DNA from: Microbacterium oryzae
GTDB lineage: Bacteria > Actinomycetota > Actinomycetes > Actinomycetales > Microbacteriaceae
Direction of reading: 5' to 3'
DNA length: 64,000 bases
NCBI RefSeq assembly: GCF_009735645.1
Contig: NZ_CP032550.1
Span: 1,736,001 to 1,800,000 of the forward strand
A program made the translations under genes and the position numbers. This document shows positions 1 to 64,000 of the stretch, in pieces. The notes beneath the pieces were generated by a model. The model had not been told where the DNA came from and did no database searches. It saw only the letters and a list, made by a program, of their open reading frames with translations. How positions within the stretch are numbered: position 1 is the first letter of the stretch; every line of letters starts with the position of its first letter.

Positions 1-1
1 G

Positions 2-3000
2 ACGGTGCGCCGCAGCGCGCCCTTCCGCACCCTCCCCCGCAGCGCGTTCGAGGCCACACTCGACCTGCTCGCCGGCCGCTACCCCTCGGACGAGTTCGCC
101 GAGCTCCGCCCGCGCCTCGTGTGGGACCGCGACGCCGGCACCCTCACCGGCCGCCCCGGCTCGCAGCGCCTCGCCGTGACGAGCGGAGGGACCATCCCCG
201 ACCGCGGCCTCTTCGGCGTCTTCGTGGCCGGCGAGACCTCCAACGCGCGCGTCGGCGAGCTCGACGAGGAGATGGTCTACGAGTCGCGCGTCAACGACGT
301 CTTCACCCTCGGCACGACGAGCTGGCGCATCGTCGAGATCACCCACGACCGCGTCAACGTGCTGCCCGCCTTCGGGCAGCCCGGCAAGGTGCCGTTCTGG
401 CACGGGGATGGCCTGGGTCGCCCCGCCGAGCTCGGCGAGGCGCTGGGCAGGTTCTCGCGCGAGCTCACGAGCGGCGCCCCTGAGAAGGCCGAGCAGCGGC
501 TGATCGACGCCGGCCTCGACGACAAGGCCCGCGCGAACCTCGTCGCGTACCTCTCCGAGCAGCGCGAGTCCACCGGCACGCTGCCGACCGACCGGACCCT
601 CACCGTCGAGCGCGGGCGCGACGAGGTCGGCGACTGGCGCATCATCCTGCATTCCCCCTACGGCATGCACGTGCACTCGCCGTGGGCGCTGGCGGTCAAC
701 GCGCGCATCCGCGAGCGTCTGGGCGTCGAGGGGTCGGCGGTCGCTAGCGACGACGGCATCATCGCGCGCATCCCCGACACCGAGGCCGAGCCGCCGGGCG
801 CCGAGCTGTTCGTCTTCGACCCCGACGAGCTCGAGCAGATCGTCACCGACGAGGTCGGCGGGTCGGCCCTGTTCGCCTCGCGCTTCCGCGAGTGCGCCGC
901 GCGGGCCCTCCTCATGCCGCGCCTCAACCCCGGCAAGCGCATGCCCCTGTGGCAGCAGCGCCAGCGATCGGCAGCCCTCCTCGAGGTGGCCAAGCGCCAT
1001 CCGACCTTCCCGATCATCCTCGAGACGCTGCGCGAGGTCCTCCAGGACGTCTACGACCTCCCCGCCCTCCTCCGCGTCGCGCGCGGCATCGGCGAGCGCC
1101 GCATCCGCCTCATCGAGACCGAGCCGTCGCAGCCGTCGCCCTTCGCCCGCGAGCTGCTCTTCGGCTACGTCGGCGCGTTCATGTACGAGGGCGACTCGCC
1201 CCTCGCCGAGCGTCGCGCGGCCGCGCTCTCCGTCGACCCCGCGCTCCTCAGCGAGCTGCTGGGCAAGGTCGAGATGCGCGAGCTCCTCGATCCGGATGTC
1301 CTCGCCCAGTACGAGCGCGAGGTCCAGCGACTCGATCCCGAGCGCCACGCACGCGGGCTCGAGGGCGTCGCCGACCTCCTCCGCGTCCTCGGACCGCTCA
1401 GCGTCGCCGAGGTCGCCGAGCGCCTCGAGGCACCGGATGGCGCGAGCGACGATGCCGTTCGAGACTCCGCGGCTCTGGAGGCGGCCGCCTCCGGTCACCT
1501 GGCGGCCCTCGTCGACGCGCGCCGCGCCATCCGCGTCTCGTTCGCGGGAGCCGATCGGTTCGCCGCGATCGAGGATGCCGGACGCCTGCGCGATGCGCTC
1601 GGCACGGCGCTTCCCGTCGGCGTGCCGGTGGCGTTCCTCGAGCCGCTCGCCGACCCGCTCGCCGACCTCGTCTCGCGCTACGCCCGCACGCACGGCCCCT
1701 TCACCACCGACGCCGTCGCGACACGGCTCGGCATCGGCGCGGCCGTCGCCCGGCACACGCTGCAGCGGCTCGAGGCGCAGGGGCGGCTCTCGAGCGGCTT
1801 CTTCCTCCCCGAGCGCGACGGCGTGCCGCTGTCCGACGAGGTGGAGTGGTGCGACGCGGAGGCGCTGCGCCGCATCCGCATGCGCTCGCTCGCCGCGCTC
1901 CGCGGCAGCGTCGAGCCGGTGCCACCCGACGCGTTCGCGCGCTTCCTGCCCGATTGGCAGCACGTGACGCGTCCGCTCGAGGGCATCGACGGCGTCGCCG
2001 CGGTCATCGACCAGCTCGCCGGCGTGCCGATCCCCGCGAGCGCGTGGGAGTCGCTCGTCCTCCCCTCCCGCGTGCGCGATTACACGCCGGCGATGCTCGA
2101 CGAGCTGACGGCGACGGGCGAGGTCGTGTGGTCCGGTCACGGCTCGCTGCCGGGGCGCGACGGCTGGGTCGCGCTGCATCCGGCAGACGCCGTGCCGTTC
2201 ACCGCACCCGACCCCGAGGGCGAGCTCGCCGAGGGGTCGCTCGAGGCGCAGCTGGTCGCGGCGCTGACCGGCGGCGGCGCGTACTTCGCCAGCCAGCTGC
2301 GGGAGGCCACCGGCGCCGAGAACGAGCAGGCCGTCGTCGCGGCGCTGTGGAATCTCGTCTGGTCGGGGCGCGTGACGAACGACACGTTCGCGCCGCTGCG
2401 GACGCTGCTCGGCGGCGGCTCGCAGAGCCACAAGGTCGCACGGCGCACCCCGCGCGCGCGGATGTACCGCGGCGTGGCCCTGCGGCCGACGGCCATGGCC
2501 GCGCCGCCTCGTCCGCCCGCGCTCGGCGGACGGTGGTCCCTCCTCCCGGCGCCCGAACCCGACGCGTCGGTCCGCGCGACAGCGAGCGCATCGCTCCTCC
2601 TCGACCGGTACGGCGTCGTCACGCGGGGCTCCGTGCAGAGCGAGCAGGTGCCAGGCGGGTTCGCGCAGGTGTACCGGATCCTCGCCGGCTTCGAGCAGGC
2701 CGGGCACTGCCGACGCGGCTACCTCATCGAGCAGCTGGGCGCCGCGCAGTTCGCCGCCTCGGCCACGATCGACCGCCTGCGGCAGTTCGCGTCCGTGCCG
2801 GACCCCGCGCCCCTGCGCCCCCTCACCCTGGCCGCGACCGACCCCGCCAACCCCTACGGGGCGGCTCTCGGATGGCCGGCACTCGAGCAGGTCAAGCATC
2901 GCCCGGGACGCAAGGCGGGCGGCCTGGTCGTGCTCATCGACGGCGAGCTCATCCTGTATCTCGAGCGCGGCGGCCGGACCGTGCTGCAGTTCGTCGACGA

Positions 3001-3187
3001 CGAGGAGCGCCTCGCCGCCGCCTGCGCGGACCTCGTCGCCACCGCCCGCGCTCGACGCCTGGAGACGCTGACGGTGGAGCAGGTCAACGGCGAGTTCGTC
3101 TTCGGCACCGCCCTCGGGCGCGCGCTGCGGGTGGCGGGCTTCGTGGAGACGACGAAGGGCCTCACGCTGCGCAAGGAACGGAGCTGA
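2..3187 (+). CDS. lhr: Lhr-type ATP-dependent helicase, C-terminal part (5' end outside window)
   Basis: The frame is open to the window edge, so the gene starts upstream; the GTG at 5 is only the first in-frame start visible. The 1,061 visible codons match the large C-terminal region of Lhr (winged-helix, beta-barrel and the long Lhr C-terminal domain), with the family's typical run ending in a TTKGLTLR-type tail. The two RecA-like motor domains (about 450-500 residues, with Walker A/B) must lie upstream. Lhr is a 3'-to-5' DNA translocase/helicase linked to DNA repair in mycobacteria. It is followed after one base by a nei-type glycosylase, the same order as the adjacent lhr and nei genes of Mycobacterium, which supports a repair operon. 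Confidence 0.93.
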   Translation, partial: TVRRSAPFRTLPRSAFEATLDLLAGRYPSDEFAELRPRLVWDRDAGTLTGRPGSQRLAVTSGGTIPDRGLFGVFVAGETSNARVGELDEEMVYESRVNDVFTLGTTSWRIVEITHDRVNVLPAFGQPGKVPFWHGDGLGRPAELGEALGRFSRELTSGAPEKAEQRLIDAGLDDKARANLVAYLSEQRESTGTLPTDRTLTVERGRDEVGDWRIILHSPYGMHVHSPWALAVNARIRERLGVEGSAVASDDGIIARIPDTEAEPPGAELFVFDPDELEQIVTDEVGGSALFASRFRECAARALLMPRLNPGKRMPLWQQRQRSAALLEVAKRHPTFPIILETLREVLQDVYDLPALLRVARGIGERRIRLIETEPSQPSPFARELLFGYVGAFMYEGDSPLAERRAAALSVDPALLSELLGKVEMRELLDPDVLAQYEREVQRLDPERHARGLEGVADLLRVLGPLSVAEVAERLEAPDGASDDAVRDSAALEAAASGHLAALVDARRAIRVSFAGADRFAAIEDAGRLRDALGTALPVGVPVAFLEPLADPLADLVSRYARTHGPFTTDAVATRLGIGAAVARHTLQRLEAQGRLSSGFFLPERDGVPLSDEVEWCDAEALRRIRMRSLAALRGSVEPVPPDAFARFLPDWQHVTRPLEGIDGVAAVIDQLAGVPIPASAWESLVLPSRVRDYTPAMLDELTATGEVVWSGHGSLPGRDGWVALHPADAVPFTAPDPEGELAEGSLEAQLVAALTGGGAYFASQLREATGAENEQAVVAALWNLVWSGRVTNDTFAPLRTLLGGGSQSHKVARRTPRARMYRGVALRPTAMAAPPRPPALGGRWSLLPAPEPDASVRATASASLLLDRYGVVTRGSVQSEQVPGGFAQVYRILAGFEQAGHCRRGYLIEQLGAAQFAASATIDRLRQFASVPDPAPLRPLTLAATDPANPYGAALGWPALEQVKHRPGRKAGGLVVLIDGELILYLERGGRTVLQFVDDEERLAAACADLVATARARRLETLTVEQVNGEFVFGTALGRALRVAGFVETTKGLTLRKERS

Positions 3188-3188
3188 C

Positions 3189-3962
3189 GTGCCCGAGGGC
3201 GATACCGTCCACCGCGCCGCACGCCGGCTGAACACCGCGCTCGCCGGTCGGGTCGTCACGCGCTTCGACCTGCGGGTGCCGCAGGCGGCGACGGCCGACC
3301 TCCGCGGCGAGACCGTGCATGACGTCGTCGCGCGCGGCAAGCACCTCCTGCACCGCATCGGCGAGTACACCCTCCACACGCACCTGCGCATGGAGGGCGA
3401 GTGGCACGTGTACGTCGACGGCGCGCGCTGGCGCCGTCCCGCGTACCAGGCGCGCGCGATCGTCGCGGTCGAGCGCGTGGAGGCGGTGGGCTTCGAGCTC
3501 GGCGTCGTCGAGCTGCTGCGCACGCGCGACGAGGAGCAGGCCGTGGGCTACCTCGGCCCCGATCCCCTCGGGCCCGACTGGGACCCGGACGAGGCCGCGC
3601 GGCGCCTGGCCGCCGACACCCGCGCCGCGCACGTGGCGCTGCTCGATCAGCGGAACGTCGCGGGATTCGGCACGGTCTTCGTGAACGAGATCCTGTTCCT
3701 CCGCGGCGTGCTGCCCACGCGCCCGATGGCGGAGGTGGACACGGCGGCGCTCGTCGCCCTGGGCGCGCGGACCATCCGCCGCAATGTGGAGGAGCGCAAG
3801 CGCACCTTCACGGGCGACGCGCGCCCCGGCCAGGGGATGTGGGTCTACGGACGCGAGCGGAAGCCCTGCCGGCGCTGCGGCACGCCGATCCGGATGACGC
3901 ATCTGGGCGCGGACCCCACGAAGGAGCGGCTCGCCTTCTGGTGTCCGGTCTGCCAGAGCTGA
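3189..3962 (+). CDS. nei: Fpg/Nei-family DNA glycosylase (endonuclease VIII-like)
   Basis: 257 aa, normal length for the family. The mature N-terminus PEGDTV gives the catalytic Pro2 and Glu3 of the Fpg/Nei fold; a GKHLL segment near residue 50 fits the conserved lysine. The C-terminus carries a zinc finger with CRRC and CPVC pairs. These enzymes excise oxidised bases and nick the strand by beta/delta elimination. The GTG start at 3189 is fixed because the protein must begin M-P-E, and it lies one base after the lhr stop, so the two genes are translationally coupled. Nei rather than Fpg is favoured by the PEGDT start (Fpg usually has PELPE). Confidence 0.93.
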   Translation: MPEGDTVHRAARRLNTALAGRVVTRFDLRVPQAATADLRGETVHDVVARGKHLLHRIGEYTLHTHLRMEGEWHVYVDGARWRRPAYQARAIVAVERVEAVGFELGVVELLRTRDEEQAVGYLGPDPLGPDWDPDEAARRLAADTRAAHVALLDQRNVAGFGTVFVNEILFLRGVLPTRPMAEVDTAALVALGARTIRRNVEERKRTFTGDARPGQGMWVYGRERKPCRRCGTPIRMTHLGADPTKERLAFWCPVCQS

Positions 3963-4020
3963 GCCGGAGCACGCCCTGAGGCGCTCAGGCTCTCACGCGC
4001 TCGCCCACCCGAGACAGAAC

Positions 4021-4047
4021 GACGGCCCCGGCGGTGCCGGGGCCGTC
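4021..4047. terminator. Intrinsic terminator between convergent genes
   Basis: Perfect 10-bp stem GACGGCCCCG (4021-4030) with its complement (4038-4047), extendable to 12 bp with a 3-nt loop. It lies between the 3' ends of nei (+) and the hexapeptide-repeat gene (-) and can serve both. No U-tract, as is common in high-GC actinobacteria. Confidence 0.75.
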
Positions 4048-4053
4048 GAGGCT

Positions 4054-4461
4054 TCACGCTGCGAGCAGGAAGCCCTTGCGGTCGGTGGTGACAGCCATGC
4101 CCTCGCGGATGGTCTCGTCGTCGCCGATGCGGGATCCGGGTGCGACGCGCGCGCCCTCCCCCACGTTGGTGCGGACTCCGATGTGAGCGCTCGCGCCGAT
4201 CATGGCGCCGGGGCCGATGTGGGCCCCCGCTTCGATCGTCGCCTTCGGCCCGATGAGCGCGTTGGAGTCGATCCACGCGCCGCTCGCGACGCGCGCTCCC
4301 GCGGAGATCCGCGCCCCCGGTTCGACATAAGCGCCCGCTTCCACACGCGCGTCGGGATGGACCTTCGCACCGGTGGCGATCAGTCCACGTCCGTTCACAT
4401 GCTTGCGATAGCGCAGCTGTTCGCCGTGGTCATTCTCGATGTCGATGTAGTTCTTACCCAC
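4054..4461 (-). CDS. Hexapeptide-repeat (left-handed beta-helix) protein
   Basis: 135 aa. From about residue 30 to 120 the sequence is a run of [AIV]-G-x-x-A-x hexapeptides (for example VEAGAY, ISAGAR, IEAGAH, VGEGAR), the signature of left-handed beta-helix proteins related to LpxA-type acyltransferases and gamma carbonic anhydrases. The N-terminal part (DIENDHGEQLRYRK) is not a recognised domain. It is much shorter than typical acyltransferases and no catalytic His is clearly placed, so it may be only a structural helix or a partner protein. It stands alone, with a bidirectional terminator on its 3' side. Confidence 0.75.
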   Translation of the reverse strand: MGKNYIDIENDHGEQLRYRKHVNGRGLIATGAKVHPDARVEAGAYVEPGARISAGARVASGAWIDSNALIGPKATIEAGAHIGPGAMIGASAHIGVRTNVGEGARVAPGSRIGDDETIREGMAVTTDRKGFLLAA

Positions 4462-4649
4462 GATGCCCTTCTGCGGCCCCGGGCGAGGCCGGACACCTGA
4501 GACAACGCGTCACCCGCGGAAGGTATTCCCGTGAATGAACAATCTCGCTGCTGCTCGGTGTCCCCGTCTCGACGGGGGCGTTCTGGTTGTTATCGGCGGT
4601 TTCGGTTGGGCGGATCACCCGCGGGCGCCCGCGCGCGTAGGCTGACGGG

Positions 4650-5366
4650 ATGGCGCACCGCAAGGCATCTGCACCCCGCGGTGGGGGCGCGCGGCAGCCG
4701 CGGAAGACGACGCGCAGCGCGACGCCGAGACGCGCGGACGTCCAGCGCCCCGCTCCCGCACCCGTCGAGGATCCGCGCACCTTCCGTCTGGGCGTGATCC
4801 CGGGCGCGACGCCGGGCCGCTGGGTGGATCGATGGCACGAGCGGAAGCCGCACGTGCATCTCGAGCTCGTGCCGCTCGCCGTCGCCGAGCAGCGCTCCGC
4901 TCTCGACGAGGGCCGCGTCGACGCCGCGATCGTGCGCCGTCCGCTCGAGGAGGACGGCCTCCACGTCATCGCGATGTACGACGAGCTGCCCGTCGTGGTC
5001 GTCGCGAGCGATTCCGACCTCACGGTCGTCGACGAGCTCGAGGCGTCCGACCTCGCGGGATCGGTGCTCATCGTCCCGAAGGACGACGTCCTCGGGCCGC
5101 TCGACCTGGCCGGCACCATCCCGCCGGTCTTCGAGGCGCCGGGCACCACCGAGGACGCGATCGCGACGGTCGCCACCGGCGTCGGCGTGACCGTCGTTCC
5201 CATGTCGCTCGCCCGGCTGCATCACCGGCGCGACGTCACGTACCGTCCGCTCGTCGGCGGGCCGGTCTCCGCGGTCGCCTTCGCCTGGCTGCGCGACCGC
5301 GACTCCGACGACGTGCAGGACTTCGTGGGCATCCTCCGCGGTCGGACGGCGAACTCCTCGCGCTGA
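4650..5366 (+). CDS. LysR-type substrate-binding domain protein lacking the HTH
   Basis: 238 aa. After a basic, low-complexity N-terminus (about 40 residues rich in Arg, Pro, Ala), the rest resembles the effector-binding domain of LysR regulators: FRLGVIPGATPG at the start, then a DAAIVRRPL segment and a late ATVATGVGVTVVP segment typical of periplasmic-binding folds. No winged HTH is present. It could bind DNA through the basic tail or only sense a ligand; this is unknown. A TAGGCT hexamer at 4638-4643 lies 6 nt before the ATG with no Shine-Dalgarno, so the mRNA is probably leaderless. Confidence 0.75.
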   Translation: MAHRKASAPRGGGARQPRKTTRSATPRRADVQRPAPAPVEDPRTFRLGVIPGATPGRWVDRWHERKPHVHLELVPLAVAEQRSALDEGRVDAAIVRRPLEEDGLHVIAMYDELPVVVVASDSDLTVVDELEASDLAGSVLIVPKDDVLGPLDLAGTIPPVFEAPGTTEDAIATVATGVGVTVVPMSLARLHHRRDVTYRPLVGGPVSAVAFAWLRDRDSDDVQDFVGILRGRTANSSR

Positions 5367-5371
5367 GGCGT

Positions 5372-6175
5372 TCATGCGCGCCGCGCTCCCCGGCTCAGAC
5401 GGAACACCACGGCCGCGACGAGCACGATGACGGCCACCGTGACCGCGGTGACGCCGATGGCCGCGCTCGCGGGCTCGTCCGACAGCCGCCCCACCGCGAG
5501 CCACGAGAGCCCCCACGCGAGCGCGAGAGCGGGCGCCAGTCGGCCGCGCCCCCGCCATCCGAGGGCCACGCCGATCAGCGCGACCACCGCGAGCACGGCG
5601 ATGCCGAACACGGCGGCGGCGTCGGCCCAGTCAGCGGGCGCCGTCTGGGTGAGCCAGGCGGCGGTGTTCGCCACCGTCGCGAGCGTCACCCAGCCGAGGT
5701 GCAGACCGGTGACACCGTCGACGAGCACCGCCGAGACGACGCCGTCGCCCGGCGCGCGGACGGCGACCCGGAAGGTGACGGCGAGCACGGCGGCGAGCGC
5801 GAAGATGACCGCCACGGTGGCGGGGAGGTTCAGGAACTGCGCGGCGAGCAGCCAGCAGCCGTTGAGCACCTCGGAGGCGGCGATCCACCATCCGATCGCA
5901 CGCTGCCGGGGGTTGACGCGCTGCCCCGGCAGCGCCTGCCAGACCGCGTACAGCACGAGGCCGATGTAGATCGGGGTCCAGATGGAGAAGGCGGGACGAG
6001 CGGGAGCGAGATACGAGGCGTCGGCGTCGAGCGCGCCGCCCTGCAGGTCCTGCACGGCCGTGCCGCCGAAGAGGCCCACGCCGACCATGGCCGCGACGAG
6101 CATGAAGCAGGTGGCCGAGATCACGGCGACCTGCCGCAGGATGTCCCGCCCTCCCGCCTTCCGCGTCGTGTCCAT
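5372..6175 (-). CDS. TspO/MBR-family tryptophan-rich membrane protein
   Basis: 267 aa integral membrane protein with about seven hydrophobic segments. The ARPAFSIWTPIYIGLVLYAVWQ region (about residues 57-78) matches the conserved Trp-Pro core of TspO/CrtK proteins. Canonical bacterial TspO has about 160 aa and five helices, so this is the longer form found in actinobacteria. TspO proteins bind porphyrins and other tetrapyrroles; the ligand here is unknown. It converges with the LysR-domain gene with only a few bases between stops. Confidence 0.8.
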   Translation of the reverse strand: MDTTRKAGGRDILRQVAVISATCFMLVAAMVGVGLFGGTAVQDLQGGALDADASYLAPARPAFSIWTPIYIGLVLYAVWQALPGQRVNPRQRAIGWWIAASEVLNGCWLLAAQFLNLPATVAVIFALAAVLAVTFRVAVRAPGDGVVSAVLVDGVTGLHLGWVTLATVANTAAWLTQTAPADWADAAAVFGIAVLAVVALIGVALGWRGRGRLAPALALAWGLSWLAVGRLSDEPASAAIGVTAVTVAVIVLVAAVVFRLSRGARRA

Positions 6176-6240
6176 GCGCCCACGCTAACTTCGGCGCGGG
6201 CCTGGAATCCGGGGGTTGACAGAGGCCCCCGGCGAGATCG

Positions 6241-6717
6241 CTAGCCGCCCAGGAGCTCGATCTGCTCCGCGAGGTAGGGCGCGAGCGGCCGCAGGAAACC
6301 GGCCGACGACCACCTCACCATCAGGGCGCCGTCCTGCCAGGAGAGCGGGCCATCCGCCGCGCCGCGGGCGACCGCATCGACATCGACGGGCGTCCAGTCG
6401 ACGTGCAGCGTCTCGCCCTCCGCGAAGCCGCCGCGGAACGCCGCTGCCCGCACCTCGGCCCGCTGCCGCTGCGACTCCGCCGCGTAGCCGCGGCGCACCT
6501 CCTCGGCCGCGCGCAGGATGGTCCCGGTCGCGAGGAGCGCGTCGTCCGTCAGCAGGAGCACGCCCAGGTGCCACGCCTCCCCGACCCGGACGATGCGGGG
6601 CCGCCCGCCGAGCGCGCTGCGCAGGCGCCCGGGGCGACGCAGCTCGCCGAGCCCCTCGCGCGGTCGAGCGACCAGGCGCGAGCGCGCGTCGGCCAGCAGC
6701 CCGTGCAGATCGTCCAC
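6241..6717 (-). CDS. Conserved hypothetical protein
   Basis: 158 aa, soluble, Arg/Ala/Leu rich, no signal peptide or membrane segment. I recognise no catalytic motif. The sequence has an ordered hydrophobic pattern (RIVRVGEAWHLGVLLLTDDALLATG about residues 40-64) that looks like real coding, and codon third positions are GC-rich like its neighbours. It lies 22 bp downstream of the (p)ppGpp synthetase gene on the same strand, so the two are probably cotranscribed. Confidence 0.6.
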   Translation of the reverse strand: MDDLHGLLADARSRLVARPREGLGELRRPGRLRSALGGRPRIVRVGEAWHLGVLLLTDDALLATGTILRAAEEVRRGYAAESQRQRAEVRAAAFRGGFAEGETLHVDWTPVDVDAVARGAADGPLSWQDGALMVRWSSAGFLRPLAPYLAEQIELLGG

Positions 6718-6739
6718 GGGCCCACCCTACGACGCGGCG

Positions 6740-7453
6740 CTACGCCGGGGTCGGGCTGTCGTCGTCTGTGCGCGCCAGCAGCTGCAGCGGAGCGATCGGC
6801 GCGGGGCGCTCGCCGTGCAGCTCCCGGTGGAGCCGCTCCATCCGGTCATCGAGCTCGGCCGCGGTGAGCGCGGCGTCACGCAGGCTGTCGGTGAGCCGAG
6901 CGGGCACCTGGCTGGCGTACTTGTAGTAGATCTTGTGCTCGAGGCTGGCCCAGAAGTCCATGGCGATGGTGCGGAACTGCACCTCCACGGGCACCGGCAC
7001 CGTTCCCGTGGAGAGGAACACCGGCACCTCGACGATCGCGTGCAGGCTCTTGTAGCCGTTCGGCTTCGGGTGCGCGATGTAGTCCTTCACCTGGACGACG
7101 GTCACGTCGTCCTGACCGGCGAGCAGATGGAACAGCCGGTAGGCGTCGGTGACGAAGCTGCACGTGACGCGGACGCCGGCGATGTCGAGCAGCTGCGAGC
7201 GGATGGCCTCGATCGTCGGCTCGATGCCCTTGCGATCCGCCTTCTCGGCGATGCTGTCGAGCGTCTTCAGCCGGCTGGAGACGTGCTCGATCGGGTTGTA
7301 GGAGTGCTGCTGCTCGAAGTCCTCGCGCAGGATGGAGAGCTTCGTCTCGATCTCGCGCATGCCGAAGCGGTATTCGTTGAGGAATCGCTGCATCTCGTCG
7401 CGCATCGCCCGCGCCTGCTCGAGCATGTCGTCGTCGACGGGGATCGAGCTCAT
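6740..7453 (-). CDS. Small alarmone synthetase (GTP pyrophosphokinase, RelA/SpoT domain)
   Basis: 237 aa with the start chosen at ATG 7453 (MSSIPVDDD); an upstream in-frame start at 7531 would add a non-conserved basic leader. The RelA/SpoT synthetase domain is clear: SRLKTLDSI, the LLDIAGVRV strand (about residues 88-96), HPKPNGYKSLH and VEVQFRTIAMDFWASLEHK. There is no HD hydrolase, TGS or ACT domain, so it is a single-domain synthetase that would make (p)ppGpp from ATP and GDP/GTP during stress. Expression is likely set transcriptionally, as for other small synthetases; no specific control site was seen. Confidence 0.9.
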   Translation of the reverse strand: MSSIPVDDDMLEQARAMRDEMQRFLNEYRFGMREIETKLSILREDFEQQHSYNPIEHVSSRLKTLDSIAEKADRKGIEPTIEAIRSQLLDIAGVRVTCSFVTDAYRLFHLLAGQDDVTVVQVKDYIAHPKPNGYKSLHAIVEVPVFLSTGTVPVPVEVQFRTIAMDFWASLEHKIYYKYASQVPARLTDSLRDAALTAAELDDRMERLHRELHGERPAPIAPLQLLARTDDDSPTPA

Positions 7454-7523
7454 GCCCCTCACGCTAGGAGAAGGCGCTATGGGGCTCCTGTGAGAGCGGC
7501 GCTTCCGGGCTACTGTGAGCGCC

Positions 7524-7829
7524 ATGGGCACTCTCCACTACGGCGCGGCTGCCACGGCGGTACACATCGAGGACCGCGCGCTGGCGCACCTGAAGGTCGT
7601 CATCATCAGCAAGCTCCGCCGCGGCGAGAGCTTCTCCGTCTCGTGGTGCCATGCGCACGGGCGCACCACCCTGTGGGTGCATCCGGCGATCCCGCTGCGG
7701 TTCGTCTTCGAGACCGAGGAGGCGCCTGCCCTCAACCGCGCGTGGCTCGAGGAGCTGGCTCAGTCTGCCAACGCCCTCGGCGGGATCACGCTCGTGAAGG
7801 AGCAGGTGGAGGACGACGAGACGGCGTGA
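7524..7829 (+). CDS. DUF7882-type small protein (paralogue 1)
   Basis: 101 aa. Start MGTLHYG at 7524 was chosen by alignment with its paralogue on the other strand (MGKFIYG). Shared blocks: LAHL(K/R)(V/I)V, KLRR, the WxHPA(I/V)PL(R/Q)F core and LNRxWL(E/D)EL. Databases often mislabel such proteins as ATP-dependent DNA ligases, but they are far too short and have no KxDG motif. Function unknown. TACTGT at 7511-7516, 7 nt before the ATG, and no Shine-Dalgarno suggest a leaderless transcript. It converges with the paralogue at 7879-8205. Confidence 0.78.
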   Translation: MGTLHYGAAATAVHIEDRALAHLKVVIISKLRRGESFSVSWCHAHGRTTLWVHPAIPLRFVFETEEAPALNRAWLEELAQSANALGGITLVKEQVEDDETA

Positions 7830-7878
7830 TTCTTCCGACGATCGTCGGAGACGGGCCTCGAATCGCCCGCGTGTCGGG

Positions 7879-8205
7879 TCAGACCGGGTCGGCCGCGGGC
7901 GCCTCGACGGGCTCCGTCGGCTCGGGCATGATCGTCAGGCCGGAGGGTCCGCTGGCCGCCTTCATGAGCTCGTCGAGCCACAGGCGGTTGAGGCGCGGCG
8001 AGCGCCCGCCGGAGAACTGGAACTGGAGCGGCACGGCCGGGTGCAGCCAGAAGCTGCGGCGTCCGGTGCCCTCGCCGAGCGAAGCGTCGAACATGAAGGG
8101 CTCAGACCGGCGGAGCTTGTTCATGACGACGATGCGCAGATGCGCAAGCGTGCGATCGTCGAGTTCGACCGAGTCGCCGCCGAGTCCGTAGATGAATTTG
8201 CCCAC
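7879..8205 (-). CDS. DUF7882-type small protein (paralogue 2)
   Basis: 108 aa, homologous over its whole length to the convergent gene at 7524-7829: the WLHPAVPLQFQF core matches WVHPAIPLRFVF, and LRIVVMNKLRR matches LKVVIISKLRR. The C-terminal 15 residues are acidic and Pro-rich and differ. The pair probably arose by an inverted duplication. No enzyme motif, no membrane segment. Function unknown. Confidence 0.76.
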   Translation of the reverse strand: MGKFIYGLGGDSVELDDRTLAHLRIVVMNKLRRSEPFMFDASLGEGTGRRSFWLHPAVPLQFQFSGGRSPRLNRLWLDELMKAASGPSGLTIMPEPTEPVEAPAADPV

Positions 8206-8260
8206 GGGCCGAGCTTAGCCGCAATGCCCGCCGAACAGGTGTAGCGCAGTGGCCGTCTCG

Positions 8261-8689
8261 TCACGTCACCGACGAGCGCCGCGCCTCCATGAACTGCTTG
8301 AACCGCTGGAGGTCCTGCTCGGCCTGCCGAGGGTCCACTCCCACCGACGCGCCGAACGACTCGAGCATCCCCTCCGGCTCCCACTCCATCCGCAGGGTGA
8401 CGCGCGTGCTGTCCCCCGACTCCGCGAGCTCGACGAGCCCGCGATGGAAGACGCCGTCGGTGCTCTGCCATTCGATGCGACGTTCGGGAGTCTGCTCGAC
8501 GATGTCGGCGTAGAACTCCTCGGTGAAGCCGTCGAGATTCACCGCCCAGCGGGATCGGACGCGATCGATCGGAAGCACCGACCACACCGCGCCGAGGTAC
8601 TCGGGGAAGCTCTCCACCTGCGTCCACTGCTGATAGACCTCGGCGATGGGCGCGTCGACCTCGATCTCGGCAACGAGCGACGTGACCAT
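8261..8689 (-). CDS. SRPBCC-family (START/Bet v1-like) protein
   Basis: 142 aa from ATG 8689, which has a strong AGGAGG 8 nt upstream; the longer frame from 8767 adds an unconserved Arg-rich leader. The layout is that of polyketide cyclase/dehydrase-like SRPBCC proteins: an initial beta strand (LVAEIEVDAPIAEVYQQW), then the SFPEYLGAV segment, strands around WQSTDGVFHRG, and a long C-terminal helix (QAEQDLQRFKQFMEAR). Such proteins bind hydrophobic ligands in a helix-grip cavity; the ligand cannot be told. Monocistronic. Confidence 0.85.
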   Translation of the reverse strand: MVTSLVAEIEVDAPIAEVYQQWTQVESFPEYLGAVWSVLPIDRVRSRWAVNLDGFTEEFYADIVEQTPERRIEWQSTDGVFHRGLVELAESGDSTRVTLRMEWEPEGMLESFGASVGVDPRQAEQDLQRFKQFMEARRSSVT

Positions 8690-8883
8690 GGCGATTTCCC
8701 TCCTGCGGGTCTCGACGAGTCGACCCCGCCTGCGGCTACGGTAGGCAAGCCTTCCTCCGGAGTACACGGGTTGACGGACGGAACGTCACCCTGTAACCGC
8801 ATGGGTGCGTGACACCTACTCTTCGGGACGGCGATGCGTCAAGACCTCGGCGCCGACAGCAGGGTCCGACCTAGCCTGGCGGC

Positions 8884-9015
8884 ATGTCCGCGAAGCCCCG
8901 CTCCGCATCCGACGACGACGAGACCGTCGGCATGAGCGTGATGTTCTGGTCCTGGACCGCGCTCGTCGGCATCGGCCTCGCGGTGATGATCGTCCTGCCG
9001 CTCACGGGACGCTGA
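8884..9015 (+). CDS. Small single-TM membrane protein
   Basis: 43 aa. A hydrophilic N-terminus (SAKPRSASDDDET) is followed by one hydrophobic helix (roughly residues 18-40). TAGCCT at 8872-8877 stands 6 nt before the ATG, so it is probably leaderless. It is 15 bp upstream of a DUF6766 membrane protein gene on the same strand and probably shares its transcript. No known function. Confidence 0.6.
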   Translation: MSAKPRSASDDDETVGMSVMFWSWTALVGIGLAVMIVLPLTGR

Positions 9016-9030
9016 GGCGGGCAGATCCTC

Positions 9031-9708
9031 ATGCGCACGTTCCTCCGAGACAACGCCCTCTCGCTGGTCTTCCTCGGCATCTTCCTCGCCACCCTCGTCG
9101 CGCAGGCCTTCGTCGGGCATGCCGACAACAACGAGGAGCTGCGGCGTCACGACCAGGCCGTCATCTCGCTCGGCGAGTTCGTGACGTCGTCCGCGTTCGT
9201 GGTGGACGTCGCGGAGAACTGGCAGAGCGAGTTCCTGCAGTTCTTCGTCTTCATCCTCGCCACGGTGTGGCTCGTGCAGCGGGGATCGCCCGAGTCCAAG
9301 CAGCCCGGCGACGAGGGACGCGGTGACGACGAGGATCAGCTCGTCGGCGCCTACGCCCGCCCCGATTCGCCGCGCTGGGCGCGGGCGAGCGGATGGCGGC
9401 GCTCGCTCTACGGGAACTCCCTCCTCATCTGGATGGGTGCGATCTTCGTCCTGTCGTGGTTCGCGCAGTCCCTGGCCGGGCTCGTGGTCGCGAACGACGA
9501 GGCCGCACAGCACGGGGAGGCGGCGGAGACGTGGCTCGGATACGTCGCGAGCCCGGAGTTCTGGAATCGCACGCTGCAGAACTGGCAGTCGGAGTTCCTC
9601 GCGGTGGGCTGCATGGTCGCGTTCTCCATCTATCTGCGCCAGCGCGGATCGGCGGAGTCGAAGCCGGTGGGGCTCCCGCACGCGGAGACCGCGGTCGAGT
9701 CCGACTGA
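9031..9708 (+). CDS. DUF6766-type membrane protein with internal duplication
   Basis: 225 aa with about four hydrophobic helices. The protein is an internal repeat: each half has an N[SA]L(S/L) start, a QAFVGH/QSLAGL segment, the identical NWQSEFL, and a QRGS-x-ESK ending after a helix. The halves are joined by an acidic linker (about residues 90-110). This pattern fits the DUF6766 family, common in actinobacteria and alphaproteobacteria. Function unknown. Probably cotranscribed with the 43-aa protein before it. Confidence 0.75.
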   Translation: MRTFLRDNALSLVFLGIFLATLVAQAFVGHADNNEELRRHDQAVISLGEFVTSSAFVVDVAENWQSEFLQFFVFILATVWLVQRGSPESKQPGDEGRGDDEDQLVGAYARPDSPRWARASGWRRSLYGNSLLIWMGAIFVLSWFAQSLAGLVVANDEAAQHGEAAETWLGYVASPEFWNRTLQNWQSEFLAVGCMVAFSIYLRQRGSAESKPVGLPHAETAVESD

Positions 9709-9755
9709 GCACCCCTCCCCGGCTCCGCTCGGACGCGGTCTGAGAGGATGTCGGG

Positions 9756-11420
9756 ATGACCGCGACCCTCGTGGCCGGCGGTCTCGCCGGCGGATACGGC
9801 CACCGCACGCTCTTCTCATCGGTGGACCTCACCGTCTCCCCCGGCGACGTCGTGGGCGTCGTCGGCGCGAACGGCGCCGGCAAGTCCACCCTCCTGCGCA
9901 TCCTCGGCGGCGTGCTCGACCCGCAGGATGGCACGGTCTCGCTCGCGCCATCCGATGCGTTCGTCGGCTACCTGCCGCAGGAGCACGAGCGCGTCGCCGG
10001 CGAGAGCGTCGCCGCCTACATCGCACGGCGGACCGGGTGCGTCGCGGCGAGCGCCGACCTCGACGTCGCGGCGGCCGCGCTCGCGGACCCCTCCCTCGCT
10101 CCCGAGGGAGTGGGCGCCGACGACCTCTACGCGCGGGCTCTCGACCGGTGGCTCGCCAGCGGAGCAGCCGACCTCGAGGAGCGCATCCCGGCGGTGCTCG
10201 CCGACCTCGGTCTCGATCTCGACACCGCGGGCGCCGAGCAGACGATGATGACGTCGCTGTCGGGCGGGCAGGCGGCGCGCGTGGGCCTCGCGGCGCTGCT
10301 GCTGTCGCGCTTCGACATCGCGCTCCTCGATGAGCCGACCAACGACCTGGACCTCGACGGGCTCGAGCGCCTGGAGGCGTTCGTCCGCGGCGTGCGCGGC
10401 GGCGTCGTGCTCGTGAGCCACGACCGCGAGTTCCTCGCACGCTGCGTCACGCGCGTGCTGGAGCTCGACCTCGCGCAGTCGTCCAACCGCGTCTACGGCG
10501 GCGGCTACGAGGCGTACCTCGAGGAGCGCGCGACCGCACGACGGCACGCGCGCGAGGCGTACGACGAGTTCGCCGACAAGAAGGCCGACCTCGTGTCCCG
10601 CGCCCGCACCCAGCGCGAGTGGTCGAGTCAGGGTGTGCGCAACGCGATGCGGAAGTCCCCCGACAGCGACAAGATCCGACGGAAGGCCGCGACCGAGTCG
10701 TCGGAGAAGCAGGCGCAGAAGGTGCGTCAGATGGAGAGCCGCATCGCGCGCCTCGACGAGGTCGAGGAGCCCCGCAAGGAGTGGCAGCTGCAGTTCACGA
10801 TCGGCGCCGCCCCGCGCTCGAGCACGGTCGTGTCCACGCTGTCGGGCGCCGTCATCCGGCAGGGCGGCTTCACCCTCGGGCCGGTCTCGCTGCAGGTGAA
10901 CGTCGGCGACCGCATCGGGATCACCGGGCCGAACGGCGCCGGCAAGTCCACCCTGCTCGCCGCTCTCCTCGGGCGTCGCGCCCCCGACGAGGGCATCGCG
11001 AGCCTCGGCGCCAGCGTGCGCATCGGCGAGATCGACCAGGCGCGCTCGCTGCTCGTGGGCGACGAGCCGCTCGCGAGACGCTTCGAGGAGATCGTGCCCG
11101 ACCTGCCGCCGGCCGAGGTGCGCACGCTGCTGGCGAAGTTCGGGCTCAAGGCCGAGCACGTCGGGCGGCCCGTCGGCGAGCTCTCGCCCGGAGAGCGCAC
11201 GCGCGCGGGCCTCGCGGTGCTGCAGGCCACGGGCGTGAACCTCCTCGTGCTCGACGAGCCGACGAATCACCTCGACGTCGTCGCGATCGAGCAGCTCGAG
11301 CAGGCGCTCGAGAGCTACGAGGGCACGCTGCTTCTCGTCACGCACGACCGCCGCATGCTGGAGAACGTGCGCACCGAGCGGCGCTGGAGCGTCGAGGCGG
11401 GAAGCGTCCGCGAGCTCTGA
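9756..11420 (+). CDS. ABC-F family ATP-binding protein
   Basis: 554 aa, no membrane segments. Two ABC modules: Walker A GANGAGKST (about residue 40) with SLSGGQAAR and LLDEPTNDLDL in the first; Walker A GPNGAGKST (about residue 390), signature LSPGERTR and LDEPTNHLDV in the second. They are joined by a charged helical linker with many Arg/Lys/Glu, as in ABC-F ribosome-binding factors. Members either set the ribosome E-site state (EttA type) or protect against ribosome-targeting antibiotics; which applies cannot be decided from sequence alone. The start ATG follows a GGATGTCGGG region. Stands alone. Confidence 0.93.
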   Translation: MTATLVAGGLAGGYGHRTLFSSVDLTVSPGDVVGVVGANGAGKSTLLRILGGVLDPQDGTVSLAPSDAFVGYLPQEHERVAGESVAAYIARRTGCVAASADLDVAAAALADPSLAPEGVGADDLYARALDRWLASGAADLEERIPAVLADLGLDLDTAGAEQTMMTSLSGGQAARVGLAALLLSRFDIALLDEPTNDLDLDGLERLEAFVRGVRGGVVLVSHDREFLARCVTRVLELDLAQSSNRVYGGGYEAYLEERATARRHAREAYDEFADKKADLVSRARTQREWSSQGVRNAMRKSPDSDKIRRKAATESSEKQAQKVRQMESRIARLDEVEEPRKEWQLQFTIGAAPRSSTVVSTLSGAVIRQGGFTLGPVSLQVNVGDRIGITGPNGAGKSTLLAALLGRRAPDEGIASLGASVRIGEIDQARSLLVGDEPLARRFEEIVPDLPPAEVRTLLAKFGLKAEHVGRPVGELSPGERTRAGLAVLQATGVNLLVLDEPTNHLDVVAIEQLEQALESYEGTLLLVTHDRRMLENVRTERRWSVEAGSVREL

Positions 11421-11497
11421 CGGCGACGGAGAAGCGCTTCTGTCAAGCGCCTCCCGAGCAGTGCCGCGCAGTCCTACCTTCGGCCCCATCAGGCCGT

Positions 11498-11512
11498 CGG
11501 GAGGACCTCCCG
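11498..11512. promoter_or_regulatory. 15-bp palindrome in the leader of the CUT1 importer
   Basis: CGGGAGG-A-CCTCCCG is a perfect palindrome 26 bp before the start of the solute-binding protein gene and just before its Shine-Dalgarno (GAAAGGAG). It could be an operator or a small hairpin in the 5' UTR. No regulator gene lies next to this operon, so its partner is unknown. Confidence 0.35.
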
Positions 11513-11537
11513 GTGACCCTCTCGAAAGGAGCAGGTC

Positions 11538-12935
11538 ATGCGCACACCAGGGCACCACCATCCGCTCGCCATCTCGACCGCCGTCGGCGCGGCGTCGCTG
11601 CTGGCCCTCACGGGCTGCGCGGTCGGCACCGGGGGCGGCGACGACTCCGGCGCCGAGTACTCCTCCGACACGACGCTCGAGGGCGAGCTGTCGGTCATGG
11701 GGTTCTCGGGCGTCGACGAGGTCGCGACCACCCGGATGGACTTCGCGAAGCAGGAGCTCGGCGACGGCGTCGAGGTGAAGCTCACCGAGGGCGAGCTCGA
11801 CCTCCAGCAGTTCCTGTCGGCCGCCGCGACCGGCGATCCGCCCGACCTCATCTACGCCAACCGCGACCAGATCGGCTCACTCGCCGCGCGCGGGGCCATC
11901 CTGCCGCTCGACCGCTGCTACGAGGGCGAGGGCATCGACGACGACGCGTTCGTGGAGCCCGCGCTCGCGCAGGTGACGCTGAACGACGAGATCTACGGGG
12001 TGCCGGAGTTCAACACCGTGCAGATCACGATGGCGAACGCCGACCTGCTGGATGGCGCCGGCCTGTCCATCGAGGACGTCAACGGATCGGACTGGGACGC
12101 GATGGCGGCCGCGAACGAGGCCCTCACCCGCAGCGACGGCGGCTCGCTCGCCGTCATCGGCGTGGACAGCAAGCTGCCGGAGTTCTTCCCGCTGTGGGCG
12201 CGCGCGAACGGCGCCGACCTCCTCAGCGAGGACGGGCGCGAGGCGCACCTCGACGACCCCGCCGCGGTGGCGGCGCTCGAATGGGCGGTCGGCATCTACG
12301 ACGCCCAGGGCGGGTTCGGCGACGTGAAGGCGCTGCGCGACTCGGCCGACTTCTTCGGCGAGGGCAACCAGTTCGCCAGCGGCGTCCTCGGCGCGATGCC
12401 GATGGAGCAGTGGTACGTGAACGTCCTCAACGACGTCTCCCCCGACGCGCCGCTCGCGTTCGACACCGTCCGCGACCATGACGGGGAGCCGATCGCGTAC
12501 GCGTCCGGCTCGGCCTGGGCCATCCCCTCGGGCGCCGAGAACCCGCAGGCCGCGTGCCGCTGGGCGCGCGCGATGACCTCGGTCGACGCCTGGCTGGCCG
12601 CGGCTCAGGCGCGCCTCGACCTGCGCGAGGAGGAGGGCAAGCCGTTCACGGGCATCCTCACCGGCAATGCGGAGGCCGACGAGCAGATCCACGACATGAC
12701 CACCTCGGGCGGAGAGCCGTGGGACAGCGGCGTCGCCGCCGTGTACGAGGTCAACGAGCACACGTTCTCGCTGCCCGCGAACCCCGCCGATGCGGAGTTC
12801 GAGGCCGCCCTGAACGACGCGATCAACGACGTGCTGTCGGGCGACGCCGAGGCCGCCGATGCGCTCGCGCGGGCGCAGGAGACCGCACAGCAGGCGCTCG
12901 ACGACGCGTGGGCCAAGGTCGAGGAGGGGTCGTGA
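11538..12935 (+). CDS. CUT1-type sugar ABC transporter solute-binding lipoprotein
   Basis: 465 aa. Signal peptide with lipobox LLALTGC (Cys about residue 29), then a Gly/Asp linker and a periplasmic-binding fold (family 1 solute-binding proteins): LSVMGFSG strand, DPPDLIYANRDQIGSLAARG, EIYGVPEFNTVQI. It ends in a helical, Ala-rich tail. It would capture a sugar or oligosaccharide outside the membrane and deliver it to the two permeases that follow with 4-bp overlaps. The substrate is not visible. A strong Shine-Dalgarno, GAAAGGAG, precedes the ATG. No ATPase is encoded here, so it must share one, as MsiK-type importers do in actinobacteria. Confidence 0.92.
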   Translation: MRTPGHHHPLAISTAVGAASLLALTGCAVGTGGGDDSGAEYSSDTTLEGELSVMGFSGVDEVATTRMDFAKQELGDGVEVKLTEGELDLQQFLSAAATGDPPDLIYANRDQIGSLAARGAILPLDRCYEGEGIDDDAFVEPALAQVTLNDEIYGVPEFNTVQITMANADLLDGAGLSIEDVNGSDWDAMAAANEALTRSDGGSLAVIGVDSKLPEFFPLWARANGADLLSEDGREAHLDDPAAVAALEWAVGIYDAQGGFGDVKALRDSADFFGEGNQFASGVLGAMPMEQWYVNVLNDVSPDAPLAFDTVRDHDGEPIAYASGSAWAIPSGAENPQAACRWARAMTSVDAWLAAAQARLDLREEEGKPFTGILTGNAEADEQIHDMTTSGGEPWDSGVAAVYEVNEHTFSLPANPADAEFEAALNDAINDVLSGDAEAADALARAQETAQQALDDAWAKVEEGS

Positions 12936-13825
12936 AGCGGCGCGACACGCGCGCGGCCCTCCTCTTCCTCAGCCCCTGGATCGTCGGCTTCGCCGTCTTC
13001 ACCGCCTGGCCCATCCTCTACAGCGGATACCTCTCGCTGACGGACTACGACGTCATCAACGACCCCGCGTTCATCGGCTTCGAGAACTACGCGCGGCTGT
13101 TCTCGGACCCGAAGGTGGCGCTCGCGCTCGGCAACACCCTGTTCTTCACCGCGGTGCAGGTGCCGGCGTACGTCATCGTGTCGCTCGCGCTGGCGGTGCT
13201 GCTGCAGCAAGCGGGGCGGGCCTCGGGGTTCTTCCGGACCGTCTTCTTCCTGCCGAAGATGACCCCGCCGGTCGCCGTGGGCATCCTCTTCCTGCTCCTG
13301 TTCAACGGTCAGAGCGGGCTCTTCAACGCCGCCCTCGGGGTCGTCGGCATCGACGGCCCCTCGTGGACCACCGACGGGTCGTGGGTGAAGCCCGGCCTCG
13401 TCATCATGAGCCTGTGGACCGTGGGCTCGTCGGTGCTCATCCTCCTCGCCGCTCTCCGCGGCGTGCCGGAGGAGCTGTACGACTCGGCGAAGATCGACGG
13501 CGCAGGATCCTGGCGGCGTCTGACGAGCGTGACGCTGCCGATGATCAGCCCCGCGCTGTTCTTCGTCGTCGTCGTGAACACCATCGCGGGCCTGCAGACC
13601 TTCGACGAGGCGTACACGGCGTTCTTCGGCGCGGGCAACACGACGTACGCGAACGACGCCGCGCTGTTCTACGTCATCTACCTCTTCCAGCAGGCGTTCG
13701 AGTTCCTGCACATGGGATACGCCTCGGCGATGGCGTGGCTGCTCTTCCTCATCGTGATGATCGTCACCGCCATCCAGATGGTCGTCTCGCGCCGGCTGGT
13801 GCATTACGAGGGGGCGTCGCGATGA
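12932..13825 (+). CDS. CUT1 sugar ABC transporter permease (MalF-like)
   Basis: 297 aa with six predicted helices; the GTG start overlaps the previous stop (GTGA, 12932-12935). The cytoplasmic EAA loop of binding-protein-dependent permeases is seen at about residues 183-205 (LYDSAKIDGAGSWRRLTSVT). The N-terminal LFLSPWIVGFAVFTAWPILYS helix is typical of MalF/UgpA-like subunits. It forms a heterodimer with the next permease. Confidence 0.92.
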   Translation: MKRRDTRAALLFLSPWIVGFAVFTAWPILYSGYLSLTDYDVINDPAFIGFENYARLFSDPKVALALGNTLFFTAVQVPAYVIVSLALAVLLQQAGRASGFFRTVFFLPKMTPPVAVGILFLLLFNGQSGLFNAALGVVGIDGPSWTTDGSWVKPGLVIMSLWTVGSSVLILLAALRGVPEELYDSAKIDGAGSWRRLTSVTLPMISPALFFVVVVNTIAGLQTFDEAYTAFFGAGNTTYANDAALFYVIYLFQQAFEFLHMGYASAMAWLLFLIVMIVTAIQMVVSRRLVHYEGASR

Positions 13826-14739
13826 GCGCCGACGTGGATGTCGTCCCCGCGGCGGCTCCCCGGCCGCAGCCGCCCGTCGCCCGCCCGGCGCGCCGGCGCG
13901 CGACGTCACCCCGCCGCCGCGTCGTGCGCTGGGTGGTCGGCATCGCGCTCGTCGCCGCCGGCATCGTGTTCGCGTACCCGTTCGTGTGGCTCATCAGCGC
14001 CTCGTTCAAGCCGCGCGGCGAGGTGTTCGACAACCGGCTCATCCCGAAGACCTTCACGTGGGACAACTACGTCCAGGTCTGGCAGGAGGCGCCGCTCGCG
14101 CTCTGGCTGCTCAACACCGCGATCGTCACGGTGCTCGCCGCCGGCGCGGTGACGATCTCCAGCGCGATGGTGGCATGGGGCTTCTCGTACTACCGGTTCC
14201 GGGGCCGCGGCGTGCTGTTCGCGCTCGTGCTGGGTTCGATGATGCTGCCGGGTGCGGTCACGATGATCCCCACGTTCCTCATCTGGAACGCGCTCGGGCA
14301 GGTCGGCTCGCTGACCCCGATGTGGGCGCACAACCTCTTCGGCAGCGCGTTCTACATCTTCCTGCTGCGGCAGTTCATGCTGGCGCTGCCGCGTGATCTG
14401 TTCGACGCCGCCCGCGTCGACGGCGCGAACGCCTGGCAGCTGTTCTGGCGCATCGCGCTGCCGCTGTCGCGCCCCGCGATCGCCGTGACGCTGGTGTTCG
14501 AGGTGCAGGCGGTGTGGACCGATCTCATGCGCTCGCTCATCTACCTCCGCGATGCGTCGACCTTCACCATCCCCCGCGGTCTCAAGGCCCTCGTCGACGC
14601 GTTCGGCTTCGGCGGCGAGTGGCACTGGGAGATCCTCGTGACCGCCAGCGTCATCACGACGCTGCCGATGATCGTGCTGTTCTTCGTCGCGCAGCGCCAC
14701 ATCGTCGAGGGGGTGGTCGCCGGCGGCGTGAAGGGCTGA
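13822..14739 (+). CDS. CUT1 sugar ABC transporter permease (MalG-like)
   Basis: 305 aa, ATGA overlap with the previous permease. A Pro/Arg-rich 35-residue cytoplasmic N-terminus is followed by six helices. The conserved MalG region [11 protein letters not shown] follows the first helix, and the EAA loop is at about residues 193-215 ([23 protein letters not shown]). Second membrane subunit of the importer. The SDR-prp-thiolase genes follow 78 bp later on the same strand. Confidence 0.92.
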
Positions 14740-14817
14740 CGGCGCATCCCTTCCCGATGTCGGATGGCCCGGGTAGCGTCGGGAGGAGAGCGCCGGCAGG
14801 CGCGGACGGGAGGGACG

Positions 14818-15576
14818 ATGGACGTCTCCGGCGGATCGGCGATCGTCACCGGCGGCGCGTCGGGGCTCGGCCTCGCCACCGCCCGCGAGCTGGCCGGCGC
14901 GGGCGCGCACGTCGTCATCGTGGACCTCCCCCACGCGCCGGGCGAGGTGGCGGCCGGGCACATCCACGGGTCGTTCGCCCCGGCCGACGTGACGGATGGC
15001 CCCGCCATCGAGCGCGCGCTGGACGTCGCGGAGCAGCACGGGCCGCTGCGGGCGGTGGTGCACTGCGCGGGCCGGATCTCGCCCGTCCGCCTCGTGGAGC
15101 GCGACGGCTCCCCCGGGTCGCTCGAGACCTTCGAGCAGGTCGTGCGCGTGAACCTCGTCGGCACGTTCAACGTGCTGCGCCTCGCGGCCGCGCGGATGGC
15201 GAGGAACGCCCCGCAGGACGGCGAGCGCGGCGTCTGCGTGCTCACCGCGTCGGTCGCCGCCTTCGAGGGGCAGATCGGCCAGATCCCCTACACCGCGTCG
15301 AAGGCGGGCGTCGTCGGGATGACCCTCGTCGCGGCCCGCGACCTCGCCTCGAAGCTCATCCGCGTCGTGACGATCGCGCCCGGCACATTCGAGACCCCGA
15401 TGCTGGCGACGCTGCCCGAAGACGTCCGCGCGTCGCTCGCGGCGGCCGTCCCGCACCCCGCCCGCCTCGGCCATCCGGAGGAATTCGCCGCGCTCGCCGC
15501 GCACATCGTGGCGAACCCCATGCTCAACGGCGAGACCATCCGATTGGACGGAGCCATCCGCATGCCGCCGCGCTGA
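14818..15576 (+). CDS. SDR-family oxidoreductase, 3-hydroxyacyl-CoA dehydrogenase-like
   Basis: 252 aa. NAD(P)-binding TGGASGLG motif (about residues 12-19), an HCAG variant of NNAG (about 82-85), catalytic Ser in LTASVAAF and Tyr/Lys in YTASK. The spacing and the [11 protein letters not shown] and [14 protein letters not shown] segments resemble type-10 17beta-hydroxysteroid/2-methyl-3-hydroxybutyryl-CoA dehydrogenases. With the thiolase and prp genes downstream it could oxidise a 2-methyl-3-hydroxyacyl-CoA, an inference from context. TAGCGT at 14774-14779 may be a -10 box; GGGAGGG precedes the ATG. Confidence 0.85.
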
Positions 15577-15625
15577 GGGCAGTGCCTACACTGACGAGAT
15601 CCCCATCCCCTTCGGAAGGCCCGCG

Positions 15626-17152
15626 ATGACCGTCGTCCACCCCGTCCGCATGTATCGCAGCGATGAGCCGCTTCCCCGTGAGGAGCAGCTGGCGTGGAAG
15701 ATCGCGGAGGTGGCCGCCGATCCGGTCGCGGTGGAGCAGGACGTCGTGGACATGGTGATCAACCGCGTCATCGACAACGCGGCGGTGGCGGCCGCATCGC
15801 TCACGCGCGGACCGGTGGTCTCGGCGCGTGCGCAGGCGCTGGATCACCCGGTCTCTCGCGGCGGGGCGGGTGGGACGGTGTTCGGCTGCGCGCTCGAGGC
15901 GCGCACGAGTCCGGAGTGGGCGGCGTGGGCGAATGGCGTGGCGGTGCGGGAGCTGGACTACCACGACACGTTCCTCGCGGCGGAGTACTCGCACCCGGGT
16001 GACAACATCCCTCCGATCCTCGCGGTGGCGCAGCATGTCGGGGCGGATGGTGCGGCCCTGGTCCGCGGGATCGCGACCGGGTACGAGATCCAGATGGATC
16101 TCGTCCGGGCGATCAGCCTGCACAAGCACAAGATCGATCACGTGGCGCATCTCGGGCCGTCCGCTGCGGCGGGCATCGGCACGCTCCTCGGGCTGGACCC
16201 GGAGGTGATCTACCAGGCCGTCTCGCAGGCGCTGCACACGACGACCGCGACGCGGCAGTCCCGCAAGGGCGAGATCTCGACGTGGAAGGCGCACGCCCCG
16301 GCGTTCGCGGGGAAGATGGCCGTCGAGGCCGTCGACCGGGCGCTGCGCGGGCAGACGTCGCCGTCGCCGATCTACGAGGGCGAGGACGGCGTCATCGCCT
16401 GGCTGCTGGATGGCCCGGAGGGCCGCTACGAGGTGCCGCTGCCCGCGCCCGGGGAGCCCAAGCGCGCCATCCTCGACTCGTACACGAAGGAGCACTCGGC
16501 GGAGTACCAGGCGCAGGCGTGGATCGACCTCGCCCGCCGGCTGGGGGCTGCGCACCCGGAGCTGCGCGACCCGGCCAACGTCCGCTCGATCGTGCTGCAC
16601 ACCTCGCACCACACGCACGTCGTGATCGGATCGGGCTCGGGCGACCCGCAGAAGTACGACCCCACCGCGTCGCGGGAGACCCTCGACCATTCGATCCCGT
16701 ACATCTTCACCGTCGCGCTGCAGGACGGCGGCTGGCACCACGTCCACTCGTACGCCCCCGACCGCGCCGCGCGTGCGGACACCGTCGCGCTGTGGCAGAA
16801 GGTCACCACCGCGCTCGATGAGGAGTGGACGCGCCGATACCACTCGGAGGACCCGGACGAGAAGGCCTTCGGCGGGCGGGTGGAGATCACCCTCGCCGAC
16901 GGGTCGACCCTCGTCGACGAGATCGCCGTCGCCGACGCGCACCCGCTCGGCGCGCGCCCGTTCACCCGGCCGGACTACATCGCGAAGTTCCGGCTCCTGG
17001 CCGAGCCCGTGCTCTCGCCGGAGGAGATCGACCGCTTCCTCGACCTCGCCGAGCGCCTGCCCACGCTGACGGCGGCGGAGGTCGCGGAGCTGTCGATCGT
17101 CGCGCGCCCCGGCGTGCTGGATGCGACCCCGCTCCCGAAGGGCCTGTTCTGA
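15626..17152 (+). CDS. prpD: 2-methylcitrate dehydratase (MmgE/PrpD family)
   Basis: 508 aa, full length. MmgE/PrpD fold throughout: [24 protein letters not shown] (about residues 109-132), the [20 protein letters not shown] block, and [21 protein letters not shown]. The enzyme dehydrates 2-methylcitrate to 2-methylaconitate or 2-methylisocitrate in the methylcitrate cycle. TACACT at 15587-15592 may give this gene its own promoter; GGAAGG lies before the ATG. The stop overlaps the prpB start (TGATG), so translation is coupled. Confidence 0.93.
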
Positions 17153-18054
17153 TGCTGTACGCCACCACACCCGCGCATGAGAAGCGCCGCCTGCTCCGCG
17201 AGCGGCTGGCATCGGGCGAGCTCCTCCGCTTCCCCGGCGCGTTCAACCCCCTCTCGGCCCGCCTCATCGAGCGCAAGGGCTTCGACGGCGTCTACATCTC
17301 CGGCGCCGTCCTCTCCGCCGACCTCGGCCTCCCCGACATCGGCCTCACGACGCTCACCGAGGTCGCACAGCGCGCCGCCCAGATCGCGCGGATGACGGAG
17401 CTCCCCGCCATCGTCGACGCCGACACGGGGTTCGGCGAGCCGATGAACGTCGCCCGCACCGTGCAGACGCTGGAGGACGCGGGACTCGCCGGCATGCACG
17501 TGGAGGACCAGGTCAACCCGAAGCGCTGCGGACACCTCGACGGCAAGGAGGTCGTCGACGAGCCCACCGCCCTGGGGCGCGTGCGAGCCGCCGTCGATGC
17601 GCGTCGCGACGACAACTTCCTCATCATGGCGCGCACGGACATCCGCGCCGTCGCGGGCCTCGACGCGGCGATCGACCGCGCGAAGGCCCTCGTCGATGCG
17701 GGCGCCGACGCGATCTTCCCCGAGGCGATGCGCGACCTGTCGGAGTTCGAGGCCGTCGCCGCCGCCCTCGACGTGCCGGTGCTGGCGAACATGACGGAGT
17801 TCGGCAAGAGCGAGCTGTTCACCGTCGACGCGCTCCGTGACGCCGGCGTGCGCATGGTCATCTGGCCCGTGTCGCTGCTGCGGATGGCCATGGGCGCGGC
17901 CGAGCGCGCGCTCGACGCTCTCGAGAGCGAGGGGAACCTCGTCTCGCAGCTCGGTGCGATGCAGCACCGCGCCGACCTCTACGACCTCATCGACTATCAG
18001 GGGTACAGCCGGTTCGACGCCGGCGTCTACGACTTCACGATCACGAAGGAGTGA
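17152..18054 (+). CDS. prpB: 2-methylisocitrate lyase
   Basis: 300 aa. Isocitrate lyase/PEP mutase superfamily: FPGAFNPLSARLIERKGFDGVYISG at the N-terminus, metal ligands in VDADTGFGEP (about residues 85-94), and the catalytic loop KRCGHLDGK (about 124-132) with the essential Cys. The KRCGH form and the length mark PrpB rather than isocitrate lyase (KKCGH, >400 aa). It splits 2-methylisocitrate to pyruvate and succinate. It starts within the prpD stop and is followed by prpC two bases after its stop. Confidence 0.95.
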   Translation: MLYATTPAHEKRRLLRERLASGELLRFPGAFNPLSARLIERKGFDGVYISGAVLSADLGLPDIGLTTLTEVAQRAAQIARMTELPAIVDADTGFGEPMNVARTVQTLEDAGLAGMHVEDQVNPKRCGHLDGKEVVDEPTALGRVRAAVDARRDDNFLIMARTDIRAVAGLDAAIDRAKALVDAGADAIFPEAMRDLSEFEAVAAALDVPVLANMTEFGKSELFTVDALRDAGVRMVIWPVSLLRMAMGAAERALDALESEGNLVSQLGAMQHRADLYDLIDYQGYSRFDAGVYDFTITKE

Positions 18055-18056
18055 GC

Positions 18057-19238
18057 ATGAGCGAGGGCATCCGGAAGGGGCTCGTGGGGGTGGTCGTCGA
18101 CGAGACGGCGATCTCGAAGGTCGACCCGGAGAGCAACAGCCTGCTCTACCGCGGCTATCCCGTGCAGGAGCTCGCGGCCACGCAGCCGTTCGAGGCCGTC
18201 GCGCACCTGCTGTGGCACGGCGAGCTGCCGAGCGCCGACGAGCTGGCCGAGCTGCGTGCGGAGGAGCGCCGTCATCGCGTGCTCGCTGACGAGGTGAAGG
18301 CCGTCATCGATCTGCTCCCGACCTCCGCGCACCCGATGGACGAGGTGCGGACGGCCGTCAGCGCGCTCGGCGCGCGCGTACTCGGTGGCGTGAGCGCGGT
18401 CGACGCGGGCGGAACGCGCGAGGAGAACCTGGCCCGAGCCATCCGTCTCTTCGCCGCCCTCCCCGCCGTCGTCGCGTACGGTCAGCGTCGTCGGCGCGGT
18501 CTCGAGGCCATCCCGCCGCGCGACGACCTCGACTACGCGGCCAACCTGCTGTGGATGACGTTCGGCGAGGAGTTCGACCCGGTCGTCGTCGACGCCTTCA
18601 ACCGGTCGATGATCCTCTACGCGGAGCACTCGTTCAACGCGTCGACCTTCACCGCGCGCGTGGTGACCTCCACGCTCAGCGACCTCTACTCCGCGGTCAC
18701 CGCCGCGATCGGCGCGCTGAAGGGGCCGCTGCACGGCGGCGCGAACGAGGCGGTGCTCGACATCTTCGAGGAGATCGGCGACGCCTCGCGGGTGCCGGCC
18801 TGGCTCGATGAGGCCCTCGCCGCCAAGCGCAAGATCATGGGCTTCGGGCACCGGGTGTACAAGCGCGGCGACTCGCGCGTGCCCACCATGCGCAAGGCGC
18901 TGGAGACGCTCGCCGAGCACTACGACCGGCCCGACGTGCTCGAGCTGTACACGACGCTCGAAGACGAGTTCGTGAGCCGCAAGGGCATCTACCCGAACCT
19001 CGACTATCCGTCGGGTCCGGCGTACAGCCTCATCGGCTTCGACACCCTCACCTTCACGCCGCTGTTCGTCGCGGCGCGCGTGACGGGGTGGACCGCGCAC
19101 ATCATGGAGCAGGCGGCGTCGAACGCGCTCATCCGGCCGCTGTCGGCGTACGTCGGCCCCGACGAGCGCCATGTCGAGGGGTACGTGCCCGACGAGACCG
19201 ACCGGGAGATCGCCGAGCGCCCGGAGGAGTCGGCCTGA
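18057..19238 (+). CDS. prpC: 2-methylcitrate synthase / citrate synthase-like
   Basis: 393 aa, the short dimeric citrate synthase type. Conserved segments: NSLLYRGYPVQELA, LYAEHSFNASTFTARV with catalytic His, GPLHGGANEAV, and MGFGHRVYK(R)GDSR. Methylcitrate synthases share these with citrate synthase; context with prpD and prpB assigns it to condensation of propionyl-CoA with oxaloacetate. ATG 18057 was chosen over GTG 18051, because the GTG overlaps the prpB stop and GAAGGAG sits at the right distance. Confidence 0.93.
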   Translation: MSEGIRKGLVGVVVDETAISKVDPESNSLLYRGYPVQELAATQPFEAVAHLLWHGELPSADELAELRAEERRHRVLADEVKAVIDLLPTSAHPMDEVRTAVSALGARVLGGVSAVDAGGTREENLARAIRLFAALPAVVAYGQRRRRGLEAIPPRDDLDYAANLLWMTFGEEFDPVVVDAFNRSMILYAEHSFNASTFTARVVTSTLSDLYSAVTAAIGALKGPLHGGANEAVLDIFEEIGDASRVPAWLDEALAAKRKIMGFGHRVYKRGDSRVPTMRKALETLAEHYDRPDVLELYTTLEDEFVSRKGIYPNLDYPSGPAYSLIGFDTLTFTPLFVAARVTGWTAHIMEQAASNALIRPLSAYVGPDERHVEGYVPDETDREIAERPEESA

Positions 19239-19267
19239 CCCGAGCGGGCCGCGACGAGGAGGTTCGG

Positions 19268-20440
19268 ATGGCCGAGCGGATCGTGATCGCATCGGGCGCG
19301 CGCACGCCCGTGGGCTCGTTCGCGGGCGTCTTCCGCGACGTCGATGCGCACGAGCTCGGCGCGGTGGCCGTGCGCGAGGCGCTCGCTCGAGCCGCCGTCG
19401 ACCCCGCCGAGGTCGGCGAGGTCGTCATGGGCTGCGTCGCGCAGTACGGGCCCGACGCGTACAACGCGCGGCGCGTCGCACTGGCGGCGGGGCTCGAGCC
19501 GCGCGTGCCCGCACTCACGGTGAACCGGCTGTGCGGCTCGGGCGTTCAGGCGATCTGGTCGGGCGCACAGGAGCTGCTGTGGGGCGACGTCGACGTCGTG
19601 GTCGCGGGCGGCGACGAGAGCATGTCGCGCACGCCCTTCCTCTCCTACGGTCTGCGCGGCAACAAGCGCTTCGGCGACCGTTCCCTGCACGACGGGACCT
19701 TGGCCATCCTCACCGACCCGTTCAGCGGCCGTCACATGGGGACGACCGCCGAGAACGTCGCGGCGCGATACGGCGTCTCGCGTGAGGAGCAGGACGCGTT
19801 CGCCCTCGAGAGCCAGCGCCGCGCGGCGACCGATGCCGCACGCGCCGCCTTCGCTGAGGAGATCACGCCCGTGGTCGTCGGGGACGCTCCCGTGACGGTC
19901 GACCAGCATCCGCGCCCGGACACGACGCTCGACGCGCTCGCCCGCCTGCGCCCGGTCTTCCAGGAGGGCGGCACGGTCACCGCCGGCAACGCATCGGGCA
20001 TCAACGACGGTGCCGCGGCGACCGTGCTCATGCGCGAATCGGATGCCCGTGCTCGCGGCATCGCCGGACTCGCGACGATCGAGGCGGTCACGACCGCCGG
20101 GATCGACCCCGCGCTCATGGGCTACGCGCCCGCCATCGCGCTGCAGCGGCTCTGGGATCGCACGGGGCTCTCGCCCGATGCCGTCGACGTGTTCGAGGTG
20201 AACGAGGCGTTCGCCGCCCAGGCCGTCGCCGTCATCCGCGACGCCGGGCTCGACCCCGCCCGCACGAACCCGTACGGCGGCGCGATCGCGCTCGGGCACC
20301 CGGTCGGCGCGACCGGCGCCATCCTCACCGTGCGCGCCGCGCTCGATCTGCAGCGGCGAGACCTGGAGCACGCGGTCGTGACGCTGTGCATCGGCGGCGG
20401 GCAGGCGATCGCCGCGCTCCTCCGCCGCTGGGACGGCTGA
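19268..20440 (+). CDS. Acetyl-CoA acyltransferase (thiolase)
   Basis: 390 aa. Catalytic Cys89 in NRLCGSG, catalytic His in GGAIALGHPVGATGA and second Cys in CIGGGQA, the full set for a degradative/biosynthetic thiolase. Strong Shine-Dalgarno GAGGAGG. As last gene of the SDR-prpDBC run, it could cleave a 2-methyl-3-ketoacyl-CoA to propionyl-CoA plus acetyl-CoA, feeding prpC; this is inference. Acetoacetyl-CoA thiolase activity is the alternative. Confidence 0.93.
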   Translation: MAERIVIASGARTPVGSFAGVFRDVDAHELGAVAVREALARAAVDPAEVGEVVMGCVAQYGPDAYNARRVALAAGLEPRVPALTVNRLCGSGVQAIWSGAQELLWGDVDVVVAGGDESMSRTPFLSYGLRGNKRFGDRSLHDGTLAILTDPFSGRHMGTTAENVAARYGVSREEQDAFALESQRRAATDAARAAFAEEITPVVVGDAPVTVDQHPRPDTTLDALARLRPVFQEGGTVTAGNASGINDGAAATVLMRESDARARGIAGLATIEAVTTAGIDPALMGYAPAIALQRLWDRTGLSPDAVDVFEVNEAFAAQAVAVIRDAGLDPARTNPYGGAIALGHPVGATGAILTVRAALDLQRRDLEHAVVTLCIGGGQAIAALLRRWDG

Positions 20441-20640
20441 GCCGGGCAGACCGACCTCGATCGCGGGAGAGCGCTATCCCACGGTCGGAATACTGCTCAA
20501 GAGACGCGATTCGTTGCGAAAACCAGCAAGAACCGTGATTCTTCTCGCACAATTCCTCCTCTGAACCACTTCCTCCCGGCGCATTCTTGATGCAACGCGG
20601 TTCGCCGCTCCCGAGATTCGCATCACCCCAGGAGATCGCC

Positions 20641-20745
20641 ATGAACACCACCATCGCCGACCACGACACCGACGCCTTCGACTTCCTCGCCACCCCCGTG
20701 TGGTTCGAGCGCCACCCCTCGCAGGCCGAGGGCGAGGACTTCTGA
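20641..20745 (+). CDS. Tiny ORF ending in HPSQAEGEDF
   Basis: 34 aa, acidic. Start supported by AGGAG 8 nt upstream (CCCCAGGAGATCGCC). Residues 25-31 are HPSQAEG, followed by an acidic-aromatic end EDF. The same heptapeptide occurs twice in the next small ORF (20880-21029). No signal peptide, membrane segment or modification enzyme nearby. The 200 bp upstream (20441-20640) is lower in GC than its surroundings and holds no gene; it probably contains the promoter. A good terminator follows at 20775. Function unknown. Confidence 0.65.
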   Translation: MNTTIADHDTDAFDFLATPVWFERHPSQAEGEDF

Positions 20746-20774
20746 TCCCCGCAGCCTCGACGCGATGAAGCGCT

Positions 20775-20808
20775 GCGACGCCCCCTCCACTGTCGGAGGG
20801 GGCGTCGC
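20775..20808 (+). terminator. Terminator after the first HPSQAEG ORF
   Basis: Perfect 14-bp stem (20775-20788 with 20795-20808) and 6-nt loop ACTGTC, 30 bp after the stop of the 34-aa ORF. It separates that ORF from the second HPSQAEG ORF, so each is probably its own transcription unit. Confidence 0.8.
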
Positions 20809-20879
20809 GCTGTCAAGGCCCTCCCTCGACCCCGGTCCGCGCGTGAGACTGAAGACCTTCCGACGAAGAGAGGTACGAC

Positions 20880-21029
20880 ATGAGCACTCCCGACGACCAG
20901 CAGCGGCCCTCCGACCCGGAGATCGCGCACCCGTCGCAGGCCGAGGGCATCGACCCCGATATGAGCACGGTCGAGCCGGACCCCGAGGAGTCGGGGCACC
21001 CCTCGCAGGCCGAGGGCGACGACGTCTGA
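20880..21029 (+). CDS. Tiny acidic ORF with two HPSQAEG motifs
   Basis: 49 aa, about a quarter Asp/Glu. HPSQAEG lies at residues 17-23 and 40-46, each preceded by a DPE segment, so the peptide is an internal duplication with a 23-residue period; it ends DDV. AGAGAGGT precedes the ATG at a normal distance. The motif is shared with the 34-aa ORF 135 bp upstream. No Cys, no signal peptide. Intrinsically disordered from composition. Function unknown. Confidence 0.65.
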   Translation: MSTPDDQQRPSDPEIAHPSQAEGIDPDMSTVEPDPEESGHPSQAEGDDV

Positions 21030-21050
21030 GGCGCGCAGCCTCCTGAACGA

Positions 21051-21089
21051 CGACGATGCCCCCTCCCACCACGGGAAGGGGCATCGTCG
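21051..21089. terminator. Bidirectional terminator
   Basis: Long stem: CGACGATGCCCC (21051-21062) pairs with 21078-21089, continued inward by CCC/GGG pairs with a small bulge. It lies between the second HPSQAEG ORF (+) and the aldose epimerase gene (-) and can stop both. Confidence 0.8.
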
Positions 21090-21098
21090 CGTCCCGCG

Positions 21099-22034
21099 TC
21101 AGATCGCGGCGATGGTCCAGGCCGCGACGTCGGCCGTCGCGCCCGGCTCGAGCAGCACGAGGTCGGTGCCCGAGTTGAAGGCGTCGGGCGGGCAGGTCAT
21201 CGGCTCGATGGCGAGCCCCGCGCGATGGCCGACGCCGCGGTGCGGAAGGTCGGCGGTGTGCACCTGCACCCACGGGCAGCGCTCGTCCCAGAGCATCCGC
21301 ACCCCGCGGCCCCGGGCATCCGTCACCTCGGCCACCGCCAGACCGGAGTCGTCGCGGGAGAGGCCCGTGTACGCGTGGTCGATCTCCGTCGCGCCGATCT
21401 GCCGCGCCTCGCGGTAGTCGAAGCGCTCCGCGTCGTCGGTGACGGGCGCGAGCTCGGTGGGGATGAGGCGCTCCTCGGTCGCGCCGAGCACGCTGTCGGC
21501 ACGCAGCGCGAGCGTCCAGTCGTCGACCGTGCCCTCCCCCGCCACGAGGTACGGGTGCGGGCCGGTGCCGAACGGCGCCCGAGACGCGCTCGCGTTCGTC
21601 GCCGACACGGTCTGCGTGAGGCCGTGGTCGGCGTCGAGCGCGAACGTCGTCGTCACCGTCACGCGCCAGGGGTAGGCGTCCTGGGGCTCGATCGTCGCGG
21701 CGAGCGTCACGTGGGTCTCGCTCTCATCGACGACGGCGAACCCGGCCCAGGCCACGAGCCCGTGGAGCGCGTGCCCGCGCGACGGCTCGGTCAGTGCCAG
21801 CTGGTACTCGACGCCGTCGAAGGTGTAGCGCCCGTCCACCACGCGGTTCGGCCACGGTGCGAGCGTCGTGCCGCGGTAGGCGGGGCGCACCTCGTCGCTC
21901 GCGAACGGCACGACGAGATCGCGGCCCTCGTAGCGGAGCGTGCGCAGCGTGGCGCCCACGCTGGCGATGGCGGCCTCGTATGCGCCGGCTCGCAGCACGT
22001 GCTGCGTTCCCGAGACGTCGGCGGTGTGCGTCAT
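21099..22034 (-). CDS. Aldose 1-epimerase family protein (mutarotase)
   Basis: 311 aa, normal length. Galactose mutarotase-like fold with the key residues visible: His in RGHALHGLVAW (about residues 88-98), His in FGTGPHPYL (about 156-164) and the C-terminal Glu in LAIEPMTCPPDAFNSG. It interconverts alpha and beta anomers of aldoses or acts on a hexose phosphate. GAGGGAGA before the ATG is the ribosome site. No sugar catabolic gene adjoins it, so the substrate is open. Confidence 0.9.
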   Translation of the reverse strand: MTHTADVSGTQHVLRAGAYEAAIASVGATLRTLRYEGRDLVVPFASDEVRPAYRGTTLAPWPNRVVDGRYTFDGVEYQLALTEPSRGHALHGLVAWAGFAVVDESETHVTLAATIEPQDAYPWRVTVTTTFALDADHGLTQTVSATNASASRAPFGTGPHPYLVAGEGTVDDWTLALRADSVLGATEERLIPTELAPVTDDAERFDYREARQIGATEIDHAYTGLSRDDSGLAVAEVTDARGRGVRMLWDERCPWVQVHTADLPHRGVGHRAGLAIEPMTCPPDAFNSGTDLVLLEPGATADVAAWTIAAI

Positions 22035-22109
22035 GTTCTCTCCCTCTCGGCGCCCACGGCGCTCCGTCCGTCAGTATCCCGCGTGGGCGCCACCGGCGGC
22101 GAACCGCGC

Positions 22110-22191
22110 TCAGCCGCGCGCCGCCGCCTTCGCCTCGCGCTCCGCTGCCTTCAGCCGCGCGCCGCCGCCTTCGCCTCGCGCTCCGCTGCCT
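22110..22191. repeat. 41-bp tandem duplication covering the 3' end of the MFS gene
   Basis: Two exact 41-bp copies lie head to tail (22110-22150 and 22151-22191), with a third degenerate start (TCAGCTCGCG) after them. The copy at 22151-22191 encodes the last residues and stop of the MFS protein; the other is a non-coding repeat downstream of the stop. The period is not a multiple of three. Confidence 0.85.
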
Positions 22192-23386
22192 TCAGCTCGC
22201 GCTCGGCTGGGGTCCGCGCGCCGGGCGCGAGGAAGATCGCGACCGCCACGAGCGCCATCACGACGATGAGCGCCGAGCGCAGCCCGAACTGCTCGCCGAG
22301 GAGCCCGAGCACGGGCGGCCCGACGAGGAACGCGATGTAGCCGATCGTCGCCGCGAACGACACGCGCGCTGCGGTGTCATCGCCGGAGTCGCCGGCGGCC
22401 GACAGCGCGACGGGGAACCCGAGGGATGCCCCGAGCCCCCACAGCACGACCGCGGCGGCGGCCGCGATCTGGCTGTCGACGAAGATCACGACGGCGAGGC
22501 CCAGCGCACCGAGGAGGGAGCTCGCCGCGAGGACGGCGGCGCGACCGAACCGGTCGACGAACCAGCCGCCGACGAAGCGCCCGACGGTCATGGACGCGGC
22601 GAAGATCGCGTATACGGCCGATCCGAGGGCCGCATCGAACCCGTGGCCTTCCACCATGACGAGCGGCAGCCAGTCGTTGGCGGTCCCCTCGGCCATGGCG
22701 AGCGCGAGGATGATCCCGCCCACGAGCAGCAGGTTCGGGTCCTTCCAGACGGGCGTCCGCGCGCCCGCCGTCGCCCGCGGCGCCTCCCGCGCGCGATCGC
22801 GCACGACGGCGCGGCGTCCGACGCCTGCCGGCACGTTCCGGATGGCCAGCGCCAGTCCCACGACGATGATCGCGCCGACGACGGCGAGGTGCGTCCCCAC
22901 CGGGAAGGCCGCCGCCGTCAGCAGCATCCCCGCGATCGCGCCGACGACCGTCCCCAGGCTGAAGAAGCCGTGCATGAGGGGCATGACCGAGCGGCCCAGC
23001 GCCTGCTCGACCTCCGCGCCCTCGACGTTCAGGCCGACCTCGCCGGAGCCCATCCCGAAGCCGAACAGGGCGAGCCCGAGGGCGACGACCGGGGCCATCC
23101 CGAGCGCGGCGCCGAGGCCGACGACGGCGACGCCGATCGCGCTGGCGAGCGTGCCGACGGCGATGACCGGACGCGTGCCGAGGCGTGCGACGAGCGGACC
23201 CGACGAGAGGATGCCGATCATCGAGCCGACCGAGAGTCCGAAGAGGATGAACCCCATCTGGTCGATCCGCGCGCTCAGCAGCGTCTGCACGTCGGGCGTG
23301 CGCGTCACCCACGACGAGATGCCGAGGCCGGGCAGGAGGAACATGACGAAGAGCGCGTTGCGGCGCTGTCGGATGGCGGGGGTCAC
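22151..23386 (-). CDS. MFS transporter
   Basis: 411 aa from GTG 23386 (an alternative GTG lies about 11 codons upstream). About twelve hydrophobic helices; the loop 2-3 motif is seen as GPLVARLGTRPV and its counterpart in the second half as GGWFVDRFGRAAV. The type resembles Bcr/fucose-permease-like efflux proteins, FMFLLPGLGISSWVTRTP at the N-terminus being common in sugar or drug exporters of actinobacteria. Substrate unknown. The C-terminus is a charged, Ala-rich helix that contains the 41-bp repeat copy. Divergent from the amino-acid permease gene. Confidence 0.88.
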   Translation of the reverse strand: MTPAIRQRRNALFVMFLLPGLGISSWVTRTPDVQTLLSARIDQMGFILFGLSVGSMIGILSSGPLVARLGTRPVIAVGTLASAIGVAVVGLGAALGMAPVVALGLALFGFGMGSGEVGLNVEGAEVEQALGRSVMPLMHGFFSLGTVVGAIAGMLLTAAAFPVGTHLAVVGAIIVVGLALAIRNVPAGVGRRAVVRDRAREAPRATAGARTPVWKDPNLLLVGGIILALAMAEGTANDWLPLVMVEGHGFDAALGSAVYAIFAASMTVGRFVGGWFVDRFGRAAVLAASSLLGALGLAVVIFVDSQIAAAAAVVLWGLGASLGFPVALSAAGDSGDDTAARVSFAATIGYIAFLVGPPVLGLLGEQFGLRSALIVVMALVAVAIFLAPGARTPAERELKAAEREAKAAARG

Positions 23387-23491
23387 GGGAGCCTTCGCGT
23401 GGGAGACAGGGTCGACCACAACCGTAGAGGACCGGGCACGCGTGCGGGCGCGCGGCGACTCCCCCGCCCCGTCATCCGCGAGGATGGAGGG

Positions 23492-24925
23492 ATGACGACC
23501 CGAGGGACGCCCGCGTCCGCGCCCGCGAGCGACGACGCCCCGCGCATGAAGCGCGCCCTGCAGAGCCGCCACATCCAGATGATCGCGCTCGGCGGCGCGA
23601 TCGGGACCGGCCTCTTCTACGGCTCGGCCGACACGATCGGCGTGGCGGGGCCATCCGTTCTGCTGGCGTACCTCGTCGTGGGCGCGGTGATCTTCCTCAT
23701 CATCCGCGCGCTCGGCGAGATGTCGGTCGATGAGCCGGTCTCGGGCGCCTTCAGCCACTTCGCCCACCGCAACTGGAGTGCGCGGGCCGGCTTCGTCTCC
23801 GGCTGGAACTACTGGTTCAACTACATCGCCGTGGCCATGGTGGAGCTGTCGGTCGTCGGCACCTTCGTGAACTACTGGCTGCCGGCGGTGCCGCTGTGGG
23901 TGTCGGCCGCCGTCGTGCTCGTCCTCATCACCGGCGTCAACCTCGTCGGCGTCCGCGCGTTCGGCGAGTTCGAGTTCTGGTTCGCCATCGTGAAGGTCGG
24001 CGCGGTCATCGCGATGATCGTGCTCGGCGTCGTCGTGGTGGCCTTCGGCATCAACAACAGCGCCGACCTGCCCGACCCGACATTCGCGCACCTCGTCGAC
24101 GACGGCGGCTTCTTCCCGCACGGGCTCGGCGGCACGATCGCATCCCTCGCCGTCGTCGCGTTCTCGTTCGGCGGCACCGAGCTCGTCGCCGTCACGGCCG
24201 GCGAGGCTGCGGACCCGCGCCGCACCATCCCGAAGGCGGTCAACCAGGTCATCCTGCGGATCCTCATCTTCTACATCGGCGCCCTCGCGGTCATCATGGC
24301 GGTGATGCCGTGGTCGCTCATCGACGGCGGCACCAGCCCCTTCGTGCAGATCTTCGATCGCATCGGCATCCCGGGCGCCGCGCACATCCTCAACCTCGTC
24401 GTGCTGACGGCCGTGGTCTCGGTCTACAACTCTGGCCTCTACTCCAACGGGCGCATGCTCTACTCCCTCGCCCAGCAGGGCAGCGCGCCCGCGTTCCTCG
24501 GCCGCCTGTCGCGCCGCGGAACTCCGGTCGCGGGCGTCCTCGCCTCATCGGCCGTCACCGTGCTCGCGGTCGTCGTGGTGTTCCTGTGGCCGGACTTCGC
24601 CTTCCAGTACCTGCTCTCGATCGCGCTCATCGCCGCGATCATCAACTGGGGCATGATCATGATCACCCAGCTGAAGTTCCGTCGGCGCATCGGGGCGGAT
24701 GGCGCGGCTCGCCTCGCCTTCCCCCTCCCGCGGGCGAAGGTCACGCCATGGATCGTGCTCGTCTTCCTCGCCGGGGTCGTCGTGCTCATGGCCTTCTCCC
24801 CGCAGTACCGCACCGCCGTCATCGTCGGCCCGGTGTGGGTGGGCATCCTTCTGGTGGCCTACGAGGTGCGGGCGCGTCGCGCGCGGCGAGCGGATGGCCA
24901 GGGCGCGGATTCCAGGACCGCCTAA
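23492..24925 (+). CDS. Amino acid permease (AAT/APC family)
   Basis: 477 aa with about 12 helices. The family signature lies at the N-terminus: SRHIQMIALGGAIGTGLFYG; also ISGWNYWFNYI-like segment (SGWNYWFNYIAVAMVEL) and FGGTELVAVTAGEAADP, typical of AAT permeases (proline, aromatic, lysine carriers). Start chosen at 23492 with GGATGGAGGG upstream. Proton-coupled uptake of an amino acid; exact substrate not determined. Confidence 0.92.
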   Translation: MTTRGTPASAPASDDAPRMKRALQSRHIQMIALGGAIGTGLFYGSADTIGVAGPSVLLAYLVVGAVIFLIIRALGEMSVDEPVSGAFSHFAHRNWSARAGFVSGWNYWFNYIAVAMVELSVVGTFVNYWLPAVPLWVSAAVVLVLITGVNLVGVRAFGEFEFWFAIVKVGAVIAMIVLGVVVVAFGINNSADLPDPTFAHLVDDGGFFPHGLGGTIASLAVVAFSFGGTELVAVTAGEAADPRRTIPKAVNQVILRILIFYIGALAVIMAVMPWSLIDGGTSPFVQIFDRIGIPGAAHILNLVVLTAVVSVYNSGLYSNGRMLYSLAQQGSAPAFLGRLSRRGTPVAGVLASSAVTVLAVVVVFLWPDFAFQYLLSIALIAAIINWGMIMITQLKFRRRIGADGAARLAFPLPRAKVTPWIVLVFLAGVVVLMAFSPQYRTAVIVGPVWVGILLVAYEVRARRARRADGQGADSRTA

Positions 24926-24986
24926 CGCTCGCGAGAAGCGGATGCAACCCCCTCCGCATCCGCCCGAAGTGCCCTATCGTCGGCAC

Positions 24987-26099
24987 ATGCTCACCGTGGA
25001 CATCCCAGAAGACGGCCAGCTCCTCGACCTGCTCGCCCACCGCCATCCGGCGAGCGTCACGATCGCGATCGGATCCTCGCCGAAACCGACCGATCACGAG
25101 CGCGTGCGCATCGCCCTGCGCGACGCCATCGACGACGCCGCGGAGCGCCTGGCCCAGACCGACATCCCCAAGGACGAGCAGAAGGAGGTGGTCTCGCAGC
25201 TGCGCGCGACGCTCGACGACGACGGGTTCTGGGAGCACCAGTCGCAGTCGATCCTGCTGCTGGCCGCCCCCGGCCGGAGGGAAGCCTTCCGCCTGCCGTT
25301 CGACGTCGAGGACCGCGTGACGATCGGCTCGCGGTTCGCGCTGCGGGCGCTGCTGCGCGCGCCGCACCACCACCACTGCGCGTTCGTCCTCCAGCTGTCG
25401 AAGCGGAAGGCGCGCCTCACCGAGCTCCTGGCCGACGGCCGGCTGGTCGAGCACCCGCTCGTCCTGCCCGACGACATCGAGTTCACGTTCATCCACGCGG
25501 AGAACGCCGGTCAGGCCGACCGCGACCGGGCCCGCGGATCGGACGGCGACCAGAGCGAGCGCGAGCGCTACTGCAAGATCGTGCAGGACGAGGTGGTGCG
25601 CATCGTGCCGCGCGGCACCCCGCTCATCCTCGCGACCTCGGAGGACCTCTCCGCCGCCTACCGGTCGCGTTCGACCCACGACGCGCTGCTGGATGCGGCC
25701 ATTCCCGCCCACCCGGACTCGCTCGACGACAACCGGCTCGTCGAGGAGGCCTGCGCCATCCTCGAGGAGCGCAAGAAGGCGGCCACGGAGACGTGGAAGG
25801 AGCACTTCGGCGAGCTCCGCTCGCAGGGGCTCGCCACCTCGCGGGTATCGGAGGTCGCCGCGGCCGCCGCCGCCGCGGCGATCTCGGAGCTGCGCTTCGA
25901 CGCGGGTGCCGACGTGCCGGGGAAGATCGACGAGTTCGGCCGCGTCGTGGCCGACAGCGACGATTCGGCCCTCGTGGAGGACGTCGTCGCGCACGTGCTG
26001 CAGTCGGGCGGTCAGGTGCGCGCCGTGCGCCGCGAGGAGCTCACCGACGGCGGGCCCTTCGCCGCCGTGTTGCGCTTCGCGGTGCCAACCCCGAGCTGA
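24987..26099 (+). CDS. Bacterial archaeo-eukaryotic release factor-like (BaeRF) protein
   Basis: 370 aa, soluble. Domain order matches the eRF1-like bacterial family: N-terminal part with EHQSQSILLLAAPG, a middle RNase H-like part with CAFVLQLSKRKARL, then an L7Ae-like C-terminus (SGGQVRAVRREEL). Such proteins are thought to act in ribosome rescue or termination, but lack a GGQ motif here, as is usual for several BaeRF classes. TATCGT at 24975-24980, 6 nt before the ATG and no Shine-Dalgarno, suggests a leaderless mRNA. An 8-bp hairpin (24938-24963) lies just upstream, probably the terminator of the permease gene. Confidence 0.72.
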   Translation: MLTVDIPEDGQLLDLLAHRHPASVTIAIGSSPKPTDHERVRIALRDAIDDAAERLAQTDIPKDEQKEVVSQLRATLDDDGFWEHQSQSILLLAAPGRREAFRLPFDVEDRVTIGSRFALRALLRAPHHHHCAFVLQLSKRKARLTELLADGRLVEHPLVLPDDIEFTFIHAENAGQADRDRARGSDGDQSERERYCKIVQDEVVRIVPRGTPLILATSEDLSAAYRSRSTHDALLDAAIPAHPDSLDDNRLVEEACAILEERKKAATETWKEHFGELRSQGLATSRVSEVAAAAAAAAISELRFDAGADVPGKIDEFGRVVADSDDSALVEDVVAHVLQSGGQVRAVRREELTDGGPFAAVLRFAVPTPS

Positions 26100-26111
26100 T
26101 CCGATACAGCG

Positions 26112-26150
26112 AGAACGCCCGGCCCGTGCGATGCACGGGCCGGGCGTTCT
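26112..26150. terminator. Bidirectional terminator
   Basis: Exceptional hairpin: 18-bp perfect stem (26112-26129 with 26133-26150) and a 3-nt loop. It lies between the convergent BaeRF gene (+) and the CUT2 importer operon (-). Confidence 0.88.
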
Positions 26151-26160
26151 GCGGGGCGAC

Positions 26161-27216
26161 TCAGAAGTCGAAGTCGCCGATGTTCTCCTTGTCGAACACG
26201 AACGGGTCGCCCAGCAGGACGACGCCGTCGGCGCCGACGGTGTACTCGCCGAGGTCGCCCGCCTCGAAGGTGTCGCCCTCCTCGCCGGTGATGTCGCCGG
26301 CGATCAGCGCCTGCGCGGTGTAGGCGGAGAGGTAGCCGAGGTCCTCCGGGTTCCACAGCGCGAACGCCTCGACGGTGCCGTCCTCGACGTACTCCCGCAT
26401 CTGGTTCGGCGTGCCGAGACCGGTCAGCGCGACCTTGCCCTGGAAGTCCGAGGTCTGCAGGTAGCGCGCCGCGGCGGCGATGCCGACCGTGGTGGGCGAC
26501 ACGATGCCCTCGAGCTTCGGGTGCGACTGCAGCAGCGCCGCGGTCTTGTCGAACGAGGTCTGGTCGTCATCGTCGCCGTAGACGGTCTCGACGACCTTGA
26601 TGTCAGGGTACTCGCTGCCGAGGTACTCCTCCATCATCTCGATCCAGGTGTTCTGGTTCGTCGCGTTGGCGGCGGCCGACAGGATGGCGATCTCGCCGTC
26701 GCCGTCGATCTGCTCGGCGATGAGGTCGGCCTGGACCTTCGCGATGCCCTCGGCGTCAGCCTGGTTCACGAAGATGTCGCGGCACTCGGGGTTGGTGTCG
26801 GAGTCGAACGTGACGACCTTCACGTCGGCGTCGCGTGCCTCGTTGAGCGCGTCGCAGATGGCCTGCGGGTCGTTGGCCGAGACCACGAGCGCGCCGACGC
26901 CCTGCTGGGTGGCGGTGTTGATGTAGCTGACCTGCGCGTCGGGGGTCGCCTCGGCGGGGCCGACCTCGGCGAACGTGCCGCCGAACTCCTCGACCGCGCG
27001 CTCGCCGCCCTTCGACGAGGTGTCGAAGTACGGGTTGCCGAGGTTCTTCGGCAGGAACGTGACGGTCAGGTTGCTGCTGTCGCCGCCGCCGCTGCTGCTG
27101 CCCTCGGAGCCGGAGCCCGAGTCGGAGTTGCCGGAGTCGAGAGCGCAACCGGAGAGCGCCAGGGCGATGCCCATGGTGAGAGCGGCAGCAGCCGCACCCT
27201 TGCGTGCAAACGTCAT
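26161..27216 (-). CDS. CUT2-type sugar-binding lipoprotein (rhamnose/ribose/AI-2 class)
   Basis: 351 aa. Signal peptide with lipobox ALALSGC (Cys about residue 24), a Ser/Gly linker, then a periplasmic-binding fold of the RbsB/RhaS/LsrB type: FLPKNLGNPYFDTSSKGGERAVEEFGG-like opening, VGALVVSANDP, VVTFDSDTNP, and DGVVLLGDPFVFDKENI at the C-terminus. The last segment is typical of rhamnose and AI-2 binding proteins. ATG 27216 has GAAAGGAAG upstream. It is the last gene of the operon, 41 bp after the permease. Confidence 0.92.
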   Translation of the reverse strand: MTFARKGAAAAALTMGIALALSGCALDSGNSDSGSGSEGSSSGGGDSSNLTVTFLPKNLGNPYFDTSSKGGERAVEEFGGTFAEVGPAEATPDAQVSYINTATQQGVGALVVSANDPQAICDALNEARDADVKVVTFDSDTNPECRDIFVNQADAEGIAKVQADLIAEQIDGDGEIAILSAAANATNQNTWIEMMEEYLGSEYPDIKVVETVYGDDDDQTSFDKTAALLQSHPKLEGIVSPTTVGIAAAARYLQTSDFQGKVALTGLGTPNQMREYVEDGTVEAFALWNPEDLGYLSAYTAQALIAGDITGEEGDTFEAGDLGEYTVGADGVVLLGDPFVFDKENIGDFDF

Positions 27217-27257
27217 TGTTCTTCCTTTCGTGGGGTAGGAGGTGTCGAGCGAGCCCA

Positions 27258-28307
27258 TCATGCTGTGGAGGCCGCTGCCCGCACCCTTCCTCCTGGCTTG
27301 CGGCGTGCCTTCTGCACCCAGGCCAGGAAGCTGGCGGCCACCACGGAGACGACCAGGAGGGCGCCCGTGATGATGTTGATGACATCGGACGTCACGTTCG
27401 CCAGGCGCAGGGCGCTGGCGAGGATGCCGATGAGGAGGACCGCGGCGATGACGCCGTGGATCTTGCCGCGGCCGCCGAAGACGGACACGCCGCCCAGGAC
27501 GACGGCCGCGATGACCTGCAGTTCGAGGCCGGTGGCGTTGTCGCCGCGGGCGCTGCCGAAGCGGAGCGTGTAGTAGATGCCGGCGAAGGCCGAGACGACG
27601 CCCGCGAGGACGAAGAGCACGAACTTCGTCCGCTCCACGGGGACGCCGGAGAAGTGCGCGGCCTCCTTCGACAGGCCGATGGCGTAGATGCCCCGGCCGA
27701 AGGGGGTGAAGTGCAGCAGCACGACGAACACGACCAGCAGGACGAGGAACGGCACGATGATCGCTGGGATCGGGGTGCCGGCGAACTTGGCCTTCGCGAG
27801 ATCGGTCCACGTCTCCGGGAAGCTCGTGACGGCCGTCGTGCCGAGGAGGCCGACCGCGAGGCCGCGGAACAGCGCCAGCGTGCCGATCGTGACGGCGAGC
27901 GACGGGAGCCCGACGACGGTCACGAGGAAGCCGTTGAACGCGCCGCCGATCACGCCGACGACGAGCGCGACGAGCGCGGCCAGCTCGAACGGGGTGCCGG
28001 ACTGCACGAGCACGCCGGTCACCACGCTGGAGAGCCCCACCATGCTGCCGACCGACAGGTCGATCTCGCCGGTGACCATGATGAGCGTCATCGGCAGCGC
28101 GATGAGGAGGATCGGCGCGACGTCGAGGATGAGGTACGTGAACGTGATCGGCTGCGCGAAGCCGCGCACCGTCAGTGCCGCGACGAGGGCGACGACGACG
28201 AGCAGCGCGATGATCGCGGTCTCGCGGCTCAGCACGAGCCGCTTCCAGAGCGGGCGGTCGAAGTCGCGGGCGACGCGATTCGACGACGTGACGGGTGCTG
28301 TGGTCAT
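27258..28307 (-). CDS. CUT2 sugar ABC transporter permease 2
   Basis: 349 aa with about ten hydrophobic segments of the BPD_transp_2 family. Conserved VTGEIDLSVGSMVG (about residues 79-92) and GLPSLAVTIGTLALFRG mark RbsC/RhaP/RhaQ-like permeases. ATG overlaps the stop of the preceding permease gene by 4 bp. Pairs with permease 1 as the membrane heterodimer. Confidence 0.93.
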   Translation of the reverse strand: MTTAPVTSSNRVARDFDRPLWKRLVLSRETAIIALLVVVALVAALTVRGFAQPITFTYLILDVAPILLIALPMTLIMVTGEIDLSVGSMVGLSSVVTGVLVQSGTPFELAALVALVVGVIGGAFNGFLVTVVGLPSLAVTIGTLALFRGLAVGLLGTTAVTSFPETWTDLAKAKFAGTPIPAIIVPFLVLLVVFVVLLHFTPFGRGIYAIGLSKEAAHFSGVPVERTKFVLFVLAGVVSAFAGIYYTLRFGSARGDNATGLELQVIAAVVLGGVSVFGGRGKIHGVIAAVLLIGILASALRLANVTSDVINIITGALLVVSVVAASFLAWVQKARRKPGGRVRAAASTA

Positions 28308-29338
28308 GACTGTTCCCTCGCCTCGATGAGCCGACGCTTCTGCCGCACCGCGAGCACGCGGTCGAGCACGATGGCGCTGATGATGAGCAGGCCGACGACC
28401 GCGCGCTGCCAGAAGTCGGGGATGCCGAGGATCGGCAGGGCGCGGTTGATGGTCATGAGGAGCATCGCGCCGATCGCCGCACCCCACACCGAGCCCACGC
28501 CGCCGACGATCGCGACGCCGCCGATGACGGCCGCGCCCACGGCGTCGAGCTCCCAGCCCGAGCCCGCCTGCGAGTTGATGGTGCCGTAGCGAGCGGCGTA
28601 GAAGACGCCGCCGAGCCCGGCGAGCGCGCCGGAGAGGACGAACGCGGTGAGCACGCGGCGCGTGACGCGCAGACCGTAGAGCTCGGCCGCGGCCGGGTCC
28701 GACCCGATGGCGTAGTACTCGCGGCCGCCGCGGGTGTTCTTCATGAACCATGCGGCGATGGCGAGCACGATGACCGCGACGATCGTGAGGATCGGGATGG
28801 TCAAAATCTGACCGGTGCCGAGCGCGAGGAAGCTCTTCGGCATGTCCGACGCGTTGACGCGGTCGCTGCCGGTCCACAGCACGTTGATGCCGCGGTAGGC
28901 GTACAGCGTGCCCAGCGTGATCACCATCGCCGGCACCTTCGCGAACGCGACGAGCGCGCCGTTGATGAGGCCGAGGACGGCGCCGAACAGCACGGCGAGG
29001 ACGACCACGACGACGATCGGGATGCCGGGGATGTCGATGAACAGCCGACCGGTCAGGTAAGCGGAGAGGCCCATCACGGATCCGACGGAGAGGTCGACGT
29101 TGCGCGTGATGAGGACGATCGCCTGGCCGACGGCCACGAGCACGAGGATCGACGGCGTGAGGAGGAGGTCGCGCCATCCGTCGGGGCTGAAGAGGAAGGT
29201 CGGGTTCTTCACCGTCGCCGCGGCGACGACGATGACGAGCGCGAGGAGGATGCCGAACTCGCGCGCCTTGCCGAGCGTGCCGATGTGGCGCGTGACGTCG
29301 GAGGCGGGGATGGCGCGGGTCGCCTGGGTAGTGGTCAT
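28304..29338 (-). CDS. CUT2 sugar ABC transporter permease 1
   Basis: 344 aa, BPD_transp_2 family. VLITRNVDLSVGSVMGLSAYL, VPAMVITLGTLYAYRGI and YYAIGSDPAAAELYGL are the usual family landmarks. Start overlaps the ATPase stop by 4 bp (29335-29338). Paralogous to permease 2. Confidence 0.93.
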   Translation of the reverse strand: MTTTQATRAIPASDVTRHIGTLGKAREFGILLALVIVVAAATVKNPTFLFSPDGWRDLLLTPSILVLVAVGQAIVLITRNVDLSVGSVMGLSAYLTGRLFIDIPGIPIVVVVVLAVLFGAVLGLINGALVAFAKVPAMVITLGTLYAYRGINVLWTGSDRVNASDMPKSFLALGTGQILTIPILTIVAVIVLAIAAWFMKNTRGGREYYAIGSDPAAAELYGLRVTRRVLTAFVLSGALAGLGGVFYAARYGTINSQAGSGWELDAVGAAVIGGVAIVGGVGSVWGAAIGAMLLMTINRALPILGIPDFWQRAVVGLLIISAIVLDRVLAVRQKRRLIEAREQS

Positions 29339-30840
29339 GCTGCGGCCTCCGAGGAGTGGGTGGCGGCGTGCATCACGTTCTCGCTCGTGGCGACCGCGCG
29401 GTCGATCTCGGCGGTGATCCGGCCTTCGCGCATGACGAGCACGCGGTCGGCCATGCCGAGCACCTCGGGGAGCTCCGACGAGATCATGAGGATGCCCATC
29501 CCCTGCTGCGCGAGCTGCGAGAGGAGACGGTGCACTTCGGACTTGGTGCCCACGTCGATGCCGCGGGTCGGCTCGTCGATGAGGAGCACGCGCGGGTTCG
29601 TCGCGAGCCACTTGGCCAGGACGACCTTCTGCTGGTTGCCGCCGGAGAGCGTGGCCGCGACGGTGTCGAGGGCGTTGCTCTTGACCTCGAGCCGGCTCGC
29701 CCACTCGCGGGCGGCGCGGTTCTCGATGCCGGTCGTGACGAGGCCGAGCTTGGCCAGTCGGTTGCGGATGGACAGGGTGATGTTCTCGCCCACGCCCGCC
29801 TCGACGACGAGCCCCTGCTTGCGCCGGTCCTCGGGGACGAGCGCGAGGCCCGCGCGCATGGCGGCGTTGGGGTTGCGCTTGGGGACGACCGAGCCGCCCA
29901 TGCGCACGCTGCCGGCGGTGTAGTCGTCGACGCCGAAGACGGCGCGAGCGACCTCGCTGCGGCCGGCGCCCACGAGGCCCGCGAGCCCCACGATCTCGCC
30001 CGCGTGCACGGTGAAGGTGATGTCGGAGAAGACGCCGGGGCTGGTGAGGCCCTCGACCTCGAGCAGCGGCCCGCCCTTCTCGGCCTCGAGCTTCGGGAAG
30101 AGCTCGGTGACCTCGCGGCCGACCATCTGGTGGACGATCTCGTCGACGCTGGTCTCGGCGATGCTGCTGGTGGCGATGTACGCGCCGTCGCGCATGACGG
30201 TCACGGTGTCGCAGAGCGAGAACACCTCGTCGAAGCGGTGCGAGATGAAGATCAGCCCGCGTCCCTCGTCGCGGAGACTGCGCGCGATCGCGAACAGGCG
30301 CTCGACCTCGACGCCGGAGAGGGCGGCGGTCGGCTCGTCCATGATCAGCAGCGAGGCGTCGAGCGAGACGGCCTTGGCGATCTCGATGACCTGCTGATCG
30401 GCTATCGACAGCCCCTCCGCGGGGCGGTCGGGATCGATCGTCACGCCGAGGCGCGTGAAGAGGCGCTCGACCTCGTGGCGCATCGCCTTGCGGTCGATGC
30501 GGCCGAACTGCGTCGTGGGCTGGCGGCCCATGAAGATGTTCTCCGTCACCGAGAGGTCGGGGAAGAGCGTCGGCTCCTGGTAGATGACGGCCACGCCGGC
30601 CGCCTTGGACTGCGCGGTGGACGTGAAGTCCACGTCTTCGCCACGGAGGCGGAAGACGCCGCCATCCCGCTGATACAGGCCCGCGACGATCTTCACGAGC
30701 GTCGACTTGCCCGCTCCGTTCTCGCCCACGAGCGCGTGAATGGAGCCTGCGTCCACGGAGATGGTGCCCGAGCGCAGTGCGATCACTGAGCCGAAGGCCT
30801 TCTCCACGTCACGCAGCTCCAGCACCGGCGACTCCGCCAT
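29335..30840 (-). CDS. CUT2 sugar ABC transporter ATP-binding protein
   Basis: 501 aa, tandem ABC domains as in RbsA/RhaT. First module: Walker A GENGAGKST (about residues 36-44), LIMDEPTAAL. Second module: degenerate Walker A GLVGAGRSE, signature LSGGNQQK and LIDEPTRGIDVGTK. Start ATG 30840 was chosen because MAESPVLELRDVEKAFG aligns with family N-termini; the frame runs 21 codons further upstream into the operator. First gene of the importer operon, controlled by the LacI sites at 30874 and perhaps 30963. Confidence 0.94.
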   Translation of the reverse strand: MAESPVLELRDVEKAFGSVIALRSGTISVDAGSIHALVGENGAGKSTLVKIVAGLYQRDGGVFRLRGEDVDFTSTAQSKAAGVAVIYQEPTLFPDLSVTENIFMGRQPTTQFGRIDRKAMRHEVERLFTRLGVTIDPDRPAEGLSIADQQVIEIAKAVSLDASLLIMDEPTAALSGVEVERLFAIARSLRDEGRGLIFISHRFDEVFSLCDTVTVMRDGAYIATSSIAETSVDEIVHQMVGREVTELFPKLEAEKGGPLLEVEGLTSPGVFSDITFTVHAGEIVGLAGLVGAGRSEVARAVFGVDDYTAGSVRMGGSVVPKRNPNAAMRAGLALVPEDRRKQGLVVEAGVGENITLSIRNRLAKLGLVTTGIENRAAREWASRLEVKSNALDTVAATLSGGNQQKVVLAKWLATNPRVLLIDEPTRGIDVGTKSEVHRLLSQLAQQGMGILMISSELPEVLGMADRVLVMREGRITAEIDRAVATSENVMHAATHSSEAAA

Positions 30841-30873
30841 CGGCTGCTCCTGCCCTCTTCGTCGAGGACGAAT

Positions 30874-30887
30874 CTGAATCGATTCAG
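30874..30887. promoter_or_regulatory. LacI-family operator 1
   Basis: CTGAATCGATTCAG, a perfect 14-bp palindrome with the central CG typical of LacI-family sites, 33 bp upstream of the importer ATPase start. The same core recurs at 30963 and 32065 around the lacI gene. Confidence 0.8.
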
Positions 30888-30962
30888 TCCCAATGCGTGC
30901 CACTGTAGGAGCGCCGCGGAACGCGTGTCAAGCCGACGAAGCCGCCGTGACCATCCCGAGAC

Positions 30963-30976
30963 CTGAACCGATTCAC
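30963..30976. promoter_or_regulatory. LacI-family operator 2 (imperfect)
   Basis: CTGAACCGATTCAC differs from operator 1 at two positions. It starts 1 bp beyond the lacI stop codon, 75 bp from operator 1 (between site starts 89 bp), suiting two-site repression of the importer operon. Confidence 0.6.
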
Positions 30977-30977
30977 C

Positions 30978-31979
30978 TCACGCCGAGGCGCGGACGACGA
31001 GCTCCGGCTGGAACACCGTCTGGCGTGGGATGGCGTCGGGGTCGCTCGACTCCTCCAGGAGGATCCGCAGCGCGGTGCGGCCGATGATCCGGCTGGGCTG
31101 GCGCAGCGAGGTCAGCGGCACCGCCGCAGCGGCCGCGAACGGGATGTCGTCGAACCCGATGAGCGCGATCTGCTCGGGGACGAGCGAGCGGCCGGAGACG
31201 ACGAGCGACTGCATGAGCCCGAGCGCGAGGAGGTCGTTGCCCGCGAACACGGCGTCCGGTCGATCGCGTCGGGGTCGCTCGAGGATCCGCTCCCCCGCCC
31301 TCGCGCCCTCGGTGACCGTCATCGCCTCGGTCGCGATGATCTCCAGTTCGACGTCCTCGTCGGCCTCGTCGACCGCGATCCGGGCGCCCGCGAGCCGGTC
31401 GTTCATCTGCCGCAGATCGAACGGGCCGCCCACCACCGCGATCCGCCGCCGGCCGATGCCGATGAGGTGCTCTGCGGCCATCCGCCCGCCGGCGAGGGAG
31501 TCGACGGAGACCGACGAGAACCGCCCGTCGCCGCTGAAGCGGTCGATGAGCACCGAGGGGATGCCGCGCGAGCGCAGCCGCTGCAGCTGCGACGCCACGT
31601 CGCCGTGCGGGGCGATGAGCACGCCGCGCACCTGCTGCTCCTCGAAGAGCTCGAGGTACATCCGCTCGCGCGAGATGTCCTCATCGGTGTTGCCGTGCAG
31701 CAGCGCGATGCCGTTGCGGAAGGCCTCGTCCTCGGCGCCGCGGACGACGTCGTTGAAGAACGGGTTCTGGCCGTCGAGCACGACGAAGCCCACCGTGTGG
31801 CTGACGCCCGCGCGAAGGCGCCGGGCCGCGTCGTTGCGCACGTAGGCGAGCTGCTCGATGGCGGCGTTCACCTTCGCGACCGTGTCGACGGCGACCTCGT
31901 CGGGCCGGTTCAGCACGTTGGAGACCGTCCCGACGGACACCCCGGCGAGCTGCGCGACGTCGCGGATGCTGGCGGGCAC
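30978..31979 (-). CDS. LacI-family transcriptional regulator
   Basis: 333 aa. N-terminal HTH SIRDVAQLAGVSVGTVSNVLN (residues 4-24) with the hinge helix RNDAARRLRAG, then a periplasmic-binding-type effector domain (VGFVVLDGQNPFFNDVVRGAEDEA, IGFDDIPFAAAAAVPLTSLRQPS). It lies upstream of the CUT2 operon on the same strand and divergent from a second ABC ATPase gene; palindromes flank it on both sides, so it probably represses both and itself, with the imported sugar as inducer. Confidence 0.93.
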   Translation of the reverse strand: MPASIRDVAQLAGVSVGTVSNVLNRPDEVAVDTVAKVNAAIEQLAYVRNDAARRLRAGVSHTVGFVVLDGQNPFFNDVVRGAEDEAFRNGIALLHGNTDEDISRERMYLELFEEQQVRGVLIAPHGDVASQLQRLRSRGIPSVLIDRFSGDGRFSSVSVDSLAGGRMAAEHLIGIGRRRIAVVGGPFDLRQMNDRLAGARIAVDEADEDVELEIIATEAMTVTEGARAGERILERPRRDRPDAVFAGNDLLALGLMQSLVVSGRSLVPEQIALIGFDDIPFAAAAAVPLTSLRQPSRIIGRTALRILLEESSDPDAIPRQTVFQPELVVRASA

Positions 31980-32062
31980 GGGCTCTCCTCGGGCGCGAGC
32001 AGGATGGCTGATGCACCGATGCAGGCAGCTCGCGACTACGCCTAGAGTAGTCCCGCGACCGA

Positions 32063-32076
32063 TCGAATCGATTCAG
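32063..32076. promoter_or_regulatory. LacI-family operator 3
   Basis: TCGAATCGATTCAG contains the same GAATCGATTC core (32065-32074) as operator 1, 27 bp upstream of the second ABC ATPase gene and in the divergent lacI promoter region. Confidence 0.75.
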
Positions 32077-32103
32077 TCCGGCTCAGCGTGGAGGAGGGCG
32101 AGC

Positions 32104-33609
32104 ATGACCGCGCGCGATCCCGACGCGCTGCCCGTCCTGGAGATGCGCCGCGTGGTGAAGTCCTTCGGAGCCGTGCTCGCGCTGCGCTCGGCGAGCCTGC
32201 GGCTGGAGAGCGGGTCGGTGCACGCGCTCGTCGGAGAGAACGGCGCGGGCAAGTCCACGATCGTGAAGATCATCGCCGGCGTCTACCGGCGTGACGCCGG
32301 GCGCTTCGAGATCGACGGTGAGGCCGTCGACTTCACCTCCCCCGCGCAGTCGCGGGAGGCGGGCATCGCCGTCATCCACCAGGAGCCGACGCTCTTCCCG
32401 CACCTCTCCGTCATCGAGAACGTGTACCTCGGGCGCGAGCCGCGGGGGGCGCTCGGATCGATCGACCGCCGCGGCATGCGGGACCGGCTGCTGCGGATCC
32501 TCGGGCGCCTCGGCGTCGACATGGATCCCGATCTCCCCGCCGACGTGCTGTCCATCGCCGATCGGCAGATCGTCGAGATCGCGAAGGCGCTCACCGAGGA
32601 CGCCCGCATCCTCATCATGGACGAGCCGACCTCCGCGCTCTCGGTCCGCGAGATCGAGCGGCTCTTCGCGATCGTGCGGAGCCTGCGCGACGAGGGCAGG
32701 GCCATCCTGTTCATCTCGCACCGGTTCCGCGAGGTCTTCGACCTCTGCGACACCATCACCGTGCTGCGCGACGGCGCCTTCGTCGAGACCATGGACATCG
32801 ACGACACCACGGTCGACGAGCTCATGACCGCGATGGTCGGGCGCGACGTCACCGAGCTCTTCCCCAAGCAGGACGTCGAGATCGGCGAGCCCGTCCTCGA
32901 GGTGATGGAGCTCGAGAGCCGCGGCGCGTTCCACGACGTGTCGCTCACGGTGCGCGCGGGCGAGATCGTCGGCCTCGCGGGCATCGTCGGCTCGGGGCGC
33001 AGCGGCCTGGCGCGCGCCATCTTCGGCGTCGACCGGTACGACGAGGGCCGCGTGCTCGTGGACGGCGAGCGGGTTCCCTCGGGGAGCCCGGCAGCGGCCA
33101 TCCGATGCGGCATCGCCCTCGTGCCCGCGGATCGCCTGCGGCACGGGCTCATCCCGAGCCTGCCGATCTCCCGCAGCGTGACCCTGGCGTCGCGTCGGTC
33201 GCTCGCGCGGCGCGGGCTGCTCTCCAGCAGGGCCGAGCGCGCGGCCGCGCGGGGGTGGGTCGAGCGCCTGCGCATCAAGGCCACCTCGCTGAGCGCTCCC
33301 GCCGGCTCGCTCAGCGGCGGCGGCCAGCAGCGGGTGGTGCTGGCGAACGCGCTTGCGACCCGGCCGCGGCTGCTCATCGTCGACGAGCCCACGCGCGGCA
33401 TCGACGTGGCCTCGAAAGCCGAGATCCACCGGCTCCTCGGCGGGCTCGCGGGCGAGGGGATGGCCATCCTCATGATCTCGTCGGAGCTGCCGGAGATCCT
33501 CGGGATGTCGGATCGCGTGCTCGTCATGCGCGAGGGGCGCATCACCGCCGAGCTGCCGCGGCAGGCGGCCACGCCCGAGGCCGTGATCCGCGCGGCCACC
33601 GGCGGCTAG
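32104..33609 (+). CDS. Orphan CUT2-type sugar ABC ATP-binding protein
   Basis: 501 aa, exactly the length of the ATPase at 29335-30840 and homologous throughout. First module Walker A GENGAGKST, LIMDEPTSAL; second module with GIVGSGRSG, signature LSGGGQQR (Gly in place of the usual Asn) and IVDEPTRGID. No permease or binding protein adjoins; rtcB follows after 15 bp. It may substitute for the other ATPase or be a decaying copy from an old operon. Operator 3 suggests shared LacI control. Confidence 0.9.
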   Translation: MTARDPDALPVLEMRRVVKSFGAVLALRSASLRLESGSVHALVGENGAGKSTIVKIIAGVYRRDAGRFEIDGEAVDFTSPAQSREAGIAVIHQEPTLFPHLSVIENVYLGREPRGALGSIDRRGMRDRLLRILGRLGVDMDPDLPADVLSIADRQIVEIAKALTEDARILIMDEPTSALSVREIERLFAIVRSLRDEGRAILFISHRFREVFDLCDTITVLRDGAFVETMDIDDTTVDELMTAMVGRDVTELFPKQDVEIGEPVLEVMELESRGAFHDVSLTVRAGEIVGLAGIVGSGRSGLARAIFGVDRYDEGRVLVDGERVPSGSPAAAIRCGIALVPADRLRHGLIPSLPISRSVTLASRRSLARRGLLSSRAERAAARGWVERLRIKATSLSAPAGSLSGGGQQRVVLANALATRPRLLIVDEPTRGIDVASKAEIHRLLGGLAGEGMAILMISSELPEILGMSDRVLVMREGRITAELPRQAATPEAVIRAATGG

Positions 33610-33624
33610 GGAGAGGGGAAGACC

Positions 33625-34794
33625 ATGGAGAGGCTGTCGGATCGTCTGCTGTCGTGGGCGAGCCTGATCGACGAGCAGACCGTCGCGCAGGCGCGCACGT
33701 CGTCGCAGATGCCGTTCATCCACCCGCATCTGGCGCTCATGCCCGACGCCCATCTCGGACTCGGCGCGACCGTCGGCTCGGTCATCCCCACGCGCGGCGC
33801 CATCATGCCGGCCGCCGTCGGCGTCGACATCGGCTGCGGCATGATCGCCGTGCGCACGCCGTTCATGCGCGCCGATCTCACCGGGCGCGACCTCGGCGAC
33901 CTGCGTCGACGGATCGAGCGCGCGGTTCCGCTCTCCGCCGGGCACGCCAATCACAAGGTCACCGCCACCGCCGCGCCCCGCGTCGCCGAGCTCGAGCGGC
34001 TGGCGGCCGAGGCGGGGTTCGATCCCGCGGCACGGGCGAAGGGCTGGCGCCTGCAGCTGGGTTCCCTCGGCAGCGGCAACCACTTCATCGAGGTGTCCGT
34101 CGACGAGACGGACGCGGTGTGGATGTTCCTGCACTCCGGCTCGCGCGGCGTGGGCAATCGCATCGCGCAGCACCACATCGCCATCGCGCAGCGCGTGTGC
34201 CGCGACGCGCGGATCGACCTGCCGAACCGCGACCTCGCCTACCTCGAGGAGGGCAGCGACGAGTTCGCGCAGTACATCCGCGAGCTGCGGTGGGCCCAGC
34301 GCTTCGCGCTGCTCAACCGCGAGGAGATGATGGACCGCGTCGCCGAGCAGCTGGGGCGCTTCCTCGGCACCGAGGTCGAGGAGCTCGAGCGCATCAACTG
34401 CCACCACAACTTCACGGAGTCGGAGATGCACTTCGGCGAGCGCGTGTGGGTGTCGCGGAAGGGCGCGATCCTCGCCGATGCGGGCCGCCCCGGGCTCATC
34501 CCCGGCTCGATGGGGACGGCGTCGTACATCGTCGAGGGGAAGGGCAACGCGCTGTCGCTGAACTCCTCGCCCCATGGCGCCGGACGGGAGTACTCCCGAT
34601 CCGCCGCCCGCCGCACCTTCACGCGCGAGCAGCTGCGCGAGGCGATGGCCGGCATCGAGTACCGCGACACCGACGCGTTCCTCGACGAGATCCCGCAGGC
34701 CTACAAGCCCATCGACCGCGTGATGGCCGACGCGGCCGACCTCGTGACCGTGCGGCACACCCTGCGGCAGCTCGTCAACGTGAAGGGCGACTGA
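33625..34794 (+). CDS. rtcB: RtcB family RNA-splicing ligase
   Basis: 389 aa, the shorter bacterial RtcB type. Metal and guanylate residues are visible: PDAHLGLGATVGSV (about residues 40-53), VGVDIGCGM (about 67-75), GNHFIEV, INCHHNFTE, GSMGTASYIVEG and NSSPHGAGR, whose His is the expected GMP-attachment residue. RtcB joins 2',3'-cyclic phosphate and 5'-OH RNA ends using GTP. No rtcA, archease or sigma-54 regulator lies nearby. It starts 15 bp after the orphan ATPase and could be read from the same promoter. Confidence 0.93.
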   Translation: MERLSDRLLSWASLIDEQTVAQARTSSQMPFIHPHLALMPDAHLGLGATVGSVIPTRGAIMPAAVGVDIGCGMIAVRTPFMRADLTGRDLGDLRRRIERAVPLSAGHANHKVTATAAPRVAELERLAAEAGFDPAARAKGWRLQLGSLGSGNHFIEVSVDETDAVWMFLHSGSRGVGNRIAQHHIAIAQRVCRDARIDLPNRDLAYLEEGSDEFAQYIRELRWAQRFALLNREEMMDRVAEQLGRFLGTEVEELERINCHHNFTESEMHFGERVWVSRKGAILADAGRPGLIPGSMGTASYIVEGKGNALSLNSSPHGAGREYSRSAARRTFTREQLREAMAGIEYRDTDAFLDEIPQAYKPIDRVMADAADLVTVRHTLRQLVNVKGD

Positions 34795-34803
34795 CGGTCG
34801 GCC

Positions 34804-35856
34804 CTACTCCGTCTCGAACGGGAAGCGCACGCCGAGCGCCGAGCGCCACCGGTCGAGCGTCCGCACGGTCGCGAGAGTCTCCGCGTGCGTCATCTCGGCC
34901 GCCTCGCCGGTGCCGTCCGCCAGCGCGGCGAGCACCGCGCGCGCCTCGAGGGCGTAGGCGGGGGCCGGATCGATCTCGATGACCTGGGCACCGTCATCCG
35001 CAGTGGCGACCTCGATGGTCGTCGCGCCCGTCGGCGTCCACGGGTCGGCGATGCGGATGCGCCCCTGCTCGCCGAGGACCGTCACGTCGTTCGGCGCGTT
35101 CACGCGCACGCCCGTCGAGAGGGTCGCGGTGATGCCGCCGCGGTAGGTCGCGCGGGCGACCGCCCATTCGTCGACCCCGGTCGGGCCGACGACGCCGGCG
35201 GCCGAGAAGACGAGCGGCTCCGCGGCATGCATGCCCTCCGCTGCGTCGACGATCGCCGCCGCCATCGTCACCGGGTAGCCGCCGACGTCGAGAATGCCGC
35301 CGCCCGCCACGGCGGGGTCGAACAGCCGCCCCTCGCGCTCGGGCATCGCGAACGCGAACGCCGCGTCGATGTGGAGCACCCGCCCGATCGCGCCGTCGCG
35401 GATGAGATCGAGCACCGCGCGGGTCTGCGGGTGGAACCGGTACATGTACGCCTCGACGAGCGGCACGGCCGCGCCGCGAGCCTCGCTGACGAGGGCGGCG
35501 GTGGTGGCCTCGTTCACCGACAGCGGCTTCTCGCACAGCACGGCCTTGCCGGCGCGGATGGCCGCGCTCACGAGATCGGGATGGGCCGTGTGCACGGCGG
35601 AGACGTAGACCGCGCGCACGCGCGGATCGGCGAGCGCCTCCTCGTATGAGCCGGCGAAGACGTCGGCGTCACCGCTCGCCTCCGCCTCGTCCGCGAACAC
35701 GCGCGCCCGCCCCGGGTCGGAGCTGCCGACCGCGACGATCCCGCCGCCGGTCGAGGAGAGATCGGCCAGGAACCGCCGTGCGATCTGCCCCGGGCCGAGC
35801 ACGGCCCATCCGCCCGTCGTCGCGCTCGAAGCCGGGTTCGTCTCGGGAGAGCTCAT
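34804..35856 (-). CDS. Gfo/Idh/MocA family oxidoreductase
   Basis: 350 aa from ATG 35856 (GAAAGGACGACG upstream; the longer frame to 35931 is unsupported). N-terminal Rossmann fold (WAVLGPGQIARRF), the EKP motif in AVLCEKPLSVNEA (about residues 108-120), and C-terminal domain with GGGILDVGGYPV. These resemble dihydrodiol dehydrogenase-like sugar oxidoreductases. NAD(P)-dependent oxidation of a sugar or polyol; substrate unknown. Convergent with rtcB, 9 bp between the genes. Confidence 0.9.
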   Translation of the reverse strand: MSSPETNPASSATTGGWAVLGPGQIARRFLADLSSTGGGIVAVGSSDPGRARVFADEAEASGDADVFAGSYEEALADPRVRAVYVSAVHTAHPDLVSAAIRAGKAVLCEKPLSVNEATTAALVSEARGAAVPLVEAYMYRFHPQTRAVLDLIRDGAIGRVLHIDAAFAFAMPEREGRLFDPAVAGGGILDVGGYPVTMAAAIVDAAEGMHAAEPLVFSAAGVVGPTGVDEWAVARATYRGGITATLSTGVRVNAPNDVTVLGEQGRIRIADPWTPTGATTIEVATADDGAQVIEIDPAPAYALEARAVLAALADGTGEAAEMTHAETLATVRTLDRWRSALGVRFPFETE

Positions 35857-35943
35857 CGTCGTCCTTTCGAGGGGAGCCGCGCGGTCGCCGCCGATGGGGC
35901 CCACCCTAGGGGCGACGGGAGGCGCGGGCAAAACCTCCTCGAC

Positions 35944-36492
35944 TCAGTCGCTCGCGCGCGCCGGCACCTCGTGGATGGCCGTGCTGACGTTCGCACCGTT
36001 CAGCTCGAGATAGAGATGGCCCTCGGTCACCGAGACGGACATCGTATTGCGACGCTCGATGGCCGCGGTGGCGTCGTCGATGAAGCCGGGGTCGAAGCTC
36101 CGCAGCACGATGTCCTCGGCGCGGTGGATCGTCTTTCCCGCCCACGCGGCGAGCAGCCGCGCCGGGTCGCGGTGTGTGTAGACCGCGGTGCGCTCAGCGA
36201 GCTTGCTCGCGTAGTGGAGGCGCTCGGCGTCGGGAGCGCCGACCTCGATCCACGCGGTGATCGCGCCGGTGAGGTCGCGGACGATGACGGCGGGCTCGTC
36301 CGTCGACGAGATCCCCTCGCCGAACGCGATCCCCTCCTCGTACTCGAGGCAGTACGCGAGCACGCGGGTCAGCATGTAGGCGTCGGTCTCCGACGGATGC
36401 CGCGCGACGCGCAGGTTCAGCTCGTCGTAGACGCCGCGATCGACGTCGGCCAGCTGCACCGTGAAGGTGTGGATCATCGCGCCGATCGCCAT
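35944..36492 (-). CDS. YaeQ family protein
   Basis: 182 aa. YaeQ family landmarks: ATIHTFxVQLADVDRGVYDxL-like N-terminus (MIHTFTVQLADVDRGVY), ARHPSETDAYMLTRVLAYCL, GISSTDEPAVIV and WIEVGAPDAERLHYASK. YaeQ has a PD-(D/E)XK nuclease-like fold, but its biological role is not settled. ATG 36492 was chosen to fit the family N-terminus. Upstream is the APC permease gene on the same strand. Confidence 0.88.
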   Translation of the reverse strand: MAIGAMIHTFTVQLADVDRGVYDELNLRVARHPSETDAYMLTRVLAYCLEYEEGIAFGEGISSTDEPAVIVRDLTGAITAWIEVGAPDAERLHYASKLAERTAVYTHRDPARLLAAWAGKTIHRAEDIVLRSFDPGFIDDATAAIERRNTMSVSVTEGHLYLELNGANVSTAIHEVPARASD

Positions 36493-36541
36493 AGCGACCG
36501 AGCCTACCGGGCGCGGGTGCGAAGCCCGCGCCCGGCGAGCC

Positions 36542-37849
36542 TCAGCTGCGCTTGCTCGTGGCGCGCGCGATGAAGAACAGCACCACGCCGACGGCGATCG
36601 CGATGGCGCCGAACAGCCAGACCCGGCCATCCTGCTGGGTGAGGAGCAGGATGCACGACGCGATGCCCAGCACGGGGACGAACGTCCAGACCCGGAAGTG
36701 CTCGTGCTCGACCTTGTCGCGGCGCAGCACGAGCACCGAGATGTTGGCGCTCAGGAAGACGAACAGCAGCAGCAGCACGACGGTCTCCGCCAGCAGCGCG
36801 AGGTCACCGAGCAGCGTCAGCAGCATGGCGATGAGGGTCGTGACGAGGATGGCCACCCACGGCGTCTTGCGCTGGGGCAGCACCTTCGCGAACACGGCCG
36901 GCAGGAGGCCCTGCTCGCCCATGCCGTAGGTGAGGCGGCTGGCCATGATCATCGTGAGCAGCGCGCCGTTCGCGACGGCGACGAGGGCGATGAGGCTGAA
37001 CAGCCACGACGGGATGGCCATGCCGCTCGCCTCGACGACCTCGAGGAGCGGTCCGCTCGACTTCGTGAGCTCATCGGCGGGCAGGGCGATCGAGCTCGCG
37101 AGCCCGACGAGGATGTAGACCACGCCGGCGGTGAGGAGCGAGCCGAACAGTGCGCGCGGGTAGTCGCGGCGGGGGTTCTTGACCTCCTCGATGACGTTGG
37201 CCGACGTCTCGAATCCGACGAACGAGTAGTACGCCACGATGGCGCCGGCGAGCACCGCGCTCGCGGCCGACGTGCCCTCCGGCAGCTGCGTCACGCGCGA
37301 CACGTCGCCCGCGCCGCCGCCGAGGATCAGCGCGCCGGCCGCGACGACGATGACGAGACCGCTGAGCTCGATGATCGTCATGACGAGGTTCGCGCCCATC
37401 GACTCGCGGATGCCGCGGGCGTTGAGAGCCGCGACCACCGCGAGGAACACGACCGCCACGAGCGGTGCGGGCAGATCGATGAAGGTGCTGAAGTAGTCGC
37501 CGGCGAAGGCGAGCGCGAGCCCGGCCGCACTCACGACGCCCGCGGCGAGCATCGAGAACCCGACGAGGAACGACACGATCGGGCTGCGGAACGCGCGCTC
37601 GGCGAACACCGCCGCGCCGCCCGCCTTGGGGTACTTCGTGACGAGCTCCGCGTACGACCCGGCGGTGAGCAGGGCCAGCAGCAGGGCGACCAGCAGCGGC
37701 GCCCAGAGCGCCCCGCCCACGTCGCCGGCCAGCACGCCCATGAGGGCGTAGATGCCGGCGCCGAGCACGTCGCCGAGGATGAACGCGAACAGCAGCGGGC
37801 CGGTGATGCCCCTTCGCAGCTTGGTGTCGGGGGCGGTGTCCTGCGTCAT
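36542..37849 (-). CDS. APC family amino acid permease
   Basis: 435 aa with about 12 helices. ITGPLLFAFILGDVLGAGIYALMG is the TM1 signature with the unwound GAG; later FVGFETSANVIEEVKNPRRDYPRA is the TM6 and loop region typical of APC carriers (CAT/YkbA-like). Start ATG 37849. Imports or exchanges an amino acid; the substrate is unknown. Distinct from the AAT-type permease at 23.5 kb. Confidence 0.9.
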   Translation of the reverse strand: MTQDTAPDTKLRRGITGPLLFAFILGDVLGAGIYALMGVLAGDVGGALWAPLLVALLLALLTAGSYAELVTKYPKAGGAAVFAERAFRSPIVSFLVGFSMLAAGVVSAAGLALAFAGDYFSTFIDLPAPLVAVVFLAVVAALNARGIRESMGANLVMTIIELSGLVIVVAAGALILGGGAGDVSRVTQLPEGTSAASAVLAGAIVAYYSFVGFETSANVIEEVKNPRRDYPRALFGSLLTAGVVYILVGLASSIALPADELTKSSGPLLEVVEASGMAIPSWLFSLIALVAVANGALLTMIMASRLTYGMGEQGLLPAVFAKVLPQRKTPWVAILVTTLIAMLLTLLGDLALLAETVVLLLLFVFLSANISVLVLRRDKVEHEHFRVWTFVPVLGIASCILLLTQQDGRVWLFGAIAIAVGVVLFFIARATSKRS

Positions 37850-37958
37850 GCTGTCTCCTCGTGCTCGCGCCTCCGTCAGAGGCGTCCACCGAAGATGCTG
37901 TCGGATGGCCGTGGCCGCTGTCGCGCCCTTGACCCTGCGTGCGGGTTGTGGGTAGGGG

Positions 37959-38402
37959 TCAGCTGCCGCGCTTCTGCAGCTCGCGATTGATCGCGCGCAT
38001 CCCGGTCTCGAGCGCGCGCAGCTCCTCGAGCGACAGCGCGTCCAGCACATCCTTCCCGAGCTCGGGACGTGCGCCCAGGATCTCCCGGACCGCCGCCCGT
38101 GCGCGATCCGTGGGACGGAGCCGACGCACCCGCTGATCACCGCCATCCTGAACCCGATCGAGCAGCCCCTGCTCGACCAGTCGCTCGACCAGCTTCGACA
38201 TCGTCGCGAGGGAGACGCCGAAGAGGTCGCTCAGCCCGCTGACCGTCGCGCTCTCGTTCACGACCACCGCGGCGAGCGTCTTCAGCTGCTGGATGGTGAG
38301 CGTCGTCTCATGCAGGGATCCCACGACCCGCGGAATGGAACGGACCGAGAGGGCGACGGTCAGCGTCTCCAGGCTCCGCCGCACCTCGTCTCGCTCGTCC
38401 AT
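37959..38402 (-). CDS. MarR family transcriptional regulator
   Basis: 147 aa. Winged HTH with LTIQQLKTLAAVV, SGLSDLFGVSLATMSKLVERLVEQGLL (about residues 54-80) and the wing DQRVRRLRPTDRAR. Start ATG 38402 matches usual MarR length. Divergent from the BVMO-SDR genes with a 94-bp shared region that holds an inverted repeat, so it probably controls these catabolic genes in response to a small molecule. Confidence 0.9.
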   Translation of the reverse strand: MDERDEVRRSLETLTVALSVRSIPRVVGSLHETTLTIQQLKTLAAVVVNESATVSGLSDLFGVSLATMSKLVERLVEQGLLDRVQDGGDQRVRRLRPTDRARAAVREILGARPELGKDVLDALSLEELRALETGMRAINRELQKRGS

Positions 38403-38456
38403 CTCCCCACGGTAACCGCCGGGGCGGATTTCCAGCCAAGGCATAGCCGAAATAAC

Positions 38457-38471
38457 TTAGCTTTGGGCTAA
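38457..38471. promoter_or_regulatory. Candidate MarR operator
   Basis: TTAGC-TTTGG-GCTAA (38457-38471) within AT-rich AACTTAGCTTTGGGCTAACTT, in the divergent region between the marR-type gene and the monooxygenase. Its position 26 bp from the monooxygenase start fits repression. Confidence 0.5.
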
Positions 38472-38496
38472 CTTCATGGAGGGGGAAGGAACCACG

Positions 38497-40326
38497 ATGA
38501 CCGAGAGCACTTCGATCGACCTCGACGCGATCCGCGAGAAGTACCGGCAGGAGCGCGATCGCCGAATCCGTCCGGATGGTGCGGGCCAGTACCGCCGTGC
38601 CGCCGGCGAGTTCGGGTACTACGCCACCGATCCGTACACGGAGCGGGAGGAGCGCGCGCCGAAGACCGACCGCGTGGAGGCGCTCGTGATCGGCGCCGGC
38701 TTCGGCGGTCTGCTCACCGGCGCGTTCCTCCGCGACGCGGGCGTCGAGTCGATCCGCCTGATGGACGAGGCCGGCGACGTCGGTGGCACCTGGTATTGGA
38801 ACCGCTACCCGGGCGTCCGCTGCGACATCGAGTCCTACGTCTACATGCCGCTCCTCGAGGAGACCGGCGCGATGCCCACCGAGCGCTACGCGACGGGAGA
38901 GGAGATCCGACAGCACGCCATCCGCATCGCCCGCCATTACGACCTCTATCGCGACACGCTCTTCCAGACTCGCGCCACCAGCCTCGTCTGGAACGAGGAC
39001 GAGACCGAGTGGGAGGTCGAGACCGACCGCGGCGATCGCTTCCGGGCCCGCTACGTCATCACCTCCTCGGGAACGCTCACGCAGCCGAAGCTGCCGGGCA
39101 TCCCGGGCATCGAGACGTTCCGCGGCCACACCTTCCACACGAGCCGCTGGGACTACGGCTACACGGGCGGCAGCGCGGACGGAGACCTGATCGGACTGCA
39201 CGACAAGCGCGTCGCCGTCATCGGGACGGGTGCGACCGGGCTGCAGGTCATCCCGCACCTCGCCGAGCACGCGAAGGAGCTGTACGTCCTGCAGCGCACA
39301 CCGTCGACCGTCGACGTGCGCGACAACCGTCCGACCGACTGGGAGTGGGCGACGAGCCTGCAGCCCGGATGGCAGCGCGAGCGGATGGAGAACTTCCTCC
39401 AGGTGCTGGCGGGCGAACCCGTCGACGAGTCGCTCGTGACTGACGGCTGGACGAAGACGACGAGCCTGCAGCGGCACATCCTCTCCGGCTCGGTCGACCA
39501 GGGGGTGTCGGACGAGGAGCGCGAGCGCCAGGACGAGATCGACGACGCCCTGACGATGGAGCGCATCCGCGCGCGCGTGGATGAGATCGTGACGGATCCG
39601 GCCACGGCCGAGGCTCTCAAGCCCTGGTACCGCTACATGTGCAAGCGGCCCGGCTTCAGCGACCTCTACCTGCAGGCCTTCAACCGCCCGAACGTCACGC
39701 TCGTCGACACCGCCGACTTCCACGGCGTCACGGGCATGACCGAGAACGCGGTGCTCGTCGGAGACGACGCGTACGAGGTCGACTGCGTCGTCTTCGCCAC
39801 CGGATTCGAGACCGGCGTCTCGGGCGTCGTCTCCGGCACGCTTCCCGTCGCGGGTCGCGATGGCGTGCAGCTGCTGCAGGCGTGGGGCCGCGGACCGCGC
39901 ACCCTCCACGGGTTCTTCACGCACGGCTTCCCGAACCTCTTCCAGCTCGGGCCGATGCAGAACGCGAACTCCGTCAACTTCGTGCACATCCTGCAGGAGC
40001 AGGCCGAGCACATCGCCGCGATCATCGCGCGCGCCGACGCCGACGACGCCCGCTGGGTGGAGCCGACAGCGGAGGCGGAGGCCGGATGGGTGCAGACGGT
40101 TTTCGCGACCGCCCGCGACGTTTCCGCGTTCCAGGCGGAGTGCACACCGGGCTACTACAACGGCGAGGGCACGCAGGCGATCACGGGATTGACCTACTCC
40201 CCCGGTCCCGTCGACTTTCATCGCCTTCTCCGAGAATGGCGAGCCGGAGACATGAGCGACGTCCTCGTGCGAGATGACGACGACGCCCGCCTCCGCCAGC
40301 GCGATCTCGCCGGGGTGGCCTCGTGA
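38497..40326 (+). CDS. Flavin-containing Baeyer-Villiger-type monooxygenase
   Basis: 609 aa, long form with an about 55-residue N-terminal extension. FAD site LVIGAGFGG (about residues 63-71), the BVMO fingerprint FRGHTFHTSRWD (F-x-G-x3-H-x3-[WD], about 208-219), NADPH site VIGTGATG, and the GDVGGTWYWNRYPGVRCD block. It inserts oxygen next to a ketone to give an ester or lactone with NADPH and O2. GGGGGAAGGA precedes the ATG at 38497. Next to an SDR that could supply the ketone, so the pair probably degrades a cyclic or branched alcohol. Confidence 0.92.
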   Translation: MTESTSIDLDAIREKYRQERDRRIRPDGAGQYRRAAGEFGYYATDPYTEREERAPKTDRVEALVIGAGFGGLLTGAFLRDAGVESIRLMDEAGDVGGTWYWNRYPGVRCDIESYVYMPLLEETGAMPTERYATGEEIRQHAIRIARHYDLYRDTLFQTRATSLVWNEDETEWEVETDRGDRFRARYVITSSGTLTQPKLPGIPGIETFRGHTFHTSRWDYGYTGGSADGDLIGLHDKRVAVIGTGATGLQVIPHLAEHAKELYVLQRTPSTVDVRDNRPTDWEWATSLQPGWQRERMENFLQVLAGEPVDESLVTDGWTKTTSLQRHILSGSVDQGVSDEERERQDEIDDALTMERIRARVDEIVTDPATAEALKPWYRYMCKRPGFSDLYLQAFNRPNVTLVDTADFHGVTGMTENAVLVGDDAYEVDCVVFATGFETGVSGVVSGTLPVAGRDGVQLLQAWGRGPRTLHGFFTHGFPNLFQLGPMQNANSVNFVHILQEQAEHIAAIIARADADDARWVEPTAEAEAGWVQTVFATARDVSAFQAECTPGYYNGEGTQAITGLTYSPGPVDFHRLLREWRAGDMSDVLVRDDDDARLRQRDLAGVAS

Positions 40327-40391
40327 CGCGACCCGCGCCATCCCCGCTCTTCCGCCGCACCTGCGGCTGAACCCACCCGAAAGGAACACGC

Positions 40392-41393
40392 ATGGCACTC
40401 ACTGCGAACTCGACCATCGGCGAGTGGCTCGACAGCCCCGTCGGCGGCCCCCTCGTCGAGGGGCTCCTCGCGCAGACCGGCGGCTCGGCGGAGGCGCTCG
40501 CGCCCGTCCGGGGCCTGCCGCTGCAGCAGCTCGTCTCGCTCAGCCAGGGGCAGATGCCCCAGAGCGTGATCGATGGACTCGTCCTCGAGGCCAACGACGG
40601 CATCGCTCCCGAGGAGGAGGCGAGCGCGGGCTGGCAGGAGCGCATCACGCCCGAGCGCTTCGCGGGTAAGACGATCGTCGTCACCGGCGCCGCATCCGGC
40701 ATCGGCCGCGCCACCGCCTCGCGCATCGCCCGCGAGGGCGGCCGGGTCATCGCGGTGGACATCTCCGCCGACCGCCTCGCCGAGTTCCAGGCGTCGCTCC
40801 CCGAGGCCGACGTCACGGTCGTGTCCGGCGACATCACGAAGCAGGAGTCGGTCGACGAGATCGTCGCGGCCGCCGGCCAGCGCATCGACGGACTCGCGAA
40901 CGTCGCCGGCATCAACGACGACTTCTCGCCGTTGCACGAGACGAGCGACGCGACGTGGGAGCGCGTGATGGGCGTGAACGTGACGGGCGCCTTCAAGCTC
41001 ACCCGCGCCGTGCTCCCGGCGATGATCGATGCCGGCCGCGGCGCCGTCCTCAACGTCGCCAGCGAGGCCGGCCTCCGCGGCAACGCATCGGGCAACGCCT
41101 ACACGACCTCGAAGCACGCCGTGGTCGGCATGACGAAGTCGGCCGCGTTCATGTACGGCCCGAGGGGCATCCGCGTCAACGCGGTGGCTCCGGGCGGCGT
41201 CGCCACGGGCATCCCCTTCCCCCCGAACGTGTCGCAGGCGGGCTCCGCGCGGCTGCACCCGTTCCAGAGCCAGATCCCCACGGTCGCGACGGCCGAGGAG
41301 CTCGCCGCGTCGATCACCTTCCTGCTCTCCGACGACGCCGTGAACATCAACGGCGCCATCCTCGCCTCCGATGGCGGATGGTCGGTGCAGTAG
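40392..41393 (+). CDS. SDR family alcohol dehydrogenase with N-terminal extension
   Basis: 333 aa. The catalytic SDR core starts only at about residue 95: TGAASGIG (about 99-106), NVAG, Ser in NVASEAGL, and YTTSK. The first 90 residues (IGEWLDSPVGGPLVEGLLAQTG and onward) are an extra domain with Leu-rich helices not found in simple SDRs. It likely oxidises an alcohol to the ketone used by the monooxygenase 65 bp upstream. GAAAGGAAC before the ATG serves as the ribosome site. Confidence 0.88.
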   Translation: MALTANSTIGEWLDSPVGGPLVEGLLAQTGGSAEALAPVRGLPLQQLVSLSQGQMPQSVIDGLVLEANDGIAPEEEASAGWQERITPERFAGKTIVVTGAASGIGRATASRIAREGGRVIAVDISADRLAEFQASLPEADVTVVSGDITKQESVDEIVAAAGQRIDGLANVAGINDDFSPLHETSDATWERVMGVNVTGAFKLTRAVLPAMIDAGRGAVLNVASEAGLRGNASGNAYTTSKHAVVGMTKSAAFMYGPRGIRVNAVAPGGVATGIPFPPNVSQAGSARLHPFQSQIPTVATAEELAASITFLLSDDAVNINGAILASDGGWSVQ

Positions 41394-41408
41394 GTCTCGG
41401 ATGACCGA

Positions 41409-41443
41409 AGGCGGGGCGGGTGCGATACGCACCCGCCCCGCCT
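41409..41443 (+). terminator. Terminator of the monooxygenase-SDR operon
   Basis: Perfect 16-bp stem (41409-41424 with 41428-41443), ATA loop, then CTC; 15 bp after the SDR stop. Confidence 0.85.
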
Positions 41444-41553
41444 CTCACGTCGCGGCTCGCGTGCGCGTTCGGTCGCGTAGCCCTCCCCCGCGCGGGAATC
41501 AAGCCGCGGCCGATCTGCCGCGTCGCGCGAGGGTCGTCGTTAGGGTCGTTCTC

Positions 41554-42015
41554 ATGGTGAGAGGTCACATCACGCTCGCAGCCGTCGCGGCGCTCGCCGT
41601 GCTGCTGACCGGCTGCTCGATCCACATCCCCGCCGATCCTCACGGCACGCTCGACCGTGCGCAGGGCGGCGTCCTCCGCGTCGGCGCGACCGAGAATCCG
41701 CCCTGGGTCGAGGTGGATGAGGGCACGGAGCCGACCGGCTCCGAGGTCGACCTCGTCGACGAATTCGCGGATGGCCAGGGGGCCGATGTCGAATGGACCA
41801 CCGGCAGCGAGGCGGTGCTGATGGACGCCCTCGACCGCGGCGAGCTCGACATGGTCGTCGGCGGCTTCCTCGACGACACCCCGTGGGCGGAGAAGGGCGC
41901 CGTCACCTTCCCCTACACCGCGGACGGGCCCGACAAGCACGTGATGATCGTTCGGATGGGCGAGAACCGGCTCCTCGTCACCCTCGAGGAGTTCCTGTAC
42001 GAGGAGGCGTCATGA
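41554..42015 (+). CDS. Lipoprotein resembling an amino-acid-type solute-binding domain
   Basis: 153 aa. Signal peptide with lipobox VLLTGC (Cys about residue 21). The mature part, LRVGATENPPWVEV and GSEVDLVDEFADGQGADVEWTTGSE, is the beginning of family 3 (amino acid) solute-binding proteins, but the second lobe is missing (usual 230-280 aa), so it may be a short relative. TAGGGT at 41541-41546 lies 7 nt before the ATG, suggesting leaderless mRNA. Its stop overlaps the start of the CDF transporter (ATGA), an unusual pairing. Confidence 0.78.
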   Translation: MVRGHITLAAVAALAVLLTGCSIHIPADPHGTLDRAQGGVLRVGATENPPWVEVDEGTEPTGSEVDLVDEFADGQGADVEWTTGSEAVLMDALDRGELDMVVGGFLDDTPWAEKGAVTFPYTADGPDKHVMIVRMGENRLLVTLEEFLYEEAS

Positions 42016-43010
42016 CCGCGCGCTTCGGACGCACCGAGCTGCCCGAACGGCAGGAGCAGGCCCTGCGGAAGGCCGTCCGCTTCGAGTGGTACACGCTCGT
42101 GTTCCTCGCCATCACCATCACCATGGTCTATCTCGTGATGGGCAGCTCGCAGGCGATGAAGGCCGCGTGGATCGAGGACCTGCTCTCGCTCACACCGCCG
42201 ATCGCGTTCCTGATCGCGGTGCGCATCGTCAACCGGCGACCCACCGAGAAGTACCCCTACGGCTACCACCGGGCCGTCGGCGTCGCGCACCTCGTCGCCG
42301 GCGTCGCGCTCTTCGCGATGGGCGTCTTCCTCATCATCGACTCGGCCTCCGGGCTCATCAGCGCGGAGCATCCGCCGATCGGCTCCATCGTGCTCTTCGG
42401 TCAGCCGATCTGGCTGGGGTGGCTGATGATGATCGCGATGGCGCTGACCATCCCGCTGCCGATCTACTTCGGCAAGGTGAAGATGCGGCTCGCTCGCGAC
42501 CTGCACGACAAGGTGCTGTATGCCGACGCCGACATGAACAAGGCCGACTGGATGACCGCGGCCGGGTCGATCGTCGGCGTCGCGGGGATCGGGCTGGGGT
42601 TCTGGTGGGCGGACTCCGCCGCCGCGCTCTTCATCGCCGCGAGCATCGTGTCCGACGGCGTCAAGAACATGCGGGCGGCCATCACCGACCTCATCGACAC
42701 GCGGGCCACGACCTTCGACGACGGGAGGCCCCATCCCGTCGCCGGCCAGGTGGACACCTACCTGCGCGATCTGTCCTGGGTGGAGAAGGCCGGCAGCCGC
42801 ATGCGGGACCAGGGCCACGTCTTCCACGTCGAATCGTTCGTCGTGCCGCGGAAGGGCAAGACGCCGAGCCTCACTCAGCTCATGGAGGCGCGGAACGCCT
42901 GCGTTGATCTGGACTGGCGCGTGCAGGACATCGTGATCGTCCCCATCGACGAGCTGCCGGAGGAGGTCGGCGGCTCCGACGACTCCCGCCAGTCCGAGCG
43001 CAGTCGCTGA
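42012..43010 (+). CDS. Cation diffusion facilitator (CDF) family transporter
   Basis: 332 aa, about six hydrophobic helices and a cytoplasmic C-terminal domain. Family features: WIEDLLSLTPP in TM2, YPYGYHRAVGVAHL before TM3, and YADADMNKADWMTAAGS in TM5 with the metal-site Asp residues. CDF proteins export Zn, Fe, Mn or Co using the proton gradient. Translationally coupled to the short lipoprotein. The metal cannot be named from sequence. Confidence 0.85.
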   Translation: MTARFGRTELPERQEQALRKAVRFEWYTLVFLAITITMVYLVMGSSQAMKAAWIEDLLSLTPPIAFLIAVRIVNRRPTEKYPYGYHRAVGVAHLVAGVALFAMGVFLIIDSASGLISAEHPPIGSIVLFGQPIWLGWLMMIAMALTIPLPIYFGKVKMRLARDLHDKVLYADADMNKADWMTAAGSIVGVAGIGLGFWWADSAAALFIAASIVSDGVKNMRAAITDLIDTRATTFDDGRPHPVAGQVDTYLRDLSWVEKAGSRMRDQGHVFHVESFVVPRKGKTPSLTQLMEARNACVDLDWRVQDIVIVPIDELPEEVGGSDDSRQSERSR

Positions 43011-43036
43011 GGATCCCTCGCGCGACCGCGACCGGT

Positions 43037-43261
43037 TCAGACCGTCCGGCGGTTCTTCCGGCGGGTGAGGAGGACGGCGCCGCCCATCGCCAGGACCATC
43101 GCGACCGGCAGCGCAATCGCCATCGGCAGGCCGAACGGCACCCCGGCGAGGGCGGCGATGGCGAAGGTCGCGGCCATGCCGACCCCCATGCCCGCACCGG
43201 TCATGGCGCTCATGATGGTCGGGTCGATGAAGGGGGTGCGGGTGCTCTGCTGCGTGTTCAT
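43037..43261 (-). CDS. Small two-TM membrane protein
   Basis: 74 aa. Two hydrophobic helices (about 18-42 and 45-64) and a basic C-terminus TRRKNRRTV. GGTGAGGAT before the ATG is a fair ribosome site. Runs opposite to the CDF gene. No recognised family. Confidence 0.6.
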   Translation of the reverse strand: MNTQQSTRTPFIDPTIMSAMTGAGMGVGMAATFAIAALAGVPFGLPMAIALPVAMVLAMGGAVLLTRRKNRRTV

Positions 43262-43347
43262 ATCCTCACCGTACGAACCCGGCGCGACCACGACCATCCG
43301 CCGCCCGCCGGAATCTCGACCCGCCCCTCCCCCATGAGGAGGAGGTC

Positions 43348-44013
43348 TCACTCCCCCGGGCGGTGACGGATCATCGACGTGCCGATCGCCAGCGCGACGC
43401 CGCCGAGCACGACCCCGCACCATCCGTTGTAGCGCGACGGGTCCTGCCATGGCCCGAAGATCGACAGCAGTGCGGTCTGCGCGAGGACGAGGAGCACGAG
43501 CGCCGCGGCCATGTTGCCGAGCTTGACCGCGCGCATGAGCACGTCGCCGAGCCGTCGAGCGGAGAAGAAGCCGTGGATGGCGAGACCGAGCTCCACCAGC
43601 GCGATCACGGCGAGGGCGATCGCGATGTACCGGTCGTACCCGACGCGCACCTGCTCGCCGAGCGCGAGCGGGATGCACGCGACGGTGTAGACGGCTGCCA
43701 TCGAGGTGAGCAGGATTCCCGAGATGCGATACGTCCGCATCGCCGCCTCGGTGCCGTGCCCGCCCTCCTCGCTCCGATGCGCGCGCACCACGAGGATCTT
43801 CACCGCGGCCATCCCGAGCGTGAAGAGCACGTTGGCCGCGATGAACGTGGAGAAGTGCCCGAGCAGGACGAGGGTCTTTGACCCCGCCACCGCGACGTGC
43901 ACGGGCACGGCGGCTGCGGCCAGCACCACGTTCCGTCGCCCGGTGTCCTTCATCGCGGATGCGAGCCGCCGCATGTGCGGTGTCGCATCCGGGGTGTCGA
44001 CTCCTGCGGGCAT
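43348..44013 (-). CDS. Conserved membrane protein, six TM
   Basis: 221 aa from ATG 44013 (the frame extends upstream without support). Six hydrophobic helices and a cytoplasmic N-terminus. HRPGE C-terminus. The ISGILLTSMAAVYTVACIPLALG stretch is helical. I recognise no family or catalytic residue. Confidence 0.65.
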   Translation of the reverse strand: MPAGVDTPDATPHMRRLASAMKDTGRRNVVLAAAAVPVHVAVAGSKTLVLLGHFSTFIAANVLFTLGMAAVKILVVRAHRSEEGGHGTEAAMRTYRISGILLTSMAAVYTVACIPLALGEQVRVGYDRYIAIALAVIALVELGLAIHGFFSARRLGDVLMRAVKLGNMAAALVLLVLAQTALLSIFGPWQDPSRYNGWCGVVLGGVALAIGTSMIRHRPGE

Positions 44014-44039
44014 CCTCCGACAGTAACGCGCTCGGCTGA

Positions 44040-45770
44040 TCAGCCGCTCGCGCCGGAGAGGAGCGGCTCGGCCTCGTCGAGCTGGTCGGTCACGAGACCG
44101 TCGATCCCCGCGGCCAGCAGCGCGTCCATGGCCATCCTGTCGTTCACGGTCCACGCGTAGATCGGCAGCCCGTGCGCGTGCGACCAGTCGATCATCTCGG
44201 GTGTGATGGACGCCTGCTCGACGACGTAGAAGTCGTTGCCGACGTCGGGGAGGTTCCCGACGTTGATCGCGATGGTGAGGCCGACGCGCAGATCGGGGCG
44301 CAGCTGCTTGAGCTTCTCCACAGACGCGCGGTCGAGCGAGTGGAAGATGTTGCCCTTCGTCCCGCCGATCGCATCGAGCTCCGCGAGCAGTTCATCGACG
44401 GGGTCGCGCGTCTCGTGGCCGGTGATCTTCAGCTCGATCATGAGCGGGATGCCGAGCTCGCGCGCGCGCTCCACATACTCGGTCATCGTGGGGATGGTGT
44501 CGGTGCGGCCGTGCATGCTGACCGTGGTCCGCAGGACCTCGGCGGTGCTCATCTCGTAGATGTTCTCGTTGCGTCCGGCGAGCACCGTGAGGTTCACGTC
44601 GTGGCTCGCCACGTAGTCGCCGTCTGCGGTCTGCTGCACGTCGACCTCGACGTAGTCGGGGTCGAACTCCGCCGCCGCCTCCAGCGCCGCGATCGTGTTC
44701 TCGGGGCCGCCGTTGTCGTAGCCGCGGTGCGCGATGAGGAGCGGGTCCTGGGGCAGCGCCGATGTCGCCTGCGACGCCCCTGCCGTCAGCGCACCGGTCC
44801 CGACGAGGGCGAGGACTCCGGTCACGGCGACCACCCGGATCCGCACGCGGCGCCACCGGACCGGCGCCGGCTCGGCGGCCGAGGCGTCGAGCCCAGCGGC
44901 CAGGCGAGCGCGGGCGACGACGAGGAGGGCGATGGCCTGCGCGGCGAACACGCTGACGAGCTGGTAGAGCACCCACGCGAGGATGGCCTGCCCCGCGAAG
45001 GTCTCCGGCTCCTTGCGGAGCCCGCTCTGTCCGGTCTCCAGCAGGAAGGCCGCGACCTTCGGCAGGAGAGCGACCACGACGGCCACCACGACGAGGGCGA
45101 TCGCTGTGCGGCGCTCGTGATTTCGCCCCTCCCAGCGCTCATCGCGCGGCGTCTTCGGCCACAGCGTCAGCATCAGCGCCGGAAGGGCGAGGATGGCGGC
45201 GGCTGTGACGACGAGAAGCGCGCCCATGATGCCAGACCAGAGGGCGCCGCTCAGGACGTCCTTGAGGAATTCGCGCCCGATGAACGGCGGCACCGCGAGC
45301 ACGGCACTGGCGGGGGCGAAGACGGTGATGCCCGCGAGCGGACCGGCCACGGCCATCCCGATGGCGAGGGGCCACGCGCGACGGGTGCTCGCCGCGACGC
45401 GGAGCCGCGGCCACATGCTGCCGCGCGATGCCTCCCCCGCCAGCCGCCGCTCGGCGACGACGAAGGCGAGCACGGCCCATCCGATCGAGGCCGCCGCGAT
45501 GAGCGCACCGGCCGCTGCCAGCAGGGCGAGCGAGGCGGGGGAACCGGCGAGGACGAGCAGATTCTGGTCCGTCAGCGCACGCAGGCCCGCGCCGTGCAGG
45601 GCGCCTTCGAACAGCGCTCGGACGATCGGCGGGAGGATCGCCGCGATGCCGAGGTGGACGGCGATGAGCAGCGCCCAGAGCCTCGGCGGCAGCTGCACGA
45701 GCGGAAGCAGCAGCGCGCGAACGCCCTGCTGCTCGGAACTTCGCTCGATGCTTCCCATGGCATGGGCCAT
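44040..45770 (-). CDS. Membrane-anchored glycerophosphodiester phosphodiesterase
   Basis: 576 aa. The first about 330 residues form a membrane domain with seven or eight helices (glycerophosphoryl diester phosphodiesterase membrane domain type); the C-terminal about 240 residues are the GDPD TIM barrel, with HRGYDNGGPENTIAA (about residues 342-356), EVDVQQTADGDYVASHDVNL and a C-terminal AWTVND motif. It hydrolyses glycerophosphodiesters to glycerol-3-phosphate and an alcohol; the catalytic domain probably faces outward. The last chromosomal gene before the tRNA-Ser att scar. Confidence 0.9.
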   Translation of the reverse strand: MAHAMGSIERSSEQQGVRALLLPLVQLPPRLWALLIAVHLGIAAILPPIVRALFEGALHGAGLRALTDQNLLVLAGSPASLALLAAAGALIAAASIGWAVLAFVVAERRLAGEASRGSMWPRLRVAASTRRAWPLAIGMAVAGPLAGITVFAPASAVLAVPPFIGREFLKDVLSGALWSGIMGALLVVTAAAILALPALMLTLWPKTPRDERWEGRNHERRTAIALVVVAVVVALLPKVAAFLLETGQSGLRKEPETFAGQAILAWVLYQLVSVFAAQAIALLVVARARLAAGLDASAAEPAPVRWRRVRIRVVAVTGVLALVGTGALTAGASQATSALPQDPLLIAHRGYDNGGPENTIAALEAAAEFDPDYVEVDVQQTADGDYVASHDVNLTVLAGRNENIYEMSTAEVLRTTVSMHGRTDTIPTMTEYVERARELGIPLMIELKITGHETRDPVDELLAELDAIGGTKGNIFHSLDRASVEKLKQLRPDLRVGLTIAINVGNLPDVGNDFYVVEQASITPEMIDWSHAHGLPIYAWTVNDRMAMDALLAAGIDGLVTDQLDEAEPLLSGASG

Positions 45771-45850
45771 TCTCCCCTGGCAGGCTCCGCGGACTGGACC
45801 CCTTGCGCTCAGGGAGAAGCTGGATTACGCGTGCGGGTGGCGCGAACGAC

Positions 45851-45877
45851 GAAACCCCCTCACGAGGAGGGGGTTTC
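45851..45877 (-). terminator. Terminator of the former tRNA-Ser gene
   Basis: GAAACCCCCT (45851-45860) pairs with AGGGGGTTTC (45868-45877), 10-bp stem, 7-nt loop. It lies 2 bp beyond the CCA end of the tRNA fragment on the minus strand, the usual place of a tRNA terminator. Confidence 0.75.
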
Positions 45878-45879
45878 TC

Positions 45880-45905
45880 TGGCGGTGACGGTGGGATTTG
45901 AACCC
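45880..45905 (-). other. Truncated tRNA-Ser 3' end, probable att site of an integrative element
   Basis: On the minus strand the 26 nt read as a T-loop half, GGGTTCAAATCCC, acceptor strand ACCGTCACC and GCCA, as in actinobacterial tRNA-Ser with a GGTGACG 5' acceptor. The rest of the tRNA is missing: the 5' T-stem strand is broken beyond GGG, and no GGTGACG start or anticodon arm occurs in the next 150 nt. A terminator follows. This is the half-tRNA left when an element integrates in the tRNA 3' end; the restored tRNA should lie at the other end, outside the window. The next 147 bp (45906-46052) hold no gene, but contain GTTACCGC repeats and TTACCGCAGTAA, perhaps integrase arm sites. Confidence 0.75.
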
Positions 45906-46052
45906 GTATCGACGGCTGGAGACTCCGGAGCCGGACCTCGGAACCCGCGTCTTTATGCGGAAGTTGCGCACAACTGGATGCATCGACGAGCAGGTGCTTG
46001 CAGGTGTCCTGTTACCGCTGTGTTACCGCAGTAACGGCGGTAGACCTCCCCC

Positions 46053-46109
46053 TGTTGACGCCGAGTGAAAACTGACCCCCAGGCGCCGAACGAAAACTGA
46101 CCCCCTCGG
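46053..46109 (+). repeat. IS21 left terminal inverted repeat
   Basis: 57 bp, matching the right end (53463-53519) except about three positions near the outer tip. Contains two direct copies of GAAAACTGACCCCC (46067-46080 and 46092-46105), 25 bp apart, the multiple transposase sites expected at IS21 ends. Confidence 0.9.
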
Positions 46110-46121
46110 CACCCTGGGAGG

Positions 46122-47435
46122 GTGATCGCTGTGGAGGACTGGGCCGAGATTCGTCGGCTGCACAAGTCGGAGAAGTTGGGCATCAAGCAGATCGCCAGCA
46201 AGTTGTCGATCTCGAGGAACACCGTCCGGCGCGCGTTGCGGTCAGATGAGCCACCTCGGTATGAGCGCGGGGCGTCGGGGTCGCTGGTGGATCCGTTCGT
46301 GCCGCGGATCATGCTGCTGCTCAAGGAGTACCCGCGGATGCCGGCGACGGTGATCGCCGAGCGGGTCGGGTGGACGCATTCGGCGTCGATCTTCCGCGCG
46401 AAGGTGTCGGAGCTGCGGCCGCTGTTCGCCGGCATCGACCCGGCAGACCGCACCGAATACACCGCGGGCGACATCATCCAGTGCGACCTGTGGTTCCCGG
46501 CGGTGCCGATCCCGGTGGCGCCGGGGCAGGCGGAGATCCTGCCGGTGCTGGTGATGACCCTCGGCTATTCGCGGTTCCATTCGGCGCTGATGATCCCGTC
46601 CCGTCAGGGCGGGGACATCCTCGAGGGCATGTGGCAGATCATCCAGCGGCTCGGGAGGGTGCCGCGCACGTTCGTGTGGGACCGGGAGTCCGCCATCGGC
46701 GGCACGGGGAAGCTCACGGTGCCTGCGGCGACGTTCGCGGGGGTGCTGTCGACGAGGTTCCGTCTGGCGCCGGCGGCGGATCCGGAGTTCAAGGGCATGG
46801 TGGAGCGCAACAACCACTACTTCGAGACCAGCTTCCTGCCGGGGCGCACGTTCACGAGCCCGGGGGACTTCAACCGTCAGCTGCAGGACTGGCTGGCACG
46901 CACGGCGAACGTCCGCACCGTCCGGTCAATCCAGGCACGCCCCGTGGATCTGCTGGAGGAGGATCTACGGGCGATGATCGACCTGCCGCGCACGGCGCCG
47001 TCGACGGGGCTTCGGACGCGGGTGCGGCTGGCGCGGGACTACTACGTCCGCGTCGACGCGAACGACTACAGCGTGGATCCGCGGATGATCGGCAAGAACG
47101 TCGACATCACCGCCACCGCCGACGAGGTGCTCGTCTTCTGCGACGGCGTGCTCGTGGCCCGTCACCGGCGCGCATGGGGCAGCAAGCAGGTCGTGAAGGA
47201 CCCCGCGCACGTGGAAACCGCCAAGCGGTTGCGGCACGAGTTCAACGACCTCGCCCACGCCCGCGCCGAGAAGGCCCGCCACGCGGCGCTCGGCACGAAA
47301 GCACACGCCGACGGCCACCAGGTGCAGATCCGTGCCCTGACCGACTACGACGCCCTCTTCGGCGTCACCTTCACCACCACCCCCGACACTCAGCAGGCCG
47401 CCACGAGCGGCGCGATCACGAAGGAAGCACGATGA
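46122..47435 (+). CDS. istA: IS21 family transposase IstA
   Basis: 437 aa. N-terminal HTH (LGIKQIASKLSISRNTVRRAL, about residues 19-39), then a DDE integrase core: IQCDLWFPAVPI (first Asp), FVWDRESAIGG (second Asp) and GMVERNNHYFETSF with the Glu. The C-terminal part includes the RVDANDYSVDPR region typical of IS21 transposases. GTG start 46122 lies 12 bp inside the left repeat; GGGAGG precedes it. Overlaps istB by 4 bp (ATGA). Confidence 0.92.
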   Translation: MIAVEDWAEIRRLHKSEKLGIKQIASKLSISRNTVRRALRSDEPPRYERGASGSLVDPFVPRIMLLLKEYPRMPATVIAERVGWTHSASIFRAKVSELRPLFAGIDPADRTEYTAGDIIQCDLWFPAVPIPVAPGQAEILPVLVMTLGYSRFHSALMIPSRQGGDILEGMWQIIQRLGRVPRTFVWDRESAIGGTGKLTVPAATFAGVLSTRFRLAPAADPEFKGMVERNNHYFETSFLPGRTFTSPGDFNRQLQDWLARTANVRTVRSIQARPVDLLEEDLRAMIDLPRTAPSTGLRTRVRLARDYYVRVDANDYSVDPRMIGKNVDITATADEVLVFCDGVLVARHRRAWGSKQVVKDPAHVETAKRLRHEFNDLAHARAEKARHAALGTKAHADGHQVQIRALTDYDALFGVTFTTTPDTQQAATSGAITKEAR

Positions 47436-48296
47436 CACCCACAGCCCCCACCCTCGACACCGCCCGCGACACGGCGCTGGAGACGACGATCGCGGCGCAG
47501 AGCGCGCTGATCACACCGAACGGCGAGAACCTCCACTCCCGCCTGAGCTACCTCGCGCGCGTGATGAAGACCCCCCACGATCGGACGGGTCTGGGAGGAC
47601 CTCGGCACGAGGGCGCGGGAGGAGAACTGGTCCCACGAGGAGTACCTCGCCGCCGTCCTCGAACGCCAAGTCGCCGACCGCGAGTCCGCGGGCACGACGA
47701 TGCGGATCCGCACCGCCCACTTCCCGCAGGTGAAGACCCTCGAGGACTTCAACCTCGACCACCTGCCCAGCTTGCGGCGCGACGTGCTGGCGCATCTGGC
47801 GACGGCGACGTTCATCCCGAAGGCGGAGAACGTGATCCTGCTGGGCCCTCCCGGGATCGGGAAGACGCACCTGGCGATCGGGCTCGGAGTGAAGGCCGCC
47901 CACGCCGGCTACAGCGTGCTGTTCGACACCGCGAACAACTGGATCACCCGCCTCGCGAACGCTCACCACAAGGGGCAGCTGGAGGAGGAGCTGAAGAAGA
48001 TCCGCCGCTACAAGCTGATCATCGTCGACGAGATCGGCTACATCCCCTTCGACACCGACGCCGCCAACCTCTTCTTCCAACTCGTCGCCTCCCGCTATGA
48101 GCAGGGCTCCATCCTCGTCACCAGCAACCTGCCCTTCGGACGCTGGGGCGAGACCTTCTCGGATGACGTCGTCGCCGCGGCGATGATCGACCGCCTCGTC
48201 CATCACGCCGAAGTCCTCACCCTCACCGGCGACTCCTACCGCACCCACGGCCGCCGCGACCTCCTTCGCCAAGGCGAACGCGCCGGCAAGAGCTGA
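47432..48296 (+). pseudogene. istB: IS21 helper ATPase IstB, frameshifted at poly-C
   Basis: The first 47 codons read in frame from ATG 47432 (MTPTAPTLDTARDTALE... to RVMKTP). A C6 tract (47571-47576) has one C too many; the continuing IstB sequence (TIGRVWEDLGTRAREENW) is in the +1 frame. From there the protein is normal: Walker A LGPPGIGKTH, IIVDEIGYIPFD Walker B, SNLPFGRW and GDSYRTHGRRD at the C-terminus. The downstream frame alone has an ATG at 47700 giving 198 aa with the AAA+ domain. Either a real mutation, a programmed +1 slip, or a sequencing error in the homopolymer. IstB oligomers pick the target for IstA. Confidence 0.82.
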
Positions 48297-48354
48297 GCGC
48301 TCGACGTAGCGGGCGTTTCGCGCTTGTGCCGGCGCCCGCCCGCTCGACGAATCG

Positions 48355-49251
48355 CTACACATGGGGCTCGGGCGTGTAGATGATCGTCCAGGTCTCCCCG
48401 AAGTCGCTTGTGGTCGCGATCCCTCGGCGGTCGACGATGACGATCTCCTCCCCAGGGGTGACGGCGAGTGCTTGAGCGGCGCCTGTGTACTCGCCGCCGG
48501 TGGCCCACTTGCCGCTGGGCAGCTCGTAGACGAGGGTGCCGTCGACGCTGGTGCCGATGAGGAATCCGAGGTGGTTCACCGCGATGAGCATCATCCGCGG
48601 TGCCTCCGGGTCCAGTTGGAATGTCTTTCCCGCGTCGTGGCTGACGTAGAGCCCTTCGGGCGCGGTGGCGTAGACGGTATCGGGATCGTCGGGGTCGACG
48701 AGGACATCCCGCGCGTCGACGCCGACGCCGTCGTTCCAGGTGCGGCCACCGTCGTCGGAGCGGTAGACGATGCCGAAGTTGTTGGCATAGATGCGATCCG
48801 GGTCGGACTCGCTGACGGTGAGGTCGTGGAAGTCGGCCTCACCGGTGAAGGCAACGTTCGTCCAGGTGCGGGCGGTGTCGTCGGAGCGGATGAGGCCGAG
48901 GTTCTGGGCGCCGAAGTGATCGGGACTGCTCGGCCCGGGGTGCCCGGAGGCGTAGAACGTGCCGTTGACGGAAGTGAACCCCATGGCGTCGAAGTCGTTA
49001 CCTGCGAGGGGTCCGGTCACTTCTGCTGACGGACGAAGCGTGTCGAGCTGATAGATGCCGCCGTGGCTGGCGATGAGCAGCCCACCGGTCTGCGGGTCGG
49101 GGGCGAGCCCGTGGATGTGCTCCAGGGCGACCTGGGTGGCGTGTTCGGGGTCCGCGGGGCGGCTCAGGGAGCACCCCGCGAGCACGGGGGCGGCGGCCGC
49201 GAGGGCGGCGAGGGCGGCGATGAGGCGGCGTCGGATGGGGCGGACGGGCAT
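48355..49251 (-). CDS. BNR-repeat (sialidase-like) beta-propeller lipoprotein
   Basis: 298 aa from ATG 49251. Signal peptide with lipobox PVLAGC (Cys about residue 27). Asp-box repeats typical of BNR propellers: SDDTARTWTNV, SDDGGRTWNDG, SHDAGKTFQLD, TSDFGETWTII. This type of protein (often called F510_1955-like glycosylhydrolase) is found beside DUF305 and copper genes in actinobacteria; no hydrolase activity is shown. Last gene of the copper cargo, converging with istB across 58 bp that hold a weak GC hairpin. Confidence 0.85.
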   Translation of the reverse strand: MPVRPIRRRLIAALAALAAAAPVLAGCSLSRPADPEHATQVALEHIHGLAPDPQTGGLLIASHGGIYQLDTLRPSAEVTGPLAGNDFDAMGFTSVNGTFYASGHPGPSSPDHFGAQNLGLIRSDDTARTWTNVAFTGEADFHDLTVSESDPDRIYANNFGIVYRSDDGGRTWNDGVGVDARDVLVDPDDPDTVYATAPEGLYVSHDAGKTFQLDPEAPRMMLIAVNHLGFLIGTSVDGTLVYELPSGKWATGGEYTGAAQALAVTPGEEIVIVDRRGIATTSDFGETWTIIYTPEPHV

Positions 49252-49330
49252 GGGAGATCTCCGGGTTCGTTCGGGCAGGGCAGAGGCCGGTGGCCGCCCG
49301 TGTGATGGGGCGGCCACCGGCGTGGCGGGC

Positions 49331-49942
49331 TCATAGCTGGGTGAGCAGCTCCTGCATCTCGGCGATCTCGGCGGTCTGGCCCGCGGTGATCTTCTCGGCG
49401 AGGGCAACAGCCTCGGGGTTCTGGCCGTTGTCGACCTCGGCCTGGGCCATCTTGATCGCGCCCTGGTGGTGCATGGTCATCTGCTCGAGGAACAGCGCGG
49501 ACGCCGTCTCACCGTCGGCTTCATCGAGGGCGGTCATGTCCTCCTCGGACATCATGCCGCCGCCGTGGTCCATGCCTCCCATGTCGGCGTCCTGGCCCCA
49601 GGCTTCGAGCCACTGGTTCATGGTGTCGATCTCGGGGCCCTGAGCGGCTTTGATCCGCTCGGCGAGGGCGACGACATCCGGGTGGACACCGTCCTTGGCC
49701 AGCAGCGTGTCGGACATCTCGATGGCCTGCTGGTGATGCATGACCATCTCCATCGCGAACGTCACATCGGCGTCGTTGAAGACGGCGTCGCTGGCTTCGG
49801 TGGAGGGGGTGGGCAGGCCGCTGGCGGTGCTGCCGCCGTGGTCCATGCCCTCCATGTCGGACCCGCCGGTGTCGCTGCAGCCGGCGAGGATGAGCGCGGT
49901 GGCGAGGACGCCGGCGCTGAGCGTGATGGTGCGGAACTTCAT
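49331..49942 (-). CDS. DUF305 (ferritin-like) His/Met-rich lipoprotein
   Basis: 203 aa. Lipobox LILAGC (Cys about residue 22), then Met/His-rich linker (MEGMDHGG). Two DUF305 half-repeats: FAMEMVMHHQQAIEMSD and FLEQMTMHHQGAIKMAQ, each with the MHHQxAIxM helix, joined by MGGMDHGGGMM. DUF305 proteins are linked with copper or other metal handling at the cell surface; the His/Met pattern suits Cu(I)/Cu(II) binding. Confidence 0.92.
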   Translation of the reverse strand: MKFRTITLSAGVLATALILAGCSDTGGSDMEGMDHGGSTASGLPTPSTEASDAVFNDADVTFAMEMVMHHQQAIEMSDTLLAKDGVHPDVVALAERIKAAQGPEIDTMNQWLEAWGQDADMGGMDHGGGMMSEEDMTALDEADGETASALFLEQMTMHHQGAIKMAQAEVDNGQNPEAVALAEKITAGQTAEIAEMQELLTQL

Positions 49943-50010
49943 GAGGATCTGTCTCCTTGGTCGTTGTTGAGGGCGCGCTGAAGCGCGCGGGATCTGCGAA
50001 GCAGATCACC

Positions 50011-50454
50011 TCACCTGCGACTGATGGACAGGACGTGCAGATCGGGTGGAGCAGACGGCGCTTCCACGAGCACGGGGGCCGAGAGCGGGGGCGCCAGCGA
50101 ATGAGGCACGAACGCGGCTCGAGCGGGCCGGATGGCGAGAACGATGCCGACAGCGAGCAGCGCGAGCACGCACGCCATGAACGCCATCGCGTCCATACCG
50201 CCGCCACAGCCATCCCCGCTGCACGGTTCGGCAGTAGTGCCATCGGGTCCCGTCGCGCCGACGGTCGTGGCGCTGTCGGAGTGGTGGGTGCTCTCGGCGA
50301 TGACGGCGGGGGCGTGGTGCGCGGTGCCGGTGCTGAGCACGTGCATGCCGAGCAGCCCGATGAGCACCCCGAGGACGGCGGCGGAGGTGAGCAGGAAGGC
50401 GTGCGCCCACGTGGCGCCCGGGTGCATCGCCCGGCGCAGCGTCATCACGCTCAT
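50011..50454 (-). CDS. DUF6153-like membrane protein
   Basis: 147 aa from ATG 50454 with GGCGGTGAG upstream. Helix at about 16-38, then a His-rich extracytoplasmic loop (STHHSDSAT) with a C-x-G-D-G-C pair, a second helix at about 88-106 and a Pro/Ala-rich tail ending ISRR. This two-TM layout fits DUF6153, seen in actinobacterial copper clusters. Role unknown; a metal-binding loop is likely. Confidence 0.7.
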   Translation of the reverse strand: MSVMTLRRAMHPGATWAHAFLLTSAAVLGVLIGLLGMHVLSTGTAHHAPAVIAESTHHSDSATTVGATGPDGTTAEPCSGDGCGGGMDAMAFMACVLALLAVGIVLAIRPARAAFVPHSLAPPLSAPVLVEAPSAPPDLHVLSISRR

Positions 50455-50498
50455 CCGCTCACCGCCTTTCCTGTTCAGCACTCTACGAAATCTGCCTG

Positions 50499-52730
50499 TC
50501 AGGCGCCGCGCAGCACCGCGGCGGTGGTGACCTCGGGGCGCATGTCCAGTCGCCGAAGCAGCTGGGCGTTGAGGGCGACGACGATGGTGGACAGGGACAT
50601 CAGGATCGCGCCGACCGACATCGGCAGCACGAACCCGAACGGGGCGAGCACGCCCGCTGCGAGCGGGACGGCGATCAGGTTGTACCCGGCAGCCCACCAC
50701 AGGTTCTGCTTCATCTTCCGGTAGCTCGCCCGCGACAGCTCCATCACCGACAGCACTGAACGGGGGTCGTCGCTGGCGAGGATGACCCCCGCAGAGGCGA
50801 TCGCGACATCCGTTCCCGCACCGATCGCCACACCGACATCGGCCTGCGCGAGTGCGGGCGCGTCGTTGACGCCGTCGCCGACCATGACAACCTTGCGGCC
50901 CTCGTCCTGCAGCTGCTTCACCTTGGAGGACTTGTCCTCCGGGCGCACCCCGGCGAAGAACCGGTCGATGCCCAGCTCGCCGGCAACGGAGGCGGCGACC
51001 GCCTCGGCGTCGCCGGTGATCATCACCACCTGCACGCCACGGGCATGCAGCGCATCGATCGCCTCGCGGGACTCACTGCGGATCTCATCAGCCAGGCGCA
51101 GCGCTCCGGCGACCTGCCCGTCGACGAGGACGTGCAGGATGATCGCGCCCTCCGCGCGCCACTCGTCCGCCACCGGCAGCTCACCCGCGCCCTCCTGCTC
51201 GAGCAGATACGGGCCGCCGACCTGCACGAGGTGCCCCTCGACGGTGGCGCGGACGCCGACCGCCGGTGATGACTCGAACCCAGAGGAGGCAGGCACGGTC
51301 AGCTGCTTCTCGGCGGCGCCGTTCACGATCGCGCGAGCCAGCGGATGCTCCGAGTCCGCTTCGGCGGCCGCCGCGAGGGCGAGCAGCCGGTCGGCGTCGA
51401 GCCCCGCAGTCGGGTGGATGGCGGTGACGGCGGGGGTGCCCTTGGTGAGGGTGCCGGTCTTGTCGAACAGCACCGTGTCGATCGTGCGCATGCTCTCCAG
51501 CGCCAGGCGATCCTTGATCAGCACCCCGCCACGCGCGGCACGCTCGGTCGCGATCGACACCACCAGCGGGATGGCCAGGCCCAGGGCATGCGGGCAGGCG
51601 ATCACCAGGACCGTGATCGTACGGACAACGGCCTGGTCGGGCAGGCCGATCACCGTCCACACGACGGCGGTGATGACGCCGGCGATCAGCGCGAACCAGA
51701 ACAGCAGCGCCGCGGCGCGGTCCGCGATCCGCTGCGCCCGGGAGGTGGAGTTCTGCGCTTCGGCGACGAGCCGCTGGATGCCCGCGAGGGTGGTGTTCTC
51801 GCCGATCGCGGTGATCTCCACGCGCAGTCCCGAGTCGGTGGCGACGGTGCCCGCGACGACCTGGTCGCCTTCGGAGCGGCGCACCGGGCGGGACTCGCCG
51901 GTGATCATGGCCTCATCCATGCTCGCCGAGCCCTGCACGATCCGGCCATCTGCCGGGACGCGACCGCCCGGGCGGACCACCACGACGTCGCCGACCTGCA
52001 GGTCGGCGGGGGCGACGGTAACGGTGGTGTCGCCCTCGACGCGCTCGGCCTCGTCCGGCAGGAGCGCTGCCAGGGAGTCCAGGGCGGAGGTGGTCTGCGC
52101 CAGGGAGCGCATCTCGATCCAATGCCCCAGCAGCATGATCACGATGAGAAGCGCGAGCTCCCACCAGAAGTCGAGATCGTGGTGCAGCAGCCCGACGCTC
52201 GCACCCCACGAGGCCAGGAACGCGACCGTGATCGCCAACCCGATCAGCAGCATCATCCCGGGCCTGCGGGTGCGCAGCTCGCTCACCGCGCCGGTGAGGA
52301 ACGGGGCCCCGCCCCACACGTACATCACCGTGCCGAGCACGGGCGAGATCCATACCATCCACGCCACGTCGGGCAGCGAGTAGCCCAGCAGCATGGCGAA
52401 CATGCTCGAGAAGCCCACGACCGGGACGGCGAGAGCGAGCATGATCCAGAACAGCCGGCGGAACTGCGCGACATGATCACCGTGACCGGCATGCCCACCG
52501 TGACCGCTGTGCCCGGCGGATGCGGCGTGGTCATGGCCTGCGTAGTCATGGCCGGAATGCAGGTGGTGGTCACTGCGGTCACGGTGGGCTTCGTGCTCGG
52601 CCGGCTCCGTCGCCACAGCCTCCGGCATACCGGCGGCGGTCGGCTCGGGACCTGCGTGGTCCGTCACGCGCTCCGGCTCGGCGTGGCGGTGGGCGCTCTG
52701 ACCGTGCATCGTGTGGTCGTGCTGGCTCAT
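50499..52730 (-). CDS. copB: Copper-translocating P1B-type ATPase (CopB class)
   Basis: 743 aa. The N-terminal 86 residues hold 19 His in GHDYAGHDH-type repeats instead of a CxxC HMA domain. Then eight helices with TGES (277-280), the metal-site CPH (379-381), phosphorylation motif DKTGTLT (423-429), and GDGVNDAPAL. CPH with a His-rich N-terminus defines CopB/P1B-3-like ATPases, which export Cu(I)/Cu(II), possibly Ag. Central pump of the cargo. Followed on the same strand by the DUF6153 gene; csoR and the HMA protein lie upstream. Confidence 0.94.
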   Translation of the reverse strand: MSQHDHTMHGQSAHRHAEPERVTDHAGPEPTAAGMPEAVATEPAEHEAHRDRSDHHLHSGHDYAGHDHAASAGHSGHGGHAGHGDHVAQFRRLFWIMLALAVPVVGFSSMFAMLLGYSLPDVAWMVWISPVLGTVMYVWGGAPFLTGAVSELRTRRPGMMLLIGLAITVAFLASWGASVGLLHHDLDFWWELALLIVIMLLGHWIEMRSLAQTTSALDSLAALLPDEAERVEGDTTVTVAPADLQVGDVVVVRPGGRVPADGRIVQGSASMDEAMITGESRPVRRSEGDQVVAGTVATDSGLRVEITAIGENTTLAGIQRLVAEAQNSTSRAQRIADRAAALLFWFALIAGVITAVVWTVIGLPDQAVVRTITVLVIACPHALGLAIPLVVSIATERAARGGVLIKDRLALESMRTIDTVLFDKTGTLTKGTPAVTAIHPTAGLDADRLLALAAAAEADSEHPLARAIVNGAAEKQLTVPASSGFESSPAVGVRATVEGHLVQVGGPYLLEQEGAGELPVADEWRAEGAIILHVLVDGQVAGALRLADEIRSESREAIDALHARGVQVVMITGDAEAVAASVAGELGIDRFFAGVRPEDKSSKVKQLQDEGRKVVMVGDGVNDAPALAQADVGVAIGAGTDVAIASAGVILASDDPRSVLSVMELSRASYRKMKQNLWWAAGYNLIAVPLAAGVLAPFGFVLPMSVGAILMSLSTIVVALNAQLLRRLDMRPEVTTAAVLRGA

Positions 52731-52799
52731 CTGAGCCTCCTCGGCGAGTGGCCGCTGTGCGGCGGGGATTGCAGGAGATGGGTACGGCGTTCGGCCGCG

Positions 52800-53126
52800 T
52801 CAGGCGCCGGTGTTGACGGTGTAGCCAGCCTCGGCCACCGCCGCGTGCAGCGCGGCACGCTCAAGCGGTGCGGCGCTTCGTACCGTGACGGTCGATGTGC
52901 CGCCAGCGGTGAGCGCGACGGACACGTCCTGCACGCCCGGCACAGCCGACAGCTCTTCGGTGACGCTGCCCACGCAATGCGCGCACGTCATCCCGTCCAC
53001 CAGCAGGGTGGTCGACGTTCCCGCCTCCATGGCCGGCTTCTGCGTCGTGGAGGAGTTCGGGGCCGCGCAGCAGGCGCATCCCGCCCCTGAGTCCTTGAGG
53101 CCGAGTTCGATTCGTTCGATGGTCAT
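52800..53126 (-). CDS. HMA-domain copper chaperone-like protein
   Basis: 108 aa. A Cys-rich N-terminus (GCACCA at 16-21) precedes a heavy-metal-associated domain with GMTCAHC (45-51) and the usual beta-alpha-beta pattern (VGSVTEELSAVPGV, VTVRSAAPLERAALHAAVAEAGYTV). It likely carries Cu(I) to the ATPase or to CsoR. The extra Cys cluster is uncommon for CopZ. Lies 26 bp downstream of csoR. Confidence 0.88.
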   Translation of the reverse strand: MTIERIELGLKDSGAGCACCAAPNSSTTQKPAMEAGTSTTLLVDGMTCAHCVGSVTEELSAVPGVQDVSVALTAGGTSTVTVRSAAPLERAALHAAVAEAGYTVNTGA

Positions 53127-53152
53127 GATGATTGTCCTTTCGACGATGAGGG

Positions 53153-53434
53153 TCAGGAGCGGACCAGGCGCGCGATCGCTGCGTTGGCTTCGCGGATCTT
53201 CTCCTCCGCGACCGGACCGCCCTGAGCGGTGGCCTCGGCGACGCAGTGGCTGAGGTGGTCACCGAGCAGCGACAGCGCGACCACTTCGAGGGCCTTCGTG
53301 GCCGCGGACACCTGCGTGAGGATGTCGATGCAGTAGTCGTCGTCCTCGACCATCCGCGCGATCCCCGCTACCTGACCCTCCGCCCGACGCAACCTCTTCA
53401 GCAGCGCTTGCTTGTTGTCCGTGTACCCGTGCAC
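53153..53434 (-). CDS. csoR: CsoR-type copper-sensing repressor
   Basis: 93 aa, four-helix DUF156 repressor. Metal ligands C35 (DDYCID), H60 and C64 (DHLSHC) give the C-H-C triad of the CsoR copper sensors; RRAEGQVAGIARMVEDD is the family's first helix. First gene of the cargo operon. It would sit on the operator at 53446-53462 until Cu(I) binds. The DNA site directly touches the transposon's right inverted repeat. Confidence 0.93.
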   Translation of the reverse strand: MHGYTDNKQALLKRLRRAEGQVAGIARMVEDDDYCIDILTQVSAATKALEVVALSLLGDHLSHCVAEATAQGGPVAEEKIREANAAIARLVRS

Positions 53435-53445
53435 GCCACCAGGAT

Positions 53446-53462
53446 ATACCCCCCGGGGGTAT
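53446..53462. promoter_or_regulatory. CsoR operator
   Basis: ATACCCCC-C-GGGGGTAT, a 17-bp palindrome, with 12 bp between it and the csoR start; it matches the G/C-tract type with flanking TA seen for CsoR sites. It ends exactly where the right repeat begins (53463). Confidence 0.8.
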
Positions 53463-53519
53463 CCGAGGGGGTCAGTTTTCGTTCGGCGCCTGGGGGTCAG
53501 TTTTCGCTCGGCGTTGACA
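53463..53519 (-). repeat. IS21 right terminal inverted repeat
   Basis: 57 bp complementary to 46053-46109 except about three bases. Contains the inverted GGGGGTCAGTTTTC copies at 53467-53480 and 53492-53505. Its finding here, beyond csoR, puts the copper genes inside the transposon. Confidence 0.9.
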
Positions 53520-53547
53520 CCCCTGCTTGCCTCGCCGAGGATTCCGG

Positions 53548-54027
53548 CTAGTCTGCCGTCGTCTGCTTCGGATCGCGTTCATGCAGGTCCAGCTGCGCCT
53601 CGAGCGCAGGACCGTATGCGTCCGCGATTCGCACACCGTTCAGTTCGCCGCGGCACCACCTCCGCAGGACCTGCGACATTGCCTCCACCCCCGCCGCGGA
53701 CATCAGCGGATGCGTCCGATCATTGATGCTCTCAAGCGCGAACTGAGTCACGCTCTGGAGGTACTCCACGTCTCGCCGCGGTGCACTCAGCATGAGCCGC
53801 TCCAGCGCGACGACCGCCTCGGAGTGCGTGTGCATCGCCCCCTGCCAGTCGCCGATGCTCCGCGCCTTCAGAAGCCGAATGAGCGCGTCGAGCAGCCCAA
53901 GGGTGTCGGAACGACGCTGCTCCGTCGCCGCGTCGCGGCGTTGCGCGCGAATTGTCATGAGCGGCACGAGGGCGGTGGCTACAGCGCCCACGATCGCACC
54001 AGCCAACGCTGCCAAAGTTGGATCCAT
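53548..54027 (-). CDS. Small protein with N-terminal TM helix
   Basis: 159 aa. One hydrophobic helix at about residues 5-27 followed by a soluble part with two amphipathic helices (TLGLLDALIRLLKARS, VEYLQSVTQFALESIND). Resembles small phage or island membrane proteins with cytoplasmic domains; no family is certain. Its stop is only 28 bp from the transposon's right end. Confidence 0.55.
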   Translation of the reverse strand: MDPTLAALAGAIVGAVATALVPLMTIRAQRRDAATEQRRSDTLGLLDALIRLLKARSIGDWQGAMHTHSEAVVALERLMLSAPRRDVEYLQSVTQFALESINDRTHPLMSAAGVEAMSQVLRRWCRGELNGVRIADAYGPALEAQLDLHERDPKQTTAD

Positions 54028-54135
54028 GCCGCGAGAGTAACGACCTCGTCGGACACTCGTGCCCGCAGCAAGGCGTCAGCGCCGGGGGCCCAAGAGCGGA
54101 TCGCGCAGTGTCGCTACACCGCCATCTGAGCGAAA

Positions 54136-55251
54136 TCAGGCACCTCCAGCGATTCGCGGGGTACCCGCGTCTTCCTCGGCATTCGAAAGGGCGCCGTCGC
54201 CGAACCACGGCTCGCCGTCGAACTCAGCGTCCATGAAGCCCCCTGCATCCATGTTGATGAGTGTCGGCTCGTGCAGTTCGTCGGGGACGAACCGAACGTC
54301 GTCGGGATGACAGTAGATGTACTCACGAGCGCTCTCAGCGGTGTGCTCGTTGAACAGCCGCTCCATTGCTGTGGTCCCGCGTTCTGTGCGGTCGAGGCGG
54401 CCACCTACTACCGCAGCCCTGATCTCCTGAATCATCGGGTCGCCCGCCTCGAACCGTTCGATCATGACCATCGGGTCGCTCATGAGCAGTCCCAGCTTGC
54501 GCGTGATCGGGACGGAGATCCCCCACGCTGTGGCGAAGCCAACCCCTTCCCACGGGTCGACATCACTCGAGTCGCGGATCAGGCTCACCGGCGCATCGCA
54601 GGTGATGAGGGAACGACGGTCGAATCGAACGAGCAACCACGGGCGCGTAACGAGGTACTTCGCGAGGTGTTCAGCGGTGTCGATCATGTGCTTGATGTGA
54701 CCGACAGTCGAGATCGTGATCGGCGGGCCGCCTGGTTGGGTGGCTTCGTCCCAGATTCGCTGCGCCTGCTCCTCCGTTGCGTCGAAACCGAGGTTCTTCT
54801 TGATCCAGCGCGTGACGTTCGCTCGACCACCGGCGCCGACTTCGACTCGGACCATCTTCGCTTGCAGGCGCTCGATGGTCTTGCGGGTGTCGGGCCCGCG
54901 GACTGCTTGGAGCGCGAGGTAGTACGACAGCGACATCCGGGCCTCTTCGGAGACCGGGAACTCTCCTGCCTCCATGCGTCGGATGATCCCCACGGCTTCG
55001 CCCTCGAGAACGCTGAGCATCTTTTCAAAGCCGTCCGGCTCATTAGCACCGGGGACCGTGTGGAAGTGCGTCTGCGCAGCCACATTCTTCACAGAAGTGG
55101 TGAAGGAGGCCCGAGACCGGTCGAGCGGGACGGCGGTGACGCGATCTTGCGTGCCCGCGAAGCCACGAAGATATCCCTGCGGCACATAGTGGTGCAGCTT
55201 GGCGGTATTCCCGTTCCCCATGCTCGGAATGGTCTCAAACCCCGCCGACAT
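54136..55251 (-). CDS. DUF4238 domain protein
   Basis: 371 aa from ATG 55251 (ATG 55221 is an alternative; neither has a clear Shine-Dalgarno). The DUF4238 N-terminus is clear, KLHHYVPQGYLRGFAG. Later blocks (ALQAVRGPDTRKTIE, FDRRSLITCDAPVSLIRD, YCHPDDVRFVPDEL) fit the family. DUF4238 proteins occur in mobile islands; some are suspected nucleases with a HYVP motif, but no function is established. Confidence 0.85.
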   Translation of the reverse strand: MSAGFETIPSMGNGNTAKLHHYVPQGYLRGFAGTQDRVTAVPLDRSRASFTTSVKNVAAQTHFHTVPGANEPDGFEKMLSVLEGEAVGIIRRMEAGEFPVSEEARMSLSYYLALQAVRGPDTRKTIERLQAKMVRVEVGAGGRANVTRWIKKNLGFDATEEQAQRIWDEATQPGGPPITISTVGHIKHMIDTAEHLAKYLVTRPWLLVRFDRRSLITCDAPVSLIRDSSDVDPWEGVGFATAWGISVPITRKLGLLMSDPMVMIERFEAGDPMIQEIRAAVVGGRLDRTERGTTAMERLFNEHTAESAREYIYCHPDDVRFVPDELHEPTLINMDAGGFMDAEFDGEPWFGDGALSNAEEDAGTPRIAGGA

Positions 55252-55390
55252 TCGACGGCCACCGCCCGACCGGCCATGCCCGCACGTGGCAGTCGACTCG
55301 GTAGGCCCGGGCGCCGGAGCGCCCATGCGCGCGGAGTTTGCACGGCGGGGACCTCGGGTGGACCACCCGAAGTCCCTCGTTGCGCCGGCG

Positions 55391-55702
55391 TCACTCGAGC
55401 GTGCGGTCACCCGTGTTCCAGCGACGTACTGCGAGACGGGCGTCGCTCGTGGCGGTGTGGCGGGAGCGGCGCCGCTCGGCGCGGTGCGCGCGTCCTTCGT
55501 GGCACATCTCGCACGAGCACACGTAGATGCCGGTGAACGCGAACCTCCACTGGCAGCGGGTCACGGGACGCCAGTCGTGGGCGACATCGTGGCGGGGCGG
55601 CAGATCGCACTCACCGGACGCATGGTCGTGGTGAGCGGTCGCGGCGAGATCGCCGCGGGCGATGCGGATATGGATCGGGACGTGAGCGTCCGTACGGGAC
55701 AC
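55391..55702 (-). CDS. Cys-rich small hypothetical protein
   Basis: 103 aa from GTG 55702. RTDAHVPIHIRIARGDL is followed by a C-x(n)-C ... C-S-C-x2-C-H arrangement (Cys at about 32, 49, 61, 63, 66), so a zinc-binding fold is likely. The basic C-terminus (RRRSRHT) could bind nucleic acid. The start is uncertain. Related small proteins seem to occur in actinobacterial phages and islands. Confidence 0.5.
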   Translation of the reverse strand: MSRTDAHVPIHIRIARGDLAATAHHDHASGECDLPPRHDVAHDWRPVTRCQWRFAFTGIYVCSCEMCHEGRAHRAERRRSRHTATSDARLAVRRWNTGDRTLE

Positions 55703-55925
55703 GGGAACCTCCGAGGCGTGGGGCCCCTGCCCGCGATCCTCGGCGAGGACGAGCAGGGGCTACGGCTTTCGCCGTTGCCCGGAGAACTCGTCGATTCTGC
55801 GCATGCGGCCAGTCTGCCACGCACCGCCGACAGGACTCGGCGCCGCCTGCCACATGGACTGACGGCGCCGAGTCACGACCGCCCCTGTCGGGACGAGGTC
55901 ATGCCGCAGGTCTGACTCCCGTTGC

Positions 55926-56255
55926 TCAGCGCCTCCTGATCGGAATGATGTTGGCCGCGCGGCGCTCGGCAGCCTTGCGCCTGCGACGCTCGCGCTTCTC
56001 CTGCAAGATCGCCTCGAGAATCTTCGCGTCTCTGGCTGCGCCATCGCGCCGCATCTCGGCCCAGCGGAGCACGGCTTCATCGAGGCCCTCGCCCGTAGCG
56101 AGGTCAGCGAGCGCTTCCGTGATCGTTGCCCCGGAGCCGACATGGCTGATGCAGGTCGAGGCCGTCCATCCATCACCCTCCTGCCTGAAGTAGATGTGTG
56201 CCGACGGCACGACCTCACGGCGAAGGTCCTTCAGTGCGCTGGTTATCTGGTCCAT
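55926..56255 (-). CDS. Small hypothetical protein
   Basis: 109 aa, soluble. The N-terminal half is a beta-rich segment (VPSAHIYFRQEGDGWTASTCISHVGSG) and the C-terminal half a long basic helix (AKILEAILQEKRERRRRKAAERRAA). A good candidate for a DNA-associated protein of the element, but no family is recognised. Confidence 0.6.
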   Translation of the reverse strand: MDQITSALKDLRREVVPSAHIYFRQEGDGWTASTCISHVGSGATITEALADLATGEGLDEAVLRWAEMRRDGAARDAKILEAILQEKRERRRRKAAERRAANIIPIRRR

Positions 56256-56363
56256 TGCTGCTCTTCCTATCTGTGCTGTGGTGCTGGCTAATCGGTGACG
56301 CGATCGTGCGACGGCGGGGGGTCCCGCGTGGAGCCGCCGCGGCGGCGAGCCAAGCTCACCGCG

Positions 56364-57503
56364 TCACTTCTGGAGCGCGGTGGCGCGCTGCTTGTCGAGC
56401 GCTTCGGCGACCTCGTGGAGGTCGTCCTCGAACAGCTCGGCATAGGTGTCGAGGGTCATGGTGGCGGAGGCGTGGCCGAGCATGCGCTGGACGACCTTCA
56501 CGTTCGCGCCGGCGCTGATCGCGAGGGACGCAGCGGTGTGACGCAGGTCGTGCGGCGTCACCCGCGGCATCACCGGCGGCACCTCCTCCCCGCGCGCCCG
56601 CGCCTCGTCCGCGGCCCGCTGATCTTCGGCGCGGATCCGCTTCACCGCGGCAGCGAACCACCCGGACATGCTGTTGCCCTGACTCAGGTACCCGCCCAAC
56701 TGCGCCGGCCACAGCAGCTCCTCCGCGGACTTGCCCTTGCAGGCGCGGGCGATGGCGTCGTCGAGGAACGCCGGGTAGGGGACTGTGCGGAACTTCTCCG
56801 GCTTCGGCGTGCCGAGCTGAACGTGTCCGTTGACGCGGACGGCGTTCTCGTTGACCCAGAAGCAGCGCCGCTGTCGGTCGACGTGCCGGATCTTCAGCCC
56901 GGTCACCTCGCCCCACCGCAGACCGGTGTAGGCGAGGAACCGCACGAAATCGGGGTACTTGGACGTCGCCGCCAGCCGCTCGACCTGCGCGTGCGTCAAG
57001 TACGGCTTCGCCTTGCGCTTCTTCTTCGGCGTCTTCACCTCCCGGGCCGGGTTGGCGAGGATTCGCCGGTCCCTCACCGCACCGTCGAGGATCGCGGCGA
57101 GGATCCCGTGCGCTCGCTTGACCGTCGTCGCCGACCGGCGGGCGCTCAACTCGGCGACCCACTTGCGGATCTCGGTGTGCTGGATCGTGTTGATCTTGCG
57201 GAGGCCCCAGCGGGGCGCGACGTGCACCCTCCAGGAGCTCTCATCGCTGTGCCAGGTGGAAGGCTTCACAGCGGCGGCGTGCGCGAGCAGCCAGTCCTCG
57301 CCGAGCTTTCCCACGGTCACGTTGCCGTCGCTGACGGAGACATAGGTCCCCTTGTTCACGGCGGTCTCGACCTCGTTGATAAACGCGACCGCGTCCATCT
57401 TCCGGCGGAACCCGCCCCGGCGGGTTGGGCGCCCGTCAGGGCGGCGATACCGGGCCTCCCAGCGCAGCCCGTTCTTCGTCTGGTACGAGTAGGCACTTCC
57501 CAT
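56364..57503 (-). CDS. int: Tyrosine-type site-specific integrase
   Basis: 379 aa from ATG 57503. N-terminal arm-binding domain (about 1-60), core-binding SAM-like domain (about 62-165), and catalytic domain with R196 (TGLRWGE), H318-x-x-R321 (HDLRH), H344 (LGHAS) and Y354 (DTYAELF), the complete active site. It probably excises and integrates the element at the tRNA-Ser 3' end (45880). Expressed toward the att side. The upstream 304 bp have no gene. Confidence 0.93.
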   Translation of the reverse strand: MGSAYSYQTKNGLRWEARYRRPDGRPTRRGGFRRKMDAVAFINEVETAVNKGTYVSVSDGNVTVGKLGEDWLLAHAAAVKPSTWHSDESSWRVHVAPRWGLRKINTIQHTEIRKWVAELSARRSATTVKRAHGILAAILDGAVRDRRILANPAREVKTPKKKRKAKPYLTHAQVERLAATSKYPDFVRFLAYTGLRWGEVTGLKIRHVDRQRRCFWVNENAVRVNGHVQLGTPKPEKFRTVPYPAFLDDAIARACKGKSAEELLWPAQLGGYLSQGNSMSGWFAAAVKRIRAEDQRAADEARARGEEVPPVMPRVTPHDLRHTAASLAISAGANVKVVQRMLGHASATMTLDTYAELFEDDLHEVAEALDKQRATALQK

Positions 57504-57807
57504 CGCACACGCTCTCTTCCTGATGATCCGAATGTCTATGAGTTCGTGGCGATACCGGGTGGCATGCCTGATGTCATGCGACGGCCGGTCGCGCTGCCCT
57601 TCGAGGCGCACGGCCAGCGGTCGCGAATGGTCCGCCTGTGGCGGGAGAATCACCGTTCGACGACGGTGAGAATCTGCGGAGCCCGGCAGGCGCCAGCGTG
57701 CGCTGCCGCTGGCGGGACGACTCGTCCGCCAGAGCACGCACGTGCGACGGCAGCGACATCCTCGGCACCGCGCATGCCGGCGCGCGGCATCGGCGGGCGG
57801 ACGCGGC
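57504..57807. other. Intergenic region upstream of int
   Basis: 304 bp between int and the excisionase-like gene. Only short frames without plausible starts are seen. It must hold the int promoter; no clear repeat or tRNA sequence is visible. Confidence 0.5.
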
Positions 57808-58038
57808 TCATCGCATCTCCTCGGAGGTGCTCGTGAACTCCTGGGCGAGCAGCCATTCGTCGACCGCTGCGGGTCGATAGAAGATGCGGCGGCCGCCCGC
57901 TCGGATGTAATCCGGGCCGCGGCCGGTGACACGCCACTCGCTCAGCGTGCGCGTGCTCGTCTCCAAGCGCGCCGCGAGCGTCTCGGGCGTGATCAGTGAG
58001 TCCAGCAGCGGCGTGCTGATCGGGTTGACGATGCACAT
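57808..58038 (-). CDS. HTH domain protein, probable excisionase (AlpA/MerR-like)
   Basis: 76 aa. The core LITPETLAARLETSTRTLSEWRVTGRGPDYIRAGGRRIFYRPAAVDEWLL is a MerR-like winged HTH as in AlpA/Xis proteins that act as recombination directionality factors. Upstream of int on the same strand, so it likely pairs with int for excision. A 12-bp inverted repeat overlaps its leader. Confidence 0.8.
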   Translation of the reverse strand: MCIVNPISTPLLDSLITPETLAARLETSTRTLSEWRVTGRGPDYIRAGGRRIFYRPAAVDEWLLAQEFTSTSEEMR

Positions 58039-58044
58039 AGTTCT

Positions 58045-58074
58045 CCTCTCGAAAGCTGTTTCGCTTTCGAGAGG
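58045..58074. promoter_or_regulatory. Inverted repeat upstream of the excisionase gene
   Basis: CCTCTCGAAAGC (58045-58056) pairs with GCTTTCGAGAGG (58063-58074), 6-nt spacer; 7 bp before the start codon. It could be the autoregulatory operator of the HTH protein or a hairpin masking its translation start. Confidence 0.6.
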
Positions 58075-58080
58075 GCCTGG

Positions 58081-58739
58081 TTAGCCGAACCCGTTAACAG
58101 TTGCTATGGCGTACCCATCTCGACGAGGAGCTCTATTGGTCCTCTCGCACCTTTCACGTCTCAGTGCGTGACGATCACCTTAGGGCATACCCACTGACAT
58201 TCTCGGCGCTGAACGTACCCACCGGCGTGTCGCGCCTCGGCGGAACCGTCTGCGTCCGCCTCCTTGGGTCAAGACATGCCTGCGCCGCTACGCGTCGCCG
58301 AGCGGGTGGGAGATGCCCCACAAGATGACCCCCGACTCCAGCTCGCTCTCGTTCCCATCTGCCCGCCGCACTGCATCGAGACGCCGCGCGGCATGACGCA
58401 GGCAGACCCCGTCGAGCAGTTGCACCTCGAGGCGGGCTCGTTGCAGCTCACCCGCCAGATCCCCGTGCGCCCCGATGCAGTGCCGTGGATCTTTTCGCTC
58501 CGCTGAAGCTCCACGTGCGCGACGTCCCGGGGAGACGCCGAGCCGTCGGATAGTCCGCCTCCGCCGCCAGGAGTTGCGCACCATTCACAGCTCACATCCC
58601 CTCGTGGGGCGACGTCCCAGCCGCCACGTGCGCACCATCGGCGAAGCGGATGAGCCGTCCAAGTTCGCCACACAGGGCTCGGGGAGCCAATCGGGACGGG
58701 GCTTCGTCTTCAGGGTCGTTCTCCGCTCGTAGGAAAGCG
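58081..58739. other. Region without convincing genes
   Basis: About 660 bp, the start (58081-58160) being AT-richer than its surroundings. Several overlapping frames of 70-130 codons exist on both strands; the minus-strand frame 58288-58584 (98 codons) is the least unlikely but has no recognisable motif. TACCCA recurs at about 58112, 58188 and 58218. It may be a replication or recombination region, or decayed genes. Confidence 0.4.
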
Positions 58740-58803
58740 GGGGGGTGATCGGCCCCCCTGATCGCGTCGGGTACTCGAACGCTGTGGCCCAGTACCCGAC
58801 GCG
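58740..58803. terminator. Paired hairpins at the 3' end of the ATPase gene
   Basis: A G6/C6 hairpin (58740-58745 with 58753-58758) and a 13-bp perfect stem (58763-58775 with 58791-58803) directly after the ATPase stop on the minus strand. The second alone is a strong terminator. Confidence 0.7.
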
Positions 58804-58806
58804 ACG

Positions 58807-60552
58807 TCACGCGGTCGCCTGGAGGTTCCCATCGCGCACCCGAAGCCGCACCACCCGTCCCGGGCTCGCCGCCAGCAGCGGAAAGAGGTCACGCTCGACG
58901 GCGCGCTGCAGGTGGCGCGCCCCGTAGGCGGGATCGTACCCGCGCCCGGCGATCCAGTCCACGACGTCCGGTGCCCACTGGATCCGCCATCCGTTCTCGG
59001 CGAATCGGCGGGCGGCGCGGGTGAGCTCGAGCTCGGCGAGCTCCCCGATGGTGTCTGCGGCGAGCGGGGCGAACGGGATGACCGCGGTGAGTCGGTTCAT
59101 CAGCTCTGGCGGTAGCGCCTTGGTGATCGCGCCCAGCTGCCTGTCGGCGTTGAACTCGTCGGTAGCGCCGAAGCCTGCGCTGCGGGTTGTGGCCTCACGG
59201 ACACCCAGGTTCGACGTCAGGATGATGACCGTCTCCGCGAAGGAGGCTGTCTGGTCCCATCCGTCCTTGAGGCGCCCCTCGTCGAAGATCTGGAGGAAGA
59301 GGGGCCAGACCTCGGGGCTGGACTTCTCGAACTCGTCGAACAGGACCACGCTGCGGGGCTTCTCGATCACGCGCGTGGTGAGCAGCCCGTCGGTGGAGCT
59401 GTTCTTCCACGAGCGGTGGGCGCCGGTGAGCTTCACGCGCCCGTCTTGGCCGTTGCCGTACTCGGACATGTCGAGCCGGATCAGCGCGTCGGCGGATCCG
59501 TAGGCGACTTCGGCGGTGCGCTTGGCGAGTTCGGTCTTGCCGACGCCCGACGGGCCAGCGAAGAGGAAGATCCCGTGCGGGCGCTCGGGCCGGAGCTTGA
59601 GGCCGGCGAAGGCCGGTGCAAGACGGGTCGCGAACGTGGTGATCGCGGCGTCCTGCCCGCGCACGCTCTCCGTCAGTCGCTCTGTCAGCTCGGCGACCGT
59701 CGCCGGTGCGGGGAGGTCGACGAGCGGGACGTCCGCGTCGTCTGCGTGCCGCAGATGCTTGGCCTCGACGGTCGCGCTGCCGCTGATGCGGGCGCGGCCG
59801 ATGGCCGCATCGATCCTGCTCAGCGCCAGCCCTGGCTGCGCGCGAGCGTCCTTGGGGGCGGAGGGTGCGAGCGCCGCCTCGGTGACCCCGAGGGCGAGGT
59901 TGACTCGGGCGCGCCGGGCGAGGTCGGCCGCGGCGCTGTCGATGATCGCCCGGAGGTCCGCGGCCGGGAGCTCGAGCAGGTGGATGTGGTGGAGGGTCGC
60001 CGCGAGTTCTTCGTGCACGTCGGCGAGGCGATCGAGCTGTGCCTGATCGATCGTCACGAGGAACGGAACGTGGTCGCGGTGGTGGGCGAGGCTGATCAGG
60101 TCGAGCAGTTCGACGTCGGGACCGCGCGTACCGAGACGGGCGACCTCGTCGAGGTCGTCGATCACGATGACCTCCTTCGCCCGCCAGCCGTCGGTGGAGG
60201 CCAGGTGGCGCAGGTCCGTCTGCAGCTCGGCCACCGAGTCGCTGTCAGGACGGAACCTGATGAAGGTGGGCCGCTCGTCCGCGCGACGAATGACCTGCTC
60301 GGTGTCGCTGATCAGGGTAGTGCGGCCGCTGCCCGGCTTGCCGGTGATCGACACGATCGGCGGGTTCGGGCGCAGCAGGTGCGCGGCGACCTCCCGGGCC
60401 TGGGACGGTCGCCAGAGCTTCTGCCCGGTCGGCTCCCGCGGGAGCAGATTCTCCAGTCCGGCGAAGTTCTCCGCCGGTGGGAAGCGCTGATCGGCGCTCT
60501 CGAAGGGGTCGGGATCGTTGTACGTCGGGCTGTTCGCGAGGTTGTCGTTCAT
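58807..60552 (-). CDS. Two-domain AAA+ ATPase with Clp/Hsp100-like C-terminal module
   Basis: 581 aa. After a Pro-rich 40-residue head, the first P-loop domain has GKPGSGRT at 71-78, where the invariant Lys is Arg77, and Walker B VIVIDDLDE. The second is a normal Hsp100 D2: VRGQDAAI (297-304), Walker A GPSGVGKTE (333-341), Walker B VVLFDEFEK (402-410), sensor ILTSNLG (444-450) and sensor 2 GYDPAYGARHL. No ClpP-binding IGL/F loop was found. The start codon overlaps the previous gene (ATGA). It may remodel a protein or DNA complex of the element. Confidence 0.85.
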   Translation of the reverse strand: MNDNLANSPTYNDPDPFESADQRFPPAENFAGLENLLPREPTGQKLWRPSQAREVAAHLLRPNPPIVSITGKPGSGRTTLISDTEQVIRRADERPTFIRFRPDSDSVAELQTDLRHLASTDGWRAKEVIVIDDLDEVARLGTRGPDVELLDLISLAHHRDHVPFLVTIDQAQLDRLADVHEELAATLHHIHLLELPAADLRAIIDSAAADLARRARVNLALGVTEAALAPSAPKDARAQPGLALSRIDAAIGRARISGSATVEAKHLRHADDADVPLVDLPAPATVAELTERLTESVRGQDAAITTFATRLAPAFAGLKLRPERPHGIFLFAGPSGVGKTELAKRTAEVAYGSADALIRLDMSEYGNGQDGRVKLTGAHRSWKNSSTDGLLTTRVIEKPRSVVLFDEFEKSSPEVWPLFLQIFDEGRLKDGWDQTASFAETVIILTSNLGVREATTRSAGFGATDEFNADRQLGAITKALPPELMNRLTAVIPFAPLAADTIGELAELELTRAARRFAENGWRIQWAPDVVDWIAGRGYDPAYGARHLQRAVERDLFPLLAASPGRVVRLRVRDGNLQATA

Positions 60553-60941
60553 TTGTCGTCCTGTCGTCGTGTGCGGCCGCGCTTCTTGCGCCGCGAAGTT
60601 GTTTCGTCCTGTGCGGGGTGACGCTGCGCCTGGCGGGCGGCGATCCGCGCCACTGCAGCGGCTGACGTCCGCCGCCTGTGCTTCTCGCAGTGGGCGGTGT
60701 CGCACGCCGTGACGGCGTAGAAGATGCACCCGCTGGCCAGCGCCGCCGCGCCGGCGAACCCGGGCGAGTGCAGCCAGTCGGACAGCCATGGCCAGATGGC
60801 ATCGGCCCATGCATTGCCGGGCTGAGCAGTGAGGAGGGTGTTCGTGTTCACGGTGTTGCTCGTCCCTGTCGAAGTTGCTTCGACGTCAGTCCGACGGCCA
60901 GGCGTGGCCAGAGGCGGCGCATGCCCAGCCATCGAGGTCAT
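60549..60941 (-). CDS. Small single-TM protein
   Basis: 130 aa. A Thr/Asn-rich N-terminus, a hydrophobic helix at about 63-83 with a W-rich approach (ADAIWPWLSDWLHS), then a basic cytosolic tail (CEKHRRRTS... SRRKKRGRTRRQ). It overlaps both neighbours by 4 bp (60938-60941 and 60549-60552). No known family. Confidence 0.62.
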   Translation of the reverse strand: MTSMAGHAPPLATPGRRTDVEATSTGTSNTVNTNTLLTAQPGNAWADAIWPWLSDWLHSPGFAGAAALASGCIFYAVTACDTAHCEKHRRRTSAAAVARIAARQAQRHPAQDETTSRRKKRGRTRRQDDK

Positions 60942-61231
60942 TCCTCGGGATCGGAATCGGGATCGGGATCGGTCTCGCGAACGATGCGCCAGCGCGAGTC
61001 GTACTCGCCGCTGAGCGGGTTGCGGTCGATGATGAGCACCACCCAGATCGGCCCCGCGAACCCGCAGTACGCGCATACGGGAGACGCGATCTTGCCCCAC
61101 GCGCCGATCCGCGGCGGGTCGTCCCATCCCGGCTCGTAAGGGCTGCCGGGGAAGATGTCCTCCCGGTGATCGCACCGGCGGCACCAGCGTTCCCACTTCG
61201 GCTTGGCGGCCGGATCCCGACTCTTGTTCAT
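60938..61231 (-). CDS. Zinc-ribbon small protein
   Basis: 97 aa. Two CxxC pairs, CRRC (17-20) and CAYC (53-56), separated by DIFPGSPYEPGWDDPP; a zinc ribbon. The end is acidic (DPDPDSDPEE). First gene of a run of three with ATGA overlaps leading to the AAA+ ATPase. Unknown function; a nucleic-acid- or protein-contacting adaptor would fit. Confidence 0.65.
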   Translation of the reverse strand: MNKSRDPAAKPKWERWCRRCDHREDIFPGSPYEPGWDDPPRIGAWGKIASPVCAYCGFAGPIWVVLIIDRNPLSGEYDSRWRIVRETDPDPDSDPEE

Positions 61232-61290
61232 TCCGTCTCCTCTCCTGCACCGTGGTGCTCAGCCCGGTAGTCGGGGCATGCGCGCGCGAC

Positions 61291-61335
61291 GGGCCGACCG
61301 ATCCGACGTGGTGTTCACGTCGTGTCGGTCGGCCC
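61291..61335. terminator. Large hairpin between the DHH gene and the Zn-ribbon gene
   Basis: Outer 11-bp stem (61291-61301 with 61325-61335) and inner 7-bp stem CGACGTG/CACGTCG (61304-61310 with 61316-61322), 2-nt bulges between. Ends transcription of the DHH gene or attenuates read-through to the operon. Confidence 0.75.
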
Positions 61336-61357
61336 GCTGCTGGTGTTGTGGTCGCGG

Positions 61358-63316
61358 CTATTCGATGCCGTTGCCGACGGCGCGATCGACGACGGCTTGC
61401 ACGCTCTCTTCACCGCGGAACTTGCTCGTGCCGAGGGTGACGCGCAACCGCAGCAGGCTGCCGCCGGGGATGTTGCTCTTCGCGAGCGAGCGCAGCACGA
61501 GCAGGTGGTGGGCGGCGTTCCACCACAGCACCTTCAGCCCGATCGGCAGCACCAGTCGCAGGTGCTGGTCGCTGGCGCCGAGGGTGGAGATCCCGCACTT
61601 CGTGAGGTCGACGATCAGCTCGATGACGGGACGTTCGAACCCGTGCCCGAACGGTGCAAGCGCGCGGATGTCGTCCGCGAGGTCCTTCAGCGCGTCGACG
61701 CTGACCAGACCCGCATGCGCGTCCGGCGTCGGCCCGAGGATCAGATCCGCCTGGTTCGCATGCTCGAGTTCACCGGAAGCCACCGCCCGTCGATTGAGTG
61801 CCTCCGCCGCGTCACGCATGTCGACGGCGAGCCGGAGCAGCTCGTTGCGGTCGGCGGCGTGCACACCGCACGCGTGCTCATGTCCAATCGCGGTATACCC
61901 CAGCGGGGTGAGCGTGGAGATGACCGGGAACCACTGCGGCGACCGCGCGGATCCGCTGACCGGGCCGCTCGGGTCTGCCGGACGACGCGCCACGACCGTG
62001 GGCCGGCCGGTGCTGGACGTCACGGACGCGGCGAGGAGGCCGAGCATCCCCACGGGTGCGTCGGTGAAGTAGACGCCGTAGGCCTGCAGGGGCTGGGCAA
62101 CGTGATCGTTGCCGTCGACCTCCGCCCAAAGCCGGCGCAGGTACTGCGCCGACAACTCCTTGCGCTGTTCGTTGCCGTCGAGCAGCGCCGTGGCGTGGGC
62201 GTACTTCTCCTCCGCCGTGGCGGCGGTGAACACGCCGAACGCGTCGGCCATGTCCCCCTCGATGCGGCGGACGGCGTTGAAGGCCGGCGCGAGCTGGAAG
62301 CCGAAGAAGTCCTCGGTGAGCTCCGCGCTGGTGAGCAGCTTCCCCGGGGTAAGGCGGGGCTGGCCGCGCCAGTCGAGGATCGGGTCGCCGTTGGCATCGA
62401 GCATCGGCCGACGGTGCTCGCGGAACGCTTGCATCAGCAGGGCGAATCCCTCGAAGGCGCCGACGAACTCGGGCGAGTGGTCGTGGTTGCGGAGCAGGAT
62501 CATCAGGATGCTGTCCTCGACGTTGTACTCGCGGACATCGTCCGGAGGGATCGGAACGTACAGCAGCCGTGCGATCGAGATCGCGTCGCGCACCATCCGC
62601 CTGTTCTCGTACAGCAGCGGCATCACATCGGAGACAGTGCCGATCCCCGCGAAGAGGCGCAGCAGTCCGATGGCGGTCACCTTGTGCTGTGCGTAGCGGC
62701 CGGCGTATGCGGTGAGCACCTGGTGGATCACGTGCGCACCGCAGATCCCCGGGTGCGCATAGGTCTCGCCGATGCGCGCGGGGTTCACCGCGATGTCCGC
62801 GTTGCACCCCGGGGCGAGCTCGACATGGTGGTCCGTGACGAGCGTGTGCAAGCCCAGCTTGCGCGCCTCAGCAAGACCTGCGTGGCTGTTGATCCCCGCG
62901 TCGGTCGTGATGATCGCCGCCGCGTGCGGGAACTGAATCCGCACATCCTGAATCGTCTCCGGCGTGATGTCGTGACCTCGCCGATAGTCGGGCACGTGCA
63001 ACTGCACATCGAAGCCGAGTTCGCTCAGCCCCGCCCAGGCGATCACCCCCGACGTGACACCATCCATATCGAAATCGGGGACGACGACGATCTGCTCCCC
63101 CGCTTTCTGCATCCGCCGCAGTTCCTCGACCATCAGGCCAACGTTCTGCAGTTCCTCATGCGTGGCATCGTTGATCTCATCGAGGTACTCCTCCGTCCAA
63201 CCGCGGTTGTCCTTCAGCAGCCGGAACAACGAGTCATCGAAGAACTCGTCCAGCGTCAGAATGTCGCCGCCGAAGTCGGCATCGACGGAGTTATCGGGGA
63301 AAGCAGGAATGCTCAT
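61358..63316 (-). CDS. RecJ-like DHH family phosphoesterase/nuclease
   Basis: 652 aa from ATG 63316 (GGAG about 8 nt before). DHH core: DFDMDG (81-86), TTDAGINS (137-144), the DHH signature TDHHVE (161-166) and VNP; a C-terminal DHHA1-like block with FGHGFERP and an OB-like end with LKVLWWNAAHH, the RecJ layout. It is a 5'-3' single-strand exonuclease or related phosphodiesterase. It has an insertion between DHH and DHHA1 (about residues 250-470) not seen in normal RecJ. Element-borne, upstream of the ATPase operon and perhaps linked to it. Confidence 0.85.
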   Translation of the reverse strand: MSIPAFPDNSVDADFGGDILTLDEFFDDSLFRLLKDNRGWTEEYLDEINDATHEELQNVGLMVEELRRMQKAGEQIVVVPDFDMDGVTSGVIAWAGLSELGFDVQLHVPDYRRGHDITPETIQDVRIQFPHAAAIITTDAGINSHAGLAEARKLGLHTLVTDHHVELAPGCNADIAVNPARIGETYAHPGICGAHVIHQVLTAYAGRYAQHKVTAIGLLRLFAGIGTVSDVMPLLYENRRMVRDAISIARLLYVPIPPDDVREYNVEDSILMILLRNHDHSPEFVGAFEGFALLMQAFREHRRPMLDANGDPILDWRGQPRLTPGKLLTSAELTEDFFGFQLAPAFNAVRRIEGDMADAFGVFTAATAEEKYAHATALLDGNEQRKELSAQYLRRLWAEVDGNDHVAQPLQAYGVYFTDAPVGMLGLLAASVTSSTGRPTVVARRPADPSGPVSGSARSPQWFPVISTLTPLGYTAIGHEHACGVHAADRNELLRLAVDMRDAAEALNRRAVASGELEHANQADLILGPTPDAHAGLVSVDALKDLADDIRALAPFGHGFERPVIELIVDLTKCGISTLGASDQHLRLVLPIGLKVLWWNAAHHLLVLRSLAKSNIPGGSLLRLRVTLGTSKFRGEESVQAVVDRAVGNGIE

Positions 63317-63767
63317 ATACGTCTCCAGAAGAGATAAGGGGAACGGTGTCTCACGCGTCCTTCCAGCTGCCTCCGCAGGAGCGCAGGCAGGCGATTGGAA
63401 CGACGAGTCGACCGGCACGCGGATACGCGTGCAGGCCTCAACTCCTCCCTCGGGGCGGCCCTGCCGCCCCACTCCTCTCACCCCGATGACACCGGCGGCC
63501 GGCCCGCCCGGACGACCGGCGTCGTATCCGCAGCTCTCTCCGTTCCGGGACGGCGGTGCCGTCCCCCGTGGCTCCGCCGAAACGTCGGCCACGCCCCAGG
63601 CGGGGTCCGACGCCTTCGCTCGGAAGGGGTGGATCGAAGGAGGGGACCTGGCCCCTCCTCGCAAGCAAAGGCCCCGGGAGCGTGCGGCGGCGCGGTCCCG
63701 GGGCCGGCCCGACAGGATGGGCGAGCGACGCGAGAACGTAATACAGTCGGGTTGCTTGCTTCGAACT
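63317..63767. other. Non-coding region upstream of the DHH gene
   Basis: 450 bp without a credible gene. Contains several hairpins: 63638-63645 with 63652-63659 (8 bp) and 63670-63679 with 63696-63705 (10 bp, SmaI-like GGCCCCGGGA/TCCCGGGGCC). The promoter of the DHH gene must be near 63330-63400; none stands out. Confidence 0.5.
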
Positions 63768-63822
63768 GCTCTTCGGTGTTGACTCGAACCCTGATCCAAG
63801 GGCTGGGTCAACACCGAAGAGC
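63768..63822. promoter_or_regulatory. 16-bp perfect inverted repeat
   Basis: GCTCTTCGGTGTTGAC (63768-63783) and its complement (63807-63822), 23-nt spacer containing a small CCCT/AGGG pair. Lies 18 bp upstream of the next start codon. It may be an operator for an element regulator or a leader hairpin. Confidence 0.65.
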
Positions 63823-63839
63823 GGTGAGCGGAGGGCGCA

Positions 63840-64000
63840 GTGAACGACGAAGTCGTGAACATGGGGCGCCCGACCCGCGAGGGCAACGGAACGCCAGTGG
63901 AGGAGCCCTCGCGTCCGCACCCGAGTCCGAGCGCAGGCGAGGGCTCCGTGGTCGAAGAGCGCAGCGATGAGGCCACGCCCGCTAGCAAGCTCGTCCCGGT
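63840..64000 (+). CDS. Start of an acidic protein (3' end outside window)
   Basis: GTG start with a strong GGAGGG 6 nt upstream; 53 codons, open to the window edge. The visible part is Pro/Glu/Ser-rich and disordered (EEPSRPHPSPSAGEG). No domain can be named. Its leader holds the 16-bp inverted repeat. Confidence 0.6.
   Translation, partial: MNDEVVNMGRPTREGNGTPVEEPSRPHPSPSAGEGSVVEERSDEATPASKLVP

Follow-up and report, generated by a model that had tools for sequence, protein, structure and literature searches.

An IS21-type element of 7,467 bp in Microbacterium oryzae (46053..53519 of the window, the whole 64,000-nucleotide stretch of DNA analysed) encloses istA, istB and a six-gene copper operon within 57-bp ends (Table 1). 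The element is likely an IS21-family insertion sequence of the transporter type (tIS), in which the operon was acquired between istB and the right end and the whole was then inserted as one unit. IS21 elements normally carry just two movement genes, istA and istB; here, 5.17 kb of copper DNA separates istB from the right end. The element lies next to a tRNA-Ser fragment, and the region also has a tyrosine integrase. The first-pass annotation had described inverted repeats framing istA-istB and six copper genes, and both the repeats and the gene content are verified.

Table 1 Features of the copper element and its flanks (window positions).
Feature	Position	Strand	Evidence
Probable target duplication, left copy CCCCC	46048..46052	.	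Flank comparison
IRL, left terminal inverted repeat, two tandem 22-mers	46053..46109	+	Repeat comparison
istA, IS21-family transposase, 437 aa	46122..47435	+	NF033546 177.9 bits (cut-off 160)
istB, AAA+ helper ATPase, frameshift-split	47432..48296	+	Pfam/NCBIfam profiles
F510_1955-family BNR-repeat lipoprotein, passenger 6	48355..49407	-	NF045728 192.3 bits (cut-off 175)
DUF305 / CopM-family protein, passenger 5	49331..49942	-	PF03713, NF049983
DUF6153 protein, passenger 4	50011..50451	-	PF19650 58.3 bits (cut-off 27.7)
Copper-translocating P1B-type ATPase, passenger 3	50499..52730	-	TIGR01511 580.6 bits (cut-off 397)
HMA / CopZ-like protein, passenger 2	52800..53126	-	PF00403 55.6 bits (cut-off 24.8)
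CsoR/RicR-type repressor, passenger 1	53153..53434	-	PF02583 101 bits; NF052430 135.9 bits (below cut-off 175)
csoR operator-like palindrome ATACCCCCCGGGGGTAT, abuts right end	53446..53462	-	Sequence
IRR, right terminal inverted repeat, outer tip TGTCAACG	53463..53519	-	Repeat comparison
Probable target duplication, right copy CCCCT	53520..53524	.	Flank comparison

Terminal repeats and probable target duplication

The two 57-nt terminal repeats are identical at 54 of 57 positions (95% complementary), and each arm contains two 22-mers in tandem, 25 bp apart. The core repeat pattern (≤3 mismatches) occurs four times in the window, all within the two arms, against 0.50 expected; none of 100 shuffles reaches four. 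The 39-bp tandem core (≤2 mismatches) is found once per strand in the organism's own genome, at the ends of the element. Long ends with internal tandem repeats and TG...CA tips, as in this element, are typical of the IS21 family. The tip TGTCAACG is shared by the right ends of the window and of 17 of 20 other elements (exceptions L091, L093 and L098), while it is present on the left end in two of the 20 (L085 and L094). The right end of the copper element is of the IS21 right-end type. An unrelated right repeat is ruled out by its tip, layout and place, which match the right ends of relatives. The left and right repeats agree at 50 of 53 positions, compared with 38-45 of 53 in 20 relatives (L030 and L031, taken in the wrong right-end register, are left out of the end-identity and duplication counts). 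This high likeness is an unexplained oddity, of which a rearranged right end could be the source.

The flanks CCCCC and CCCCT match at four of five positions, imperfectly and inside a C-run (chance of at least 4/5, 0.022), and probably represent a target duplication. Of the 20 relatives, 18 are flanked by perfect duplications of 5 or 6 bp. Among 17 further elements of the class, a script detects a 5-bp duplication in just seven and none in ten (two of these run into a contig end); target duplications are hence not universal. An empty site is not demonstrable: with two candidate places scored in each genome, 26 of 226 other congeners give matches to the right flank, all of them partial and weak (maximum 69.8 bits).

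Movement genes

IstA exceeds the NCBIfam cut-off and that of Mu-transpos_C_2, with rve below its own. A frameshift near 47560-47570 breaks istB into two reading frames, a feature absent from the first-pass annotation. An AUG-initiated ORF (47700-48296) retains the istB ATPase domain and scores 247.6 bits with the IstB profile NF038214 (cut-off 200). A profile search of the organism's own genome found no second IS21 IstB; a second place above the IstB Pfam cut-off (37 bits) reads as DnaA by sequence. Given the frameshift and the lack of a further IS21 IstB in this search, the copper element is probably immobile now.

Copper cargo and its native loci

A CsoR-type repressor, an operator-like palindrome, a copper exporter and an HMA protein are all present, as recognised by sequence only, and we infer that the operon would handle copper under CsoR control. 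The repressor passes the Pfam cut-off and falls under that of the NCBIfam RicR model; likewise, the HMA protein is above the Pfam cut-off and under those of the NCBIfam CopZ models. The ATPase sequence reads as having a His-rich N-terminus and a CPH motif. The ORF given for the F510_1955 lipoprotein is the longest one, and its true start probably lies further in.

The same operon is found without IS21 ends in actinobacterial csoR-copZ-copB-DUF6153-DUF305-BNR clusters. In four congeners it aligns end to end at 83%, with IS21 ends absent within the stretches fetched, and a second copy in the organism's own genome (resident locus L048; 76%) also lacks them. These loci without the ends weaken the first-pass interpretation. 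Homology to the congeners stops at query position 7410, the last base before the right repeat. A divergent Csp1-like gene for a four-helix copper protein adjoins csoR in L043, L044 and L048 and is missing from the element; the operon earlier called complete does have its six copper genes, but not this neighbour. The Herbiconiux plasmid NZ_AP025738.1 carries a similar set, with genes for a second ATPase and for a four-helix copper protein in addition. Autonomous expression of the operon is doubtful because the right end takes the place of the -35 region found at csoR in five native loci, which weakens the earlier expectation that the cargo would be expressed wherever it lands.

Passengers in related elements

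In 36 related bare elements, counted as copies and not as 36 lineages, the right end directly follows istB: the inner edge of IRR lies 2-24 bp past the istB stop in 22, and its outer end at most 82 bp past it in 14. L038 contributes two of these copies, L117 and L130 share one genome and L119 and L131 another, L119 and L126 reach the edge of their contigs, and L032 and L084 are the same element, counted once. Eight elements with unresolved ends (L040, L083, L086, L087, L092, L114, L122 and L132) are left out of the bare and passenger counts, and L036 comprises fragments of istA and istB only. Extra DNA precedes the right end in L120 (~2.8 kb, with a serine-recombinase-like ORF), L129 (~0.4 kb) and L113 (~0.3 kb); these could represent nested elements or small ORFs, and no support is drawn from them.

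Two other IS21 lineages of the same branch carry passengers between istB and the right end. In L081 and L082, the passenger is an ArsR-type regulator with a CadD-family cadmium transporter; the two elements are 99.6% identical over 3,276 bp and have different flanks (TGGTG and CGGTG). They share with the copper element the branch, the slot and the pairing of a metal-resistance regulator with a transporter, and have 5-bp duplications of their own, but their genes are of cadmium type, span 1.05 kb and lie on the same strand as istAB. The istB of L082 is open, in contrast to the frameshifted copy of the copper element. In L030 (Mycolicibacterium neoaurum) and L031 (Mycobacterium sp. MBM), a Clp_N gene occupies the slot, antisense to istAB as in the copper element, though it is not a metal gene. 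These two are 88% identical over the element only and have 5-bp duplications (flanks CCCCA and CCTAC); their ends were read by eye, and those of L031 also by script, which gave no duplication for L030. The CadD and Clp_N copies lie at different sites, and passenger-carrying IS21s of this branch therefore move as units.

Origin of the copper element

In the established IS21 mechanism, IstA acts on the tandem end repeats and IstB serves target choice, and IS21 is a structural model of transposition guided by an AAA+ ATPase. A copper-resistance operon would have entered an IS21 of the actinobacterial branch behind istB and ahead of the right end. With IstA binding the tandem repeats at both ends and IstB picking the target, the 7,467-bp unit would then have inserted beside the tRNA-Ser fragment, leaving a short target duplication. 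From the 4/5 duplication and by analogy with the sister elements, we infer that the copper element itself transposed as a unit.

Instead, two IS21 copies might once have flanked the operon, of which the left one later lost its right end and the right one its istAB by deletion. Composites of this branch exist: on a plasmid of Micrococcus luteus, two IS21 copies in direct orientation enclose ~2.9 kb, the outer flanks match (ACCCC/ACCCC) and the left copy by itself lacks a duplication. The unusually high identity (50/53) of the ends of the copper element would also fit. Such an origin nevertheless requires two precise deletions, and the window has no additional end-like repeat. No istA or istB remnant is found in 48297-53462 (best chance match 15 residues, E 0.34), and the sister elements have their passengers in the slot behind istB with no second IS copy present. 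A composite transposon has two IS copies around its cargo, and this locus has one istA, one istB and two ends. We consider this origin unlikely. Less probable still is a right repeat that is a solo end, or stems from an unrelated event, beside a copper operon with which nothing was mobilised. In its favour, the searches below gave no second copy of the joined structure, and the operon exists elsewhere without IS21 ends, but copper homology breaks off precisely at the repeat's inner edge, the divergent gene native to the csoR neighbourhood is missing, the outer flanks agree at 4/5, and the genome has no other IS21 end or IS21 IstB. The type and place of the right end, the duplication, a cargo free of istAB remnants and extra ends, and the moved sister elements support the initial reading of one passenger-carrying IS21 over two unrelated copies.

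Search for further copies

The ends of the element are absent from all 360 other congeners, and no full-length match occurs in the 249 other congeners scored (one candidate place per congener; 116 more genomes left out). No plasmid record contains 80% of the element or 80% of its csoR-to-right-end stretch, and exact matches to the ends number zero in genome_contigs and zero in viral_contigs. The exact copper element is a singleton across all these searches; the check proposed with the first-pass annotation, for this cargo between these ends at further loci, gave no such locus.

Relation to known elements

The copper element resembles the IS21 family in its IstA and IstB, tandem-repeat ends, TG...CA tips and probable short target duplication, and departs from it in the 5.17-kb insert and the frameshifted istB. 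An IS carrying passenger genes is described as a tIS (PMC9330008, PMC7986276, PMC3129680), and the passages drawn on name none from the IS21 family. The copper element has transposition-unrelated passenger genes inside IS ends, as a tIS does, but its passenger load exceeds the IS itself and is a regulated metal operon. Tentatively, the actinobacterial IS21 branch may repeatedly capture regulator-plus-resistance modules behind istB, ahead of the right end, and thereby give rise to a class of compact metal-resistance transposons (copper here, cadmium-type in L081 and L082); the copper join would lie in the promoter, the right end becoming part of the cargo promoter.

In conclusion, if an IS21 element carries 5 kb behind istB, it would be a direct vehicle for actinobacterial metal-resistance operons without a second IS copy, annotation ending at istB would miss such cargo, and the stretch from istB to the right end would offer a defined spot in which to search for captured genes.

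Organization of the copper element

The copper element (46053-53519) was described in the first-pass annotation as a pair of 57-bp inverted repeats framing istA, istB and six copper-related genes, an arrangement that is borne out: the arms are identical at 54 of 57 positions, with tandem 22-mers in each. istA and istB lie on the plus strand, with all six cargo genes antisense to both. The cargo P1B ATPase carries a CPH motif, which we take to be the mark of the CopB type. istB is split, its start being read in one frame and its ATPase part in another, with the break near 47560-47570; intact istB genes are present among relatives, and the break reflects either a stalled element or a wrong base count in the assembly.

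Features of the copper element, its surroundings and passenger-bearing relatives
Feature	Location	Orientation	Description
tRNA-Ser-like gene	45869-45905		3' end; 5' part missing
Left arm	46053-46109		57 nt, two tandem 22-mers
AUG-initiated istB ORF	47700-48296		ATPase domain kept, N-terminal part missing
Cargo		antisense to istA/istB	CsoR/RicR-type repressor
Cargo		antisense to istA/istB	CopZ-like HMA protein
Cargo		antisense to istA/istB	copper P1B ATPase, His-rich N-terminus, CPH motif
Cargo		antisense to istA/istB	DUF6153 protein
Cargo		antisense to istA/istB	DUF305/CopM protein
Cargo		antisense to istA/istB	F510_1955 BNR lipoprotein
Right arm	53463-53519		57 nt, two tandem 22-mers
DUF4238 protein gene	54136-55320		adjoins the copper element
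Tyrosine integrase	56364-57830
Clp_N passenger (L030)	12175-12732	antisense
Clp_N passenger (L031)	3378-4139	antisense

A pattern scan of the window gives no occurrence of the core pattern outside the two arms, and in the whole genome (3.04 Mb, one contig) the tandem core occurs solely at the element's two ends. The genome holds one full-length match of the element. Searches for a further IstA (E <= 1e-60) and, with Pfam, for a further IstB of IS21 type found neither; the sole other place above the IstB Pfam cut-off (37 bits) was ruled out, its sequence being DnaA. An intact tRNA-Ser(CGA), 92% identical to the tRNA fragment left of the element, lies about 40.6 kb rightward, beyond the window, and together with the fragment and the tyrosine integrase it probably marks an island boundary.

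The right end and the target site

Related IS21 elements were gathered from plasmids, named genomes and further genomes of the order and class. The right end starts 2-24 bp past the istB stop in 22 of them, and the outer right end lies at most 82 bp past it in 14 further ones, so that its usual place is directly behind istB. In the copper element, 5,166 bp separate the two. Its right tip, TGTCAACG, is also the right tip in 17 of the 20 relatives compared (exceptions L091, L093 and L098) and serves as left tip in two of the 20 (L085 and L094); its own left tip is TGTTGACG. Taken together, position and tip make it most likely that the right repeat is a genuine right end of an IS21.

The flanks read CCCCC and CCCCT, and the chance of at least four matches in five in local sequence is 0.022. 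They are a probable, imperfect target duplication; a 4-bp CCCC duplication is a possible alternative.

Origin and expression of the cargo

The copper operon (query 2346-7410) is found at 83% identity in 4 of the 249 other congeners scored, with one candidate place per genome and 116 genomes left unscored. The resident second cluster at 686 kb (L048, G000:C1:686266-691269) shows 76% identity. Since the element's cluster is nearer to those of the congeners than to the resident one, it is probably, judging by sequence, an acquired second copper cluster. No end-like 14-mer (at most 2 mismatches) is present in the 17-kb stretches fetched for these five loci, and tandem ends were not found anywhere in the genomes of the four congeners with the operon. 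At L043, L044 and L048, the native loci read for this purpose, the divergent neighbor of csoR encodes a cysteine-rich protein of 134 aa; it is similar to the four-helix copper storage proteins of the Csp1 kind, with TIGR04401 scores (36.5 and 29.8 bits) that stay under the model's cut-off of 100. The copper element is without this gene, and the last aligned base is the one directly preceding the right repeat. Large adjacent deletions are caused by ISPve1 of the IS21 family, according to PMC3281130 and PMC9330008, and such deletions could trim the edges of a cargo.

Ahead of the operator ATACCCC..GGGGTAT, the five native loci (four congeners, L043-L046, and L048) carry TTGC or TTGA within -35-like boxes TTGCAT or TTGATA; the element has CTCGG in their place, contributed by the right end's inner edge. 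The match to TTGACA, counted by eye, drops from three or five of six positions in native loci to two of six in the element, and on that ground the first-pass expectation of cargo expression at any insertion site is a weak one. Transcription may possibly proceed from a promoter using the right end, or by read-through from outside.

Passengers in relatives and the mode of insertion

Within the order, two genomes from a different family have an IS21 (L081 and L082; IstA 58-59% identical to that of the copper element) whose slot behind istB, ahead of the right end, holds genes for an ArsR-type regulator and for a cadmium-resistance transporter of the CadD family (Pfam Cad, 107.1 bits). Over 3,276 bp these two copies share 99.6% identity, and they occupy differing sites, flanked by duplications of TGGTG and CGGTG. 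In the IS21 elements of Mycolicibacterium neoaurum (L030) and Mycobacterium sp. MBM (L031), with IstA 58% identical, the same slot holds a Clp_N gene, assigned by family test in the L030 copy, with an additional putative short reading frame upstream. Homology between these two (88%) is limited to the element, the sequence outside being non-homologous, and the duplicated flanks are CCCCA and CCTAC. Because both pairs sit at different duplicated sites, passenger-bearing members of this IS21 branch transpose as units, and by analogy the copper element would have moved likewise. A further relative, L120, has about 2.8 kb of extra sequence before its right end (~3050-5881, element orientation), including a serine-recombinase-like ORF.

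The best explanation, which we hold to be quite probable, is that the copper element is an IS21-family transporter IS (tIS) with a copper-resistance operon, inserted as a unit and perhaps stalled now. Descent from a composite ancestor is unlikely, and is favored by the unusual likeness of the ends, 50/53 identical versus 38-45/53 in 20 relatives; this misfit might be explained by such an ancestor or by conversion between ends. A composite is probably present on a Micrococcus luteus plasmid (L038, 1887-9178), where alpha/beta hydrolase and aquaporin genes lie between two direct copies of IS21 whose outer flanks match (ACCCC). Perfect 5 or 6 bp duplications flank 18 of 20 relatives (exceptions L051 and L038), but a scripted search of 17 further elements gave a 5-bp duplication in 7, two of the other ten stopping at a contig end. 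Duplications are thus less universal than the first count alone indicates, which slightly lowers the unit-insertion reading and slightly raises the composite one.

The same cargo with the same ends, sought at other loci, was not found in searches whose databases may lack the sequences nearest to the window: the ends occur in 0 of 360 other congeners; among matching plasmid records, none of 68 has 80% of the element and none of 74 has 80% of the stretch from csoR to the right end; and the exact ends occur in neither genome_contigs nor viral_contigs.

Relation to known transporter ISs

ISs with passenger genes are known as tISs (PMC9330008, PMC7986276, PMC3129680). IS21 elements figure in passages of PMC7371123, PMC2516522 and PMC11092175, none of them with passenger genes; PMC7371123 describes the reverse arrangement, an IS21 transposase within a Tn3-family transposon. 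Among the matches listed, judged by title or passage, literature on copper, cadmium, metal or passenger genes in IS21 describes no such element, and that on Microbacterium copper islands no metal- or passenger-carrying IS21. In conclusion, the tIS kind is already known, and an IS21 whose cargo is a regulated metal operon exceeding the IS in size seems to be a new variant; the CadD-carrying relatives suggest a recurring pattern.
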